A stretch of 54,163 bases of DNA from a virus. Positions 1 through 54,163 of the stretch are shown in pieces. The notes beneath the pieces were generated by a model. It was not told the DNA's origin. It did not search any database and was given only the letters and a program-made list of their open reading frames with translations. The stretch is taken from IMG/VR virus record IMGVR_UViG_3300032223_000637, positions 1 to 54,163 of that record; one strand, 5' to 3'. The position numbers and the translations under genes are program-made. Every line of letters starts with the position of its first letter. The first letter of the stretch is position 1.

Positions 1-503
1 GGGCCATAGGGAACTTTGTTTGCTTCTACAAAATAATTTGCATAGAATGCCTTAGCCAACGGAATGTCATTTCCTATGATAGTTTTAAGATAAACATCCT
101 TGGCACGTTCTTGTCGCATTATAGAAGTGATCCTGCCCATATCTAACTGATTTATAGGAACATTGTCCATATCAGTCCAACCATCTAACCAAGGAGCATA
201 GTCGGTTTGCAGTGCGTGTATGAATTCGGTGCCCTCTCCTGCCCAGTCTGTAAACTTGCCAGCCATCTTAGGTGTAGCATTAACACGGCGAACAAAATCC
301 TCAGCGTCAATTTTAAGATGTTTTAGTAGTCCGATAAATGTAGAAGTTCCGCTTTCGCCTGCGATAATCGGAGGACGTTCAGGATCTTCAACTACAGTTA
401 CACTGAGAGTTGGCCAGTTTCTTTTTAAGAATAATGCAGTTAACCATCCTGCACTGCCTCCTCCGAGCACAACTGCTTTAGAATTTGTATTGAAGCGATT
501 CAT
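1..503 (-). CDS. Flavin-dependent (tryptophan-type) halogenase, N-terminal part
   Basis: The first 167 codons of a protein whose 3' end lies outside the window. It starts at ATG 503-501, and its first 26 bases overlap the end of the upstream halogenase gene. The N-terminus has the FAD-binding signature GGGSAGW, then an acidic ED pair ending the second Rossmann strand and an AGESGTST segment equivalent to the GVGEGST segment of its neighbours. A lysine in the following PKMAGKF segment aligns with the catalytic lysine (Lys79 of PrnA). Family knowledge: these enzymes use FADH2, O2 and halide to make HOCl/HOBr, which is relayed through that lysine to an aromatic or other electron-rich substrate. 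The substrate cannot be read from sequence. It is clearly diverged from the other two copies, so it is not an assembly repeat. Confidence 0.87.
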   Translation of the reverse strand, partial: MNRFNTNSKAVVLGGGSAGWLTALFLKRNWPTLSVTVVEDPERPPIIAGESGTSTFIGLLKHLKIDAEDFVRRVNATPKMAGKFTDWAGEGTEFIHALQTDYAPWLDGWTDMDNVPINQLDMGRITSIMRQERAKDVYLKTIIGNDIPLAKAFYANYFVEANKVPYG

Positions 504-1983
504 ATCTTTCCTTGATTTTTTCTAGACATACACGATGAGGCCAAGTTTCTACATTGTCGGTATACTGAGTATTTTCTCTCATTATCTCATTGTTGATTTC
601 GATGTACTTGTGCATCTGGCTTTCATATTTTTCTTTGATTTTTTCTGTGTTAAACATACGAAGCCCGTGCATTACCTGAGTATAACTTAGCTGGGTAAAC
701 AACTGCATTGGATGATTAAAATAATGCGGATGCGGCATATGATTCTTAAAGTAGTCTAGATAATCTTTATTGAAATCAGTGATAGCCATTTCGTTTTTAC
801 ACCAGCGCCAAAACTCTGTATCACTGCGTTCTGTGAAATAGTGCAGCTGAATAAAGTCGACAATATTCTTGGCAACAACACTCATATCTTGATTGTATTT
901 CTTCGGAGCGATGTCTGATCCTTTTTCATAAAAGAATATCGCAGGCAACAGCATAAATGACTGCTGTATTGTTGTGCCTATGCTGCTGGCCTCTAATGGC
1001 TCGACGAATATTCCGCTGAGTCCTATGCTGACACAGTTCTTAATCCAAAATTCTTCAACATATCCCGCACCAAATTTTACTCTACGACCAATCTTAAGCT
1101 CGTCAGTGATGCCTAGATTATTAGCATAATGCTGTGATACTTCATCGTAGGCTTTGGTTTCATCTATGAAACTATCACAGAATACATAACCATTACCAAA
1201 TCTTTCCTGTGTGGGAATGCGCCACACCCATCCGCTGCTTAATGCAGTTGATTCTGTGTAACTTGGAATTTCTTCTTTGTATCCTGTAGGAAAAGCCAAT
1301 GCTGAATTCATTGGCAGTTGGTTAGTACAGTCGATCCACTTGGCTCCTAGTTTAGAAGCAATCACTCTGCGGAAGCCACTACAGTCAACAAAGAAATCAT
1401 AACTGTGTGTTGTGTTGTCTTTGTCTAGCAACTCTTTGACATAGCCTTGCTCGTCTAGAATTACATCGTTGATTTCTGTATCTACAATATTGATGTTACG
1501 TTCTTTACAGAGTCTATGTAGGTAGTCGTTTAACTTGAATGTGTCAAAATGATACTGCGCAAATATTTCGTGCAGCGGCTCTGGATGTCTGCTGAGTTTA
1601 CTCCATTTAAAACAAGTATCTAAAGGATCGTAGTTGTTGGCAACCATATGGATCCAAGTAAAAGGCAAGCCGTTTTCTTTGCTGTGTCCACCAAATGTTT
1701 CCATCAGGCTGTGGAAATAGTGTGTGCCGTCGCCGTGCCAATCTGTAAACTTAATGCCCATCTTAAACGTAGCACCTGTTTCTCTAACAAGATCAGTAAC
1801 GTTAACGTCAATGTGTTGGATAAATTTACGCCAGTGTTCTGTAGATCCTTCACCTACACCAATAATACCTAGTTGGCTAGACTCGATCATTGTAATTTTA
1901 AGATCAGGATAGGCTTTGCGCATCATAAGAGCAACAACACAACCGCTGGTGCCACCGCCTAAAATACATAATGAATCTATCAT
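478..1983 (-). CDS. Flavin-dependent (tryptophan-type) halogenase, copy 2
   Basis: A complete 501-residue protein of normal family length. Visible motifs are the FAD-binding GGGTSG at residues 9-14, GVGEGST at 42-48, the presumed catalytic lysine K74 in TFKMGIKF, the halogenase signature WVWRIP near 251, and FVEPLE at 326-331, whose glutamate E331 corresponds to PrnA Glu346. All expected catalytic positions are therefore present and the enzyme should be active if a flavin reductase supplies FADH2; none is seen in the window. Its ATG overlaps the stop of the upstream halogenase as ATGA (1980-1983), so translation is coupled. Related viral halogenases occur in cyanophages, and one (VirX1 of phage Syn10) is known as a broad iodinase/halogenase. 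The substrate here is unknown. Confidence 0.93.
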   Translation of the reverse strand: MIDSLCILGGGTSGCVVALMMRKAYPDLKITMIESSQLGIIGVGEGSTEHWRKFIQHIDVNVTDLVRETGATFKMGIKFTDWHGDGTHYFHSLMETFGGHSKENGLPFTWIHMVANNYDPLDTCFKWSKLSRHPEPLHEIFAQYHFDTFKLNDYLHRLCKERNINIVDTEINDVILDEQGYVKELLDKDNTTHSYDFFVDCSGFRRVIASKLGAKWIDCTNQLPMNSALAFPTGYKEEIPSYTESTALSSGWVWRIPTQERFGNGYVFCDSFIDETKAYDEVSQHYANNLGITDELKIGRRVKFGAGYVEEFWIKNCVSIGLSGIFVEPLEASSIGTTIQQSFMLLPAIFFYEKGSDIAPKKYNQDMSVVAKNIVDFIQLHYFTERSDTEFWRWCKNEMAITDFNKDYLDYFKNHMPHPHYFNHPMQLFTQLSYTQVMHGLRMFNTEKIKEKYESQMHKYIEINNEIMRENTQYTDNVETWPHRVCLEKIKERYESLQYKF

Positions 1984-3467
1984 AGTTTATAAACCTTATC
2001 TGAATAACGCTCTTTGACAATATTTACAGCTTCTCTACTGGTGTAGAATTTTGTGTCTTTTTCCGACGGCACTGTTGAGTAATGATATCTCACAGCTTCT
2101 ATGAAATGATGAAAGTGCGTATCATATTGCTGTTTGATTTTTTCTACATCGAACATTCTAAGTCCGTGCATTACCTGCACCCAATTTAAAATATCGTAGA
2201 TACAATAGTTTGTAGTAGGCAGTGCCAATTGATTGATAAAATTAGTTTTAAAGATTTCTAAATGTTCAGCATTGAAATCTGTCATTTTTAAATTGTTTTT
2301 ACACCAACGCCAAAATTCTGTGTCATTGCGTTCTGTGAAATAATGCAGTTGTATAAAATCTAAGATGTTGGTCATAACTTCGTCGAAAATCTTATTGTAA
2401 TGTTTTTCTGTTACAGTATCGTTGCGCTGCCAGGTCGACAGTGCACCAGCTAAAACTCGTGACTGTTGTACTGTTGTTGATATGCTGCTGGCTTCTAATG
2501 GTTCTACAAAACTGCTACTCAGCCCAACACTGACACAGTTCTTAACCCAAAACTTATCGACCTTTCCGGAAACAAAGTTGACCTTACGTGCGATTTTAAT
2601 GGGATCGGCAAACTCTTTTTGTATTTCAGCGATAGCCTGATCTTCGGAAATAAATCGATCACTGAAAACATAGCCGTTGCCAAATCTATCCTGTACAGGA
2701 CTGCGCCAATGCCATCCGCTGCTCAATGCTTTGGCTAGGGTGTATGGCGGAATTTCTTCTTGATAAGGACTAGGAAATGCGATAGCTGAATTCATTGGCA
2801 GATACTCTGACCAATCTACCCAAGTAGTTCCTAGCTTAGAAGCGATCACTCTGCGGAATCCACTGCTGTCTATGAAAAAATCAGCAGCATATTTGTTATT
2901 GTCAGTGTCAACAATAGACTCTACAAAGCCTTCTTGATCCAAAACAGCATCTACGATTTCAGCTTCAATGACTTCTATGTCACGTTCGCTGCATTTACCT
3001 AAGAAAAACGCATTTAGTTTTTCGCTGTCAAAATGGAATTGATAAAAATTATCAGCCAGCGGTTCTGCGTGTAGCCCACGCATCGCTAGATCCCAATGCA
3101 TCTTACTGTTGTCAATGCCGTCACGGATCATAGACATCATCGTGTAAGGACAGCCAGTGTAGGGATCTTGCACAGCCATATATTCCGGTAAACTGTGGAA
3201 GTAGTGTGTACCATCACCGTGCCAGTTTTCGAACTTAATGCCGCCTTTGAGTGTGGCGCCACACTCTTTGATGATTTCCCAATTGGCGATTCCTGTAGCC
3301 TTGGCAAACAAATCCCAGTGTTCTGTAGAGCCTTCGCCGACGCCGATGGTTCCTATCTTAGTTGATTTAACAACTGTGATTTTTAAATTAGGCAATGATG
3401 CTCGAAGATATAGCGCAGTCATTAGTCCTGCATTGCCGCCACCAAGCACAGTTAGTGTTTTAATCAT
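1980..3467 (-). CDS. Flavin-dependent (tryptophan-type) halogenase, copy 3
   Basis: A complete 495-residue protein and the nearest relative of the adjacent copy: long collinear blocks are shared, including GVGEGSTEHW, the HGDGTHYFHSL segment and the HYFTERNDTEFWRWCKN segment. It has GGGNAG at residues 9-14, K74 equivalent to the catalytic lysine, and FVEPLE ending at E325 (the PrnA Glu346 position). The WxWxIP signature reads WHWRSP, so the isoleucine is replaced by serine, a mild deviation that may affect restriction of the flavin monooxygenase side reaction. The start ATG overlaps the stop of the preceding oxygenase gene as ATGA. The pair probably arose by tandem duplication followed by divergence in substrate pocket regions. 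Confidence 0.93.
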   Translation of the reverse strand: MIKTLTVLGGGNAGLMTALYLRASLPNLKITVVKSTKIGTIGVGEGSTEHWDLFAKATGIANWEIIKECGATLKGGIKFENWHGDGTHYFHSLPEYMAVQDPYTGCPYTMMSMIRDGIDNSKMHWDLAMRGLHAEPLADNFYQFHFDSEKLNAFFLGKCSERDIEVIEAEIVDAVLDQEGFVESIVDTDNNKYAADFFIDSSGFRRVIASKLGTTWVDWSEYLPMNSAIAFPSPYQEEIPPYTLAKALSSGWHWRSPVQDRFGNGYVFSDRFISEDQAIAEIQKEFADPIKIARKVNFVSGKVDKFWVKNCVSVGLSSSFVEPLEASSISTTVQQSRVLAGALSTWQRNDTVTEKHYNKIFDEVMTNILDFIQLHYFTERNDTEFWRWCKNNLKMTDFNAEHLEIFKTNFINQLALPTTNYCIYDILNWVQVMHGLRMFDVEKIKQQYDTHFHHFIEAVRYHYSTVPSEKDTKFYTSREAVNIVKERYSDKVYKL

Positions 3468-4072
3468 AGGTCTACTTGTATAGTTGCTTTAGAGTCAGTG
3501 GCTAGATTGTGATTAACTTTACCTGTAGGGAATGTATTGAAACTAATGATAAATCTATCAAGCTGACCAAAGTGTGTAGGACTGCTGTGGAACAACCAAC
3601 TTGGAAATATAATTAATTTTCCTGGTACAGCATCTGAAGTAATTGAAGAATTATAGTCGTGTCGCAGTACTTCTAGTTGAGCAAACGCTCGCTGTGTTAC
3701 TGGATCTTCAAACAAGGTAGGTGCACCGTCAGTGGCATAGTATACTCCGCTGTACATACTCATAGAATGTCTATGATAGTTCTGATACATTGACTCTTTG
3801 CCTATGGCTACATTGAACCAACTGTTGATAATCTCAATTTTATCACAGTCGTATTTCATTGTTACACGGATTTCTTCCAGACATTCGCGGAACCAATCAA
3901 ACAATGGTTCAAAGTCTGGATCTTTATGTAGGTCTGCTAGTACACTGATGTTGGTGTTTTTCTTTACAGGCGCAGTGGTCATACGCTCTAGCTTACCAAC
4001 TAGTTCGTAGTTGTCTATGTTAGGATTGTTGAATACAAAAACTTCAACAGGAAAAAGATTTAGTATTTCCAT
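3464..4072 (-). CDS. 2OG-Fe(II) oxygenase, phage PF13759-like family
   Basis: A 202-residue protein with the layout of small phage 2-oxoglutarate/Fe(II) oxygenases. H100 and H102 lie in YHRHS, followed by the SGVYY strand, then FPSWLFH with distal H162, and R173 in DRFIISFN as the likely 2OG carboxylate ligand. These enzymes hydroxylate or oxidise a substrate using O2 and 2OG; the substrate here is unknown. Its ATG overlaps the TAA of the upstream oxygenase (TAATG at 4070-4074) and its stop overlaps the downstream halogenase start, so it sits inside one polycistronic unit with the halogenases. The metal ligand assignment is by pattern only. Confidence 0.82.
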   Translation of the reverse strand: MEILNLFPVEVFVFNNPNIDNYELVGKLERMTTAPVKKNTNISVLADLHKDPDFEPLFDWFRECLEEIRVTMKYDCDKIEIINSWFNVAIGKESMYQNYHRHSMSMYSGVYYATDGAPTLFEDPVTQRAFAQLEVLRHDYNSSITSDAVPGKLIIFPSWLFHSSPTHFGQLDRFIISFNTFPTGKVNHNLATDSKATIQVDL

Positions 4073-4650
4073 TAATACTCAACCCAACCTGTTAACAGAT
4101 ATTTTTCACCGCTCAGTGGAGGATTGCCACGATGTGTGTGCGTGAATCCTGCAGGCCAAATTGTCAGTGTGCCTTTGGTTGCAGGTACACGTAGGTTCTG
4201 GTAGAGCCATTCTGTTTCTCCACCTTGCTCTACAGTATTAAGATAGACGCCCCAGGCACAGATGCGAGCAGATCGCTCAATTGCATCTGATTCAAAATGC
4301 CATTGATGATATCCTTCGCCGGGCATTGTTTTTTGTATCTTCATTGATCGTATAGTATGCTTGCCTGCTTCTTGTAGAACGCTGTAATGTTCAAGATATT
4401 CAGACCAGCAATGCCAAAATCTATCCATAAAGAAACCTAGAAATCCTGCTCCCGGACCAAACCGCAGAGATTTTTCATCTAAAACGTAAACACCTTTGTC
4501 ACTTTTATAATGTGCAAGGCCGTCTTTGATTGCTTGTCTTGTGTAACTGAGTTGTAATTGATCTAGTCTATTGAAATGATCAATAATCTGCTGGCACTCG
4601 TTGTCTGTAAGAATGCCGTCCCAGATGCCAATATCTTTTTCTAGTTTCAT
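4072..4650 (-). CDS. 2OG-Fe(II) oxygenase, prolyl-4-hydroxylase-like with HxE motif
   Basis: A 192-residue protein starting at ATG 4650-4648. An upstream in-frame ATG at 4701 is possible but adds a poor 17-residue extension. The double-stranded beta-helix core is recognisable: WHFE (H118, E120), VYLNTVEQGGETEWL, then IWPAGFTHTHRGNPP with distal His at 171 or 173, and K183 in GEKYLLTGW as the probable 2OG anchor. The facial triad is therefore H-x-E rather than the usual H-x-D, as in other marine T4-like phage homologues I recall. It is the first gene of the minus-strand oxygenase/halogenase operon. No convincing TAAATA box lies upstream; the AT-rich segment 4660-4700 may hold a promoter. Confidence 0.85.
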   Translation of the reverse strand: MKLEKDIGIWDGILTDNECQQIIDHFNRLDQLQLSYTRQAIKDGLAHYKSDKGVYVLDEKSLRFGPGAGFLGFFMDRFWHCWSEYLEHYSVLQEAGKHTIRSMKIQKTMPGEGYHQWHFESDAIERSARICAWGVYLNTVEQGGETEWLYQNLRVPATKGTLTIWPAGFTHTHRGNPPLSGEKYLLTGWVEY

Positions 4651-4725
4651 ATTCAATGCAGAACCCTTGTAAACGATACTATATATATCATAAATTAACA
4701 CAGCATATTACTATCCTGGACTCCT

Positions 4726-5319
4726 ATGAACTCTGAAAAAACACTTTGGCCTTTGTTCTCTAAACCAATTTTTAAAACACCTGTTGATGTTTCGGGGTTA
4801 GATCTCAGCAGCGTAGAATGGCTTCCAAATTACAATAATTGGATCAGCAAATCACAGAACATTCTAGAGCAACCTGGATTTGAAAAACTGTCACAGGTAG
4901 TGTTTGACGGAGTCTGTGAATATTTCTATGGTATAATGCAGGCCAGTGAAAAAGTTGAACTAGCGATCACAGAGTCCTGGTTAAACAAAACAGAAAAAGG
5001 ACAGATACACCATAGACATTATCATCCTAACAGCATTTTTTCTGCGATAGTATACCTTGAATCTGAAGGTGAAACAGGGCAAACTAAATTTATTACCAGC
5101 GAATATCAAACCATAGAATACGATATCAACGATTCAAATCTCTACAATTCCAAGAGTTGGAGTATCGCACCTAAGGTTGGAGATATGTTGGTATTTCCTT
5201 CTAGCGTTGAGCATATGGTTACAGAATATCAAGGTAACACTCCACGCATCACACTGAGCTTCAATACATTTTTACGTGGTCAAATCAACTCAATGCCGCT
5301 GACAAGGCTGAGTATTTAA
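4726..5319 (+). CDS. 2OG-Fe(II) oxygenase, phage PF13759-like family
   Basis: A 197-residue protein transcribed away from the halogenase operon. It contains HHRHYHPNS (residues 95-103) with iron-ligand histidines, then SAIVYLES, a DMLVFPSSVEH segment with H163, and R174 in PRITLSFNTF. The pattern matches the 3464-4072 protein (both end in R-x-x-x-SFNTF), so the two are distant paralogues that flank the P4H-like gene. There is no strong Shine-Dalgarno sequence before the ATG. Its 3' end overlaps the convergent gene at 5316 by four bases. The substrate is unknown; position suggests it works with the oxygenase/halogenase set. Confidence 0.82.
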   Translation: MNSEKTLWPLFSKPIFKTPVDVSGLDLSSVEWLPNYNNWISKSQNILEQPGFEKLSQVVFDGVCEYFYGIMQASEKVELAITESWLNKTEKGQIHHRHYHPNSIFSAIVYLESEGETGQTKFITSEYQTIEYDINDSNLYNSKSWSIAPKVGDMLVFPSSVEHMVTEYQGNTPRITLSFNTFLRGQINSMPLTRLSI

Positions 5320-6146
5320 ATTTTAGACTTGGGATACTTGTTTCTAAAGTATTCAAACAGCTGAGTAATTACACGTATTTTATTTCCCACTGAGTCACTT
5401 CTAGGAAATCTGCTGTGATTTGAGAAGGTATAGGCTTCTTCTATTTCTTTTTCAACGTCACCTGCAACATCTACGATAAAATCAACACCACCTTGCTCTA
5501 CAAGTTTACGGCTGATAGGCACATATTGCACTAATGGTGTTCCTGCACGTATCAGGGTCTCGCCCTCAAGTACGTGCCAAAACAATTGGATACTAACAGA
5601 GTGCATATACTTAGGGTCAACGATTCCGATAGCTGCTGTAAATCTAGCTTCGTTGTCGTAGCTCACAGGAATCTGCAATAACAAGATATCATCGCTGGCT
5701 TTGATGCGCCACGGAGTTTCTACTTTAACCGCACTGTGTAGAGTAGGGCGATCTGTGTTGGGAATTTCTTTAGGAATCAAGGGTTCTGTCTGCGCAGGGC
5801 TGTGCCAGCTAACGTAGTAATCTGTGCCGCCAAAGGTATATTTGTCACTGTGACGCTTGAACATAAACGGAGTTTCCCAGTTTAAGTGCTGTACTTCTGG
5901 GCCCGTTTTGATCACGAAATCTGCAGGCGCTCGCATCACAAAACCAGACCTAACCAGTTGTTTGATCGCTGGGCAATTTAATACTACTTGCTTGCCCTGT
6001 TCGGGTCTATTTCGATCTGTTGTTGCTAGACTGTTCCAGTCGCGTTCTACGAGCTTTGACTGTGTTACAGGGTAAACAAGGGCAACGTTCTGATCTAAAC
6101 AATAGAACCTAACCCAGCTTTTTTTCTTTTTAAATAGATTAAACAT
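5316..6146 (-). CDS. Conserved hypothetical protein
   Basis: A 276-residue soluble protein with no signal peptide or membrane segment. The N-terminus is basic (FKKKKSW). It has a central beta-rich region containing PWRIK and FWHVLEGETLIRAGTPLVQYVP, a jelly-roll-like strand pattern, and an acidic C-terminal helix. The family resembles uncharacterised proteins of T4-like cyanophages; I cannot assign a function. A TAAATA late box sits exactly five bases upstream of its ATG on the minus strand (6152-6157), so it should be expressed with structural genes. It could be a virion-associated or capping protein, but that is a guess. Confidence 0.75.
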   Translation of the reverse strand: MFNLFKKKKSWVRFYCLDQNVALVYPVTQSKLVERDWNSLATTDRNRPEQGKQVVLNCPAIKQLVRSGFVMRAPADFVIKTGPEVQHLNWETPFMFKRHSDKYTFGGTDYYVSWHSPAQTEPLIPKEIPNTDRPTLHSAVKVETPWRIKASDDILLLQIPVSYDNEARFTAAIGIVDPKYMHSVSIQLFWHVLEGETLIRAGTPLVQYVPISRKLVEQGGVDFIVDVAGDVEKEIEEAYTFSNHSRFPRSDSVGNKIRVITQLFEYFRNKYPKSKI

Positions 6147-6151
6147 AGTGG

Positions 6152-6157
6152 TATTTA
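6152..6157 (-). promoter_or_regulatory. Late-type promoter box TAAATA
   Basis: Reads GTGTAAATACCACTATG on the minus strand: five bases separate the box from the ATG at 6146. T4 late promoters (TATAAATA) are centred about ten bases before the start site, which would place +1 on the A of the ATG. Confidence 0.6.
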
Positions 6158-6204
6158 CACGTTATCTGCACAGTTAACACAAGTCCTGAAAGATGCCGAA
6201 CTGA

Positions 6205-6210
6205 TAAATA
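6205..6210 (+). promoter_or_regulatory. Late-type promoter box TAAATA
   Basis: GATAAATA lies 25 bases before the ATG at 6236, with a purine-rich AGGACGAGGA segment between them that can act as ribosome binding site. Unlike many other boxes in this window, this one gives a normal leadered transcript. It is divergent from the box at 6152-6157. Confidence 0.6.
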
Positions 6211-6235
6211 ATAGGACGAGGAACCTTTAATCACT

Positions 6236-6958
6236 ATGTCTAACTTTAACAGTATCAGATTACTACCAAATTATGATCACACAACTTTAACACGTAAAGT
6301 TGCAGCCAAGGGCGAAGTGTTTTATGACCCAGATACCGTATCTTTGCGAGTATTTGACGGTGCGGTTTCTGGAGGGTACACTCTTTTAAGAGCTGACCTA
6401 AACAACGTATCTGGAACACTACCTGCGGCAAATCTAGCAGGAAATATTCCCAACAGCAAACTAGCTAACCCTACGATAACACTGGGAACTACAGCGGCTT
6501 CACTAGGTGCAACAGTTACTGATATCGCTGGATTGAATTCTATCGCAGCTACAACATTCACTGGTAATTTGTCAGGTACTGCTTCAAGTGTAACCAACGG
6601 TGTTTATACTACAGGCCCACAGACTATCGGTGGTGCTAAAACATTTAGTACGACTATCGTAGGTAATATCAGCGGCAATGCTGGCACAGCATCAAAGCTT
6701 CAAACATCGATAACCATCAACAATCAACCGTTTGATGGATCGACCAGTGTCATTATACCAGCAGATGCAATGATGCTAACTAATGATACTATCGCAGCAA
6801 ATGTTATTCACTCAAGCCTACAAGATGTAGGTACATTGACAAGTTTATCAGTAGCGGGAGCAATAACTGTTCCAACTACCCCAGTTGCTAAAACAGATGC
6901 AACAAACAAAAATTATGTAGACATTAGAGCAGTGGCAATGTCAGTAGCACTAAGTTAA
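6236..6958 (+). CDS. Tail fibre-like virion protein
   Basis: A 240-residue Thr/Ser/Ala/Gly-rich protein of low charge, typical of fibrous phage structural proteins. Near residues 150-180 it has a GNAGTASKLQT...ITINNQPFDGS segment, a repeat unit common in long phage tail fibres, and it ends with TDATNKNYVD, a motif that in fibres precedes trimeric coiled or knob regions. It is preceded by a late box and AGGACGAGGA, and followed 21 bases later by the giant structural gene. It could be a short fibre or a fibre-attachment subunit. Assignment as a fibre is by repeat style, not by a full-length homologue. Confidence 0.7.
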   Translation: MSNFNSIRLLPNYDHTTLTRKVAAKGEVFYDPDTVSLRVFDGAVSGGYTLLRADLNNVSGTLPAANLAGNIPNSKLANPTITLGTTAASLGATVTDIAGLNSIAATTFTGNLSGTASSVTNGVYTTGPQTIGGAKTFSTTIVGNISGNAGTASKLQTSITINNQPFDGSTSVIIPADAMMLTNDTIAANVIHSSLQDVGTLTSLSVAGAITVPTTPVAKTDATNKNYVDIRAVAMSVALS

Positions 6959-6979
6959 ATTAACCAAGGAAATACCTAA

Positions 6980-9900
6980 ATGTCGAAGAAACAGATTACG
7001 AATTATAAATTTAGTCCAGGCGGAATTCCTCCGGCATACGGTCTATATCCTAATGCAGTGGCATTGTTAACAGCGAACAAATCATTCCTTATCGCTGAGA
7101 TGGATCAATATATTCGCAACCAAATCACAGCAAACGCCAGCAACTCTAGCAGTCCGTACTATGGTTATTCGTACACGACTACAAGATCAAACAAGTGCCA
7201 ACGCGACACAGGGTATATCATTGATGCAATTATCTATGACTTGACCTATGGCGGAAACTCATTAATTTATCAGCAAGCTCAGCGTTTTTATGTCAACGGC
7301 GTCCTCCAGGTTCTTACTCCTGCTGTAGAAGTTGACACGCATACTTGGTTAAGAAACAAGATCACAACTAACATTTTAACAAAAACCAGCTACACAAAAC
7401 TCAACACTCAGCCAACAGCTAATCAGGTCCTATCAGGATCTGCCGGTGAAGCGGGCAGTGCTGCGGTAGTTACTACAGAATACAATGTAGTAATTAATGC
7501 TATCAATACTGGCTTGAGTTCGTTGCCTACAGCCGTTGTTCCAAACAGCCAAGGTGCTAATCTAGCTCCTGACACAGTAACATTATTAGATGCTAATAAA
7601 CGTTTTATTCAAGAAGAAGCCATTGCTTATATCCAATACAACGTAGCCAACAACATTGCGCCTTATGCCTACTATACCTATGACGCTGCAAAATGTCGAC
7701 GTGACGTTAGCTATATTTTAGATGGCTACATCAACGATATCAAACACGGAGGCAATAAAAAGACTGTTAACTATGCTTCGAAATACTTTGAAGGCGGAAT
7801 TCCACAGGTCGATGGCAGTCGTCAGCCTGAGGTCTATGCACATACTTTTATCAAAGATCTAATAGAAAACTATATTTTAGTCAACGTTGCATTTGCTGCT
7901 AGACAGACATCAGTACCACAGACAATTAATTTTTCTGTCAGTGCTGAAGTTTTTGGAACAACGCTAATTTCAACTCTTTCTGGCGTAGTTATTGATGTAA
8001 TTGCCAATGGCTTAACATCTGTACCTTCGATACTAACTAACCAGGGTACAGTTAAGTTCCCAGGATTCTACAAACTAAAAGACCTATTACTAATTACCAA
8101 CACATCACGTAGCGTGATTTTGTATAACTTTGCTGATCCAGCAACCGCAGCACAGATTACCTACAGCGGAGACTTTGACAGCGATTTTCCAGGAGCACTC
8201 TACGGCAACGACAAAGTTACCACAGTAACCTTTGACGTCGACACTACTGGAATGATGATCACCGATCAAATCCAAATTTTCGTTGAAGGCAAAGAACAAA
8301 CAGTACGATTAAATCCGATTGCCACAGACGCAATGGAACGTATGAAAGTAGGTATTCCACAGTCAATGCTTGACGCGGACTTTGAATACGGACTACAGCC
8401 AACTAAGTGGCAGACAGTTTCGATGATGCGTAACTATCCATCTGTTTATGAAATTCCAGGATCAGACCTTCCGGTTGTGTCAGTGACCACTGATGCATCA
8501 TCAGGCACCAGCGGTGTTGGTGCAAGCCAGATTACAGTTACTACTGTAGCTGCACACGGACTAAACGCAGGCGATGTGTTTACAATCAAAGCATTGGCAG
8601 CTTCTGTGTTAGGATTTAGCCGTGCAGAAGGTACATTCCTTGTTGCATCGGTAGTTAGTTCAGTGCAATTTACCTACTATGCAAAATCAAAAGTTGGCAC
8701 AACAAACCCAACTACACTAAGCCAAACATATACACAGTTACGTAAAGCTGGTTTCTATACAGGTGCATCAGTTGGTACACCAAGCTTCAACGTTTACTCA
8801 AATGGTCAAAGCGGTACTATTACTTCAAGTTTAATAACAGCCACTGGTTCAAACTTTATTGGTTTCACAGGTTCACCTCCTCCACAAGGAGCTCCACTAA
8901 CTGGTTCTTCTATTAACTCTGGTACACAGATCACAGCGGTAGTTGGAAGTGGTGGTACGGTTACAACTACACAATTGACCAGCACTGCCAACATTGGTGA
9001 CACACAGATTGTTGTTGCTAGCACCGCTGGCATATTGCCAGGATTGGTATTCAACCGCGGTGATGGCGTTGCTGTACAGGTTCTTGATGTAACCAGCAAC
9101 ACAGTTACACTAAGCGGCACACTAACCAGCTTAATCAATGGTACCAATCAAACCTACACAGAAGTCAACGGCACAGTATCACCCGCAGGCGGCACCGGAG
9201 CAACATTTGCTGTGTCAAGAACGGGCGGTTCATACACCGCAGTGGTCGGATCAAGTAACGGCCAAGGCTACAGCGCCAATGATGCTATTACAATTTTAGG
9301 TAGCAACCTGGGCGGCGCAAGTCCAGCTAACGATGCAACTATCACAGTTTTAACTGCTGCTCCAAAGAACACCGTTGTTGATTTAGACCCAACAACATTA
9401 AATGTCGGCTCAGGCGGTTACAGTGATGCTACTGGTGTGTTGACTGTAGGCGGAACTGGTACTGGTTTAACTGTAGATATCACAACCTCTGCTACGGTCA
9501 TTCAAACGGTTACTGTACGTAATCCAGGCAGCGGTTACACAGTGGGCAATACAGTTACTATCGCAGGCGGTAATGGCGATGCAGTTATCAGCATACTAAC
9601 AGTTGCACCAGGTGGAGATATTCAAACATTTACTATCGGCGGCACGCCAGCGACTGCACCAAGCGTTGGATTTACCAGTGCTATTACACTAAGTGATATA
9701 ACAACTGGAAATATTTCAAACGCCAGCACATCGGTGTCATATACTTCAATCCCAACAATTGAAGTAACATTCTTAAACGCACACGGATTTATTCCAGGCG
9801 ACAGTATTACAGTTGCTATTACCAGTTCAGATACCAATGCTCAACTAGCAGCAGGTGCATATTATGTTGAACAAACTCCAACAACAAGTTCGTTGCGTTA

Positions 9901-12900
9901 CACTGCTAGGGCTCCGGGCACGATCGCTAACACATTAACAGGCATTGTTTATTCAAGACCAGACAGCTACTATGTACACAGACCATATGACGGCGGTGTA
10001 CAACTAGGTACAGGCGGTCCAGCACACGGCGCCACAGCGATTCGTATGAGTAAGAAATATATTCGTTACCAATCTGGTAAAGGTATTATGTACAACACCG
10101 GTGCGCTATTTGCTCCAAGCTATGATATTCAAAGTGTCACAGCGACCGGTACTGCGGTAAACAGCGTTATCACAGTTACCAACGATGACACTGACCACGG
10201 TTGTCAGGTAGGTGCGCAGATTACACTTAACGGTGTAACTACATCCGGTGTAAATGGCGTATACACTGTTGCTTCTATTATCAACGAACGTAGCTTTACA
10301 GTTCGAGCAACGCAGGTGTTAGGTTCTTCGACAATCGTGTTAGGTGATCCTTGCTATATGTCAGTGCTACACTGGCACGGTTCAACTGTTCGTTCTGGTA
10401 CATTCGATGACCAAAACGGTATGTTCTGGCAGTATGATGGTATTAGAATGGCTGTTGTCAAGCGTTCAAGTACCAACCACGTTGCTGGTACAATCAATAT
10501 TGCCACAGATTCAAACTTACTCACTGGTACTAACACAAGATTTACACAGCAGTTGGCTGCAGGCGATCGCGTTGTTATCAAAGGTATGAGTCACGTAGTA
10601 AGTCAAATCGTCAGCGACACTACATTGTATGTAACTCCCGACTATCGTGGAGTTAGCAACGTAGTTGGTGGTAAGATGACCAAGACCATCGACTTGGTTA
10701 TTCCTCAAGAGAATTGGAACCTAGATCCATTAAACGGGTCTGGGCCAAGCGGATACAACATCGACGTAACAAAGATGCAGATGATCGGTATGCAATGGAC
10801 TTGGTACGGTGCTGGATTTATTGACTTTATGTTGCGTGGTTCAGAAGGTAACTACACTTTTGCACACCGTTTCCGTAACTCAAACGTTAACCAAGAAGCA
10901 TATATGCGTTCTGGTAATCAACCTGTTCGCTACGAAGTTATTAATGAAGGTGCTAGAGATAAACTAGTTTCTGCAATTGATTCTTCACAGACAACTATTC
11001 CGTTGACTAATGCTTATTGGTTCCCATCAGCAGGTACTGTTATTATTGAAGCTGAAATGATACGTTACACCGGTAATGATGGTACGAACCTAACAGGGTG
11101 TGTACGTGGAACATCATTATCACAGTTCGTAGCTGGATCAACTAGAACATTCTCAGGTGGTGTGGCATCAGCACACGCTGCCAGCTCGGGTGTTATTTTA
11201 ATTAGTAACACAATTACTCCAATTATCAGTCACTGGGGTTCTGCGTTTATGATTGACGGACAGTTTGACAGTGACCGTGGTTATTTGTTTAACTATGCTT
11301 CTACTGGTATTTCTGTTACAACAGATAAGCAGACAGCTTTCTTGATCCGACTAGCACCTTCAGTGTCTAATGCTGTTGTTGGTGACTTAGGCGAGAAAGA
11401 ATTATTAAATCGTGCGCAGTTGTTGTTACAGACTGTGGCTATTTCCTCAGACGCTGTGTCAGGTAACACAGGCGGTATCGTTGTTGAAGGTGTGTTAAAT
11501 CCACAGAACTATCCAACTGACCCGACTAAGATTACCTGGACTGGACTTGCATCAAGTGCGGCAGGCGGACAACCTAGCTTTGCGCAGGTAGCTGCTGGAG
11601 GTTCTGTAACTTGGTCAGGTAACTTTAGTACAGCAACAGCAACAATTCAAGGTGCGTTTACAACAACATTAACAGCAACATCATTTGCTCCGTCAACTAA
11701 CTCGTTGACAGCAGTTGGATTTAATGCAGTGACTCAAACTGCGGCAGCAACATCGTTTGCTGTGGCAACGTCGGCAACATATAACTCTGCGTTAAGCACA
11801 GCGAGAAACGATTTCTTGATTCCTATGTCGACATATACTACGTTGCAAGGTCAAACACCATTGGCAGTTGGTGATACTATTTCTGCAACAACGTATATCA
11901 CTGGCGGTCAAACAATTACAGGTTTAACTCCGAACTATACTACACTGGCATCTGTGGCCTATGCTAGAATTACGATGAGTGCTGTGGCTAACGCAACATC
12001 ACCGACAGCAGCATCCAACGGTGCGCAGAATATTACAGTGACATTTACCAGCTCTGTGGCAGCAACGTTTGCATCTGCATTGAGTACTGCACGTTCAACA
12101 TTCTTGATCACGCAGACTCAGTATGCTAGTTCAGCGGCAGCAGTCACTGACGTGTTAAGTACAGCAACCTACTTGACAGGAAATCAAACAATTTCTGCTA
12201 GAACACCTAACTATACAACAATCCAAGGTGTGTCATACGCATTGATCCAAACGAGTTCTGCAGCAAACGCTACTAGTGCTTCTGGTTCAGCTAACAGTGT
12301 AACGATAACAGCAACTTCTGCAGCAACAGCAACATATGGCTCTGCACTAAGCACTGCACGTACAGACTTCTTAGTGACAGATACACAATGGTCAGCTAGC
12401 GGTATTTTAGCAGGCGATGGGTTATCAGTGGCAACATATATTACTGGTGGCCAGACAGTGTCTAGTGTTCAAATAGGTTATGTAACTATCAACGCTACTA
12501 GCTATACTAGAGTGGTTATGAGTGCTGCGGCTAACGCAACGTCAACATCGGGTAGTGGCAATAACCAAACAGTAACAGTAACCGCAGCAGGTACTGGCGC
12601 AACTTATCAGAAAACCAACTACTTGTTCTTTACATCAACTAGCTGGTTAGCAACCAATGCCACACTAGGTACCAAAGTTGCTACTGATCAAACAGCGTTC
12701 CCAGCGGGCACATCTGTAGCAGCGGTAAGTTCGAGAACTTTCGGTTCTACCACAGTATATCGTATAACGTTTACTCAAACAACTAACACAACTCTTAATG
12801 CTGCCGGTACATTGAAATTCCAGTTCGGTGCTGCTTATGCGTTACCAGGTGAACAGGTATTCTCGTTCATTAGTAACCCAGGAAACGTTGATAACTTAGA

Positions 12901-13054
12901 TCTAAGTGGATTGAAAGAACTTACTTCAACAAGTATTGGCGGTAGAGGTACATTCCCGAATGGCCCAGACGTATTAGCGATTAACGTTTATAAAACGGCT
13001 GGCTCGGGTACAACAGCTAACGTTATTTTACGTTGGGGTGAAGCGCAGGCTTAA
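6980..13054 (+). CDS. Giant repeat-containing virion structural protein (baseplate/tail fibre type)
   Basis: A 2024-residue protein, the longest in the window. The N-terminal third has two related modules, near residues 40-95 and 215-275, each carrying a C-x-RD-x-x-YI-[IL]-D signature followed by a YGGN or HGGN segment. The middle is beta-rich, with Gly/Thr/Ser repeats resembling fibre shafts (GSGYTVGNTVTIAGGNG-type strands). Residues about 1590-1880 hold three to four degenerate repeats of about 90 residues, each opening with SALSTAR-x-x-FL and containing T[YI]-x-T-G-x-Q-T. No enzymatic domain is seen. Giant proteins with the paired N-terminal modules occur in cyanophage virions. A ribosome site (AAGGAAA) precedes the ATG. 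It is probably a baseplate-attached fibre and could be the receptor-binding apparatus. Confidence 0.75.
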   Translation: MSKKQITNYKFSPGGIPPAYGLYPNAVALLTANKSFLIAEMDQYIRNQITANASNSSSPYYGYSYTTTRSNKCQRDTGYIIDAIIYDLTYGGNSLIYQQAQRFYVNGVLQVLTPAVEVDTHTWLRNKITTNILTKTSYTKLNTQPTANQVLSGSAGEAGSAAVVTTEYNVVINAINTGLSSLPTAVVPNSQGANLAPDTVTLLDANKRFIQEEAIAYIQYNVANNIAPYAYYTYDAAKCRRDVSYILDGYINDIKHGGNKKTVNYASKYFEGGIPQVDGSRQPEVYAHTFIKDLIENYILVNVAFAARQTSVPQTINFSVSAEVFGTTLISTLSGVVIDVIANGLTSVPSILTNQGTVKFPGFYKLKDLLLITNTSRSVILYNFADPATAAQITYSGDFDSDFPGALYGNDKVTTVTFDVDTTGMMITDQIQIFVEGKEQTVRLNPIATDAMERMKVGIPQSMLDADFEYGLQPTKWQTVSMMRNYPSVYEIPGSDLPVVSVTTDASSGTSGVGASQITVTTVAAHGLNAGDVFTIKALAASVLGFSRAEGTFLVASVVSSVQFTYYAKSKVGTTNPTTLSQTYTQLRKAGFYTGASVGTPSFNVYSNGQSGTITSSLITATGSNFIGFTGSPPPQGAPLTGSSINSGTQITAVVGSGGTVTTTQLTSTANIGDTQIVVASTAGILPGLVFNRGDGVAVQVLDVTSNTVTLSGTLTSLINGTNQTYTEVNGTVSPAGGTGATFAVSRTGGSYTAVVGSSNGQGYSANDAITILGSNLGGASPANDATITVLTAAPKNTVVDLDPTTLNVGSGGYSDATGVLTVGGTGTGLTVDITTSATVIQTVTVRNPGSGYTVGNTVTIAGGNGDAVISILTVAPGGDIQTFTIGGTPATAPSVGFTSAITLSDITTGNISNASTSVSYTSIPTIEVTFLNAHGFIPGDSITVAITSSDTNAQLAAGAYYVEQTPTTSSLRYTARAPGTIANTLTGIVYSRPDSYYVHRPYDGGVQLGTGGPAHGATAIRMSKKYIRYQSGKGIMYNTGALFAPSYDIQSVTATGTAVNSVITVTNDDTDHGCQVGAQITLNGVTTSGVNGVYTVASIINERSFTVRATQVLGSSTIVLGDPCYMSVLHWHGSTVRSGTFDDQNGMFWQYDGIRMAVVKRSSTNHVAGTINIATDSNLLTGTNTRFTQQLAAGDRVVIKGMSHVVSQIVSDTTLYVTPDYRGVSNVVGGKMTKTIDLVIPQENWNLDPLNGSGPSGYNIDVTKMQMIGMQWTWYGAGFIDFMLRGSEGNYTFAHRFRNSNVNQEAYMRSGNQPVRYEVINEGARDKLVSAIDSSQTTIPLTNAYWFPSAGTVIIEAEMIRYTGNDGTNLTGCVRGTSLSQFVAGSTRTFSGGVASAHAASSGVILISNTITPIISHWGSAFMIDGQFDSDRGYLFNYASTGISVTTDKQTAFLIRLAPSVSNAVVGDLGEKELLNRAQLLLQTVAISSDAVSGNTGGIVVEGVLNPQNYPTDPTKITWTGLASSAAGGQPSFAQVAAGGSVTWSGNFSTATATIQGAFTTTLTATSFAPSTNSLTAVGFNAVTQTAAATSFAVATSATYNSALSTARNDFLIPMSTYTTLQGQTPLAVGDTISATTYITGGQTITGLTPNYTTLASVAYARITMSAVANATSPTAASNGAQNITVTFTSSVAATFASALSTARSTFLITQTQYASSAAAVTDVLSTATYLTGNQTISARTPNYTTIQGVSYALIQTSSAANATSASGSANSVTITATSAATATYGSALSTARTDFLVTDTQWSASGILAGDGLSVATYITGGQTVSSVQIGYVTINATSYTRVVMSAAANATSTSGSGNNQTVTVTAAGTGATYQKTNYLFFTSTSWLATNATLGTKVATDQTAFPAGTSVAAVSSRTFGSTTVYRITFTQTTNTTLNAAGTLKFQFGAAYALPGEQVFSFISNPGNVDNLDLSGLKELTSTSIGGRGTFPNGPDVLAINVYKTAGSGTTANVILRWGEAQA
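11740..12840 (+). repeat. Degenerate tandem repeats inside the giant structural gene
   Basis: Three units spaced about 270-285 bases apart, marked by SALSTAR codons near 11790, 12076 and 12345, encode similar blocks of about 90 residues; a weaker fourth unit begins near 12600. Divergence between units is substantial, which argues for old intragenic duplication rather than recent slippage. Confidence 0.65.
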
Positions 13055-13323
13055 AGATTTTCACGCCAGGCACGAAGTCTACTATCGATCGCCTGGCGGA
13101 GATCTCTAATTTTTACACGTAGGTCTTCGATTTCGGTTCCGGGTTTTTCGCCTAGAGTCAACCGACCGTGTGCTTCGTCAATGGATTGAACTGTTAATTT
13201 TAGGCTTAGAAGATTTCCTTCTAAAAGTTCCTTTAATTTGTCGTCAGTAACAACGTCAATTTCAGACTTGAATCTCTCATACTCAGTTAAAAATCTTTCT
13301 GATTTAAGTAGCGGTGTGAACAT
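13051..13323 (-). CDS. Small conserved hypothetical protein, helical
   Basis: A 90-residue highly charged, mostly helical protein (heptad-like LLEGNLLSLKLTV and IEDLRVKIRDLRQAID stretches), with no cysteines and no signal peptide. It overlaps the 3' end of the upstream minus gene by 20 bases and meets the giant structural gene tail to tail, with their stop codons overlapping. It belongs to the minus-strand neck gene block, so a virion assembly or coiled-coil adaptor role is possible. I do not recognise the family. Confidence 0.65.
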   Translation of the reverse strand: MFTPLLKSERFLTEYERFKSEIDVVTDDKLKELLEGNLLSLKLTVQSIDEAHGRLTLGEKPGTEIEDLRVKIRDLRQAIDSRLRAWRENL

Positions 13324-13693
13324 TTACTAACTCCAATATAGTTTCGATCTTTGTGCGGATCAGTTGATTATTTAATGTTGCTTTAAGACCGGGGTGTAGC
13401 TGCTTTGGTAGATAATCTAGATCACACCAAGCAATAGACTGTGCTGTAGTTGTTAAAAACTCTGTGTCAACTAAGCATACATAGGTACCGTACTCAAATC
13501 CACGGTCTTCGCTGAGGTACAATTCAATAGGCAATATCCTACCTTGACTGTAATTGTTTAATAATTCTTGGGCATCTTCTAATAAGATATTTTTCCTAGC
13601 AAACGTCGGTACTGTCCATTTCTCGTTTTCGAGAATCATCAGTACACGTTTGGTATTTTTAGCTAGGAATAATAATCCGGCACGTTGTTGCAT
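13304..13693 (-). CDS. Nudix-fold-like protein lacking the Nudix box
   Basis: A 129-residue protein starting at ATG 13693-13691. Its beginning (RAGLLFLAKNTKRVLMIL...KWTVPTF) and its end (YGTYVCLVD, AWCDLDYLPKQLHPGLKATLNN) match, as I recall them, the flanking strands of phage Nudix hydrolases. Where the catalytic GX5EX7REUXEEXGU box should be, it has only an ARKNILLEDAQELLNNYSQ helix without the REXXEE core, so metal-dependent hydrolysis is unlikely. It lies upstream of the 90-residue gene and downstream of gp15, behind a TAAATA box at 13703-13708. It may be a binding-only or structural derivative of the fold. Confidence 0.6.
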   Translation of the reverse strand: MQQRAGLLFLAKNTKRVLMILENEKWTVPTFARKNILLEDAQELLNNYSQGRILPIELYLSEDRGFEYGTYVCLVDTEFLTTTAQSIAWCDLDYLPKQLHPGLKATLNNQLIRTKIETILELVNVHTAT

Positions 13694-13701
13694 CAACGTA
13701 C

Positions 13702-15192
13702 TTATTTAGGATCGAGTATGAAACCCCAGTAACTTGGCGCATATTCACCTTCAAATGCCTTTAGCCATTCATTACCGGTCCAACGATATTTGATACCTGT
13801 ACGAAGATTTTGGATATAAATCGGCGGATTAAATGTAGTCGGATCAAATACAGTTACCCAATGTGTACCAGTCCAACGAATCACGGTGTTGGCTTTGATA
13901 ATTGGGTCAGACCCATCTAAGTTCTTCCAAGCATCTGGTCCATCATATTGCTGACTATCTCTAATAGTACCACCAACATTAAAGCTGTTATTGACATCAT
14001 CTAACATTAGGTATCTTAATGTTGTAGGAATTTGAGACTGTGATCCGTAGACTTCGATAGGATTAAATTTGTAAGGATCGATAATAGCATCTACAGTACC
14101 TCTTCCGTTGCTGTCTACAGCGCCTAGATCGTTGATTAGTGTATTTGCTGGTACTGTATCCCTATCAAAGGTAACGATGATATGACTAGGATCTACAGGG
14201 TTAATTGCAAAAGTTCCAACCATTGTGTGACCGTTTGGTTGATCGAAATACATTTGACTACCAGCAGTATATCCGCCGCGTGTTTCTAAGACGGCATTCC
14301 AATCAATAGCATTGCCTAGTTTCAATAGTTTCTGATCCAGACCCATTGACAATATTGCCTGCGTTGGATCAGCAATAGTAACATCGTAATCGTAGGGCTG
14401 TCCGTTTGTAGACTTGAACAATAATACTCTATAATTATCTGTAGTCGTGTTGAAGTTGCCTGTGGCTCTGTTGTAAACTAATCCTTCTAGATTTACAACA
14501 TCTCCCGTTTCTGTAAATGCGTTATTAATAATGGCTTTAACAATACCTAAACGTTTAACCTTAGCCGGAGGACTAACCCATATCGGCATATCAAATTCCA
14601 AAGTACAAATATCGATTTCGCTTTCAGCACCTTGCGGAATTTGCCTTGAACTAAAATTAATTGTATTAAGATTTAATACAGTTAAGCTGGTCCAGTCGAT
14701 ATAGTTATCTGTGGTTTGTAATTCTAGGCTTGGGTTGAACAACACAAGGATCTGTTCTAGCAACTGTAATTTTTGATCAGTGCTGCTAGTCCATATATCA
14801 CATTTCATTGTTAATTTAAATGGAGTTGGCTGTAATCTTTCAACCGTATAATTCCCACCTTGAATGTTTTTATATTCAACTAATCCAGTTTCTTCGTTTT
14901 TTGTGTAGGCTCTTTCTCGAATGTTTACCTTGCTAACAAATGTTGGATCACTAAGACGTTCTTTATCAAGTTCTAAACTACCAATATAGCAGGCCATTCT
15001 TGGTACTGTAGACATTTTATTTTCGCTGTTATCTTTGAGTATACCAGCGACCATACGTGTCATATCACCATATAGCACCGGCACATAGCGTTCTTCGGGT
15101 ATATCACCACCGGTCTTATACTTGAAGCCGGTGAATACTCGCATAAACTGCGTTACATATCGGCGAACCTGCCCGTCGTAAAAATAATCCAT
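13702..15192 (-). CDS. 15: T4 gp15-like tail sheath stabiliser and completion protein
   Basis: A 496-residue protein. Its start (MDYFYDGQVRRYVTQFMRVF) corresponds to T4 gp15, which begins with a similar YFY...RRY...F segment, and it continues with ERYVPVLYGDM, TPFKLTMKCDIWTSS, LLEQILVLFNPSLELQTTDNY and a FDMPIWVSPPAK strand, all conserved in marine gp15 homologues. It is longer than T4 gp15 (272 residues); the extra C-terminal half (residues about 240-496) includes an RWTGTHWV/RWTGNEWLKAFEG repeat, resembling decoration modules. Gp15 forms the hexameric terminator that joins the tail to the neck. The stop of gp14 upstream overlaps its ATG (TAATG), consistent with co-translation. Confidence 0.85.
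   Translation of the reverse strand: MDYFYDGQVRRYVTQFMRVFTGFKYKTGGDIPEERYVPVLYGDMTRMVAGILKDNSENKMSTVPRMACYIGSLELDKERLSDPTFVSKVNIRERAYTKNEETGLVEYKNIQGGNYTVERLQPTPFKLTMKCDIWTSSTDQKLQLLEQILVLFNPSLELQTTDNYIDWTSLTVLNLNTINFSSRQIPQGAESEIDICTLEFDMPIWVSPPAKVKRLGIVKAIINNAFTETGDVVNLEGLVYNRATGNFNTTTDNYRVLLFKSTNGQPYDYDVTIADPTQAILSMGLDQKLLKLGNAIDWNAVLETRGGYTAGSQMYFDQPNGHTMVGTFAINPVDPSHIIVTFDRDTVPANTLINDLGAVDSNGRGTVDAIIDPYKFNPIEVYGSQSQIPTTLRYLMLDDVNNSFNVGGTIRDSQQYDGPDAWKNLDGSDPIIKANTVIRWTGTHWVTVFDPTTFNPPIYIQNLRTGIKYRWTGNEWLKAFEGEYAPSYWGFILDPK
13703..13708 (-). promoter_or_regulatory. Late-type promoter box TAAATA
   Basis: Minus-strand CCTAAATAAGTACG followed by TTGATG. The box ends nine bases before the ATG at 13693 and overlaps the end of the gp15 gene. 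It may give the two small downstream genes their own late promoter. Confidence 0.45.
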
Positions 15193-16457
15193 TAATTATC
15201 TGCCTCTGGTCTAAGGGCCTTTGATAGGCTCTGTTTCTCTTTGGTAACTTGACCGTTAATAACATCTGTCTTGGTGTTATTAATAAATGAAGTTTTCTGT
15301 GTAACTCTTGTTTCTTTACCTTCAAATCTGTTGCCGGAAGTAGTATCGCTATCACCGAGATTACTCATTGTCATACGTACATCATCTTCAATTTTCACCC
15401 AATGTGCTCCATCAAATCTAAACAATCTATTTGGTAGATAGTCTGTGCGTAGACAGAATTGACCTAAGGTAGGATTTAACGGATAAGCAATACCAGAGGT
15501 AAAAGGTGCACCATTACCTGGAACACCGTCGCCTACTAAGTATCCTTGATAATCGTTGTGATCCGGAGATTGGAATACTGACGAAGCAGTAATACCCATA
15601 TATACAGGATCGCCATTTTCATCAACTAACGGATTACCGTTAGCATCTGTGCTAGGTATTAGTAATTCCTGTGTGCTATCTACTGTTACTAGTGCAGCAT
15701 TTCCAGTAAGTGGATCAGTCTGCATTGTGTAATATTTGGTTGTATCATATCCACTCTTAGGTGCATCAGCTTCAGCCTGATCAAGTATTGCTTGGCTGAT
15801 CTGCATTTCTTTTTCATAGGTACTGACAATGTCACGCAGTGTTGTATTGGTAGGGTTACCGTTGGCATCTGTTTGAACCTGATTAAGAATGTCTGCAAAT
15901 TCTTGACTATCTACTAACGGTTTGCATTTTGCACGATATAGATGTGGATACCAAGTTACTGAAAAACCTTCAGCAGCACGGTTAACTTCTTCGATAACAT
16001 AGAAACGCTTCAATGCAAAAGTTAAATCATTGAGTGCATATTCATCTTTTAGGTGTGGCAATTCAATAACATCACCTGCGATAATTTTACGACCAAGTTT
16101 TTCCACAGTATCATTTATATGGAACGTAATAAAAATAGTATCGTTCTGTAAAAATAATCCAAATTGGCTTAAATTGAAATCGATATCTTGTAGGTTATAT
16201 ACTCCTCGCAATAGATATACATCTGGATCGTACTTGCGATCGCGATTTTCTAAGAACAATAGATCTTGTATATTTGTTGGGCTTGCAGTGGAATACGCAG
16301 GCTGCGATGGGCTAGCACCCAAACTAGCAGTTCCGGATCCTATATATCTGTGTACAAGCACATCAACACCGCCAACCTGGAACATTTCCCAGACGGTTTT
16401 ATCGATGAATTTGTAGTCGTTGCCCTTTTCGGGACGGTATAGCGAGAGTCTTGGCAT
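15192..16457 (-). CDS. 14: T4 gp14-like neck protein
   Basis: A 421-residue protein from ATG 16457 (MPRLSLYRPEK), preferred over the more upstream ATGs because it follows a TAAATA box by seven bases and matches typical starts. GVDVLVHRY (T4 gp14: GVECYYLPR), LSQFGLFLQNDTIFITF and AGDVIELPHL...RFYVIEEVNR...WYPHL follow the gp14 order of strands. Gp14 joins gp13 to complete the neck at the portal and accept the tail. It is longer than T4 gp14 (256 residues), with an acidic DANGNPLVDENGDPV-type loop and an RFDGAHWVKIEDDVRM module like the ones in the gp15 extension. It is divergently placed from gp13, with promoters ten bases apart. Confidence 0.75.
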   Translation of the reverse strand: MPRLSLYRPEKGNDYKFIDKTVWEMFQVGGVDVLVHRYIGSGTASLGASPSQPAYSTASPTNIQDLLFLENRDRKYDPDVYLLRGVYNLQDIDFNLSQFGLFLQNDTIFITFHINDTVEKLGRKIIAGDVIELPHLKDEYALNDLTFALKRFYVIEEVNRAAEGFSVTWYPHLYRAKCKPLVDSQEFADILNQVQTDANGNPTNTTLRDIVSTYEKEMQISQAILDQAEADAPKSGYDTTKYYTMQTDPLTGNAALVTVDSTQELLIPSTDANGNPLVDENGDPVYMGITASSVFQSPDHNDYQGYLVGDGVPGNGAPFTSGIAYPLNPTLGQFCLRTDYLPNRLFRFDGAHWVKIEDDVRMTMSNLGDSDTTSGNRFEGKETRVTQKTSFINNTKTDVINGQVTKEKQSLSKALRPEADN

Positions 16458-16464
16458 AGTCATA

Positions 16465-16470
16465 TATTTA
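16465..16470 (-). promoter_or_regulatory. Late-type promoter box TAAATA for gp14
   Basis: Minus-strand GGTAAATATATGACTATGCC. The box is one base before one ATG and seven bases before the ATG chosen as gp14 start. Only nine bases separate it from the opposite-facing box at 16480-16485. Confidence 0.55.
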
Positions 16471-16479
16471 CCGCTACGA

Positions 16480-16485
16480 TAAATA
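16480..16485 (+). promoter_or_regulatory. Late-type promoter box TAAATA for gp13
   Basis: GATAAATAACAGTATG: exactly five bases separate the box from the gp13 ATG at 16491. There is no Shine-Dalgarno sequence between them. The same TAAATAACAGTATG string recurs at 51106-51119. Confidence 0.6.
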
Positions 16486-16490
16486 ACAGT

Positions 16491-17249
16491 ATGAGCCAAA
16501 TTGACCAATCAAAACAAGCAGTTTATAACTATTGCAAAGCTATGCTGGGCGATGGTATGATCGACATTGAGCTAGATCCTATCCATTACGAAACAGCATT
16601 AAATCGTGCCCTAGCAACATTCCGTCAACGCAGCGACAACGCTGTGGAAGAAAGTTATGCGTTTTTAACTCTGCAACCAGATACCAACGAATATATTCTT
16701 CCAAAAGAAATCCAACAAGTACGTCAGATTTTCCGTAGGACTATTGGATCACGCACAGGTAGCGGAACGGGTGGTACAGCTTTTGAACCGTTCAACCTAG
16801 CCTATACAAACACCTATTTGTTAAGCTCAACAAATATGGGTGGATTGTTGACCTATGAATTGTTTGCCCAGTATCAAGAAATGGTTGGAAAAATGTTCGG
16901 CGCATTTATTAACTTTACCTGGCATCCACAGAGCCGCAAGTTAATAATTCAACAAAGACCACGTGCGGAAGAAGAAGTTATGCTAATGGTCTACAACGTC
17001 AAACCAGACTTTGCCATCATAGACGATACCTACGCAGGGCAATGGATCAAAGACTACACACTAGCTAACTGCAAAATGATGCTTGGACAAGCACGTGAAA
17101 AGTTTGCGCAGATTGCTGGTCCGCAAGGCGGCTCAGCATTAAACGGTGCAGCAATGAAAACCGAAGCTCAATCCGAAATGGATAAGTTAGTCGACGATCT
17201 AATGAAATTGGTTCCCGGCGGCAGCGGGTATACCTGGATTATCGGTTGA
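16491..17249 (+). CDS. 13: T4 gp13-like neck protein
   Basis: A 252-residue protein. It has the gp13 layout: an N-terminal helix with ELDPIHYETALNRALATFRQRS (T4: [23 protein letters not shown]), a central YFTQ-like LFAQYQEMVGKMFG segment, and the C-terminal QWIKDYTLANCKMMLGQAREKF...PGG (T4: RWVKDYATALAKELNGQIL...PGG). Gp13 is the first connector ring added under the portal after DNA packaging. It is divergent from gp14. Its last codons contain the -35 element of the downstream sigma-70 promoter (17246-17251). Confidence 0.87.
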   Translation: MSQIDQSKQAVYNYCKAMLGDGMIDIELDPIHYETALNRALATFRQRSDNAVEESYAFLTLQPDTNEYILPKEIQQVRQIFRRTIGSRTGSGTGGTAFEPFNLAYTNTYLLSSTNMGGLLTYELFAQYQEMVGKMFGAFINFTWHPQSRKLIIQQRPRAEEEVMLMVYNVKPDFAIIDDTYAGQWIKDYTLANCKMMLGQAREKFAQIAGPQGGSALNGAAMKTEAQSEMDKLVDDLMKLVPGGSGYTWIIG

Positions 17250-17274
17250 CCTTGTAATTAATCTATAATATAAT
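17246..17274 (+). promoter_or_regulatory. Sigma-70 promoter for dNMP kinase
   Basis: TTGACC (17246-17251), a 17-base spacer and a perfect TATAAT (17269-17274). The -35 overlaps the gp13 stop codon. An AAAGGGG ribosome site lies between the promoter and the ATG at 17295, so this is a normal leadered early/middle transcript set inside the late region. Confidence 0.75.
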
Positions 17275-17294
17275 TGTTCTAAAGGGGACAATTT

Positions 17295-17954
17295 ATGATT
17301 ATAGGAATCTGCGGTTTTATTGGCAGCGGCAAAGATACAGTCGCTGACTATCTAGTTAACTTCCACGAATTTAGACGCGAGAGCTTTGCCAGCACACTCA
17401 AAGATGCTGTGGCAAACGTTTTTGGTTGGGATCGTACAATGCTCGAAGGTCGTACCAAAGAAGCACGTGAATGGCGAGAACAAGTTGATCCTTGGTGGGC
17501 TGAAAGACTAGCAATGCCTACACTAACTCCACGTTGGGTATTACAGTATTGGGGTACTGAAGTATGTCGTAAATCATTCCACGACGATATCTGGATCGCA
17601 AGCCTAGAAAATAAAATCCGTAATTCCAAAGATAACGTTGTAATCAGCGATTGTCGATTCCCTAATGAGATTTCAGCTATTAAAAACGCAGGTGGAACTA
17701 TTATATGGGTTCAAAGGGGCAAATTGCCTGAGTGGTACGAACACGCAATAGCAGCCAACAAAGGCAACAATTTTGCTATCAACGAGATGAAACGCCTAGG
17801 AATACACGCTAGTGAGTGGGCTTGGTTAGGTAGTAAGTTTGACCGAATTATTGATAACAACGGAACTATCGACCAGTTATATCAGCAGTCCGCTAGTTTA
17901 CTAGAAATCAGCGACGAGATCCCCTTGTCTCCAACTCAGCTGTTCCTTGCTTAA
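17295..17954 (+). CDS. 1: Deoxynucleoside monophosphate kinase (T4 gp1 family)
   Basis: A 219-residue P-loop kinase. Walker A is GFIGSGKDT at residues 7-15. The LEGRTKEAREWREQVDPWWA, LQYWGTEVCR and VISDCRFPNEISAI segments are characteristic of the T4 gp1 family, in which the enzyme phosphorylates dGMP, dTMP and hydroxymethyl-dCMP with ATP for phage DNA synthesis. It has its own strong sigma-70 promoter, which makes sense for an early gene embedded among late neck and tail genes. The 3' end overlaps the convergent HNH-like gene by 54 bases. Confidence 0.9.
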   Translation: MIIGICGFIGSGKDTVADYLVNFHEFRRESFASTLKDAVANVFGWDRTMLEGRTKEAREWREQVDPWWAERLAMPTLTPRWVLQYWGTEVCRKSFHDDIWIASLENKIRNSKDNVVISDCRFPNEISAIKNAGGTIIWVQRGKLPEWYEHAIAANKGNNFAINEMKRLGIHASEWAWLGSKFDRIIDNNGTIDQLYQQSASLLEISDEIPLSPTQLFLA

Positions 17955-18236
17955 AATAACAGCACAGTTAGAACACACAGTTTTTAGATTACTGTGACGA
18001 CAGTTGTTTAGATCCCCGTCTGTGTGAAACACTCTAAACACAGATGAGTGCGGACTTTTAAATCCGCACTTTTCACATTGTGACTTTACTCGATATCCTG
18101 CACGTTGCCATCTAGGTATGCCGTGGTTCAACCCGTGACTCATACAGACCTCACAGAGGCTTCTGTAATAAACCCTGTCATTTTTCTTATAATTAACAGC
18201 TCTAGGACGTTGTCCGCACTTGCAAAGTGGTCTCAT
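17901..18236 (-). CDS. HNH-like/zinc-binding protein
   Basis: A 111-residue cysteine-rich protein. CxC at C5/C7 with C28-x2-C31 suggests one zinc site; C54-x2-C57 with C88-x2-C91 suggests a second. H71-T-D73-GDLNN...NLKTVCSNC follows the HNH fold order (H-x-DG...N...NL-x-x-C-x-x-C), but the first catalytic His is not in a standard H-H pair, so nuclease activity is uncertain. Similar proteins occur next to tail genes in marine T4-like phages. A TAAATA box lies exactly five bases before the ATG, so it is probably late. It is convergent with, and overlaps, the dNMP kinase gene. Confidence 0.7.
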   Translation of the reverse strand: MRPLCKCGQRPRAVNYKKNDRVYYRSLCEVCMSHGLNHGIPRWQRAGYRVKSQCEKCGFKSPHSSVFRVFHTDGDLNNCRHSNLKTVCSNCAVILSKEQLSWRQGDLVADF

Positions 18237-18241
18237 ATTAA

Positions 18242-18247
18242 TATTTA
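18242..18247 (-). promoter_or_regulatory. Late-type promoter box TAAATA
   Basis: Minus-strand GTGTAAATATTAATATG: exactly five bases separate the box from the ATG at 18236. No Shine-Dalgarno sequence is present. Confidence 0.6.
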
Positions 18248-18303
18248 CACCTTTTAAGCCCCTTTTTATGTACGTCTAAGAAGCCAATTTTGCCCAAGAC
18301 CGC

Positions 18304-18309
18304 TAAATA
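18304..18309 (+). promoter_or_regulatory. Late-type promoter box TAAATA for tail sheath
   Basis: GCTAAATACAATG lies 31 bases before the tail sheath ATG at 18341. CAGGAGAATAGGGA between them is a strong ribosome site, so this highly expressed gene has a conventional leader. Confidence 0.6.
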
Positions 18310-18340
18310 CAATGAGCAACTATTACCAGGAGAATAGGGA

Positions 18341-21300
18341 ATGGCATCATTAATATCACCAGGCGTAGCGGTTACGGTAATCGACGAGAGTTTTTACACA
18401 CCTGCAGAACCAGGTACAACACCTCTTATCGTCGTAGCTACGGCAGAGAACAAAATGAATGCTGCTGGCACAGCCACAGCAGCAGGAACATTGAAAGCGA
18501 ATGCTGGTAAAGCATTTAAAATTACCAGTCAGAAAGATCTTATCGATACTTTCGGAGTTCCTTTCTTTGAAAAGACAGCAACAAACAATCCAATACACGG
18601 CGGCGAGCGCAACGAATACGGTCTACTAGCAGCTTACAGCTTGCTGGGCGTTACAAATTCTGTGTTTATTGTACGTGCTGATATTGACTTAGATCAACTA
18701 CAACCACAAACAACGGCACCAGGCGCAGAAGCCAATGACGGCCAATGGTGGGTAGACACATCAAGCACACAATGGGGTATACAAGAATGGAACTCAGCAC
18801 CGTCTACAGTAACAGGCGGTCAAGCATTTAGTACACAAACACCAATCGTGTTAACAAATGATGATGCTGCAAAAATTAACCCAGGTACCGGTGCTCCAAA
18901 ATCTGGTGTTGGATCAGACGGTTCATACGCAGTAGTATTCCAAACTGGTAATGCTTCTGTAGAAGATGCACATATCTACTACAAGAGACCATCAAGCCAT
19001 CCATCAGGAAGTGCTTGGTTACTAGTTGGTAGCGAAGATTGGACAGCCAGCCATCCTACAGTATATTCAAGTGCCAAGATTGGTACGCTAGCAGCTGGTC
19101 AACAATACAAAATCAACGGTAACACAATCACATTAAGTGGTGCTACACGTTCCGCATTGTTAGCAAGTCTAGCAGCAGGTTTTACACCATTAAATTCTCA
19201 AGGCATTTATGGTTTTGTTAGCTCAGCAGAAAAACTATACATCTATTTCAGTGGTAAGAATCAAGGCGATTCTGCTACTAACGATGAATTATCATTAGAA
19301 AACGTTACATCATATAATTGGTCTGTGTTAGGTATCACTGCTGGCACTTACTATGCACCAAAACTACAACAAACTCCACATACACAAGTTCCAGAATGGA
19401 AATCAGATGACACATACGCTCGTCCAACTGGTTCTGTATGGATCAAGACAACATCACCTAACCTAGGTGCTCACGTTCGTGTAAAACAATGGAGCACAGT
19501 AACTAAAGTTTGGACAGATGTTAATGCTCCATTATACGCAAGTACACACGCAGCTGACTATGCCCTAGACAGAGCAGGTGGTGGTGTTAATCTTCCAGTA
19601 GACAGTTTGTTTGTTCAAACTAACGCCTATGAATATAGCGGTGCTAACCAAGCTCCTGGTTCAACTACATTTAGAATCTGGCGCAGAGCAGCTAAAGGTG
19701 CAACAGTTGTAAGTTCACAGAAAGTAACTTCTGGATTCACTGGCGCAACAGCTAAAACATTCACAATCAGTGAATCAGTTGCAGGCGTAAGCACACTAAA
19801 TTCAGTTACAATTACAACAGCAGCATTAGGTGCAGGCAATGGCAACATCAGCGGCGACTTAGACAAGATTGCTCTTGCAATTAACAGCGCAGCCTACAAC
19901 GAATTAACACAAACGGGTCTTAACAATGTAGTAGCAACAGTAAACGATGACTTATCATTTACATTAACTCACACAGCTGGCGGTGAAATTAGAATCACAG
20001 ACAGTGGTGATGGTATTATGGGTCACATTTTTGGTAGCCCTTCAGATGTTTACGCAGGTACAGGTACAGCGAATTTATACGCTGCCCCAGATGCTGCTAA
20101 AAACGGATACGATTATCTTGTATCTAACTGGAGACCACTAGCTAGCGAAAACTTTGCAGTTGCAAAAACAGCTCCATTGAACGAACCACAAGATGGTCAA
20201 CTATGGTACAATCCAACTGTTGGCGAAGTTGACATTATGATCCACAACGGTGTAACTTGGAAAGGTTACAAAAATGTGTATACAGGTTGCAATGGTCCAA
20301 TCATCAGTGCAAGTGCTCCAACTAAACAAGGTGACGGTGTCACAAGTCTAGTTGAAAACGATCTATGGATCAACACATCAGTTATTGAAAACTATCCACA
20401 AATTTATCGTCGTACAAACGGCAAGTGGGTATTGGTTGATTCCGCTGATCAAACAACAGAATCAGGTATCTTGTTTGCAGATGCACGTTACGGTGTAACA
20501 GGTGCGTCAGGCGACACCGCTGGTTCGATCAAAGATCTACTAAGCAGTGACTATCTAGACTTTGATGCTCCAGATCCAGAACTATATCCAAAAGGTATGT
20601 TGTTATGGAACACACGCAGAAGCGGTGGTAACGTAAAACAATACCACAACAGCTATGTTAACGCAAATGCGTTGAACCCACGTATGAGCGATGAATCACA
20701 AAGCGCCTATGCTGACGGGCTATCGGCAGCCGACATTGCTAAACTATACGATCGTTGGGTAACAGCAAGTCCTAACAATGAAGACGGTTCAGGTACATTC
20801 GAACGTCACGCACAACGCTCAATCGTTGTATCTAAACTAAAATCAGTTGTTGATACAAGTGCTGAGATCCGTGATGAAGAACGTCGTAACTTCAACATCA
20901 TTACTTGCCCAGGCTATCCAGAACTAATGGCTAACTTGGTTAACCTAAATATCGATCGCGGTTTAACAGCATTCGTACTAGGCGATACACCATTGCGTCT
21001 AGCAGCTGATGCAACAAGCCTAACAACTTGGGGTACAAACCAGAATCTAGTAACAGACAACGGCGACAATGGTATCGTTACATACGACAACTACTTGGCT
21101 GTATTCTATCCAAACGGTTTCACAACAGATTTGGGTGGTTACAACGCAGTTGTTCCAGCAACACATATGATGTTGAAAACAATTACACTAAGCGACAACG
21201 TAAGTTATCCTTGGTTTGCTCCAGCAGGTACACGCCGTGGTGGTATCGTTAACGCAACAGCAGTTGGTTATATCGATACGGTAAGCGGCGAGTTCCAAAC

Positions 21301-21736
21301 TGTAGCACTAAACAATGGTCAACGTGACACATTGTATGACTTGAAGATTAACCCAATTGCATTCTTTAACGGTGTTGGTCTAGTCAACTATGGTCAGAAG
21401 ACTCGTGATCCAAACGCTAGCGCATTAGATCGTATCAACGTAGCACGTCTAGTTGTTTACCTACGTAGCCAACTAAACAAACTTGCTCGTCCATACATCT
21501 TTGAACCTAATGATAAGATCACACGTGACGAAATCAAACAAGCCTGCGAGAGCTTGTTATTGGAATTAGTAGGTCTAAGAGCCCTCTATGACTTTGCTGT
21601 TGTTTGCGATGACAGCAACAACACACCAAGCAGAATTGATCGTAATGAGCTATGGGTAGACATTGCAATTAGTCCTGTGAAGGCTGTAGAGTTTATCTAC
21701 ATTCCATTACGTGTTAAAAATACAGGAGCAATTTAA
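18341..21736 (+). CDS. 18: Tail sheath protein (T4 gp18)
   Basis: A 1131-residue protein. The start MASLISPGVAVTVIDESFY is the standard sheath N-terminus, and the C-terminal 350 residues carry the conserved core (FNIITCPGYPELM, YPWFAPAGTRRGG, INPIAFFNGVGLVNYGQKT, LDRINVARLVVYLRSQLNKLARPYIFEPND, WVDIAISPVKAVEFIYIPLRVKN). Sheath subunits polymerise round the tube and contract on infection. The protein is much longer than T4 gp18 (659 residues); the additional 400-500 residues lie in the middle (about 120-640), beta-rich with repeated DGQWW/DGQLWYN-type strands, and are probably surface decoration domains. It is followed two bases later by the tube gene. Confidence 0.95.
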   Translation: MASLISPGVAVTVIDESFYTPAEPGTTPLIVVATAENKMNAAGTATAAGTLKANAGKAFKITSQKDLIDTFGVPFFEKTATNNPIHGGERNEYGLLAAYSLLGVTNSVFIVRADIDLDQLQPQTTAPGAEANDGQWWVDTSSTQWGIQEWNSAPSTVTGGQAFSTQTPIVLTNDDAAKINPGTGAPKSGVGSDGSYAVVFQTGNASVEDAHIYYKRPSSHPSGSAWLLVGSEDWTASHPTVYSSAKIGTLAAGQQYKINGNTITLSGATRSALLASLAAGFTPLNSQGIYGFVSSAEKLYIYFSGKNQGDSATNDELSLENVTSYNWSVLGITAGTYYAPKLQQTPHTQVPEWKSDDTYARPTGSVWIKTTSPNLGAHVRVKQWSTVTKVWTDVNAPLYASTHAADYALDRAGGGVNLPVDSLFVQTNAYEYSGANQAPGSTTFRIWRRAAKGATVVSSQKVTSGFTGATAKTFTISESVAGVSTLNSVTITTAALGAGNGNISGDLDKIALAINSAAYNELTQTGLNNVVATVNDDLSFTLTHTAGGEIRITDSGDGIMGHIFGSPSDVYAGTGTANLYAAPDAAKNGYDYLVSNWRPLASENFAVAKTAPLNEPQDGQLWYNPTVGEVDIMIHNGVTWKGYKNVYTGCNGPIISASAPTKQGDGVTSLVENDLWINTSVIENYPQIYRRTNGKWVLVDSADQTTESGILFADARYGVTGASGDTAGSIKDLLSSDYLDFDAPDPELYPKGMLLWNTRRSGGNVKQYHNSYVNANALNPRMSDESQSAYADGLSAADIAKLYDRWVTASPNNEDGSGTFERHAQRSIVVSKLKSVVDTSAEIRDEERRNFNIITCPGYPELMANLVNLNIDRGLTAFVLGDTPLRLAADATSLTTWGTNQNLVTDNGDNGIVTYDNYLAVFYPNGFTTDLGGYNAVVPATHMMLKTITLSDNVSYPWFAPAGTRRGGIVNATAVGYIDTVSGEFQTVALNNGQRDTLYDLKINPIAFFNGVGLVNYGQKTRDPNASALDRINVARLVVYLRSQLNKLARPYIFEPNDKITRDEIKQACESLLLELVGLRALYDFAVVCDDSNNTPSRIDRNELWVDIAISPVKAVEFIYIPLRVKNTGAI

Positions 21737-21738
21737 TT

Positions 21739-22389
21739 ATGCCAATTACCTCGTTAAACAACTTTACAGTACCAACTAACGGAAGTGTTAGCAGCCAAGT
21801 GCTCCTGATGCCTAAGCTAAAGTATCGCTTTAGAGTGACACTTTTAGGTTTCGGTGTAGCAGCAGCAACAGAACTAACAAAACAAGTAGCAGATGTTACT
21901 AGACCAAAAGTATCATTTGAAGAAATGCCAATCGACGTATACAACTCAAAGGTATACTTGGCTGGTAAGTACTCATTTGAGACTATTACATTAACACTAC
22001 GTGATGATGCAAGTGGTCAAGTACAGGCACTAGTTGGTCAACAAATCCAGAAACAATTCGACTTTATGGAACAGGCTTCTGCACGTTCTGGTATCGATTA
22101 CAAGTTCACAATGCGTATCGAAGTACTAGACGGTGGAAATGGTACACTAACACCAAACGTTCTAGAAACAATCAACCTATATGGCTGCTTTGTACAAAAC
22201 GCAGACTACGGCGATTTGAACTACGGTACAAATGAACCAGCAACAGTTGCTCTAACAGTCCGCTTCGATAATATGGAACAGTGGGCAGCAGGACAAACAG
22301 CAGCAAGCATCGCAGGTGGTATTGGTGCAGCGGTTGGTCGTCAAGTAGCTACAGAGGCTATCACTGGTGCATTAGGCGCACAAGGCTAA
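21739..22389 (+). CDS. 19: Tail tube protein (T4 gp19)
   Basis: A 216-residue protein. YRFRVTLLGFG, SFEEMPIDVYNSKVYLAGKYSFETITLTLRDD, LYGCFVQNADYGDLNYGTNEPATVALTVRFDNMEQW match the marine T4-like tube protein closely. It forms hexameric rings that make the inner tail tube. An extra Ala/Gly-rich tail follows the tube domain. It is placed directly after the sheath gene and followed by a strong intrinsic terminator, so sheath and tube form one late unit. Confidence 0.93.
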   Translation: MPITSLNNFTVPTNGSVSSQVLLMPKLKYRFRVTLLGFGVAAATELTKQVADVTRPKVSFEEMPIDVYNSKVYLAGKYSFETITLTLRDDASGQVQALVGQQIQKQFDFMEQASARSGIDYKFTMRIEVLDGGNGTLTPNVLETINLYGCFVQNADYGDLNYGTNEPATVALTVRFDNMEQWAAGQTAASIAGGIGAAVGRQVATEAITGALGAQG

Positions 22390-22403
22390 ACTCCTTAACT
22401 CAG

Positions 22404-22432
22404 AAAAGCCCGGTTTTATACCGGGTTTTTTT
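22404..22432 (+). terminator. Rho-independent terminator after the tail tube gene
   Basis: GCCCGG-TTTTATA-CCGGG hairpin followed by seven T residues. It separates the sheath/tube transcript from the next late promoter, which begins seven bases further on. Confidence 0.9.
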
Positions 22433-22438
22433 GTGGCA

Positions 22439-22444
22439 TAAATA
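22439..22444 (+). promoter_or_regulatory. Late-type promoter box TAAATA
   Basis: CATAAATATTATTATGG: exactly five bases lie between the box and the ATG at 22450. A terminator sits immediately upstream and no Shine-Dalgarno sequence is present, making this the cleanest candidate for a leaderless late mRNA. Confidence 0.65.
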
Positions 22445-22449
22445 TTATT

Positions 22450-23547
22450 ATGGCCAACTACTTTACACAATTTCTTAACGGCGTAGGCGCCGGTGTTACA
22501 CATCCGAAGGGGATGGTGAACAACTGGGAACACGCCTCTAGATTATTTGTCGACGATACATTTAGACTTAGTCCACGCACTAAGTTTCTGTACTATGCAC
22601 GTTTTGAAATAGACAAGACTGCGTTAAGGTCGCCTGCATTTACACAACAGCACCAAGAAGAATTTAATGTATTGATCAAATCAGCCGATCTGCCTAAATT
22701 TACATTTGACAGCGTTGTTAAGAACCAATACAACAGAAAGAAAATCTTTTACAAAGCGATTAACTATGATCCAGTAACTATCACAATGCACGATGATAGC
22801 AATGGTATTGTTAATGCTCTCTGGGCATTGTACTATGGATATTATGTTGCTGATCGATTAAATCCTAATCAGGCCTACGGTGCTACAAATTATCGTGCAA
22901 CTAAAACACAGTTAGATAATTTTAGATATGGACTAGACAACAGTATTACAACACCATTTTTTAAATCTATCAGTATCTATACAATGAGCCGCAGAAGATT
23001 CAGTGGATACAAATTAGTAAACCCAAAAATTAAAACTTGGTCAACAGGTAACGTAGACTACAGTGCTAGTGAATTTAACGAAATGCAGATGACAGTAGAG
23101 TATGAATCTGTTCAATACACCTCAGGTATTGTTAAGACGAATTCACCAAAAGGATTTGCAACATTGCACTACGATAATCGTCCAAGTCCACTAAGTGTTG
23201 CAGGTGGCGGTGTAGCAACATTAACTGGTGATGGCGGTGTGCTAGATGGACTGGAAAGCATATTCGGTGATTTGTCTAGTGGTACTACATTTAATAGCTT
23301 CGGCGGATTCCTTGGAACTGCTGTATCTGCTATTAATACCTACAAGAATTTTAATTCGTTAACATCTGCACAATTAAAGAGTGAAGCTATTAACATCCTA
23401 AGTAATCCAAGAAATATATCAACAGCGATATCAACTGTCGGCGGAGTTGTCGGCGCAATATTCCCGTCAAACTCCAGCACTAATGAATCTACCACAGGCA
23501 GTCCAAAGGTAATGATAGCTGGTGACAACACTGGAAATATAGCATAA
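22450..23547 (+). CDS. Baseplate/tail-tube initiator-like protein (gp54/gp48 type)
   Basis: A 365-residue protein. The central part (FLYYARFEI, ADLPKFTFDSVVKNQYNRKKIFYKAINYDPVTITMHDD, FFKSISIYTMSRRRFSGYKLVNPKI) has the strand pattern of the tail-tube fold also seen in gp19. The last 130 residues are small-residue and Gly-rich, like the tail of T4 gp54. In T4, gp54 nucleates the tube on the baseplate and gp48 links it to the hub. Which of the two this is cannot be settled by eye. Position just after the tube gene and the late box with a five-base gap support a structural role. Confidence 0.65.
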   Translation: MANYFTQFLNGVGAGVTHPKGMVNNWEHASRLFVDDTFRLSPRTKFLYYARFEIDKTALRSPAFTQQHQEEFNVLIKSADLPKFTFDSVVKNQYNRKKIFYKAINYDPVTITMHDDSNGIVNALWALYYGYYVADRLNPNQAYGATNYRATKTQLDNFRYGLDNSITTPFFKSISIYTMSRRRFSGYKLVNPKIKTWSTGNVDYSASEFNEMQMTVEYESVQYTSGIVKTNSPKGFATLHYDNRPSPLSVAGGGVATLTGDGGVLDGLESIFGDLSSGTTFNSFGGFLGTAVSAINTYKNFNSLTSAQLKSEAINILSNPRNISTAISTVGGVVGAIFPSNSSTNESTTGSPKVMIAGDNTGNIA

Positions 23548-23912
23548 TGGCAACAAATTTACCAATCTATAATGCATCTGACAGTGCTGCTGGTACAAAG
23601 TTATTCTTTGATAACTACGGCCAAGAACCTTTACAGTTTGCAGCATCTGAAGTTGATGCTACTATTTCTTTTTTCAAAGGCAAAGGCTTTGATGATGATG
23701 CTGCACAGATCGTGGCAGCCACTCTTTTAAAACAGGCCAAGCTAGATGGTACTCCTATTTTTAAAATCTTAGATACTATCGGAAATTTTGACCAGCTTGA
23801 TCTAAGTTCGCTAGTTGGAGAAGTATTGAACAACAATAGAACTCCAACATCAACATTGGGGTTTAGAGTTACTCCGGTTATTCCGAATCAAATTAGAAAT
23901 ATTTACGCATAA
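23547..23912 (+). CDS. Conserved hypothetical phage protein, probably virion assembly
   Basis: A 121-residue protein whose ATG overlaps the upstream stop (TAATG) and whose own stop overlaps the gp4 start in the same way. FFDNYGQEPLQFAASEVDATISFFKGKGFDDDAAQIVAATLLKQAKLDG is a compact helical domain, followed by LGFRVTPVIPNQIRNIYA. It appears related to a small protein conserved in cyanophages beside head-completion genes. Its function is unknown; strict coupling to gp54-like and gp4 suggests a role in baseplate or head completion. Confidence 0.7.
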   Translation: MATNLPIYNASDSAAGTKLFFDNYGQEPLQFAASEVDATISFFKGKGFDDDAAQIVAATLLKQAKLDGTPIFKILDTIGNFDQLDLSSLVGEVLNNNRTPTSTLGFRVTPVIPNQIRNIYA

Positions 23913-24352
23913 TGCCTAAGTTTGCACAGGGTCGGTTTGATATGAAAAATCCCGACAAGTATGTTGGAAAGAAAACACCTTTGGCTCGCAGCAGTTGGGA
24001 ATTTGTTTTTATGCGTATGCTCGATGAGCATCCAGGAGTACAGAGTTGGGCTAGCGAAAGCATACAAATACCCTATAGAGATCCGTTAACTGGAAAGCCT
24101 ACAATATATGTTCCTGATTTCTTTATTGTTTACGTCGACAAAGACAAAAACAAACACGCAGAAGTTGTAGAAGTTAAACCTAGTAGTCATACATTCATAG
24201 AAGCTGTGGGAAAAAGTAAATACAATCAGGCCCAATATGTTAAAAATATGGCCAAATGGGAAGCCGCTGGAAAGTGGTGCAAACAGCAAGGTGTTAGATT
24301 TAGGGTAATTACCGAAAATGATATTTTTAATCAGGGCGGCAAACGGAAATAA
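23912..24352 (+). CDS. 4: Head completion protein gp4
   Basis: A 146-residue protein. FDMKNPDKYVGKKTPLARSSWEFVFMRMLDEHPGVQSWASESIQIPY...VPDFFIVYVD...AEVVEVKP is the conserved gp4 signature and resembles PD-(D/E)XK/TnsA-like nucleases: the E of SSWE, the D of VPDF, and E-V-K of VEVK can be aligned as active-site residues. T4 gp4 (also called gp50/65) is needed to finish the DNA-filled head. The start overlaps the upstream stop by one base. Confidence 0.9.
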   Translation: MPKFAQGRFDMKNPDKYVGKKTPLARSSWEFVFMRMLDEHPGVQSWASESIQIPYRDPLTGKPTIYVPDFFIVYVDKDKNKHAEVVEVKPSSHTFIEAVGKSKYNQAQYVKNMAKWEAAGKWCKQQGVRFRVITENDIFNQGGKRK

Positions 24353-24355
24353 GTA
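24350..24355 (+). promoter_or_regulatory. Possible variant late box TAAGTA
   Basis: AATAAGTAAAGTATG: a one-base variant of TAAATA four bases before the small terminase ATG at 24360, overlapping the gp4 stop. It has the same layout as the box at 26404-26409 but departs from the consensus, so confidence is low. Confidence 0.3.
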
Positions 24356-24359
24356 AAGT

Positions 24360-24833
24360 ATGACTAAAAAATTAGAAGAACTCTTTAATCTAGAAAGCAC
24401 TAAGCCCGAAGAAAAACCGGTAGAAGTTCCTGTGCATCAGGAAGTTCGTAGCCTTGACGACAGCTTCAAAGCAGTTGAAAAGATCACTAGAGATTTGCCG
24501 CAGATCCAAGAACTAGAAAGCATTGACGAAAAAGAGCTAGATCATTTAGCATCAAAAGCTGAAAAAGCCTACGATGATCTAATGGACCTAGGAATGAACG
24601 TAGAAGTTCGTTACAGTAGTAGAATCTTTGAAGTAGCTAGCTCTATGATGAGCAATGCGATTGCTGCCAAAACAGCCAAAATTGACAAGAAACTAAAAGC
24701 TGTAGATATGCAGCTGAAAAAATATAAGATTGACAAAGACAACAACGAAGATCCTAATAATGTTCTAAATGGCCAGGGTTACGTGATTACAGACCGTAAC
24801 GAACTGCTCAAGAAATTGGGTCAAAAGGAATAA
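24360..24833 (+). CDS. 16: Small terminase subunit (gp16-like)
   Basis: A 157-residue largely helical protein. The segment LDHLASKAEKAYDDLMDLGMNVEVRYSSRIFEVASSMMSNAIAAKTAKIDKKLKAVDMQLKKYKID is typical of cyanophage gp16, with long coiled-coil helices that build the oligomeric ring, and GQGYVITDRNELLKKLG matches the usual C-terminus. Gp16 recognises DNA and stimulates the packaging ATPase gp17, whose gene is 1.6 kb downstream. Two CTS-like or acidic proteins lie between the terminase genes. Confidence 0.8.
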   Translation: MTKKLEELFNLESTKPEEKPVEVPVHQEVRSLDDSFKAVEKITRDLPQIQELESIDEKELDHLASKAEKAYDDLMDLGMNVEVRYSSRIFEVASSMMSNAIAAKTAKIDKKLKAVDMQLKKYKIDKDNNEDPNNVLNGQGYVITDRNELLKKLGQKE

Positions 24834-24836
24834 ATA
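24831..24836 (+). promoter_or_regulatory. Late-type promoter box TAAATA
   Basis: AATAAATACTACTATG: five bases before the ATG at 24842, overlapping the stop of the small terminase gene. An AAAGGA lies 12 bases upstream of the ATG and could only serve read-through transcripts. Confidence 0.6.
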
Positions 24837-24841
24837 CTACT

Positions 24842-25447
24842 ATGAAAACTTTTAAAGAATATCTAACCGAAAGCAAAAAAGTCTACAGCTTTAAGATTAA
24901 AGTTGCAGGTGAAGTTCCAGAAAAATTCGAGGAAAGCCTAAAAACTAGACTCGGACGCTGTAACGTTTTGACTTTGGAAAAACAAGCATCTACTCCGATC
25001 CAGGCATTGCCCATCGACTTTCCAGAACTAAAAAACTGTGAAGTTTCGATCTATGAAATGATCTGCGAGTATCCACTTATCGCTGATGAAATTAAACACG
25101 AACTAGTAGCATTAGAAATGTGCCCAACTCACTTCCGTGTTAAAAACTCATCAGATCCAACAGAAGAATACCAAGCAACAATGAACGAGCTACAAAGCGA
25201 CTCAGCATTGTTGACCGACGACAAATACAAAGAAGCAGGCAAAGTAAAACAAAAAGATTACTTTGGTGCAGATTACAACAAAGGTTTCTTAAAAGACTTA
25301 GAGAAAGTAGCTAAGGCACGTAAGAAAGAACTAGGACAAAAAGATATCAAGGGCGGCGAAAAAGACGCAGGTCTTGATTTCGGTAGTGCGTCAAAGAGTC
25401 CTGTAGGTTCACACCAAAACACGATTCCAGACCCTATCAAAGGATAA
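24842..25447 (+). CDS. Probable capsid-targeted (head-internal) protein with CTS-like N-terminus
   Basis: A 201-residue protein of unknown function. Its first eleven residues, MKTFKEYLTES, match the T4 capsid-targeting sequence of internal proteins (MKTYQEFIAEA) in register, including the L-x-E processing motif cleaved by the gp21 prohead protease. The middle has an alpha/beta pattern (FKIKVAGEVPEKFEESLKTRLG...); the C-terminal 70 residues are Lys/Asp/Gly-rich and probably disordered. A late box lies exactly five bases before the ATG. Inference: it is packaged in the prohead and may be processed there. It sits between small and large terminase genes, as related genes do in marine T4-like phages. 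Confidence 0.65.
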   Translation: MKTFKEYLTESKKVYSFKIKVAGEVPEKFEESLKTRLGRCNVLTLEKQASTPIQALPIDFPELKNCEVSIYEMICEYPLIADEIKHELVALEMCPTHFRVKNSSDPTEEYQATMNELQSDSALLTDDKYKEAGKVKQKDYFGADYNKGFLKDLEKVAKARKKELGQKDIKGGEKDAGLDFGSASKSPVGSHQNTIPDPIKG

Positions 25448-25453
25448 AAACAA

Positions 25454-26356
25454 ATGAACTTTCAAGATCTATACAAAAAGATTGCCTCATTAGACCAACC
25501 AGTTGCAGAAGCTGCAATTGAAGAATGCGGTGAACCAATGATGCCAGGTGCAATGTCAACCCCACATCAACCACCTTCAATGAGCATCAATGTGAATGCA
25601 CAAGGTATGGATGACATTTCCGAACTAATGAAGCTATTGGCTAAAATCAATCCAGAATCTGGACCAACACCGTTAGCTGGCAACGAGCCACAAATTGAAA
25701 TTGAACCAATGGACAAGCCAGTAGGCTTGCCAGGTGTTCCAAGCAATGCTCCTCCAATGGGTGATATTCTAAAATCACTAAGCGATATTGACAGCAAAGA
25801 AGAACCAGAGAATGATGGTAAAGACATTGACGGTGTTGACATCGGCGGACACGAAGAGCCAGATATGGATAATATGGGCGGCCCTAGCGACCACGATGCT
25901 GACAATCAAGACGAGCCAGAAGACGAAAGTCAAGGCTTTGACCCAGAGCAACCAGAAGGAGGTGGCGCTGGTGCAGGCGATATCAATAGCGATGACGAGC
26001 AAGAAGAAGCCTGGGCAAATGCTACTCCAGGTGCAGACGGTCCAGAAATCAAAGATGTAGATTATATGGTCAAACAAATTTCCGGTGGTATGAATCGTGA
26101 AAAGGGCCAATACAAGCACAGCTATAAAGCAGGTGATAATCCAATGGCAATGCCAGAAAGCGATTTACGTGCTATGATCAAAGCTGAGTTGAACAGCCGT
26201 TTACAGGCTATCAAAGAAGGCCGTGACGAAGGCAAGCCAGGCAAGAACTTTGCTAAGATTGCTAAGTCAGCAGGCAAACACTACGGCAGCAAAGAAGCTG
26301 GTGAACGTGTAGCAGGTGCTGTTCGTGCTAAGTTAGCCAAAGCTGGCAAACTATAA
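25454..26356 (+). CDS. Acidic, mostly disordered protein with basic C-terminal motif
   Basis: A 300-residue protein. A short helix (MNFQDLYKKIASLD) is followed by a Pro/Gly/Asp/Glu-rich disordered region (residues about 75-195, with several EEPE/DEPEDE tracts), then a basic C-terminus GKNFAKIAKSAGKHYGSKEAGERVAGAVRAKL that recurs in other phage proteins. The bipolar charge suggests a scaffold, core or DNA-mimic type protein. It lies in the packaging gene block and ends at a strong terminator. I do not recognise a function; a head-core role is a guess. An alternative L/I-x-E site (AAIEE near residue 22) is weak. Confidence 0.65.
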   Translation: MNFQDLYKKIASLDQPVAEAAIEECGEPMMPGAMSTPHQPPSMSINVNAQGMDDISELMKLLAKINPESGPTPLAGNEPQIEIEPMDKPVGLPGVPSNAPPMGDILKSLSDIDSKEEPENDGKDIDGVDIGGHEEPDMDNMGGPSDHDADNQDEPEDESQGFDPEQPEGGGAGAGDINSDDEQEEAWANATPGADGPEIKDVDYMVKQISGGMNREKGQYKHSYKAGDNPMAMPESDLRAMIKAELNSRLQAIKEGRDEGKPGKNFAKIAKSAGKHYGSKEAGERVAGAVRAKLAKAGKL

Positions 26357-26372
26357 GAGTTTAACGCTCGCC

Positions 26373-26400
26373 AAATAGGCTCTTCGGAGCCTATTTTTTT
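26373..26400 (+). terminator. Rho-independent terminator
   Basis: AAATAGGCTC-TTCG-GAGCCTATTT hairpin, ten base pairs with a stable UUCG tetraloop, running into T7. It ends the transcript just before the large terminase late box. Confidence 0.92.
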
Positions 26401-26403
26401 CAT

Positions 26404-26409
26404 TAAATA
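26404..26409 (+). promoter_or_regulatory. Late-type promoter box TAAATA for large terminase
   Basis: ATTAAATAAAGTATGG: four bases before the ATG at 26414, right after the terminator hairpin. No Shine-Dalgarno sequence fits between the terminator and the start codon. Confidence 0.6.
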
Positions 26410-26413
26410 AAGT

Positions 26414-28000
26414 ATGGCAAAAAGTTTAGACGGCGTATTAATTAAGAAAGCTCATAAGCAAGATCGTTATACTCTTGAAGAAGTAAAACATCTTGAAGCG
26501 TGTATGGATCCAGTTACTGGACCATTATACTTTATGACGCACTTCTTGAAAATTCAGCACCCTGTGCGCGGTGCTATCGATTTCAAACCTTACGAATATC
26601 AGGTAAGACTTATCGAAGCATATCATAATCACAAAGATGTGATCGCTATGTTACCTAGACAGATGGGTAAAACTACCTGTGCCTGCGGATACTTATTATG
26701 GTTTACAATGTTTGTACCTGAAGCACAGGTGCTGATTGCTGCTCACAAGTATGAAGGTGCGCAGGACATTATGAATCGCTATCGCTATGGTTATGAAAAC
26801 CTACCCGACTTCATTCGTGCAGGTGTTATCAGCTATAACAGAAATACAATCGAATACGACAATGGAGCACGTATTCAAGCAACAACAACTACAGAAAATA
26901 CCGGTCGTGGTAAGTCTTTATCACTGATTTACTGTGATGAGTTTGCGTTCGTTCAGCCTCCAGAAAAAGCCAAAGAGTTTTGGACTGCGTTATCGCCAAC
27001 ATTGTCAACAGGTGGTCGTGCTATTATTACATCAACACCGAACTCAGACGAAGATCAGTTCGCTATGATTTGGACTGAAGCCAACAAAAAGTTTGATGAG
27101 TTTGGCAACGAGCAAGAGCTAGGTGTTAACGGATTCTTCCCTTATTTTGCTACTTGGGATGAACACCCAGATCGAGACGATGCTTGGGCAGCGGTTGAAC
27201 GTGCTAAGATTGGTGAGGAACGTTTCCGCCGTGAATTTGATTGTGAATTCTTGATCTTTGATGAAACGTTAATCAACGCAGTAAAACTAGCAGAACTCAA
27301 GGGTAATGATCCTGTAATGACAATGGGACAAACACGTTGGTACAAAGACGTCGATCCTAGAGCAACATACCTCGTATCATTAGATCCCAGCCTAGGTACA
27401 GGTGGCGACTACGGTGCTATACAGGTCTACGAAATGCCTAGTATGATACAGGTAGCAGAGTGGCATCATAATCTAACTCCTGTGCAGAATCAAGTCAAGC
27501 ATATGAGAGAGATCCTAAAGTACATACAAGAACGATCTGCAGAAAAAGGTGGCAGTCCGCAAATATATTACAGTGTTGAAAATAATAATATTGGTGAAGC
27601 CGCGTTGATTGTTATCAGCGATATTGGTGAAGAAAACTTTCCAGGACTGTTCTTAAGTGAACCTATACGCAAAGGACACGTTCGTAAGTTCCGTAAAGGA
27701 TTTAACACTACACACCGTACAAAAGTAGCTACTTGTAGCCAACTTAAGAATCTACTAGAAACCAACAAAATGAAGATCAATTCCAAAGCATTGATTTCTG
27801 AACTAAAAACATTCGTTGCTAGCGGGCTTGGATTCAAAGCCAAAAGCGGTGAGCACGATGACCTAGTAAGCTCTACACTGCTGATCATACGTATGGCGGA
27901 TGTACTAGCAGACTGGGATCCTAAGATCTACGAAAAAATGACTGAAAAAATCACAGAGGAACAGATGCCTCTACCAATCTTTATTAGCACAGGGTTTTGA
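26414..28000 (+). CDS. 17: Terminase large subunit (gp17)
   Basis: A 528-residue packaging motor and nuclease. Walker A PRQMGKTT (residues 81-88), Walker B LIYCDEF near 175 and the C-motif region TSTPNS make up the ATPase. The RNase H-like nuclease has SLDPSLGTGGDYGAI, SVENNNIGEAALI and HDDLVSSTLLI, corresponding to T4 gp17 D401, E458 and D542. It is shorter than T4 gp17 (610 residues), mostly by a shorter N-terminus. It pumps DNA into the prohead through the portal. It is preceded by a terminator and late box, and its TGA overlaps the next late box. Confidence 0.96.
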   Translation: MAKSLDGVLIKKAHKQDRYTLEEVKHLEACMDPVTGPLYFMTHFLKIQHPVRGAIDFKPYEYQVRLIEAYHNHKDVIAMLPRQMGKTTCACGYLLWFTMFVPEAQVLIAAHKYEGAQDIMNRYRYGYENLPDFIRAGVISYNRNTIEYDNGARIQATTTTENTGRGKSLSLIYCDEFAFVQPPEKAKEFWTALSPTLSTGGRAIITSTPNSDEDQFAMIWTEANKKFDEFGNEQELGVNGFFPYFATWDEHPDRDDAWAAVERAKIGEERFRREFDCEFLIFDETLINAVKLAELKGNDPVMTMGQTRWYKDVDPRATYLVSLDPSLGTGGDYGAIQVYEMPSMIQVAEWHHNLTPVQNQVKHMREILKYIQERSAEKGGSPQIYYSVENNNIGEAALIVISDIGEENFPGLFLSEPIRKGHVRKFRKGFNTTHRTKVATCSQLKNLLETNKMKINSKALISELKTFVASGLGFKAKSGEHDDLVSSTLLIIRMADVLADWDPKIYEKMTEKITEEQMPLPIFISTGF

Positions 28001-28006
28001 TAAATA
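28001..28006 (+). promoter_or_regulatory. Late-type promoter box TAAATA
   Basis: GATAAATATAACTATGG: five bases before the ATG at 28012, overlapping the gp17 stop codon (TGA 27998-28000). No Shine-Dalgarno sequence is present. Confidence 0.6.
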
Positions 28007-28011
28007 TAACT

Positions 28012-29889
28012 ATGGACGCAAGAAACAACATAGCCACCGATTTATTCTATAAAATTAGAAGCCGTTTCACCGGGTTAAAACTAGGTGAAGAAACTGGGCA
28101 GATCACAATCAACCCAGAAGAAGCAAGATTCTTTGATTTTGATTATATGGAAGGCGAAAAACCAATCGGACACGTTAGTATTAGCCTAGCTGAACCCAAT
28201 TCAATGAAGGTTTATTTCAGCCACGGCATTACAGAAGCTATGGATGGCGCACAAAAAGATAACTGGTACGGTTTCTTGAAAGAATTAAGAATGTTTGCCA
28301 AGCGCAGACTATTGAATTTTGACACACGTGATATTGCCAAGGACAATCTTGATAAGCGAGATTATGAATTTTTAAGTCAATATTCACAACCAAAACCAAC
28401 ATCAAACGATATGATAACTACACCCGTCGGAGAAAGCATTATGGCAGAAAGCAGCTTATATGGCACAAAAACTATGAGCTATCAAAAGCTAATGGACACA
28501 AGATTGATTATTAAACACAGTCAAGCATTAGCAGATGATATGGTACCAGGAGCACGTTCAAGAAACATTTCAGCATTGTTTGTTGAAAACCAAGACGGCG
28601 AACGTTTTAAATATCCTTTCATTCACCTAGCAGGCGCTCGTGCAATGCAACGTCACGTAGCCAATGGCGGTAAGCCATATGATGCGATAGGTGAAAGCAT
28701 TATTAAGATGAGCGAGGAAATTGCTCAACTAAGAAGTTTCAGCAACTATGTTGTTCGTAATGATTTGATGAATAGTCAAACCAATAATATCGTTGAACGT
28801 AGTACAGGCGCATTAGATCACTTACGCGATCAAATTAAAAATCTATCAAAACAAAGTCACTACGAGGCATACAGAGAAAGTTTCCAGGCACAAACACCAA
28901 TGGAAGTTCCACAAGACGTAGTAGAAGATTTCACAGAAAAATTCACAGTTAAGAATTTTAAAGAAGATATCGCTTCAGTATTTCCAGTACTGTATCGCCT
29001 AATGAAAGAAAGCGAAGTAGGCTACTCCGACATAGTCGCAATGACCACACACGATGAAATAGCAAATGAAGAACAAGAACCTACAAATTACGATCCATTT
29101 GCCAAGTTTGAAGCTTGGGCAATGGGTTTAGGCGAAGATAGCGCAATCCAAAGCCAAGATCCTGAAGAACAACAGGCGGCAATGCAACAGTTACAAGAAC
29201 TAGTGAGTCAACATTTTCCAGCAGGCGTAGATGGCAATAACGCTATCCAAAGCCTAAAAGGAATCATTGAAGATCCACAATTAGATCAGGCTATCAAAGA
29301 ACAGTCACAACAAGACCCAGACAGTTGCTGCAGAGGTCTAGTTAAAGATTGGTTAGAAGCAAACGCACCAGAGGTGTTAGAGCAATTAGATTTTGGTGAC
29401 TTTGTTGATGATCAAGATATGGACGGTCAACCAGATGGCGCACAAGCACCAGCTGAACCAACAGGCGGACAAGAACAACCAGCACAGCCAGAAGAAGAGG
29501 CAGCTGATCCTAATCATCCAGAATATGACAAACAAGATGATTACGATTTACCTCCGTCTGCAAGAGGCAAAGGCACAGACAAGTATAGATTACCAGATAC
29601 CAAAAAACACGATGACCGTCACGCTCGTGATTTCCGCAAGCGTTCAGGTCAAGAAGAATCAATGGATATCAAAGAAATTGCAGAATTTGTACATAGCTTC
29701 TATGACAAAGATTCAGGCACATTCCCTAAAGGGCCAGAAGGCGTTGCAGTTATGGTAGGCAAGAAGTTTGGAGAACAGGCTGAGCAAGTAGCTCGTAAAT
29801 TCGTAGAAAGAATGGCTCCACATCAAACAACTGAGCAAAATCCAGAATTACAAGAATTAATGCGCATCAAAGAATTATCAGGCATTTAA
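28012..29889 (+). CDS. Large conserved phage protein, probably virion-associated
   Basis: A 625-residue protein from ATG 28012; a TTG at 27997 would place the start upstream of the late box and is unlikely. Residues 1-120 form an alpha/beta domain (ARFFDFDYMEGEKPIGHVSISL, KVYFSHGITEAMDG). Residues 150-250 include LYGTKTMSYQKLMDTRLIIKHSQ and RSRNISALFVENQDGERFKYPF...GARAMQRHVANGGKPYD. Residues about 465-550 are acidic and Gln/Pro-rich, and a helical C-terminus follows (FVHSFYDKDSGTFPKGPEGVAVMVGKKFGEQA). Similar proteins are widespread in marine T4-like phages after gp17 but have no known function. Late expression suggests a virion or assembly role. Confidence 0.7.
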   Translation: MDARNNIATDLFYKIRSRFTGLKLGEETGQITINPEEARFFDFDYMEGEKPIGHVSISLAEPNSMKVYFSHGITEAMDGAQKDNWYGFLKELRMFAKRRLLNFDTRDIAKDNLDKRDYEFLSQYSQPKPTSNDMITTPVGESIMAESSLYGTKTMSYQKLMDTRLIIKHSQALADDMVPGARSRNISALFVENQDGERFKYPFIHLAGARAMQRHVANGGKPYDAIGESIIKMSEEIAQLRSFSNYVVRNDLMNSQTNNIVERSTGALDHLRDQIKNLSKQSHYEAYRESFQAQTPMEVPQDVVEDFTEKFTVKNFKEDIASVFPVLYRLMKESEVGYSDIVAMTTHDEIANEEQEPTNYDPFAKFEAWAMGLGEDSAIQSQDPEEQQAAMQQLQELVSQHFPAGVDGNNAIQSLKGIIEDPQLDQAIKEQSQQDPDSCCRGLVKDWLEANAPEVLEQLDFGDFVDDQDMDGQPDGAQAPAEPTGGQEQPAQPEEEAADPNHPEYDKQDDYDLPPSARGKGTDKYRLPDTKKHDDRHARDFRKRSGQEESMDIKEIAEFVHSFYDKDSGTFPKGPEGVAVMVGKKFGEQAEQVARKFVERMAPHQTTEQNPELQELMRIKELSGI

Positions 29890-29930
29890 AGATTGTTCGT
29901 TGCGGTTAGGGTGGATTAAGCACCCGGAAG

Positions 29931-29956
29931 AAGGGCACTAGGTGCCCTTTCTTTTT
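29931..29956 (+). terminator. Rho-independent terminator
   Basis: AAGGGCAC-TAG-GTGCCCTT hairpin followed by TTTCTTTTT-type tract, 40 bases after the preceding stop. It separates the packaging region from the replication/recombination region. Confidence 0.88.
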
Positions 29957-30063
29957 GGACAAATTAAATTAAACTTTATTGTCAACGTTTAGTCCTACTA
30001 GAGCGTTATATATATACGCAGGGAAGATTCTTTGCGTACAACAACCATAAAGGAAACTTTAAA

Positions 30064-30264
30064 ATGAAAAAAGTAATCGCAATTTTCGCAACATTGTTCG
30101 CAGTATCAGCTTTTGCAGCAGATGCTCCTAAAGCACCAGCAGCAGCTCCAGCAGCAAGCGCCCCAGCGAAAGCAGAGGTTAAGCCTGTCAAAAGCGAAAA
30201 GAAAGAACATAAAAAGGCTGAGTCAAAAGCCGCTACTGCTCCTACAGCACCAGCAGCTAAGTGA
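30064..30264 (+). CDS. Small secreted Ala/Lys/Pro-rich protein
   Basis: A 66-residue protein with a textbook signal peptide: MKK, a hydrophobic core VIAIFATLFAV and an AFA-AD type I cleavage site, leaving about 46 residues made of Ala, Pro and Lys. The ribosome site is AAGGAAAC. The upstream region has an AT-rich run (30005-30016) and a six-base-pair hairpin (30015-30020 with 30033-30038) in the likely leader. A protein exported to the periplasm is unusual for this region; roles in envelope modification, superinfection exclusion or lysis timing are possible, but nothing specific is visible. The style (AFAAD followed by Ala/Lys repeats) resembles small proteobacterial periplasmic proteins, so host acquisition is possible. 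Confidence 0.65.
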   Translation: MKKVIAIFATLFAVSAFAADAPKAPAAAPAASAPAKAEVKPVKSEKKEHKKAESKAATAPTAPAAK

Positions 30265-30433
30265 TGATGATGACGTCATTGTCGACGATGACGTTACATT
30301 TGGTCGCAATCGAAGAGCTTACGAATTTGGTAAACTTGTACACGAAGAAGCAGTTTTATCAGAGTATGTAAAATTTAGATTGTGGCTAGCAAGACAATTA
30401 GCGTTAGCTAAGTATCAGGAAAAGTGGGCTTGA
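30260..30433 (+). CDS. Conserved-looking frame without a start codon; possible +1 frameshift product
   Basis: Directly after the stop of the secreted protein, the +1 frame stays open and encodes about 57 residues, SDDDDVIVDDDVTFGRNRRAYEFGKLVHEEAVLSEY..., ending LARQLALAKYQEKWA. Its composition and helix pattern look like a real protein and unlike a shadow frame. No ATG, GTG or TTG lies in this frame near its beginning; the only upstream ATG (30113) would read through the secreted gene as a Gln/Leu-rich shadow. Either ribosomes shift +1 at GCT-AAG-TGA (30256-30264), or an ATT at 30278 is used, or a one-base indel destroyed the start. Confidence 0.45.
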   Translation, partial: SDDDDVIVDDDVTFGRNRRAYEFGKLVHEEAVLSEYVKFRLWLARQLALAKYQEKWA

Positions 30434-30448
30434 CCCACTTTTTCTTTT
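30421..30448 (+). terminator. Rho-independent terminator
   Basis: AAAGTGGG-CTTGA-CCCACTTT hairpin with a T5CT4 tail. The hairpin contains the TGA stop (30431-30433) of the preceding frame, which supports that frame being a real gene end. Confidence 0.85.
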
Positions 30449-30483
30449 GGTGAAAAATAGTCAAAATTATTTCAAGAAATGTG

Positions 30484-30512
30484 TTGACTTTACTAAATAA
30501 AAAGCACATAAT
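30484..30512 (+). promoter_or_regulatory. Sigma-70 promoter for gp32
   Basis: TTGACT (30484-30489), exact 17-base spacer, CATAAT (30507-30512). It is followed by a leader of about 50 bases ending in ATAGGAGGC before the gp32 ATG. Confidence 0.72.
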
Positions 30513-30568
30513 AATAACTGTGCATAAGGCATATAAACATTTTAGGCATAACATAGGAGGCATATAAA

Positions 30569-31543
30569 ATGGCTACATTAGCAGAAATTCGCGCTAAACT
30601 TCAAGAAGCGCAAGGTAAGTCCACAGGACAATCAAGCGGCGGCGACAACGCAATTTACCCCCACTGGAATATGCAAGAAGGCAAAGAAGCCGTAGTACGT
30701 TTCTTACCTGACGGCAATCCAAACAACACATTCTTCTGGGTTGAACGTGCAATGATTAAACTACCATTTGCAGGTATCAAAGGGGAAACAGACAGCAAAC
30801 AAGTTCAAGTACAAGTTCCTTGTGTGGAAATGTATAATGATGGTTCAGTATGTCCAATTCTTTCAGAAGTACGTGGCTGGTTTAAAGATAAATCATTAGA
30901 AGAAATGGGTCGTAAATATTGGAAGAAACGTTCATACATCTTCCAAGGCTTCATCGTTGAAGATCCGCTTAAAGAAGATAAGACACCAGAGAATCCAATC
31001 CGTAGATTCATCATCGGTCCTCAAATCTATCAAATCATCCGTTCAGCACTTATGGATCCAGAGTTGGAAGAATTGCCAACTGACTTTCTACGTGGTGTAG
31101 ATTTCCGTATCGCTAAGACATCAAAAGGTGGCTTTGCTGATTACTCTACAAGTAAATGGTCACGTCGTGAACGTGCTTTGACAGATATTGACAAGGCAGC
31201 GATTGAAGCTCACGGCTTGTTTAACTTGTCAGACTTCCTACCTAAGAAACCAACAGACGTTGAGTTGAAAGTTATGAAGGAAATGTTTGAAGCGTCAGTA
31301 GACGGTGAAGCATATGATATGGAACGTTGGGGTCAATACTTCAAACCAGCCGGTATGAGTGCCGCAACTGGTGATCCACATCGTGCAACTGCCAACACCG
31401 CAACTCCAGCGGCTCCAGCAAGTGAAGACTACGATGACGAGCCAGTAGCAAAGACAGCACCAGCGGCTGCTCCTAGCACTGCGTCAGCAGATAACAGTCG
31501 TGCCCAAGACATCTTGGCAATGATTCGTAATCGTCAAAAGTAA
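30569..31543 (+). CDS. 32: Single-stranded DNA-binding protein (gp32)
   Basis: A 324-residue protein. The N-terminal MATLAEIRAKLQEAQ helix mediates cooperativity; the OB-fold core contains HWNMQEGKEAVVRFLPDG, NPNNTFFWVERAMIKLPF and a W/Y/F-rich stretch RGWFKDKSLEEMGRKYWKKRSYIFQGFIV; the acidic DYDDEPV region with a disordered tail recruits partners. T4 gp32 has a zinc site (His64, Cys77, Cys87, Cys90); here only VPCVEMYNDGSVCPI is present, so two of the four ligands are missing and the zinc site is probably lost, as in cyanophage gp32. It has a strong AGGAGG ribosome site and sigma-70 promoter, consistent with high early expression. Confidence 0.95.
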   Translation: MATLAEIRAKLQEAQGKSTGQSSGGDNAIYPHWNMQEGKEAVVRFLPDGNPNNTFFWVERAMIKLPFAGIKGETDSKQVQVQVPCVEMYNDGSVCPILSEVRGWFKDKSLEEMGRKYWKKRSYIFQGFIVEDPLKEDKTPENPIRRFIIGPQIYQIIRSALMDPELEELPTDFLRGVDFRIAKTSKGGFADYSTSKWSRRERALTDIDKAAIEAHGLFNLSDFLPKKPTDVELKVMKEMFEASVDGEAYDMERWGQYFKPAGMSAATGDPHRATANTATPAAPASEDYDDEPVAKTAPAAAPSTASADNSRAQDILAMIRNRQK

Positions 31544-31551
31544 TATAAAGC

Positions 31552-31577
31552 AAGAGTGCGGGTAATCTCGCACTCTT
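31552..31577 (+). terminator. Hairpin after gp32, terminator or attenuator
   Basis: AAGAGTGCG-GGTAATCT-CGCACTCTT, nine base pairs, with only a short TTATT tail. It probably gives partial termination, reducing read-through from abundant gp32 mRNA into the small gene and uvsX. Confidence 0.7.
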
Positions 31578-31598
31578 ATTCACTCTAGGAGAATAACA

Positions 31599-31790
31599 AT
31601 GGCAAAACTAACTAAACTTGCAAAAGTAAATGAATCTATCACTATCAATCGTTATGACAATGGTTGGATGGTAGAAGTGGGCGGTCGCGATGATGAAAGC
31701 GAATGGAAAAACGCTAAGATCCTTTGTAATACAGAAGAAGAAATGCTTGCTGTAGTACAAGAATGGAATACTATGGAGTTAGATCAATAA
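31599..31790 (+). CDS. Small conserved hypothetical protein
   Basis: A 63-residue soluble protein (INRYDNGWMVEVGGRDDESEWKNAKILCNTEEEMLAVVQEW), mixed beta strands and a C-terminal helix; the YDNGWMVEV pattern is common in small T4-like phage proteins of unknown function. The ribosome site is TAGGAG. Its stop overlaps the uvsX start (TAATG at 31788-31792), so it is translationally coupled to recombinase synthesis. Confidence 0.75.
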   Translation: MAKLTKLAKVNESITINRYDNGWMVEVGGRDDESEWKNAKILCNTEEEMLAVVQEWNTMELDQ

Positions 31791-32869
31791 TGGCTAAAGC
31801 ATTTGACATTTCTAAATTTAGAAAGTCAATCACTAAGTCTATTGAAGGTCTAAGTATTGGTTTTAACGATCCTAAAGATTGGGTTTCGACCAATAACTTT
31901 GCACTCAACTATTTGATTAGTGGCGACTTCTACAAAGGTATACCTTTAGGTAAAGTAACTGTATTCGCAGGCGAATCCGGCGCAGGTAAATCATTTATCT
32001 GTTCAGGTAATCTTGTTGCTAACGCACAGAAAGCAGGCATCTATCCTATCTTAATTGATACAGAAAATGCTCTAGACGAAGATTGGTTAAAGGCACTTGA
32101 TGTTGATACAAGCCCAGATAAGTTGTTGAAACTTAATATGGCAATGATCGACGATGTGGCTAAAACTATCACTGAGTTCGTTGCAGAATACAAAACAATG
32201 AACGAAGAAGATCGTCCAAAGATCTTGTTTGTTATTGACTCGCTAGGTATGTTGCTAACCCCAACAGACGTTAATCAGTTTGAAGCAGGTGATTTGAAAG
32301 GTGATATGGGCCGTAAGCCTAAAGCACTGACAGCACTGGTTCGTAACTGTGTTAATATGTTTGGTAGTTACAATATCGGTCTTGTAGCAACTAATCACAC
32401 ATACGCTTCACAAGATATGTTTGATCCAGATGACAAGATCAGTGGTGGTCAAGGCTTTATCTATGCAAGTTCGATTGTAGTAGCAATGCGCAAATTGAAA
32501 CTTAAAGAAGATGAAGATGGTAATAAGATTTCAGAAGTCAAGGGTATTCGTGCCGCCTGTAAGGTAATGAAGACACGCTACGCTAAACCTTTTGAAAGTG
32601 TACAAGTAAAAATTCCTTACGAAACAGGTATGAATCCATATAGTGGACTGGTCGACTTGTTTGAAGGCAAAGGGTTGCTCAAGAAGGAAGGAAATAGCCT
32701 TGTATACACAACTGCTGATGGGGAGATCATCAAACAGTTCCGCAAAGCCTGGGAAAGAAATGAAAATGAAGGACTTGATAAAGTTATGCAAGACATTTCT
32801 AAACACGGTGAAAAATCCGTTTCAGAGATAACTACTACAGTTGAACCTGAAACGGAGGGAGCTGAATGA
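31790..32869 (+). CDS. uvsX: UvsX RecA-like recombinase
   Basis: A 359-residue protein from ATG 31790, the start that overlaps the upstream stop. Walker A is GESGAGKS at residues 61-68; an ILIDTEN strand, LFVIDSLGML (Walker B) and ATNHTYASQDMFDPDDKISGGQGFIYASSIVVAM (loop 2 and following) are typical. UvsX polymerises on ssDNA, displaces gp32 with UvsY help, and drives recombination-dependent replication. It is followed by coupled small genes, the second UvsY-like. Confidence 0.95.
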   Translation: MAKAFDISKFRKSITKSIEGLSIGFNDPKDWVSTNNFALNYLISGDFYKGIPLGKVTVFAGESGAGKSFICSGNLVANAQKAGIYPILIDTENALDEDWLKALDVDTSPDKLLKLNMAMIDDVAKTITEFVAEYKTMNEEDRPKILFVIDSLGMLLTPTDVNQFEAGDLKGDMGRKPKALTALVRNCVNMFGSYNIGLVATNHTYASQDMFDPDDKISGGQGFIYASSIVVAMRKLKLKEDEDGNKISEVKGIRAACKVMKTRYAKPFESVQVKIPYETGMNPYSGLVDLFEGKGLLKKEGNSLVYTTADGEIIKQFRKAWERNENEGLDKVMQDISKHGEKSVSEITTTVEPETEGAE

Positions 32870-33108
32870 AGGACGACTTAATTGCCGATCTTTGGAATAT
32901 TGTTTCTGAACATATTCCAGAAAAACAAAAGAAAGATGTATCCGCAGACTTTGTAAATGCCTTGTTAGATCACGGTATCAAAGAGTCTGTTTTAGATAAC
33001 TTACTTGGAATCGATCCTTACCTAGACCAAGCCATTGAGTATGCAACTGATGGCGATGACTATGGTGAAGATGAAGGTGACGAGTATGACGATTATGATG
33101 AGGCTTAA
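32866..33108 (+). CDS. Small acidic protein downstream of uvsX
   Basis: An 80-residue protein with an N-terminal helical domain (LIADLWNIVSEHIPEKQKKDVSADFVNALLDHGIKESVLDNLLGIDPYLDQAIEYA) and an Asp/Glu/Tyr-rich tail of about 20 residues. The start overlaps the uvsX stop (ATGA) and the stop overlaps the next start (TAATG). Homologues follow uvsX in T4-like cyanophages. Its function is unknown; the acidic tail resembles interaction tails of ssDNA-protein partners. Confidence 0.75.
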   Translation: MKDDLIADLWNIVSEHIPEKQKKDVSADFVNALLDHGIKESVLDNLLGIDPYLDQAIEYATDGDDYGEDEGDEYDDYDEA

Positions 33109-33563
33109 TGAACTGGTACGATAAAGTTTCTAAGGATATTAGTAATATCCCAGATGCCGTGGCTTATTATGAAGCCGAATTACAGGCAGCAAAAGTAGAT
33201 ACTCGCATAGCGGGAAACTTAGAGAAAGCTGCTGCTAATATGCCTGGCATTGTAGAAAACCGATTCAACCAGCTTCAAGAAATCGAAGCGATTCTAGAGT
33301 ATTTGAATATTGAATTGCGTCGACTCAGAAGCAGTCATTTTCGTAAGTATCTTGAAAACTATCAAAGGTCCTTGTCTTCTAGAGACTGTGAAAAGTTTGT
33401 AGAAGGCGAGGCCGATGTAGTTGATTTTGAAAAAATTATCAATGACTTTGCCTTATTACGCAACAAATGGCTAGGCATTATCAAAGCACTTGACATTAAA
33501 CAATGGCAAGTATCTAACATCGTTAAACTAAGAACTGCTGGTCTGGAAGACGCTACCCTATAA
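33108..33563 (+). CDS. UvsY-like recombination mediator (tentative)
   Basis: A 151-residue all-helical protein. The C-terminal half, YQRSLSSRDCEKFVEGEADVVDFEKIINDFALLRNKWLGIIKALDIKQWQVSNIVKLRTAGLED, parallels the end of T4 UvsY (tyrosine/serine-rich turn, long helix ending ...IKHIQDMRAFEAG) in spacing and character. UvsY loads UvsX on gp32-covered ssDNA. The position two genes behind uvsX in a coupled operon supports this. The similarity is not strong enough by eye to be certain; this is a conserved cyanophage-type gene in any case. Confidence 0.55.
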   Translation: MNWYDKVSKDISNIPDAVAYYEAELQAAKVDTRIAGNLEKAAANMPGIVENRFNQLQEIEAILEYLNIELRRLRSSHFRKYLENYQRSLSSRDCEKFVEGEADVVDFEKIINDFALLRNKWLGIIKALDIKQWQVSNIVKLRTAGLEDATL

Positions 33564-33573
33564 AGTACGTAGA

Positions 33574-33579
33574 TAAATA
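33574..33579 (+). promoter_or_regulatory. Late-type promoter box TAAATA for the glycan island
   Basis: AGATAAATATCTTGGGAGAGCTTATG: the box is followed by a GGGAGAG ribosome site and the ATG at 33594. It is the only promoter seen for the eight overlapping genes up to 39744. Confidence 0.6.
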
Positions 33580-33593
33580 TCTTGGGAGAGCTT

Positions 33594-34208
33594 ATGAAAG
33601 AACCAAGATTAACTAGAGTATTTTTTGATAGTATATGGCAAGGGCCTCCGGGGTTCTACGTTGAAATCGGTGCGTGGGATGGTCGAAGAAAGAACAGTAC
33701 CATTTTGCTTGAGAAGGCAGGATGGGATGGTGTTTGTATCGAAGCATCTCCTGTAAGCTACCAACAATTAATCAAAAATAGAAAATGCCGCTGTCTTAAT
33801 GTAGCGGTATATGATCGCGACGGCGAAGTAGATTTTGCTGTATTTCCAGATAGACCAGAATGGAATGGCATCATCGAAACCTACGATGCACTGCATATGG
33901 AACTCTTTGAAAGCGATGAGCCTAGGAGAGGATCTCGTTCGTCTGATGCTACTGAACTAATCAAAGTTCCCTGCAAGTCGTGGAATAGTTTAGAGCTCCC
34001 GTCACATATTGATTATCTTCAAATTGACGTTGAAGGCGCCGAATTAGCAATACTTCAATGTATCGATTGGTCAACTACAACTATAAAATATATCTGTCTA
34101 GAAGATAACAATAGACACAAAGGTTTTACAGATTATCAAGATTTTATGGAAAGCATCGGCTATCACGCAATCGCTAGTCAACACGTGGATTGGTTATATA
34201 CAAAATGA
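33594..34208 (+). CDS. FkbM-family SAM-dependent methyltransferase
   Basis: A 204-residue protein from ATG 33594, which has GGGAG five bases upstream. YVEIGAWDG (residues 22-30) is the SAM-binding loop, STILLEKAGWDGVCIEASPVSYQQLIKNR gives the second strand and acidic ribose ligand, and IDYLQIDVEGAELAIL is the hallmark FkbM motif IDVEG-x-E. Family members O-methylate sugars in glycan and natural product pathways. It is the first gene of the glycan island, so it probably methylates a phage- or host-surface glycan. Its stop overlaps the next ATG (ATGA). Confidence 0.85.
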   Translation: MKEPRLTRVFFDSIWQGPPGFYVEIGAWDGRRKNSTILLEKAGWDGVCIEASPVSYQQLIKNRKCRCLNVAVYDRDGEVDFAVFPDRPEWNGIIETYDALHMELFESDEPRRGSRSSDATELIKVPCKSWNSLELPSHIDYLQIDVEGAELAILQCIDWSTTTIKYICLEDNNRHKGFTDYQDFMESIGYHAIASQHVDWLYTK

Positions 34209-34966
34209 AAAAGATCGTACTCATCACAGGCGGATTTGATCCTATACACTCAGGACACATTTCCTATATCAAAGAAGCAAAATCACTAGGTGATATTCTA
34301 GTCGTAGGCATCAACAGCGATGCTTGGCTAGAACGTAAAAAAGGTCGGGCGTTTATGCCTTATCGTGAACGATCGGCAGTGATTCATAATATTATAGGAG
34401 TTGACTTTGTTATCGATTTCGACGACAGCGATGGCTCCGCAAAACACGCAATCGAAATGGTTCGTAAAAGTTATCCTACAGATCAAATCATTTTTGCCAA
34501 CGGCGGGGATCGCACACATTTAGATATTCCGGAAATGGATATCAAAGATGATAATTTAATCTTTGCATTTGGTGTCGGTGGCTTTGACAAACAAAATTCC
34601 AGTCGTTGGATTTTACAAGAATGGAAAGCACCTAAGACAGAAAGACCTTGGGGATACTATCGTGTACTTCACGAAGTACCTGGTATGAAAGTCAAAGAAC
34701 TAACAATTAATCCAGGACAAAAGCTCAGTATGCAACGACATCAATTTCGTGCAGAATACTGGATTGTCAGTGAAGGTCGTGCTAATGTTAACAGTATAAT
34801 GCCTGGTGGTTATTCATTACCAACGACTGAATTAGCAAAGCACGAGGAATACAAAGTACCAGTTAACGAATGGCATCAACTGTGCAACACCAGCGATGAA
34901 CCGGTTAAGATTGTAGAAATACAATACGGAGAACAGTGTATAGAAGAGGATATCGAACGCAAATGA
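34205..34966 (+). CDS. Fusion: cytidylyltransferase-like domain plus mannose-6-phosphate isomerase type II cupin
   Basis: A 253-residue protein from ATG 34205. Residues 1-135 form a nucleotidyltransferase of the TagD/RfaE C-terminal type: GGFDPIHSGH at 9-18 carries the HxGH motif, and the ISSTxxR-like end is replaced by an NSSRWI segment. Residues 145-253 form a cupin: ERPWGYYRVL, the QRHQFRAEYW metal motif (177-186), and a VPVNEWHQLCN segment as in the sugar isomerase domain of mannose-1-phosphate guanylyltransferases. Inferred role: activation and isomerisation of a sugar for the adjacent transferases. The combination in one small protein is uncommon. Overlaps on both sides are ATGA. Confidence 0.8.
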   Translation: MKKIVLITGGFDPIHSGHISYIKEAKSLGDILVVGINSDAWLERKKGRAFMPYRERSAVIHNIIGVDFVIDFDDSDGSAKHAIEMVRKSYPTDQIIFANGGDRTHLDIPEMDIKDDNLIFAFGVGGFDKQNSSRWILQEWKAPKTERPWGYYRVLHEVPGMKVKELTINPGQKLSMQRHQFRAEYWIVSEGRANVNSIMPGGYSLPTTELAKHEEYKVPVNEWHQLCNTSDEPVKIVEIQYGEQCIEEDIERK

Positions 34967-35646
34967 TACCAGTGTTTATTGGCTACGATCCTAGAGAAGC
35001 TATAGCTTTCCACGTCTGTGTCAATAGTATTATTAGACACGCAAGTCAACCTGTGCAGATTATTCCTGTGGCATTAAATCTTTTTAAAGATTACACAGAA
35101 TCACACAATGACGGAAGTAATACTTTTATATACAGTAGATTTTTAGTTCCGTATTTGATGCATTGGCAGGACTGGGCGATCTTCATCGACGGTGATATGA
35201 TTGTTCGAGACGACATCGTAAAACTTTGGGAACTAAGAGAACTAGACAAAGATGTAATGGTTGTCAAACACGATTATAAGACTAAGATGAAAACAAAATA
35301 TCTTGGTTCAAAGAATGAAGACTATCCAAGAAAGAACTGGTCTAGTGTTATACTTTGGAATTGCAGTAGCTTTCCTAATAGAAAACTCACTCCGGAGTTT
35401 GTACAAAATTCACCAGGATCTGTGCTACATAGATTCAGTTGGATCGACGATAGTCGCATCGGAGAACTTCCGAAAGAGTGGAATTGGTTGCCAGACGAGT
35501 ATGGTCCTAATCCAGATGCCAAGCTGCTACACTATACACTAGGCACACCTAGTTTCCACGAGTTTGCTACAACGCCAATGGGTGACGAATGGCATAGAGA
35601 GCGAATTTTTACCGAATACTGCCAGCAAAATGATCTTCCTAAGTAA
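34963..35646 (+). CDS. GT-A fold glycosyltransferase
   Basis: A 227-residue protein from ATG 34963. MIPVFIGYDPREAIAFHVCVNSI is the usual start of small GT8-like enzymes, and D76-G-D78 in FIDGDM is the metal/nucleotide-sugar binding DxD. The C-terminal LLHYTLGTPSFHEF carries the His expected for metal coordination in this family. It transfers a sugar from a nucleotide-sugar donor; the acceptor is unknown. It overlaps its neighbours at both ends and shares its fold with the 37316 and 38127 genes. Confidence 0.82.
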   Translation: MIPVFIGYDPREAIAFHVCVNSIIRHASQPVQIIPVALNLFKDYTESHNDGSNTFIYSRFLVPYLMHWQDWAIFIDGDMIVRDDIVKLWELRELDKDVMVVKHDYKTKMKTKYLGSKNEDYPRKNWSSVILWNCSSFPNRKLTPEFVQNSPGSVLHRFSWIDDSRIGELPKEWNWLPDEYGPNPDAKLLHYTLGTPSFHEFATTPMGDEWHRERIFTEYCQQNDLPK

Positions 35647-36406
35647 AGATGGAGTTGACGAATACGTCAATATGTTTGCCCGAGGTATGGGGTGCGAGCC
35701 TACTGATACCAATGATTTTGTCTATGAAGATAGCAGTGATCCTATTGTGTTACGTGGAATACTTAAACACAAGATAATGAAACAGTGTTGGGCCGATGGC
35801 CGAGATTTCTACTACATCGATACTGGGTATTTTGGCAACGAAGGCACGTGGAAATATTGGCATAGGATCGTAAAAAATAATCTACAACACGGTGAAATCA
35901 TTACAAGACCCGATGATAGATTTAAAAAATTCAACAAGACATTTCAACCTTGGAAGAAGAATGGCAGTAAAATTCTAATTGCTAAACCAGACGAAAAACC
36001 CTGCAAGTTCTATAATATTGACCTAGACAAGTGGGTAGAACAAACTGTTGATAACATTAAGAAATACACCGACAGACCAGTAGTAGTACGTGAACGAGCA
36101 CCGAAAAGAATAGATAGAATCAAAACTGATACTCTACAAGAAGCCTTAGACAATGATGTGTTTGCTCTTGTAACATTTAACAGTGTAGCTGCGGTAGAGA
36201 GTGTTTTTCACGGTATACCGGCATTTACACTTGCACCAGCAAATGCCGCAAGTCCAGTGGCTCTACAAGATCTAAGTCTAATAGAAAATCCATACTATCC
36301 AGATTATGATAAATTATATGCTTGGGGTTGTCATTTAGCCTACGGACAATTTCACGTTAATGAATTGAAAGATGGATCGGCAATGAGGATATTATTAGAT
36401 GAGTAA
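35630..36406 (+). CDS. GT-B/capsule-synthesis-like protein, paralogue A
   Basis: A 258-residue protein from ATG 35630 inside the end of the preceding gene. The C-terminal half has YTDRPVVVRERAPKR, then ALVTFNSVAAVESVFHGIPAFTLAPANAASPV, a pattern like the KpsC/KpsS (Kdo transferase) and related GT-B capsule proteins in which N-S-x-x-x-x-E-x-x-x-x-G-I-P surrounds the donor site. Two further proteins in the island (36399 and 38908) share HTDR-x-[IV][IV]VR and N-[SN]-S-x-x-x-V-x-A-[IV]-E-G-[IV]-P. Sugar transfer is inferred; no donor specificity is visible. Confidence 0.65.
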   Translation: MIFLSKDGVDEYVNMFARGMGCEPTDTNDFVYEDSSDPIVLRGILKHKIMKQCWADGRDFYYIDTGYFGNEGTWKYWHRIVKNNLQHGEIITRPDDRFKKFNKTFQPWKKNGSKILIAKPDEKPCKFYNIDLDKWVEQTVDNIKKYTDRPVVVRERAPKRIDRIKTDTLQEALDNDVFALVTFNSVAAVESVFHGIPAFTLAPANAASPVALQDLSLIENPYYPDYDKLYAWGCHLAYGQFHVNELKDGSAMRILLDE

Positions 36407-37319
36407 AACTGTAGCAGTCTATTATGCTGGCATTCCTCCTAACAATACTAATCTTGAAAAAAGATATGTGTTAGAAAAATTTGCACAAGGAGTGCGTACT
36501 TCTGACGACAATGTAAAAGAAGAAAATGGAATGACTTATTATCCCACTGATCTTGCAGTGATACAAGGTTGGGTACACGAAAACAGCAAAGGTACTCCTC
36601 ATTTAAATTTTAGAAATCACGTTATTACAGAACAGTCTCGTGCCGGAAATCATACACTGGCCATTGACAGCAATTTGTTTTTATATAGAGATCCTGGAAA
36701 CACTCAAACATATCTAAGATTTAGTTTAGATGGAATTTTTCCAACGACTGGTTGCTATTTTAATGACACAGTTAATGACACACAGTGGAACAAAATAAAA
36801 CGTGATCTAAACATAGATTTAAAACCGTGGAGACGCAATGACGGCTACATACTTCTTTGCTTACAAAGAAATGGCGGCTGGTCTATGAAAGGATTAAACG
36901 TTATGCAGTGGATGTACGACACTGTTGGGGAGATCCGCAAGCATACCGATAGGGATATCATAGTTAGAGGCCATCCAGGTGATAGATCCAAGAAACACTA
37001 TCTTAAATTTAACATACCGGGCGTTCACCTTAGCAGAAATGAAAATATTTTAGATGATTTTGCCAATGCCTGGGCTACCGTTACATACAATAGTTCTCCA
37101 GGAGTGGCCAGTGCCATCGAAGGAATTCCGGTCTTTGTCACAGACCCTACTCCAAAAAACAGTCAGGCATACGATGTGGCAAATTTGAATTTGGGAGACA
37201 TCGAAAAACCGTTATTACCTCAACGAGAAGAGTGGATTAAGAAAATTAGTATGAGTCATTTCAGTTTTAGAGATTTAGAATCAGGAGAAGCCTGGAAAAT
37301 TATTCGAGAATACCTATGA
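36399..37319 (+). CDS. GT-B/capsule-synthesis-like protein, paralogue B
   Basis: A 306-residue protein. The N-terminus VAVYYAGIPPNNTNLEKRYVLEKFAQGV differs from paralogue A, while the C-terminal part has HTDRDIIVRGHPGDRSK, WATVTYNSSPGVASAIEGIPVFVTDP and a W-rich end, the same order as the 35630 and 38908 proteins. It was probably produced by duplication within the island and then diverged in the N-terminal acceptor domain. The start overlaps the preceding gene by eight bases and its end overlaps the next ATG (ATGA). Confidence 0.65.
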   Translation: MSKTVAVYYAGIPPNNTNLEKRYVLEKFAQGVRTSDDNVKEENGMTYYPTDLAVIQGWVHENSKGTPHLNFRNHVITEQSRAGNHTLAIDSNLFLYRDPGNTQTYLRFSLDGIFPTTGCYFNDTVNDTQWNKIKRDLNIDLKPWRRNDGYILLCLQRNGGWSMKGLNVMQWMYDTVGEIRKHTDRDIIVRGHPGDRSKKHYLKFNIPGVHLSRNENILDDFANAWATVTYNSSPGVASAIEGIPVFVTDPTPKNSQAYDVANLNLGDIEKPLLPQREEWIKKISMSHFSFRDLESGEAWKIIREYL

Positions 37320-38125
37320 AAAAATTTGCAGTATGTACAACATTCAATAAAGCCGGTTATAAACGATACGGTCAGCGTATGATCCAAAGTTTCTTAAAAA
37401 ATTGGCCTGGTGATGTCGATTTATATGTCTACGCTGAGGATTGTATAGTAGAGGAAACTGCTGACAATTTAATTTTACGTAGTTGTGAAAAAGATTTACC
37501 GGATCTAATGGCATTTAAAGAACAATGGAAAGATGTTCCTAAGGCCAACGGCGATGTAACCAAAGATCCTGTAAGATCCTCAAGAAAAGATCGAGGAAAA
37601 GGTTTTAAATGGGATGCTGTGAGATTTTCTCACAAGGTGTATTCTATATTCCACTGTGCTAAAAATTGTAAATCTCAAATATTGTTGTGGATGGATGCTG
37701 ATATGTTCTGCCATAGTCCTATTAGCTTAGAAGAAATAGAAAAACTCTGCCCTGATGACCAAGACCTGTGTTTTCTTGGTAGAAAACGTAAATTCAGCGA
37801 GTGTGGACTGTATGCTATGAATTTAAATTCAGCAATGCTTCGTACTTTTTTAAACGAGTTTCAAAGAATGTACGACAATGCAGAGCGAGGAATATTTTAT
37901 CTAGATGAATGGCACGACAGTTTTGTATTTGACGCTGTTAGACAAAAAATGCCATTTCTCAAACAGCTAAATTGGAGCGAAGGACTAATCACAGGTGAAG
38001 GTCATCCGTTGATTAACACTGCTTGGGGTGCATACATCGATCATCTCAAGGGAGCAAGGAAAGATACAGGTAAATCACACCAAGGTGATCTAATTGTTGC
38101 TCGAACAGAACCATATTGGAATTAA
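37316..38125 (+). CDS. GT-A fold glycosyltransferase, paralogue 1
   Basis: A 269-residue protein. MKKFAVCTTFNKAGYKRYGQRMIQSFLKNWPGDVDLYVYAED is a typical donor-binding start; D127-A-D129 in LLWMDADMF is the DxD; residues 155-215 (LYAMNLNSAMLRTFLNEF, YLDEWHDSFVFD) give the acceptor side. It shares the opening MKKFA[VC][CI]T and layout with the next gene, indicating tandem duplication. The start overlaps the preceding stop as ATGA. Confidence 0.8.
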   Translation: MKKFAVCTTFNKAGYKRYGQRMIQSFLKNWPGDVDLYVYAEDCIVEETADNLILRSCEKDLPDLMAFKEQWKDVPKANGDVTKDPVRSSRKDRGKGFKWDAVRFSHKVYSIFHCAKNCKSQILLWMDADMFCHSPISLEEIEKLCPDDQDLCFLGRKRKFSECGLYAMNLNSAMLRTFLNEFQRMYDNAERGIFYLDEWHDSFVFDAVRQKMPFLKQLNWSEGLITGEGHPLINTAWGAYIDHLKGARKDTGKSHQGDLIVARTEPYWN

Positions 38126-38126
38126 A

Positions 38127-38918
38127 ATGAAAAAATTTGCCTGTATAACGTCAATGAACCAAGAGTATTTTGACCACGTGGGTCGAGCCTGCGTTGAAAC
38201 CTACGCAAACTTCTGGCCAAGAAATATTACTTTATATGTCTACAACGAGTATATGCCATTTTTTAAGAAACGCAAGAACATTGCTGAATTTAGATGGGAT
38301 GTTCTAGGAGAAGAATTTGAAAAATTCTGTGATAGAACCGATAATTCAAGAATTGTAACATTTGCTAAGAAAGCATTTCCAATTATACACGCAATGGAGT
38401 ATCTAGACTGTGATAGATTAATCTGGATCGATGCAGATGTCTCAACAAAAATGCCAATCAATCAACAGTTACTGGATATGATAAGTCCAGACGATGTATT
38501 AAGCACACATTTTGGTGTTAAACACGAATGGCCAAGCGAAGATGATCCAGACAGGATTAGTTTTAGTTGCGAAACAGGATTTTTTATCTTAAACAAACGT
38601 CATCCGATGTTTGAAGATTTCAAAAATCTCTATAGAGATTATTACACACAAGATCTAGGCTACGATTTACGTAGATTCTATGACGGTGAAGTATATGGTG
38701 CTGTAGTTAATGAACTAGAGCAACGTGGTGCAAAGATGTTTGAACTAAATCCAGAACAAACACATAAAACTCCAATACCACGTAGTGTGATTGCTCCATA
38801 TCTACAGCATTACAAAGCAGGAGCCAAGGACTCGATAAGCAATGAGGAAATTCTTGCATTGATTGACGAAAAACAATCCATAAGAGAGAAAATGGAAGGC
38901 GACCCTGATGAAGTTTAG
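38127..38918 (+). CDS. GT-A fold glycosyltransferase, paralogue 2
   Basis: A 263-residue protein from ATG 38127, one base after the previous stop. MKKFACITSMNQEYFDHVGRACVETYANFWPRNITLYVYNE mirrors the previous protein; D102-A-D104 in LIWIDADV is the DxD; SCETGFFILNKRHPMFEDF and DGEVYGAVV parallel its acceptor region. It lacks the roughly 25-residue insertion (Lys/Arg-rich) before the DxD seen in paralogue 1. It overlaps the next gene by 11 bases. Confidence 0.8.
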   Translation: MKKFACITSMNQEYFDHVGRACVETYANFWPRNITLYVYNEYMPFFKKRKNIAEFRWDVLGEEFEKFCDRTDNSRIVTFAKKAFPIIHAMEYLDCDRLIWIDADVSTKMPINQQLLDMISPDDVLSTHFGVKHEWPSEDDPDRISFSCETGFFILNKRHPMFEDFKNLYRDYYTQDLGYDLRRFYDGEVYGAVVNELEQRGAKMFELNPEQTHKTPIPRSVIAPYLQHYKAGAKDSISNEEILALIDEKQSIREKMEGDPDEV

Positions 38919-39744
38919 ACTATACCGAGAACACGGTGCATTGAACAGTGTGCCTATTTTTGATGCCTTTGAACAGGGATTGAAAAAATTAGGCCACACG
39001 GTTGTTGACAGCAATGAAGATGTAGCAGTGATATGGTCAATTTTGTGGAATGGACGTATGAATGCCAATAAAATGGTCTATGATGAATGCCAACGTAACA
39101 ACAAGCCAGTGTTGATTCTTGAAGTTGGCACATTGAAAAGAGGTAAGACCTGGAAGGTATCTATCAATCATATCAATAGATTAGGCACGTTTGGTAACGA
39201 TTCTGACCTCGATGAAAATAGACCACAAAAATTAGGAATTTCGCTGAAAGAGCCGAAAACTATCCGACGTCGAGAAATACTAATTGCCTGCCAACACGAA
39301 CGCAGTTTGCAGTGGGAGGGGATGCCACCTATGAGTCATTGGGTATCGAGTATGGTTAGTCAGATCAAATCTCATACTGATCGGCACATAGTGGTGAGAC
39401 CCCATCCAAGGTCGTCTCTACCACTAACTACCTCAGATTTTACGGTGTCTGTACCTAAACGTGTTACAGACTCTTATGACGACTTTGACATCGACTATGA
39501 CTATCATTGTGTAGTCAACCACAACAGTGGTCCAGCTGTACAAGCAGCTATCGAAGGTGTACCAGTGATATGTGACTCATCAAGTTTAGCCGGAATTTTG
39601 AGTGGAAAATTTGAAGAAATTGAAAATATCATATTGCCTGATAGAACTGAATGGTTTTTGAAACTAGCTCACACTGAATGGCTTGAAGAAGAAATTGCGC
39701 AAGGCATACCACTACAAAGGTTAGAAAAATATTTAAAAGGTTGA
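38908..39744 (+). CDS. GT-B/capsule-synthesis-like protein, paralogue C
   Basis: A 278-residue protein. MKFRLYREHGALNSVPIFDAFEQGLKKLGHTVV is a Rossmann-like start; the C-terminal domain carries HTDRHIVVRPHPRSS and VVNHNSGPAVQAAIEGVPVICDSSS, the same motifs as the two earlier paralogues. The RPHP motif is typical of CDP-glycerol/capsule transferases and supports sugar- or polyol-phosphate transfer. It is the last gene of the island; its TGA stop lies within the -35 element of the next promoter. Confidence 0.68.
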   Translation: MKFRLYREHGALNSVPIFDAFEQGLKKLGHTVVDSNEDVAVIWSILWNGRMNANKMVYDECQRNNKPVLILEVGTLKRGKTWKVSINHINRLGTFGNDSDLDENRPQKLGISLKEPKTIRRREILIACQHERSLQWEGMPPMSHWVSSMVSQIKSHTDRHIVVRPHPRSSLPLTTSDFTVSVPKRVTDSYDDFDIDYDYHCVVNHNSGPAVQAAIEGVPVICDSSSLAGILSGKFEEIENIILPDRTEWFLKLAHTEWLEEEIAQGIPLQRLEKYLKG

Positions 39745-39769
39745 CATTCAGTATTGCTGGTGCTATACT
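39741..39769 (+). promoter_or_regulatory. Consensus sigma-70 promoter giving a predicted leaderless mRNA
   Basis: Perfect TTGACA (39741-39746), 17-base spacer, TATACT (39764-39769), then GAATAA and the ATG at 39776. Six bases after the -10 is the usual +1, so the start codon itself is the predicted transcription start. The -35 contains the stop of the glycan island. Confidence 0.78.
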
Positions 39770-39775
39770 GAATAA

Positions 39776-40963
39776 ATGCTAGAATCAACCTTCATCGAAG
39801 ACGTCTTTATCGAATTTTATGACTTTGCCAATGCCAACTGCATTGTTATAAATCAGGCGGATCAATCAGCTTGCCATAGTTTTGCCACAGTAATCGAAAG
39901 TGGTAAACACCTTACAGAGGCTCAAGGAAACTACATCCTAAAAATCCTCGAAAAACACAAAAAATCGATGGTGATGGCCGGTTTTGATTATCGCAATATT
40001 TTACTATCCGATCTCAAATGGAAAAATCCGTTTCGTGTAATAGATCTAAGTAAAAAGATTTATGTAGAAAAAAACAAAGATGGAAAAATTTTCGTTTGTC
40101 TTAAATTTCCATATCAGTTGAAGAAAGAATTTGAGACAGAAATTGAAAAACGTGGAAATTTTGCCTCCGAATGGGATCCTGAAAAGAAAATTAGAATTTT
40201 AGATATCTACGAAACCAATCTCATTCAACTCTATGAATTTGCTCTAAAACATAATTTCGAAATCGACGAAACGCTGTTAATAGCTCTTGGCGAAGTTGAA
40301 GAAATTTGGCAAAATTCTGAGGAAATTTTACCAGGTTGTGAATTGACTGCTAACTGGATAACATTGTTCAATTGCACTAGTGAAATTGACGAATGGTGGA
40401 AGAATCGCAGCACAGGAAATTACAATTCTGATTTATTGTTGGCAAAAAGTATGGGTTATACCTACACCGGAAAACCCCTTACTGTGGTGGAAGAAATAGC
40501 GGTATCTGACAACAATCATTTTTGGATCAAAGACTACAAAACTTTTTTCAATCTCACGAGAGAAGTTGACGGCAAGGTAGTTTACGTTATCGATCGTGCA
40601 AGTTCGCCAGTTGAAACCACTAAAGAGTACATTACAAATTTGATAGAAAATGGGGTAGAAAAATCCCAAATTCGCGTGTGCTTTAGACTTGAAAAGAATG
40701 ACGATAAGACCGGGTTTAATCAATGGGTCAAAGACGAAGGCTATGGCGGCAGCATTGATAATGCAAAGTTTTATATTTTCAACGGCAAGCCTGCAAAGTG
40801 GTTGTTTAAAGATATAAATTCTGTTAAAATACTAGTTAGTAATAACGTTTATCCACAGACAGGCCCTATCACAAGAGATTGGTTTGACTATCATCCTTGT
40901 GTGATTTATCTTGGAAATGTTAAGCCTACTGAAGTGAGGAATAAGAAAATTGTCGAGTTGTAA
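39776..40963 (+). CDS. Conserved protein upstream of UvsW, unknown
   Basis: A 395-residue protein. Residues 95-165 (KKIYVEKNKDGKIFVCLKFPYQLKKEFETEIEKRG...WDPEKKIRILDIYETNLIQLYEFALKHNFEID) resemble the small beta-alpha HARP-like substrate domains found in front of SNF2/SF2 helicases. Residues 255-395 have a Rossmann-like strand/helix order (KVVYVIDRASSPVETTKEYITNLIENG, VKILVSNNVYPQTGPITRDW, CVIYLGN) like the second RecA domain of a helicase, but without visible helicase motifs V/VI. It overlaps the UvsW start, so coupled production and physical partnership are likely. An inactive helicase half is one interpretation. Confidence 0.6.
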   Translation: MLESTFIEDVFIEFYDFANANCIVINQADQSACHSFATVIESGKHLTEAQGNYILKILEKHKKSMVMAGFDYRNILLSDLKWKNPFRVIDLSKKIYVEKNKDGKIFVCLKFPYQLKKEFETEIEKRGNFASEWDPEKKIRILDIYETNLIQLYEFALKHNFEIDETLLIALGEVEEIWQNSEEILPGCELTANWITLFNCTSEIDEWWKNRSTGNYNSDLLLAKSMGYTYTGKPLTVVEEIAVSDNNHFWIKDYKTFFNLTREVDGKVVYVIDRASSPVETTKEYITNLIENGVEKSQIRVCFRLEKNDDKTGFNQWVKDEGYGGSIDNAKFYIFNGKPAKWLFKDINSVKILVSNNVYPQTGPITRDWFDYHPCVIYLGNVKPTEVRNKKIVEL

Positions 40964-42404
40964 ACTCATAATCAAAGATGAAGTCAATATTAAAGTCGAA
41001 GGACTTAGTATTGAAACACGAAGAAAAATCGTCAACAAATTAAAGTTTGATTTACCATATGCTCGCCATATGCCAGCATATAAACTCGGACGTTGGGACG
41101 GAACAAAAACATATTTTGGCATTGGTGGCAACGGTTTCCTTGCACATCTTGATGTGATACTTCCTATCATCGAAGACTCTGGATATGAGATAGAAGTCGA
41201 AGATCTTAGACAACATCGAGACATTAAATTCCAACCAGTAGATGAAAACTATTGGGCTGATAAAGGTAAGACTTGGCCTAAAGGACATCCAGAGGCCGGT
41301 AAGCCTATCGTACTACGTGACTATCAATATGATGTTGTCAATAAGTTTTTAGAGAATCCGCAAAGTCTACAAGAAGTAGCAACTGGTGCTGGCAAAACCA
41401 TTACAACTGCTACATTAAGTGCGTTGTGTGAACCATACGGACGCACAATGGTAATTGTTCCTAACAAGAGTTTAGTTGTACAAACAGAAGAAGATTATAT
41501 TAACCTAGGATTAGATGTTGGTGTATATTTCGGCGATAGAAAAGAACTAGGTCGCACACATACTATCTGCACGTGGCAAAGTCTTAATGTATTGGATAAG
41601 AAAAGTTTTGATCAAGATACTATGACGTTGGCAGAATTTGCCGAAGGTGTAAACGCAATTATCATTGACGAAGTACACCAAGCTAAAGCAGATGTACTGA
41701 CAAAACTACTAACACAGAATTTTAGAAACTGTTCTATCCGTTGGGGACTAACAGGAACTGTGCCTAAAGAAGCTTGGGAATTCCAAGGCATACTAGCTAG
41801 CATTGGACCTGTAATTAATCAAGTATCAGCAAACGATTTACAAGAAAAAGGTGTATTAGCAAACCTGCAGATTAATGTATTACAGACCAGCGAAGTTCAG
41901 GTATTTAGAAGTTTTGCAGACGAATACGCATTTTTGGTAACTGACGATTCTAGGATTACTTGGATGGCAAATAAAATAAAAGAATTCAGTGCCACTGGTA
42001 ACACTCTGGTATTAATCAATAGAATTGACACAGGAAATAAGTTAATTGAACGTATTCCAGATGCCGTGTTCGTCAGTGGTGGAATGAAACTCGACGATAG
42101 GAAAGAAGAATATGACGAAATTAAAACCAGTGATAATAAGATTATTGTGGCAACATACGGAGTGGCTGCTGTGGGGATTAACATTCCTCGTATTTTTAAT
42201 CTTGTTTTGGTGGAGCCTGGAAAATCTTTTGTCCGTGTTATCCAAAGCATTGGGCGTGGGATAAGAAAAGCCGAAGATAAAGACTTCGTACAGATCTGGG
42301 ACATCACTAGTGCCTGCAAATATTCAAAGCGACATTTAACAGAAAGAAAGAAATACTATAAGGATGCCAAGTATCCTTTTACAATAACCAAGGTAACTAT
42401 ATGA
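40950..42404 (+). CDS. uvsW: UvsW SF2 DNA/RNA helicase
   Basis: A 484-residue protein with a TTG start at 40950: the N-terminal substrate domain (KLIIKDEVNIKVEGLSIETRRKIVNKLKFDLPYARHMPAYKLGRWDGTK) aligns with T4 UvsW from its start, no ATG exists before residue 41, and GAGGA lies upstream. Walker A is ATGAGKT near 145-151, DEVH near 238, LTGT motif III, and QSIGRGIRKA motif VI. UvsW unwinds branched DNA and R-loops and controls the switch from origin to recombination replication. Its TGA overlaps the next ATG. Confidence 0.93.
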   Translation: MSSCKLIIKDEVNIKVEGLSIETRRKIVNKLKFDLPYARHMPAYKLGRWDGTKTYFGIGGNGFLAHLDVILPIIEDSGYEIEVEDLRQHRDIKFQPVDENYWADKGKTWPKGHPEAGKPIVLRDYQYDVVNKFLENPQSLQEVATGAGKTITTATLSALCEPYGRTMVIVPNKSLVVQTEEDYINLGLDVGVYFGDRKELGRTHTICTWQSLNVLDKKSFDQDTMTLAEFAEGVNAIIIDEVHQAKADVLTKLLTQNFRNCSIRWGLTGTVPKEAWEFQGILASIGPVINQVSANDLQEKGVLANLQINVLQTSEVQVFRSFADEYAFLVTDDSRITWMANKIKEFSATGNTLVLINRIDTGNKLIERIPDAVFVSGGMKLDDRKEEYDEIKTSDNKIIVATYGVAAVGINIPRIFNLVLVEPGKSFVRVIQSIGRGIRKAEDKDFVQIWDITSACKYSKRHLTERKKYYKDAKYPFTITKVTI

Positions 42405-42907
42405 GAATTTTAACATTAAACAATACGGCGTTTGACCTAAACGACCTACCAGATGAGGTAGATGAGGATACAAGGTTCAGTGTACTTGATAACAGCAGTC
42501 CCAATGAACCAGATTTCTTTTTTATGCCTTTGATCTTCCTAGAGTCGTTTAACAGTCCTGCGATCCTATTAAATATTGGTGGATATGAAATACAAATGCC
42601 ATTAGATTGGTGTATGGTAGTAGGCGATAAAGAGTGCGGACTAGACCCAGAAGTACTACCTCTTACCAGCATCAATGAACGTGGGTTTGATGCATTTATT
42701 TTTAATCCGGTTAAAGGATTCAAAGCAGAATTTATGAACATCGAGATAGTTAATATCTTCCAAGATGTTAAATGGTATTTTCCAAAGATGAAAAATGGTC
42801 AGTTGCTAACTGTACCATTACACGATGGCGAGAACCCGCCCTGTGCTTATTTTGTCAAAGAAGTGAGTCGTCAGAGTGAGGTATTGCAATTAGATAAGAT
42901 TCTATAA
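42401..42907 (+). CDS. Conserved T4-like phage protein of unknown function
   Basis: A 168-residue protein with FFFMPLIFLESFNSPAILLNIGGYEIQMPLDWCMVVGDKE, PLTSINERGFDAFIFNPVKGF and VKWYFPKMKNGQLLTVPL...CAYFVKEVSRQSEVL. The motif set closely resembles a protein conserved among cyanophages in the same gene neighbourhood, but without assigned role. It is beta-rich with no membrane segment. Its start overlaps the uvsW stop (ATGA). Confidence 0.75.
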   Translation: MRILTLNNTAFDLNDLPDEVDEDTRFSVLDNSSPNEPDFFFMPLIFLESFNSPAILLNIGGYEIQMPLDWCMVVGDKECGLDPEVLPLTSINERGFDAFIFNPVKGFKAEFMNIEIVNIFQDVKWYFPKMKNGQLLTVPLHDGENPPCAYFVKEVSRQSEVLQLDKIL

Positions 42908-42908
42908 T

Positions 42909-43205
42909 ATGGGACAACTTAAGCCAGACGCAACATACATTTACGAAAGAGCAGATGGTGTTACCTATGCTCGAGAATTTGGTGCATTGCCAAATGAACG
43001 TTTTCCGATTGGCTGGGACTATCGACCAGATGATCCAAATTTTGATCCTCGTACCAGCGATGGCCGACCACTGCACGATCATTTAATGGAAGACAAATTA
43101 TGGGGCGATGTTCGACGAGAGGCAAGGACTAATCCTGTCTTGCGAGATGCGTTAGATCGTGCTATACTAATATATCACTTGAGTAAAAAAGATGGGACAG
43201 AATAA
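42909..43205 (+). CDS. Small conserved hypothetical protein
   Basis: A 98-residue protein, one base after the preceding stop. YIYERADGVTYAREFGALPNERFPIGWDYRPDDPNFDPRT is a compact, aromatic and Asp-rich segment, followed by helices (DKLWGDVRREARTNPVLRDALDRAILIYHLSK). Related proteins are found in cyanophages beside clamp-loader and zinc-finger genes. Its function is unknown. It contains an internal promoter (43140-43168) for the next gene. Confidence 0.72.
   Translation: MGQLKPDATYIYERADGVTYAREFGALPNERFPIGWDYRPDDPNFDPRTSDGRPLHDHLMEDKLWGDVRREARTNPVLRDALDRAILIYHLSKKDGTE
43140..43168 (+). promoter_or_regulatory. Probable sigma-70 promoter inside a gene
   Basis: TTGCGA (43140-43145), exact 17-base spacer, TATACT (43163-43168). 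It would start transcripts about 15 bases before the ATG at 43192. The -35 matches only four of six bases, so confidence is moderate. Confidence 0.5.
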
Positions 43206-43671
43206 ACACGTAGACCTTTTTAAGGATATGATTCCAGCAGTAGATCTTGGATTACGAGATCTATGGGATGCAGCCACTGAAGAAGGCAAGAAAGAAATCA
43301 AAGGCGATTTCTGGAATCTCAATCGTTATATCAGTAACGTAAAAAGTTCTGATAGAGAATTGAAAGAACACTTCTTGCTAACAACAAATGAGTTCTATAA
43401 CAAGAATTGGAATGACATTCAGAAGCATCCAAAGTTAGTTTGGCAGACTCTTTGTATGGCCAGCCACGAAACTAAGAAAACATATTTTCACGAATGGCTT
43501 CCGCTGAAGCGTGAGAAAAACAAGAAGGAAGAGTTTCTAGCAGAATTATTTCCGGATATGAAAAGAGCAGACATAGAAACATTGGCTGCAATTACAACAG
43601 ACAAAGAAGTTAAGGCATACTGTGAGAAACTTGGTTGGGACAAAAAACAAATCAATGCAATTAAACTATAA
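43192..43671 (+). CDS. Conserved hypothetical protein, helical
   Basis: A 159-residue helical protein. LKEHFLLTTNEFYNKNWNDIQKHPKLVWQTLCMASHETKKTYFHEWLPLKREKNKKEEF is the most distinctive part, and a C-terminal small helical domain MKRADIETLAAITTDKEVKAYCEKLGWDKKQI resembles a UBA- or SAM-like fold. It could be a distant clamp-loader small subunit (gp62), but the typical gp62 motifs are not visible, so I leave it unassigned. It overlaps the preceding gene by 14 bases and the next by 17. Confidence 0.7.
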   Translation: MGQNKHVDLFKDMIPAVDLGLRDLWDAATEEGKKEIKGDFWNLNRYISNVKSSDRELKEHFLLTTNEFYNKNWNDIQKHPKLVWQTLCMASHETKKTYFHEWLPLKREKNKKEEFLAELFPDMKRADIETLAAITTDKEVKAYCEKLGWDKKQINAIKL

Positions 43672-44338
43672 ATGCGAATACTGTAAAAAACTGTTTGCCA
43701 AAGAAAAAACTTTGGGCGTACACGTTTGTGAACAGAAGCGTCGTCATTTATCAAAGACAGAAAAGCACGTTCAGGCCGGACTGTTGACGTTCCAAAGATT
43801 TTATGATTTTACCAACAAAGGAAAAACTCCAAAGACCTTTGATGATTTTGCAGATAGTCCTTACTATACTGCCTTTGTGAAGTTTGGAAGTTTTTTAGTT
43901 AATACAGCACCAATATATCCAGAAATGTTTATTGACTTTGTTATACGAAGTGGTGTAAAATTAGATCATTGGTGCAGAGATGAATTATATGATCAATATG
44001 TGTCAGAATTGATAAAGAAAGAACCTGCAGATGGAGCCATACAACGAACCATCAAAACAATGATGGATTGGGCTGATGCTAACTCTGCTCCGTGGGAACA
44101 TTATTTTCAATATGTGAACTTAAATAGGGCCACCCACGATATTAAAGAAGGTTTGATATCGCCGTGGGTATTGTTAAATACCAAATCAGGAAAAGAATTG
44201 CTGAAGAGGATGAATGATGAACAGTTAGAAATTGTAGGTCCTGTAATTGATCCACAATTTTGGATACGTAGATTCAAGGCTTTGCCCGCTGATATTGAGC
44301 TGGTAAAGGACATCATCAAGGAAGCTAAAATTCTATAA
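43655..44338 (+). CDS. Zinc-finger-containing conserved phage protein
   Basis: A 227-residue protein from ATG 43655. It opens with a single zinc finger: C7-x2-C10, then H23-x-C25 with H31 near (YKCEYCKKLFAKEKTLGVHVCEQKRRH). A helical domain follows (FQRFYDFTNKGKTPKTFDDFADSPYYTAFVKFGSFL, FIDFVIRSGVKLDHWCRDELYDQYVSELIKKEP) and a C-terminus like a nucleic acid-binding module (LLNTKSGKELLKRMNDEQLEIVGPVIDPQFWIRRFK). Conserved in cyanophages with no function assigned; DNA or RNA binding is likely. Confidence 0.75.
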   Translation: MQLNYKCEYCKKLFAKEKTLGVHVCEQKRRHLSKTEKHVQAGLLTFQRFYDFTNKGKTPKTFDDFADSPYYTAFVKFGSFLVNTAPIYPEMFIDFVIRSGVKLDHWCRDELYDQYVSELIKKEPADGAIQRTIKTMMDWADANSAPWEHYFQYVNLNRATHDIKEGLISPWVLLNTKSGKELLKRMNDEQLEIVGPVIDPQFWIRRFKALPADIELVKDIIKEAKIL

Positions 44339-44343
44339 AATAT

Positions 44344-44568
44344 ATGCCAAAAAGACTAAAAGAAGAAATAATTGAAGAAGAATTAAAAGAGAATGAAGAA
44401 TTCATTTCTAGAGATGATATAGAGATAGAGGTTGTAGTTGGCAATGAATCCCCAGATGTCTATGTTAAGTTCAGCGGATTTGAAGACGAAGAAGATGCAG
44501 AAGAATACGCACAATTTTTAGCAGACACGCTGCCATTATTGCTGTTCGAAACAACGAGGTTAAATTAA
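44344..44568 (+). CDS. Small acidic conserved protein
   Basis: A 74-residue protein with a strongly acidic N-terminus (EEIIEEELKENEEF) and a beta-alpha module (IEVVVGNESPDVYVKFSGFEDEEDAEEYAQFLADTLPLLLFE). No enzymatic motif. The TAA stop overlaps the next ATG (TAATG at 44566-44570). Confidence 0.7.
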   Translation: MPKRLKEEIIEEELKENEEFISRDDIEIEVVVGNESPDVYVKFSGFEDEEDAEEYAQFLADTLPLLLFETTRLN

Positions 44569-44750
44569 TGAAAGAAAGAACACTGAAAGACGGAACTCAA
44601 GTCGAAGAACTCGATTTTCCAATCACATTAGAAGTACATACCAAATGTCCAAGTAAATGGAAACTTGTTGACTTAGAAACAGGCGAGGAGTATATTGGTG
44701 TTAATACCATTGAACCATATCGCCAGTGGAAGCGAACTAACAATGCCTGA
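44568..44750 (+). CDS. Small conserved protein
   Basis: A 60-residue protein: KERTLKDGTQVEELDFPITLEVHTKCPSKWKLVDLETGEEYIG, a small beta-barrel-like pattern; the KWKLVDLETGEEYIG strand pair recurs in small T4-like phage proteins. Its function is unknown. It is coupled to both neighbours; the DnaE-like gene starts eight bases before its end. Confidence 0.7.
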   Translation: MKERTLKDGTQVEELDFPITLEVHTKCPSKWKLVDLETGEEYIGVNTIEPYRQWKRTNNA

Positions 44751-45321
44751 TATCGACATAGACTTCGTAGATAGAGAACAAGCATTATCTCTATTCAAAC
44801 ATACCAGAGCTAGCAGAGAAGAAGATTCGAAACTAGTTAAACATAATACTGGTGTGTATTTTCACGAAGTTCCAGTCAATGCTTTAGACAACGTCTGTGC
44901 TGTTCCTTATGAACAAGCAGAAGAAAGAGGATATTTTAAAGTAGACTTCCTCAATGTCAGTATCTATAAAGGTGTGAGAGATGAAGCACATCTTGAAAAA
45001 TTAATGGAGACAGAACCACTATGGGATCTACTGGAACAGGACGAATTCACGAATCTGCTCTTTCACGTGAATGGGCACGGGCACGTATTGAGGAAAATGA
45101 AACCGAAAAATATAGAAGAGCTCGCGGCTTGTCTGGCAATAATACGTCCGGCGAAAAAGCATCTGTTTGGCCGGCCGTGGACAGAAGTATTAAAAGAAGT
45201 ATGGACGAAACCAACGACTGAAGATTATTATTTTAAGAAGTCACACGCTATTGCGTATGCCACTGCGATTGTGGTACAAATGAATTTAATTTGTGAAGGT
45301 GTTAGTTACGAATTTAGTTAG
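44743..45321 (+). CDS. Truncated DNA polymerase III alpha (DnaE)-like protein
   Basis: A 192-residue protein from ATG 44743. It opens with MPDIDIDF, the palm motif of bacterial C-family polymerases (PDFD-x-DF, two catalytic Asp). It then follows the DnaE order: HNTGVYFHEVP, a YFKVDFLNVSIYKGVRDEAHLEKL segment, a TGVFQLES-like LLFHVNGHGHVLRKMKPKNIEELAACLAIIRPAKKHL block, and the fingers-like DYYFKKSHAIAYATAIVVQMNLIC. PHP, the third catalytic Asp region and the beta-binding and OB parts are absent, so independent polymerase activity is doubtful. A similar mini-DnaE is known to me from cyanophages. It may be a structural or regulatory remnant. Confidence 0.72.
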   Translation: MPDIDIDFVDREQALSLFKHTRASREEDSKLVKHNTGVYFHEVPVNALDNVCAVPYEQAEERGYFKVDFLNVSIYKGVRDEAHLEKLMETEPLWDLLEQDEFTNLLFHVNGHGHVLRKMKPKNIEELAACLAIIRPAKKHLFGRPWTEVLKEVWTKPTTEDYYFKKSHAIAYATAIVVQMNLICEGVSYEFS

Positions 45322-45689
45322 GTTGCTTTTCTAACTAGCGTAATGCTCTTACGTTTAATTCGTTTAACAATAATATCATTTAAGCTAGTACACGGTCCTA
45401 AGATTACCTTGACATCCTTGGTACTGAAATTTCGTATAGCATAACGGAATGCTATAATCTCTTTGTTTAAGAAAATATTAATAGGAATTTGCCTGTTTGA
45501 TTCCCACCACCAAACTTCGCCTAATTCCAAGAATTTACGTTTTTCTTCATCAGTTTTAATAGCAGTATAATCGTAGAGACTAGTAACAGCAGAATCTTGG
45601 TTGATTATGATGCCCACGTATTCTTGGTTAACGTGTGTTATTATACTGATAAACGGGAAGTTGTCTTGTAGGTTTTCTGTTATTCTCAT
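45318..45689 (-). CDS. Conserved hypothetical phage protein
   Basis: A 123-residue protein on the opposite strand, overlapping the DnaE-like gene end by four bases. FISIITHVNQEYVGIIINQD, GEVWWWESNRQIPINIFL, FRYAIRNFSTKDVKVILGPCTSLNDIIVKRIKRKSITLVRK; the WWWESNR-x-IPINIFL block is a strong conserved signature in T4-like cyanophages. The basic C-terminus suggests nucleic acid contact. Upstream, a TATAGT-like -10 lies eight bases before the ATG, with a weak -35. Confidence 0.75.
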   Translation of the reverse strand: MRITENLQDNFPFISIITHVNQEYVGIIINQDSAVTSLYDYTAIKTDEEKRKFLELGEVWWWESNRQIPINIFLNKEIIAFRYAIRNFSTKDVKVILGPCTSLNDIIVKRIKRKSITLVRKAT

Positions 45690-45692
45690 CGA

Positions 45693-45698
45693 TAAATA
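45693..45698 (+). promoter_or_regulatory. Late-type promoter box TAAATA
   Basis: CGATAAATACTATAAAGG followed by the ATG at 45719. The AAAGG ten bases before the ATG acts as ribosome site, so this transcript has a short leader. Confidence 0.6.
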
Positions 45699-45718
45699 CT
45701 ATAAAGGTCCGCTAATGT

Positions 45719-46840
45719 ATGCAATTTAATTCAGTTTATTTATATCCAAATAAGATAGACGTATTCACAAATGCGTTAGCTTCCTGGCAAACAGAGAGGT
45801 ATCGTAGAGTGTATAATCGTAATCTAAAAGTGTTTCGAGGGGTAGACAATCGCATTGATCTACAAGTTCGTAATTCTGACCAAAAATCTGCTGACATTAC
45901 CGGCTCCGTTTTGGTATTTAACATCGTAGCCAGGGAGACCAAGGACTTAGTGATTAAGAAAGACTGTATCACTGTCGCAGCATCTACCGGCAAGGTTTAT
46001 GTAACGTTTACAGAAGCTGATTTGTTGGCTCTTGAAAATGGATTCTACAACTACAGTGTTATACAAGAAGTAAGAGAAGCAATTCCTGATACAGACACAT
46101 ATCGTGTTGTTACAAGAACTCCAATGTTCGTTGATAGCCAGTACGGTGCTGTTGCGACCTTGGAAATATCCGGTGATATCTCCGGTGATGTACAATCTAG
46201 TATCGTAGTAACAGAGTTTTCTTACACAGACCCTGTGGCCTATGGATACACAACACCTCCATCTTTTATCAGCAGTATTATCAGCGGATCACCTAACTTA
46301 TCTACTCCACAAAGTCTACATACCTTTGCATTTTATTGCACAGATTACAGAGGTAAAATTACTATCCAAGGAAGTATGAGCAACAGCTCTACTCCAGAGA
46401 ATGAGTTAACTAGCTGGTATGATATTCCAGATAGTGCTATGAGTCCTGGAGGTAACAATTTTGATCCAGCTGGTGCAACAGTAACCTACAGAAACGTAGT
46501 AGGCAAATGGAATTGGTTTAGAGTTAAACAGATAGCCAAACAGGGCAGTTCTGCTCAATTTACAATACAACAAACATCAGGTGGTAGCTATGTCGTTAAC
46601 CTAGATCAAGCCGGAGAAAACTACAAAGTATCCGAACGTGTTTATATTTCCGGAGCAGATCTAGGTGGAGTTGATGGTGTTAACGATCTAAACATAACAG
46701 TTACCAATATTGCAGGCAATGGCGAAATAACCGGCTTTACCTGGACTGGCGCATCTATCGTAGGTTATAAAACCTTTGTGAAATTAGGATTTAAATCGCC
46801 AACTGACCGCGGAACACTTGACAAGATACTATACAGATAA
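45719..46840 (+). CDS. Virion structural protein, probably baseplate or fibre
   Basis: A 373-residue beta-rich protein. The first 150 residues (VYLYPNKIDVFTN, RRVYNRNLKVFRGVDNRIDLQVRNSDQKSADITGSVLVFNIVARET...ENGFYNYSVIQEV) look like a BppU/Ig-like phage adaptor domain. Residues 170-280 form a second beta domain with GKWNWFRVKQIAKQGSSAQFTI. The C-terminal YISGADLGGVDGVNDLNITVTNIAGNGEITGF repeats the style of the giant 6980-13054 protein. Late promoter control agrees. Its last codons contain the whole promoter of the primase gene. Confidence 0.68.
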   Translation: MQFNSVYLYPNKIDVFTNALASWQTERYRRVYNRNLKVFRGVDNRIDLQVRNSDQKSADITGSVLVFNIVARETKDLVIKKDCITVAASTGKVYVTFTEADLLALENGFYNYSVIQEVREAIPDTDTYRVVTRTPMFVDSQYGAVATLEISGDISGDVQSSIVVTEFSYTDPVAYGYTTPPSFISSIISGSPNLSTPQSLHTFAFYCTDYRGKITIQGSMSNSSTPENELTSWYDIPDSAMSPGGNNFDPAGATVTYRNVVGKWNWFRVKQIAKQGSSAQFTIQQTSGGSYVVNLDQAGENYKVSERVYISGADLGGVDGVNDLNITVTNIAGNGEITGFTWTGASIVGYKTFVKLGFKSPTDRGTLDKILYR

Positions 46841-46846
46841 TATACT
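46818..46846 (+). promoter_or_regulatory. Consensus sigma-70 promoter, predicted leaderless primase mRNA
   Basis: TTGACA (46818-46823), exact 17-base spacer, TATACT (46841-46846), six bases GTATGT, then ATG 46853. The same geometry as the promoter at 39741. The A of the ATG coincides with predicted +1. Confidence 0.78.
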
Positions 46847-46852
46847 GTATGT

Positions 46853-47863
46853 ATGACTCTGGTTGTTGATACATTTCGAACGCTAATCCCGCCACGTGCT
46901 AAATCGAGCCCATCTGGCTGGACTAGTTTCAATGCCCCGTGTTGCCATCATCGAGGACATAGTCAAGATAATCGTAAACGCGGCGGACTAAGGTTTGACC
47001 AAGGTATCGTTTATAATTGCTTCAATTGTAAATTCACAGCTAGTTGGTTACCAGGAAGACCATTATCCGGTAAATTCCAAAGCCTATGCCGTTGGATGGG
47101 CGCAAGCGACGACACAGTCAAGCAAATGGTCTTTGAAGCACTCAAGACCGAATCCCCAGAATATGAACATAAAGTAGAAGAGCCAAAGTTAACGTTTGAG
47201 CCAAAAGCCTTGCCGGAAGGTTCGCTGTCTCTAAAAGAGTGGGCAGGTATGGTAGACGACTTACCAGAAGAGTACAAAGAAAAATTCATAGGAGTTTTAG
47301 GATATATTGTTGATCGAGGATATGATCCTTATGATGGCAATTTCTATTGGAGTCCTGGTGACGGATACAGTGATCGGGTGCTAATACCGTTTACATATCA
47401 AGGTAAAATAGTAGGAAATACGGCACGTAAAATAACAGACGGACGCCCAAAATATCTATCAGATCAACATCCACATTTTGTGTTTAATGTTGACGCACAA
47501 TTAGAATCACACAAGTATGTATTTGTCACAGAAGGACCATTTGACGCCCTTGCGATCGGCGGGGTTGCACTTCTCACTAACGATGTTGCCGAACAACAAG
47601 AACGAATAATTAATAGTCTAGGCAGTGAAGTTATTGTGATACCAGATCAAGACGAAGCAGGCCTAGTGCTAATTAAACGAGCAATTGAGTGTGATTGGGC
47701 TGTGGCATTTCCAAATTGGGATAGTGATGTAAAGGACGTTGCTGATGCTGTACAGCGATATGGACGATTGTTTGTAACAGTAGATGCTATCAAGACAGCA
47801 CAGAAAGGTGAGATCAAACTTACTATGGCTTTAAAGCAATTAGAACAGAGATTGAAACGATGA
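46853..47863 (+). CDS. 61: DNA primase (gp61)
   Basis: A 336-residue protein. Zinc-binding N-terminus: C30-C31-H32-H33 with C56-x2-C59 (APCCHHRGHS...YNCFNCKF). The TOPRIM catalytic core has VTEGPFDALAIGG (E of motif I) and VIPDQDEAG (DxD motif). Gp61 makes RNA primers on the lagging strand together with helicase gp41, whose gene lies 1.6 kb downstream. Start chosen at the ATG six bases after the -10 box; no Shine-Dalgarno sequence exists. Confidence 0.92.
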   Translation: MTLVVDTFRTLIPPRAKSSPSGWTSFNAPCCHHRGHSQDNRKRGGLRFDQGIVYNCFNCKFTASWLPGRPLSGKFQSLCRWMGASDDTVKQMVFEALKTESPEYEHKVEEPKLTFEPKALPEGSLSLKEWAGMVDDLPEEYKEKFIGVLGYIVDRGYDPYDGNFYWSPGDGYSDRVLIPFTYQGKIVGNTARKITDGRPKYLSDQHPHFVFNVDAQLESHKYVFVTEGPFDALAIGGVALLTNDVAEQQERIINSLGSEVIVIPDQDEAGLVLIKRAIECDWAVAFPNWDSDVKDVADAVQRYGRLFVTVDAIKTAQKGEIKLTMALKQLEQRLKR

Positions 47864-47964
47864 TTAAAAAACTTCTAGCATTAATTAAAAATTATAGAGA
47901 GGAAAGGGCTTTTAAAAAGAAGCTGGCAGAAATGCGTAAACGTGACCCTTTCATTTACAAATGA
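47860..47964 (+). CDS. 34-residue conserved basic protein
   Basis: A short gene, ATG 47860 to TGA 47964, overlapping the primase stop (ATGA) and the carbamoyltransferase start (ATGA). It encodes MIKKLLALIKNYREERAF followed by KKKLAEMRKRDPFIYK. The ending RKRDPFIYK is, as I recall, a hallmark of tiny proteins in T4-like cyanophages. It is amphipathic with 13 Lys/Arg. Perfect packing between two genes supports its reality. Its role is unknown; it may bind nucleic acid or membrane. Confidence 0.7.
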   Translation: MIKKLLALIKNYREERAFKKKLAEMRKRDPFIYK

Positions 47965-49430
47965 TTACCTGGGGCGTATCAGCAGGAGCCCATAATGCTG
48001 CCCTTGCCGTATTCAAAGACGATGAGTTGGTATTTGCCAGTTCGTCAGAAAGATTTAGTAAAATTAAAAATGATCCAGACCTGTGTCACGAACTAGTTAA
48101 TCACGCAATTAACTTACACGGTCGACCAAATGAAGTATGCTGGTATGAGCGTCCGGTAAAAAAAGCCTTTAGAAAACTATTTGCAAAACAAGGTTGGCAA
48201 TTAGAAAATCTAAAAATGTATATGAATAGGTTTGCTGTAACTGCACCTATTAAAACCTGCGATCATCATCTCAGTCACGCTGCTGGCGGTTTCTACACAA
48301 GTCCATTTGAAGAAGCCTGCGTATTAGTAATTGATGCCATTGGTGAATTTAAAACCTGCAGTATATGGTCAGCTAGAAAGGATAAACTGACCTACATCTC
48401 TGGGTTAGATTATCCAACTAGTGCTGGATTGTTTTATTCAGCAATGACACAACGAGTAGGTCTTAAACCTATTGAAGAAGAATATATCCTTATGGGTATG
48501 GCAGCATATGGCAATGCTAATCGTTTATCTAGGGATATGCTGACAGATTTTATCTCATTCCCAAATGACGATTATCAAAATCCTTTTCGTCTTAAACAAA
48601 ATCTCCATAGGGGATGTGACTGGTGGCGGCCTGAATTGAATACGCAACAAGACTTTTACGATATTGCCGCTGCCACCCAATCTATCTACGAGATGATGTT
48701 TGAAAGAACTTTATATAAAGCAATGGATTCTGTTGGCAGTGAAAATCTAGTGTTAATGGGAGGGTGTGCATTAAACTGTGCTGCCAACTCAATAGCCTAC
48801 AAGTATTTCAAGAACGTATGGATTATGCCGGCACCAGGAGATGATGGTTCGGCTATCGGTGCGGTATTAGCACACAAAAAGAAGCATATCAATTGGACTG
48901 GTCCTTATCTAGGCTATGACATAAAGCCAACAGCAACTAACGAAGAAATTGTCGAGTATCTATTAGAAAATAAGATCTGCGGAGTTGCACGTGGCCCTGC
49001 AGAGTTTGGTCCACGAGCCTTAGGTAATCGTAGTTTGTTGGCGGATCCTAGAGATTTGACTATAAAGAAAGAAGTCAACAAAATAAAACAACGCCAACAG
49101 TTTAGACCATTTGCTCCGGCAGTGTTAGAAGAGTTTGCCAATGATCATTTTGATATGCCAACTAACTCAACCCCATATATGCAATATGCTGTGAAGTGTA
49201 AAACACCTAAAACATATCCAGCTATTGTACACGAAGACGGGACCAGTAGAGTTCAGACAGTGCCCGATGATGGATCACCTTTTAGAATGTTGTTAGAAGA
49301 ATGGTATCAGAAATCTGGTTCTCCTATGTTGTTGAATACCAGCCTTAACATCAAAGGACAACCTATGGTAAATGATGCTGCTGATTCTCGCAATTTTGAA
49401 AGCCTATATGGTGTTAAAGTGTTTAACTAG
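47961..49430 (+). CDS. NodU/CmcH-family carbamoyltransferase
   Basis: A 489-residue protein. The N-terminal ASKHA-type domain begins ITWGVSAGAHNAALAVF and has TCDHHLSHAAGGFYTSPFEEACVLVIDAIGE (metal-binding His residues). The YrdC-like C-terminal part has GGCALNCAANS, PGDDGSAIGAVLAH, the signature ARGPAEFGPRALGNRSLLADPR, and ends NTSLNIKGQP. These enzymes transfer carbamoyl from carbamoyl phosphate via carbamoyl-AMP to hydroxyl groups of sugars or antibiotics. Similar genes are known in cyanophages. Its location between primase and helicase is not with the glycan island, so a DNA- or nucleotide-directed substrate is also possible. Confidence 0.88.
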   Translation: MITWGVSAGAHNAALAVFKDDELVFASSSERFSKIKNDPDLCHELVNHAINLHGRPNEVCWYERPVKKAFRKLFAKQGWQLENLKMYMNRFAVTAPIKTCDHHLSHAAGGFYTSPFEEACVLVIDAIGEFKTCSIWSARKDKLTYISGLDYPTSAGLFYSAMTQRVGLKPIEEEYILMGMAAYGNANRLSRDMLTDFISFPNDDYQNPFRLKQNLHRGCDWWRPELNTQQDFYDIAAATQSIYEMMFERTLYKAMDSVGSENLVLMGGCALNCAANSIAYKYFKNVWIMPAPGDDGSAIGAVLAHKKKHINWTGPYLGYDIKPTATNEEIVEYLLENKICGVARGPAEFGPRALGNRSLLADPRDLTIKKEVNKIKQRQQFRPFAPAVLEEFANDHFDMPTNSTPYMQYAVKCKTPKTYPAIVHEDGTSRVQTVPDDGSPFRMLLEEWYQKSGSPMLLNTSLNIKGQPMVNDAADSRNFESLYGVKVFN

Positions 49431-49434
49431 AGTG

Positions 49435-49440
49435 TATAAT
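49435..49440 (+). promoter_or_regulatory. TATAAT -10 element six bases before the helicase ATG
   Basis: Perfect TATAAT (49435-49440), then TAAAGT and ATG 49447. It has the spacing of the leaderless promoters at 39741 and 46818, but the -35 position (TGTTAA at 49412-49417) is poor, so activity may be weaker or activator-dependent. Confidence 0.5.
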
Positions 49441-49446
49441 TAAAGT

Positions 49447-50862
49447 ATGATTAAAGATTACGGAATAGAAGTACAGAAGTTATATCTAGAAATTATGTTA
49501 TCAGATGCTGAAACGTTTGTGCGTTGTCAAGGCATCTTTGACCATACTTTGTTTGATCGTAAACTTCAAGATGCAGCAGAGTTTATGAACACCTATGCCA
49601 GAGAGTATAATGTGTTGCCAGACTACAATATGGTTAATGCTAGTTGTAGAACAGATCTAGTGAAACCAGAAGACCTTAAAGATGGCCATATGGATTGGTT
49701 TATGGACGAGTTCGAACAGTTCACTCGTCACAAAGCATTGGAACGTGCGATTATTAATTCAGCAGACCTGTTAGAAAAACACGACTACGGTGCTGTTGAA
49801 GTTATGGTCAAAGAAGCAGTACAGATCGGTCTTGCCAAGGATATGGGCACAGATTACTTTGCTGATCCACGCAGTCGATTGATGAAGATCAAGGACAAGA
49901 ACGGACAAGTAAGTACTGGTTGGCCGACATTAGACAAACGTTTGTTTGGTGGTATGAACCGCGGAGAGTTGAATATCTTTGCAGGTGGTTCAGGAGCAGG
50001 TAAGTCGCTATTCTTAGCGAACCTAGGAGTGAATTGGGCACTACAGGGGTTGAACGTAGTTTACCTTACATTGGAACTTTCTGAAGAGTTAGTGTCAATG
50101 CGTATCGATGCAATGCTAACAGGCATTCCAACAAAAGAGATTTTCAAAGACTTAGATGATGTTGAGATGAAAGTTAGAATCATCGGTAAGAAATCTGGTG
50201 CAATGCAGATCAAGTATATGCCGTCTGGGAAAACCGCAAATGATCTAAGAGCGTATTTGAAAGAGTTTGAAATTAAAACTGGACGCAAAGTTGATGTGTT
50301 GTTAGTTGACTATTTAGACTTGTTGATGCCTGTGAGCAAGAAGATTAGCCCGGCAGACTTGTTTATCAAAGACAAGTATGTATCAGAAGAACTGCGTAAC
50401 CTAGCAGTTGAAAAGAACTGTGTGTTTGTCACAGCGGCACAGTTAAATCGTGGGGCTGTTGAAGAAGTTGAATTTGATCACAGTCATATTTCAGGCGGTT
50501 TGTCAAAGATTCAAACAGCAGATAACGTGTTTGGTATCTTTACATCACGAGCAATGCGTGAACGTGGACGCTATCAAATTCAGTTAATGAAAACTCGTTC
50601 ATCAAGCGGTGTTGGTATGAAAGTTGATTTAGAGTTTAATCTAGAAAGCCTTAAGATCACAGACCTGCCAGAAGATGAACAAGAAAGCAATGGTGCAACA
50701 TCTAGAGGTGCTAGTTCAATTATTGACAGCATCAAACGTAAAACAGAAATCACACAGCGTGAAGAACCCACAGATGGTGCTCCTGTTGGCAAAGTACGTG
50801 CTACCGTAGAATCCACAAAACTACGTGAAATTTTAAACAGTATGGGCGGAGATGAAGAGTAG
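49447..50862 (+). CDS. 41: Replicative DNA helicase (gp41)
   Basis: A 471-residue DnaB/RecA-fold helicase. The N-terminal domain runs to about 150; Walker A GGSGAGKS is at 180-187; NVVYLTLELSEELVSMRIDAM (catalytic Glu), VDVLLVDYLDLL (Walker B), VFVTAAQLNRGAVEE and HSHISGGLSKIQTADNVFGI complete the helicase motifs. Gp41 is the hexameric lagging-strand helicase of the T4 replisome. Its final codons overlap the next gene start by 11 bases. Confidence 0.94.
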   Translation: MIKDYGIEVQKLYLEIMLSDAETFVRCQGIFDHTLFDRKLQDAAEFMNTYAREYNVLPDYNMVNASCRTDLVKPEDLKDGHMDWFMDEFEQFTRHKALERAIINSADLLEKHDYGAVEVMVKEAVQIGLAKDMGTDYFADPRSRLMKIKDKNGQVSTGWPTLDKRLFGGMNRGELNIFAGGSGAGKSLFLANLGVNWALQGLNVVYLTLELSEELVSMRIDAMLTGIPTKEIFKDLDDVEMKVRIIGKKSGAMQIKYMPSGKTANDLRAYLKEFEIKTGRKVDVLLVDYLDLLMPVSKKISPADLFIKDKYVSEELRNLAVEKNCVFVTAAQLNRGAVEEVEFDHSHISGGLSKIQTADNVFGIFTSRAMRERGRYQIQLMKTRSSSGVGMKVDLEFNLESLKITDLPEDEQESNGATSRGASSIIDSIKRKTEITQREEPTDGAPVGKVRATVESTKLREILNSMGGDEE

Positions 50863-51112
50863 AAGTTTTACAGTTTTAGAGTGGTTTACCGAACATCCAA
50901 ACAGTATTTTACACCCAGATGCGTTAGATATAGATTGGCCCAAGGTACAACGTGAAGCAGGGCCAGAGCATATCAAATGGTTAATGAAGCAGGATAAAAC
51001 CCGCTGTCAAATGATCTTAGAAAAAGATCAAAAGCAAGGTAAAAGCCGATTAGTAGCGGAATTTTACGATGAAGGACTTGCTGTTGACTACGTGCTGCTT
51101 TGGGCTAAATAA
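50852..51112 (+). CDS. Small conserved hypothetical protein
   Basis: An 86-residue protein: SFTVLEWFTEHPNSILHPDALDIDWPKVQREAGPEHIKWLMKQDKTRCQMILEKDQKQGKSRLVAEFYDEGLAVDY. A small alpha/beta fold with no known motif; similar proteins follow gp41 in cyanophages. It overlaps the gp41 stop. Its own TAA is part of the next late box (TAAATA at 51106). Confidence 0.7.
   Translation: MKSRSFTVLEWFTEHPNSILHPDALDIDWPKVQREAGPEHIKWLMKQDKTRCQMILEKDQKQGKSRLVAEFYDEGLAVDYVLLWAK
51106..51111 (+). promoter_or_regulatory. Late-type promoter box TAAATA
   Basis: GCTAAATAACAGTATG: five bases before the ATG at 51117, overlapping the stop of the preceding gene. The 14-base core TAAATAACAGTATG is identical to the gp13 promoter/start at 16480. 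Confidence 0.6.
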
Positions 51113-51116
51113 CAGT

Positions 51117-51485
51117 ATGAAAATATCTGAAATACTCGTTGAGGGCGGAAAAAGCAAACTAAGCGATCCGGCCCAGGCTGCACTAAAAGGTGCAATGACC
51201 ACCCCAGATGCTAACAACAATGCAGGTGATGCCTACAAAAGCTATCGCTTTGGTATTGCACTAGCAGGTGCTCCAGAATACCCAACTAAAGCTACCAACG
51301 ATATCGGCGGAGATCCTTTAATCACTCTCTACACCGACGAAGAGTTTGAGATGGTACAGTATGCTGCCAAACAATCAAATGTTGGCAAGATCAAGCGCCT
51401 AACTTCGATGAGATCCGAAGAAAAGAAAGATACCTATAAAACCAGCCCAGTGGCAAAACCCAAGAAAAACCGCTTCGGAGTTTAA
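51117..51485 (+). CDS. Probable capsid-targeted small protein with CTS-like N-terminus
   Basis: A 122-residue protein from ATG 51117 (the in-frame ATG at 51069 precedes the late box). It begins MKISEILVEGGKSK, a short amphipathic helix ending in L-V-E, matching the [LI]-x-E cleavage rule of T4-type prohead protease. The rest (DAYKSYRFGIALAGAPEYPTKATNDIGGDPLITLYTDEEFEMVQYAAKQ) is a compact conserved domain, with a basic disordered C-terminus (KPKKNRFGV). Late control suggests a virion component. Its function is unknown; the CTS reading is weaker than for 24842. Confidence 0.6.
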   Translation: MKISEILVEGGKSKLSDPAQAALKGAMTTPDANNNAGDAYKSYRFGIALAGAPEYPTKATNDIGGDPLITLYTDEEFEMVQYAAKQSNVGKIKRLTSMRSEEKKDTYKTSPVAKPKKNRFGV

Positions 51486-51486
51486 G

Positions 51487-52191
51487 ATGTGGTTGCGTGA
51501 ATTTGCTCCCAGTTATTTCGTTACAGTAAACAGAGACCTAAATCCCAAGATTTGGCAGGGTACTGAGCTTGATCCCACAGTAGCACACAAGCTGAAGATG
51601 ATCGCTGAAAAGTTTCAAGAATTCCTTGGTGTGGACCTTGATGTCATAGACTATACAATCACAGGTTCCAATGCTAACTACACCTGGACTAAGTTTTCAG
51701 ATCTAGACCTACACATATTGGTCAACGGTGAGATCACTGATGCACAACGTGAACTGTTCAATGCCAAAAAGGCACTCTGGGCAGAACATCACAATATCAC
51801 TATCAAAGGCATACCTGTTGAGTGTTATGTACAGGGATCAGCTGAGCCACATCATTCAACAGGTGTGTATTCAGTGGCTAAAAACAAGTGGCTAGAGCAG
51901 CCTAAAAAATCTAAACCCAGCGTTGATGATGCTGTGGTCAAAGCCAAGATGGACAGCCTAGTACACGATGTAGCAGCAGCAATGGCTTCAGGCAGCATCA
52001 AGAAAATCGAAACAGTCAAAGAGCGTATTACCAATATGCGCAAGTCAGGACTGGAACGTGCTGGTGAATGGTCAGTGGAAAACCTAGTATTCAAAGGTCT
52101 ACGCAACCTAGGTATCATCGACGAGTTGTCGGAGAAAATCCGCGAATTGGAAGACCGAGAACTAAGTCTGGAAAGCCGAAATTTGACATAG
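51487..52191 (+). CDS. Nucleotidyltransferase (Pol beta superfamily)
   Basis: A 234-residue protein. ITGSNANYTWTKFSDLDLHILV gives the G60-S61 and D72-x-D74 catalytic signature, and E112 in IPVECYVQ is the likely third metal ligand, the minimal nucleotidyltransferase fold. A long charged helical C-terminus (residues 145-234) follows. Similar proteins occur in T4-like marine phages with unknown acceptor. They could nucleotidylate a protein or RNA, as MNT-type enzymes do, but no antitoxin partner is visible. It lies one base after the CTS-like gene. Confidence 0.78.
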   Translation: MWLREFAPSYFVTVNRDLNPKIWQGTELDPTVAHKLKMIAEKFQEFLGVDLDVIDYTITGSNANYTWTKFSDLDLHILVNGEITDAQRELFNAKKALWAEHHNITIKGIPVECYVQGSAEPHHSTGVYSVAKNKWLEQPKKSKPSVDDAVVKAKMDSLVHDVAAAMASGSIKKIETVKERITNMRKSGLERAGEWSVENLVFKGLRNLGIIDELSEKIRELEDRELSLESRNLT

Positions 52192-52211
52192 TCGATAAAT
52201 ACGCATATAAT
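52183..52211 (+). promoter_or_regulatory. Consensus sigma-70 promoter with a late box in its spacer
   Basis: Perfect TTGACA (52183-52188), 17-base spacer, perfect TATAAT (52206-52211). The spacer contains GATAAATA (late box TAAATA at 52196-52201). Host polymerase and late-modified polymerase would compete for the same DNA. The -35 spans the stop of the nucleotidyltransferase gene. Confidence 0.75.
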
Positions 52212-52234
52212 TAATTTACTATGCGAGCACGACT

Positions 52235-52681
52235 ATGTTACACATCATCAACAATCTAGAAGACAATTTCCTAAAACTAATCAAAGACGATCCTGTTCGT
52301 CCTGAGATTCCTGTTGAACAGCGAGTCAATGACAACAGCCGAATCTTCGTGCTCAAAGATGACAACGGCGAACCTCTAGCAGTGACCTGTGTGAAGTTTC
52401 TAGCAGGCATTCCCGCTTCAGTAAACGACCTTGCAGACACAGTGGTCAACACCAATACCGCAGTGTTCTACACTATTTGGAGTTATGCTGCTGGTGCTGG
52501 TAAACGCCTAATTGAAGAAGCACAACAGCAGATCCAAACTGAACAGCCAGAAGTCAAGACCTATGTAACACTGTCGCCAAAGACTGAAATGGCTCGACGT
52601 TTCCACCACAAAAACGGTGCTGTGACCTATCGCGAAAACGCAGACACTGTGAACTATCTCTACGGCCATAATCATCAGTAA
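52235..52681 (+). CDS. GNAT/malonyl-CoA decarboxylase-like domain protein
   Basis: A 148-residue protein. AVFYTIWSYAAGAGKRLIEEAQQQIQTEQPEVKTYVTLSPKTEMARRFHHKNGAVTYRENADTVNYLY resembles the C-terminal catalytic part of malonyl-CoA decarboxylase (GNAT fold: S-P...RFH-x-[RK]-NGA...NY-x-Y). The N-terminal half supplies only short strands, so it is a minimal GNAT-like protein. An acyl-CoA dependent reaction is possible; the substrate is unknown. Transcribed from the dual promoter at 52183, 24 bases after the -10. No clear ribosome site before the ATG. Confidence 0.6.
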   Translation: MLHIINNLEDNFLKLIKDDPVRPEIPVEQRVNDNSRIFVLKDDNGEPLAVTCVKFLAGIPASVNDLADTVVNTNTAVFYTIWSYAAGAGKRLIEEAQQQIQTEQPEVKTYVTLSPKTEMARRFHHKNGAVTYRENADTVNYLYGHNHQ

Positions 52682-52711
52682 TTGTGTTTTTCATAGTATA
52701 AGTAATGTACT

Positions 52712-52960
52712 ATGTTAATAAGACAATTTCGTAAATGGTGGGCCGCCCAGGATCACCAATGGGACAGCCCGTTCATCGATGGCTATACCGCTGATCAATA
52801 CACAGACCTACGTGTTCGTGAACAGATCACACGTGAGTATCAGGCACGTTACTGCTCGGGACCTACACCATTTACACACCCTGAACAGTTTGATCCCTTG
52901 AACCCTCCCTTGGGCTACAAGTACGATCCCTACTATGAACTTTGGATAAAAACACCGTGA
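52712..52960 (+). CDS. Small hypothetical protein
   Basis: An 82-residue protein, rich in aromatic residues, Pro, Asp and Gln: FRKWWAAQDHQWDSPFIDGYTADQYTDLRVREQITREYQARYCSG, ending in a PLGYKYDPYYELWIKT strand. No membrane segment and no recognised family. It is coupled (GTGA) to the DUF2061-like membrane protein downstream, so it may act with it at the membrane face. Confidence 0.55.
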   Translation: MLIRQFRKWWAAQDHQWDSPFIDGYTADQYTDLRVREQITREYQARYCSGPTPFTHPEQFDPLNPPLGYKYDPYYELWIKTP

Positions 52961-53136
52961 CAGAGACACATCAAAGAACCATCGCTCGTGCGATCAGCTA
53001 TAGAATCATAGCACTGTTGATCACTGCCTTATGGACAGGCTTCAGTGATGCTGTGATCATACACATCATACTAACAGCCATACACTACGGCCACGAGCGC
53101 CTATGGATGCGAATTAATTGGGGACGTACACAATGA
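52957..53136 (+). CDS. DUF2061-like small membrane protein
   Basis: A 59-residue protein with a GTG start overlapping the previous stop (GTGA). RTIARAISYRIIALLITALWTGFSDAVIIHIILTAIHYGHERLWMRINWG has the DUF2061 pattern (K/R-x-x-SYR start, two hydrophobic helices, terminal Y-x-HERLW-x-x-x-x-WG). DUF2061 proteins are inner-membrane proteins of unknown function in bacteria. Its ATGA overlap with the next gene indicates co-translation of a membrane pair. Confidence 0.75.
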   Translation: MTETHQRTIARAISYRIIALLITALWTGFSDAVIIHIILTAIHYGHERLWMRINWGRTQ

Positions 53137-53483
53137 CCTTAGAACAGATCGTATTAGCAGTAGGAGTTTGGGCAGTACTTATGGTAATCTGCTATACACA
53201 CAGTGGTTGGCAGAATATGCGTGACTGCTATGGTATGTGGTTTACACGGGAATATTGGACCAACTACAACACCGTGGAGTTTGTCAGCTGGGTAGCCAAG
53301 GCCATTATCATCATTCCGGGCTTGATCTTTGGCATACAGATTTGGCAGCTATACTATCTAACACTGTTGACCAGCGTTACTTTAATCTGGGCCAGCCGCA
53401 AGAAAGCCTTGCCTACACTAGTGGGATTTAACACTATGTGGGCCTGGTTGAGCTTGATGGTCTTGGCGCAGCATTGGTTGTGA
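53133..53483 (+). CDS. Multi-pass membrane protein
   Basis: A 116-residue protein from ATG 53133. Three to four hydrophobic segments (IVLAVGVWAVLMVICY; FVSWVAKAIIIIPGLIFGIQI; LYYLTLLTSVTLIWA; GFNTMWAWLSLMVLAQ) with short charged loops. No signal peptide cleavage site and no holin-specific motif, but size and topology would also fit a holin or a superinfection-exclusion protein. It is paired with the DUF2061-like gene. Confidence 0.6.
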   Translation: MTLEQIVLAVGVWAVLMVICYTHSGWQNMRDCYGMWFTREYWTNYNTVEFVSWVAKAIIIIPGLIFGIQIWQLYYLTLLTSVTLIWASRKKALPTLVGFNTMWAWLSLMVLAQHWL

Positions 53484-53487
53484 TGCA

Positions 53488-53540
53488 GGCGAAGCCGGAG
53501 CGCGATTTTTCCACGCGAAGCGTTAAGCGCAGATTTTTTA
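53488..53540 (+). repeat. Two GC-rich GCGAAGC direct repeats with T-runs
   Basis: Two units of about 23 bases, each GCGAAGC-n3/4-AGCGC-(A)GATTTTT, at 53489-53510 and 53515-53538. Each contains a mini-hairpin with GAA triloop (GGC-GAA-GCC and ACGC-GAA-GCGT). It is the only GC-rich intergenic element in this AT-rich window and ends in T6, so it may serve as terminator or as a single-strand structural signal. Confidence 0.55.
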
Positions 53541-53562
53541 AAGAGAGTTATACTAGCATATT

Positions 53563-54156
53563 ATGAACATATATACCCTAGAAGACATCAAAGTCATCGA
53601 CACTTTTATCCCCGAGCACTATCAACGTAGTCTCAACGGTTTTTTACTGAGCCCCGAGTTTCCACTATACCGAAACAACGGGACAGCCTACGATCGTGTA
53701 GAACGTGTGACCGCAGATATGCCCGTGTACTTAGATTCAAAGACACGCGAGCATACGCAGTACGTACACAGTTTCGCAGCACGTGGAGAAATAGACAGCC
53801 AATTCTGGCCAAGAGTAGCACCCTTGTTCTTCGAACTAGAACGCAGACTCGGTAGAGAATGCCGTATACTACGCTGTAAGCTAAACCTCAATACACAAGA
53901 TCGCGAATTCGCTGAAGATGAACACTATCCCGCACACATTGATGTAGCACAGAAAGACTGTGTGACTGCTATCTACTATGTCACAGATTCAGACGGTGAT
54001 ACCATATTCTACAACGATGATATGACTGAAATGACTCGTGTAACTCCCAAGCAGGGACAGTTAGTATACTTTCCTTGTAGAGTTCGTCACGCTGGACAGC
54101 CACCTAGAAACACACAGTATCGTATGGTAATCAACTTTAACGTCAAGCTGGTATAA
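53563..54156 (+). CDS. 2OG-Fe(II) oxygenase, prolyl-hydroxylase type with canonical HxD
   Basis: A 197-residue protein. H125-I-D127 in HYPAHIDVAQ, H176 in VRHAG and R187 in YRMVINFN form the complete facial triad and 2OG ligand. DCVTAIYYVTDSDGDTIFYND and TPKQGQLVYFPCRVRH follow the Tpa1/P4H fold. This is the fourth oxygenase in the window and of a different subfamily from those near 3464-5319. A TATACT lies nine bases before the ATG but lacks a -35. Its stop is inside the late box at 54152. Confidence 0.85.
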   Translation: MNIYTLEDIKVIDTFIPEHYQRSLNGFLLSPEFPLYRNNGTAYDRVERVTADMPVYLDSKTREHTQYVHSFAARGEIDSQFWPRVAPLFFELERRLGRECRILRCKLNLNTQDREFAEDEHYPAHIDVAQKDCVTAIYYVTDSDGDTIFYNDDMTEMTRVTPKQGQLVYFPCRVRHAGQPPRNTQYRMVINFNVKLV

Positions 54157-54159
54157 ATA
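54152..54159 (+). promoter_or_regulatory. Perfect T4-type late promoter box TATAAATA
   Basis: GTATAAATACAAC at the window end matches the full T4 late consensus and overlaps the stop codon of the oxygenase gene. It should drive a gene starting just beyond the window. Confidence 0.65.
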
Positions 54160-54163
54160 CAAC

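Follow-up and report, generated by a model that had tools for sequence, protein, structure and literature searches.

The stretch of viral DNA analysed here (the window; 54,163 nucleotides of IMG/VR record IMGVR_UViG_3300032223_000637) carries at its left end five overlapping minus-strand genes, three for flavin halogenases and two for 2OG-Fe(II) oxygenases (Table 1). This layout, given in a preliminary description of the same DNA, is confirmed by gene positions and Pfam families, as are the overlaps (26 bases between hal1 and hal2, ATGA twice and TAATG once) and the assignment of the two oxygenases to different subfamilies. The upstream oxygenase begins at an ATG, the start chosen by the ORF caller being a GTG at position 4701. 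A divergent third oxygenase gene adjoins the five and was absent from the earlier list. All three oxygenases lie above the Pfam cut-off and have conserved His-containing motifs.

Table 1. Features of the window discussed in the text
Feature	Position	Strand	Characteristics
Halogenase 1 (hal1, clade C)	3..503	-	N-terminal 167 aa, runs past window edge; PF04820 E 1.4e-19
Halogenase 2 (hal2, clade B)	478..1983	-	501 aa; PF04820 E 1.7e-103; Lys, Glu, WxWxIP
Halogenase 3 (hal3, clade A)	1980..3467	-	495 aa; PF04820 E 3.9e-101; Lys, Glu, WxWxSP
2OG-Fe(II) oxygenase, 2OG-FeII_Oxy_5 / TIGR02466 type	3464..4072	-	PF13759 E 1.7e-12; phrog_81
2OG-Fe(II) oxygenase, 2OG-FeII_Oxy_3 type (family F13)	4072..4650	-	PF13640 E 8.4e-08; phrog_61; conserved in five loci
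Third 2OG-Fe(II) oxygenase, divergent	4726..5319	+	PF13759 E 9.1e-23; TIGR02466 above cut-off; dN/dS 0.05
F5	5316..6146	-	phrog_7084; weak dUTPase-like fold
F21, small Thr-rich tail-fibre protein	6236..6958	+	Tail-fibre PHROGs E 4.5e-07; family also in related contig L101
F20, giant Thr/Gly-rich fibre-like protein	6980..13054	+	2024 aa; size, composition, synteny with L101 (2280 aa)
Sugar-type genes	33582..35646		
Carbamoyltransferase	47961..49430		

Halogenase completeness, divergence and selection

The first 123 bases of the window overlap exactly with metagenome contig L068, which completes hal1 (L068:2-1180; PF04820 E 3.5e-65 for the remainder). PF04820 spans the full length of hal2 and hal3, and that of hal1 through the two pieces on overlapping contigs. 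The catalytic lysine (K79 of PrnA) is found in all three copies and the catalytic glutamate (E346) in hal2, hal3 and, via L068, hal1 (IEPLEANG); the part of hal1 beyond the window, for which a loss of catalytic residues had been considered, retains them. Both residues are conserved throughout halogenase clades A-E. The WxWxIP region reads GWVWRIP in hal2, GWHWRSP (WxWxSP) in hal3 and GWSWNIN (WxWxIN) in hal1, each variant being typical of its own clade.

The three copies are diverged, as had been noted (hal2 and hal3 49% identical, hal1 and hal2 27%), and in the tree they fall in clades A, B and C, not with VirX1; the D/E copies on contig L100 and its relatives do group with VirX1 (support 0.988). 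Matches of hal3 in the PDB are 9luq, Thal, PrnA, RebH and VirX1. Hal2 is 81% identical at the amino acid level to its counterpart on contig L106, with dS saturated, and wherever dS is unsaturated the cassette genes give dN/dS of ~0.03-0.16 (0.06 for hal3), so that every testable copy is under strong purifying selection. With an arrangement conserved at ~59 loci, these values indicate that the gene set is more than a chance assembly.

The preliminary description had seen no flavin reductase in the window, and a search with PF01613 likewise found none there or in 10 relatives (up to 278 kb), 13 of the 14 control genomes being positive. The T4 late promoter motif TATAAATA is not enriched in the window (2 found, 4 expected).

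A conserved cassette between giant tail-fibre genes

Contig L068 contributes 11 further oxygenase-like genes, together with two additional halogenases and another giant tail fibre. Among the 11 oxygenase-like genes on L068/L100, five lie above the 2OG or JmjC cut-off, two are DUF6445 and four have weak matches or motifs only. One family, F7, is a member of JmjC_2, which includes ribosomal oxygenases. In large aquatic phages, ~5 halogenases and ~14 oxygenases make up a conserved cassette flanked by giant tail-fibre genes, and the three halogenase genes of the window form one of its ends; across 31 related virus records, often incomplete, there are 1-5 halogenases each, mostly 4-5. A second copy of F5 adjoins the first halogenase block. 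The dedicated oxidative tailoring set postulated earlier is supported and much larger than it appeared. As for its substrate, for which a metabolite, a surface structure or a nucleobase had been suggested, the gene neighbourhoods favour tail fibres and adhesins of the phage itself over a metabolite or nucleobase.

The association with fibres was followed with F9, an unrelated marker used to collect 80 contigs. A halogenase is present in 76 of these and the adhesin family F2 in 77, the seven exceptions being contigs that end at that point. In all F9 contigs not cut off there, the order is glycine-rich tail-fibre adhesins, F9, halogenase and then oxygenases. Uncultured jumbo-like relatives and cyanophages have in common a collinear series of three glycine-rich F2 adhesins, F9, halogenase(s), F5, F10 and an oxygenase run, and in cyanophages too the cassette adjoins tail fibres. 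Between contigs L106/L104 and phages Syn10/S-CREM1 most cassette genes are 38-64% identical, against 32-35% for TerL and 29-31% for UvsX. The fibre linkage is conserved in two phage lineages, and this placement suggests that the fibres used for host recognition are chemically modified by the phages' own enzymes. A search of the open-access literature for a link between halogenases and tail fibres found no paper.

F2 carries a Gly_rich_2 domain (PF21722). Its predicted model (pLDDT 77) has as best PDB match the fibre of cyanophage Pam3 (7ypx; Foldseek, E 8.5e-9, TM 0.49-0.56) and as best viral match Gp38 of syn9, and in Pam3 gp24 the glycine-rich domain serves receptor recognition (Pam3 structure, PMC9608196). 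Searches of PDB sequences with F9 and F2 found no homologue, F2 being placed by fold only. The adhesins are predicted to fold like this solved receptor-binding fibre and, from fold and position, probably bind the receptor. Among annotated phages F2 is found in cassette carriers only. The tips of Pam3 gp24 and S16/T2 gp38 are hypervariable, whereas F2, with the same predicted fold and glycine-rich domain as Pam3 gp24, is invariant at many His, Asn, Arg and Tyr positions and is accompanied by modifying enzymes.

F5 was considered as a specific partner or substrate of the enzymes and rejected, since relatives that lack halogenases also have it next to fibres. The structure model of F5 is weak (pLDDT 66) and has dUTPase-like matches. 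When prokaryote genomes were searched for F5 as a host or cellular gene, two matches came up: one in a Nonlabens assembly, on a contig 98% identical to cyanophage P-TIM40, and the other on a short Prochlorococcus single-cell contig. Inspection by eye of the small ORFs F10 and F17 gave no sign of peptide precursors.

Relation to known phage systems

The cassette halogenase of Syn10 is VirX1 (100% identical to 6qgm), an experimentally proven halogenase and the only one of these enzymes whose halogenating activity is known. Over the full length, its orthologue in relatives of the window shares 53% identity with it, in the same gene position and the same clade, whereas the copies in the window form separate deep paralogue clades beside a second fibre. 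The earlier statement that single halogenases are known in cyanophages does not hold, as Syn9 was published with two (PMC3037559) and S-RIM44 has three. The prnA/2OG arrays of Syn9, P-TIM40, P-RSM6, S-RIM44 and S-CREM1 resemble the cassette in combining tandem or single halogenases with an oxygenase run, a tail fibre and glycine-rich adhesins, but have 1-2 halogenases rather than ~5 and one fibre set rather than two facing sets. These carriers have cyanobacterial hosts; psbA, sought to class the window's relatives as cyanophages, was found in none of 15 records. The S-SSM6a-type cluster of jumbo cyanophages (10 genes, including halogenase, 2OGFeDO and carbamoyltransferase; Iyer et al., 2021, PMC7824862) is similar in joining a halogenase to several 2OG/cupin hydroxylases, but differs in having carbamoyltransferases and a HemK-like methylase, and has been interpreted as serving secondary-metabolite synthesis.

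In S-SZBM1, fibre genes 51-54 lie directly upstream of cassette enzymes 42-50, and its virion proteome contains the fibre products and lacks the enzymes (PMC9146016), as would be expected of maturation enzymes. Protein modification is known among relatives of both kinds of enzyme, QhpG acting on peptidyl Trp (PMC7876137) and JmjC_2 oxygenases being the other case, which we count in favour of a fibre-protein substrate.

Possible substrates of the cassette enzymes

It is proposed with moderate confidence that fibre proteins of the phage itself are the substrate, being hydroxylated and halogenated by these enzymes prior to assembly; this substrate we infer from gene placement. Two putative operons, with a giant tail-fibre gene standing first in each, would converge and bring their own halogenases and 2OG oxygenases. 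Late in infection, side chains of fibre and adhesin proteins would be hydroxylated by the oxygenases, and halogenation of their aromatic residues would fall to the flavin halogenases, supplied with reduced flavin by the host. Such modification, preceding assembly, may tune receptor binding or fibre stability. F20 is proposed as a substrate or neighbour of the enzymes. Its low Trp content (0.7%) and the lack of T4 late promoter enrichment in the window count against the proposal, and gene linkage alone is no proof of a fibre substrate. A broader claim, that up to five halogenases and ~14 oxygenases form a dedicated pathway of virion maturation that writes hydroxyl and halogen groups on receptor-binding fibre proteins in widespread aquatic T4-like and jumbo-like phages, and that this is the native role of VirX1-type halogenases, is put forward only tentatively.

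The enzymes could instead serve to make or decorate a capsular sugar or a small halogenated molecule, as Iyer et al. (2021, PMC7824862) proposed for the halogenase-2OGFeDO-carbamoyltransferase cluster. Both a carbamoyltransferase and sugar-type genes are present in the window, and VirX1 accepts small aromatics in vitro (PMC8407142), which also tells against fibre modification. We regard this reading as rather unlikely, however, as the carbamoyltransferase is 44 kb distant, the adhesins are the invariant neighbours, and in the cassette itself, consisting of fibres, F9, F5, F10, halogenases and oxygenases, no scaffold-building enzyme or recognisable precursor was found. The suggestion that cyanophage 2OG oxygenases act in nucleic-acid modification or repair, or in control of host 2-oxoglutarate (PMC3037559; PMC2984593), is very improbable here: the cassette has no nucleotide-hypermodification gene, 14 different oxygenases with five halogenases would be an odd design for lowering 2-oxoglutarate, and the JmjC_2 member suggests a protein substrate.

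It is also conceivable, but improbable, that the fibres are modified by hydroxylation only, some or all of the flavin enzymes being peptidyl monooxygenases of the QhpG/LodB type. Weak NCBIfam matches to QhpG, LodB and GoxB and the altered WxWxIP of clades A and C point this way, against which stand the retained halogenase Lys and Glu and the presence of a proven halogenase, VirX1, in the D/E clade. Insertions in T4-like phages are concentrated in structural regions, which weakens the case for fibre modification, and the cassette may comprise accessory metabolic genes that hitchhike there with no functional tie to fibres. Accessory genes of cyanophages are kept in hot-spot regions (PMC3037559), F5 occurs near fibres with or without halogenases, and some phage halogenases lie away from fibres (the third copy of S-RIM44, S-B64, CP21 and S-SCSM2R), which speaks against the fibre proposal as well. 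Hitchhiking nevertheless seems about as doubtful as hydroxylation alone, since an identical order and adhesin family recur in two lineages and, among isolates, F2 and F9 occur only alongside a halogenase.

For 15 years the natural substrate of phage halogenases, VirX1 included, and of cyanophage 2OG oxygenases has been a matter of conjecture, with suggestions of antibiotic protection, DNA repair, nitrogen sensing and secondary metabolites, and clusters of this kind have been interpreted as genes for metabolites, DNA repair or nitrogen. The conserved position of these enzymes alongside glycine-rich adhesins and giant fibres leads to one specific hypothesis that is testable on cultured phages. 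If fibre modification is borne out, it would be the first case of a virus halogenating its own particle enzymatically and a source of protein-halogenating enzymes, and post-translational chemistry would be a layer of phage host recognition.

The halogenase and oxygenase genes in the window and beyond it

The five genes reported in the preliminary description, three flavin halogenases and two 2OG-Fe(II) oxygenases, were borne out by gene calls in order, strand and overlaps, and a Pfam search confirmed their families (PF04820 three times, PF13759 and PF13640). The divergence it had noted among the halogenases was also recovered, with hal2 (clade B) and hal3 (clade A) 49% identical and hal1 (clade C) distant. 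A third oxygenase and an adjoining F5 gene had been overlooked (see table). The observation itself is confirmed, and the interpretation placed on it, a dedicated pathway that could hydroxylate and then halogenate a metabolite, surface structure or nucleobase, is supported in part.

Extension past position 1, as had been proposed, was provided by IMGVR_UViG_3300032223_000621 (L068, L100), whose last 123 bases are identical to the first 123 of the window and which supplies the missing part of hal1, where the Glu motif (IEPLEANG) is present. The completed product is approximately 519 aa (clade C range 514-524 aa). The overlap shows that both contigs derive from one phage or from two very closely related ones, but it does not prove a single genome. 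The opposite strand beyond hal1 carries 11 oxygenase-like genes together with an F5 paralogue and two further halogenases. It also encodes the small protein F9, three glycine-rich F2 proteins and, in part, a second giant fibre, F14, whose end lies on this contig. Five of the 11 oxygenase-like genes score above a Pfam cut-off for 2OG or JmjC domains, DUF6445 accounts for two, and the remaining four have weaker matches or conserved HxD...H-type motifs only. Adding the three window genes brings the total to 14 oxygenase-like genes, beside five halogenases.

The window TerL shares 54% identity with its counterpart in Pseudomonas jumbo phages of the PA5oct group, and jumbo phages also hold the nearest matches to the tail sheath. 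The window thus represents part of a genome from an uncultured jumbo-like lineage. No psbA was found in 15 relatives.

Features located in the window and in related contigs
Feature	Position	Strand	Basis or remark
Third 2OG-Fe(II) oxygenase	window 4726-5319	+	family search
F5 (phrog_7084), adjoining the third oxygenase	window 5316-6146	-	PHROG match; weak dUTPase-like predicted fold
F5 paralogue	L068:8671-9474		weak dUTPase-like predicted fold
Tail sheath, 1131 aa	window 18341-21736		nearest PA5oct-like and other jumbo phages
TerL	window 26414-28000		nearest PA5oct-like and other jumbo phages
Small sugar-type set	window 33582-35646		FkbM methyltransferase; cytidylyltransferase and mannose-6-phosphate-isomerase-like fusion; glycosyltransferase family 8
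NodU/Nol-like carbamoyltransferase	window 47961-49430		Carbam_trans N and C domains; same kind in halogenase-carrying cyanophages
Giant F14 fibre of a relative	L102:9652-17535		seven CBM_5/12 carbohydrate-binding repeats

Conservation of the cassette and its fibre and adhesin neighbours

Scanning viral contigs with hal3 gave 59 loci, among which 31 virus records were counted with one to five halogenases each (mostly four to five) in two facing blocks; the largest related contig is 278 kb. Catalytic Lys and Glu are conserved within the clades, support in the halogenase tree is 0.994 for clade A, 0.999 for C, 0.988 for D/E with VirX1 and 0.928 for A+B, and pairwise dN/dS is approximately 0.03-0.16 where dS is unsaturated, some pairs being saturated.

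F9, for which no relation to the halogenase or oxygenase families was detected, served as an independent linkage marker. Its 80 loci in viral contigs, which come partly from related samples and are not 80 independent events, include a halogenase in 76 and F2 in 77, and all seven exceptions are contigs ending at that spot. In annotated phages, too, both families are confined to halogenase carriers, F9 in 20 records and F2 in 9. F5 was ruled out as a halogenase-specific partner, being found beside fibres without halogenases too.

F2 proteins contain 21-28% Gly and a Gly_rich_2 domain, and the predicted F2 structure (pLDDT 77) has its best PDB match in the Pam3 cyanophage fibre and its best match among viral models in syn9 Gp38. 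Pam3 gp24 recognises its receptor through a domain of this kind (PMC9608196). Known polyglycine adhesins have variable tips, whereas in F2 numerous His, Asn, Arg and Tyr residues are invariant.

The same arrangement in cyanophages

A VirX1-type halogenase beside tail-fibre or fibre-assembly genes, followed by oxygenases, occurs in S-RIM44, Syn10, P-TIM40, P-RSM6, S-CREM1 (where the fibre neighbour is a collagen-like F2 gene), S-SZBM1, S-WAM1, Sf-FR1 and Sf-CH11 (where two oxygenases separate the halogenase from a large structural gene); S-B64 departs from this pattern. VirX1 is itself the second halogenase of the Syn10 cassette. Apart from F11, the related contigs L106 and L104 are collinear with Syn10 or S-CREM1 through F2, F9, halogenase, F5, F10, F1a, F6, F1b, F7, F3a, F4a, F3b and F8. 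These cassette genes are mostly 38-64% identical, with a few weaker (to ~29%), whereas TerL is 32-35% and UvsX 29-31% identical and Ad2 is barely detectable. This greater likeness of the cassette than of the core genes is consistent with the block having been exchanged horizontally or being under unusually strong constraint.

Several cassette genes matching oxygenase families are named DNA endonuclease V or ferrochelatase in GenBank (L099, L109, L112, L117, L120), probably misnomers. The Nonlabens xiamenensis assembly includes a contig of 188 kb, NZ_RMVE01000006.1 (L113), that shares 98.2% identity with P-TIM40 across the 19 kb compared and is likely a phage contig inside a bacterial genome record. 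Actinomycetia phage DSL-LC01 (L111) may be a further case of fibre linkage, since its distant halogenase has a glycosyltransferase and collagen-like genes nearby.

Possible role in fibre maturation

Paired halogenases and many 2OG oxygenases have already been published for cyanophages (PMC3037559, PMC2984593), and a jumbo cyanophage cluster of both was interpreted as serving metabolite or capsule synthesis (PMC7824862). No paper tying these enzymes to tail fibres was found in the open-access literature, which does not in itself prove novelty. The enzyme families themselves are known, and the fibre-linked cassette with approximately five halogenases adds a new variant.

The best explanation, to which we would give about an even chance, is that the cassette enzymes act on the phage's own fibre and adhesin proteins, a substrate that we infer. 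Before assembly, the oxygenases would hydroxylate, and the halogenases, using reduced flavin made by the host, would halogenate, side chains of these proteins; a PF01613 search found no flavin reductase in the window, in agreement with the first reading of the sequence, or in 10 relatives. The cassette also encodes a JmjC_2 protein (F7), a group that includes ribosomal-protein hydroxylases. Furthermore, the PF04820-type flavoprotein QhpG acts on peptidyl Trp (PMC7876137), and in S-SZBM1 the products of the fibre genes that immediately precede the cassette were found in virions, whereas the cassette enzymes were not (PMC9146016). On the most economical reading, each giant fibre gene would have its own maturation operon.
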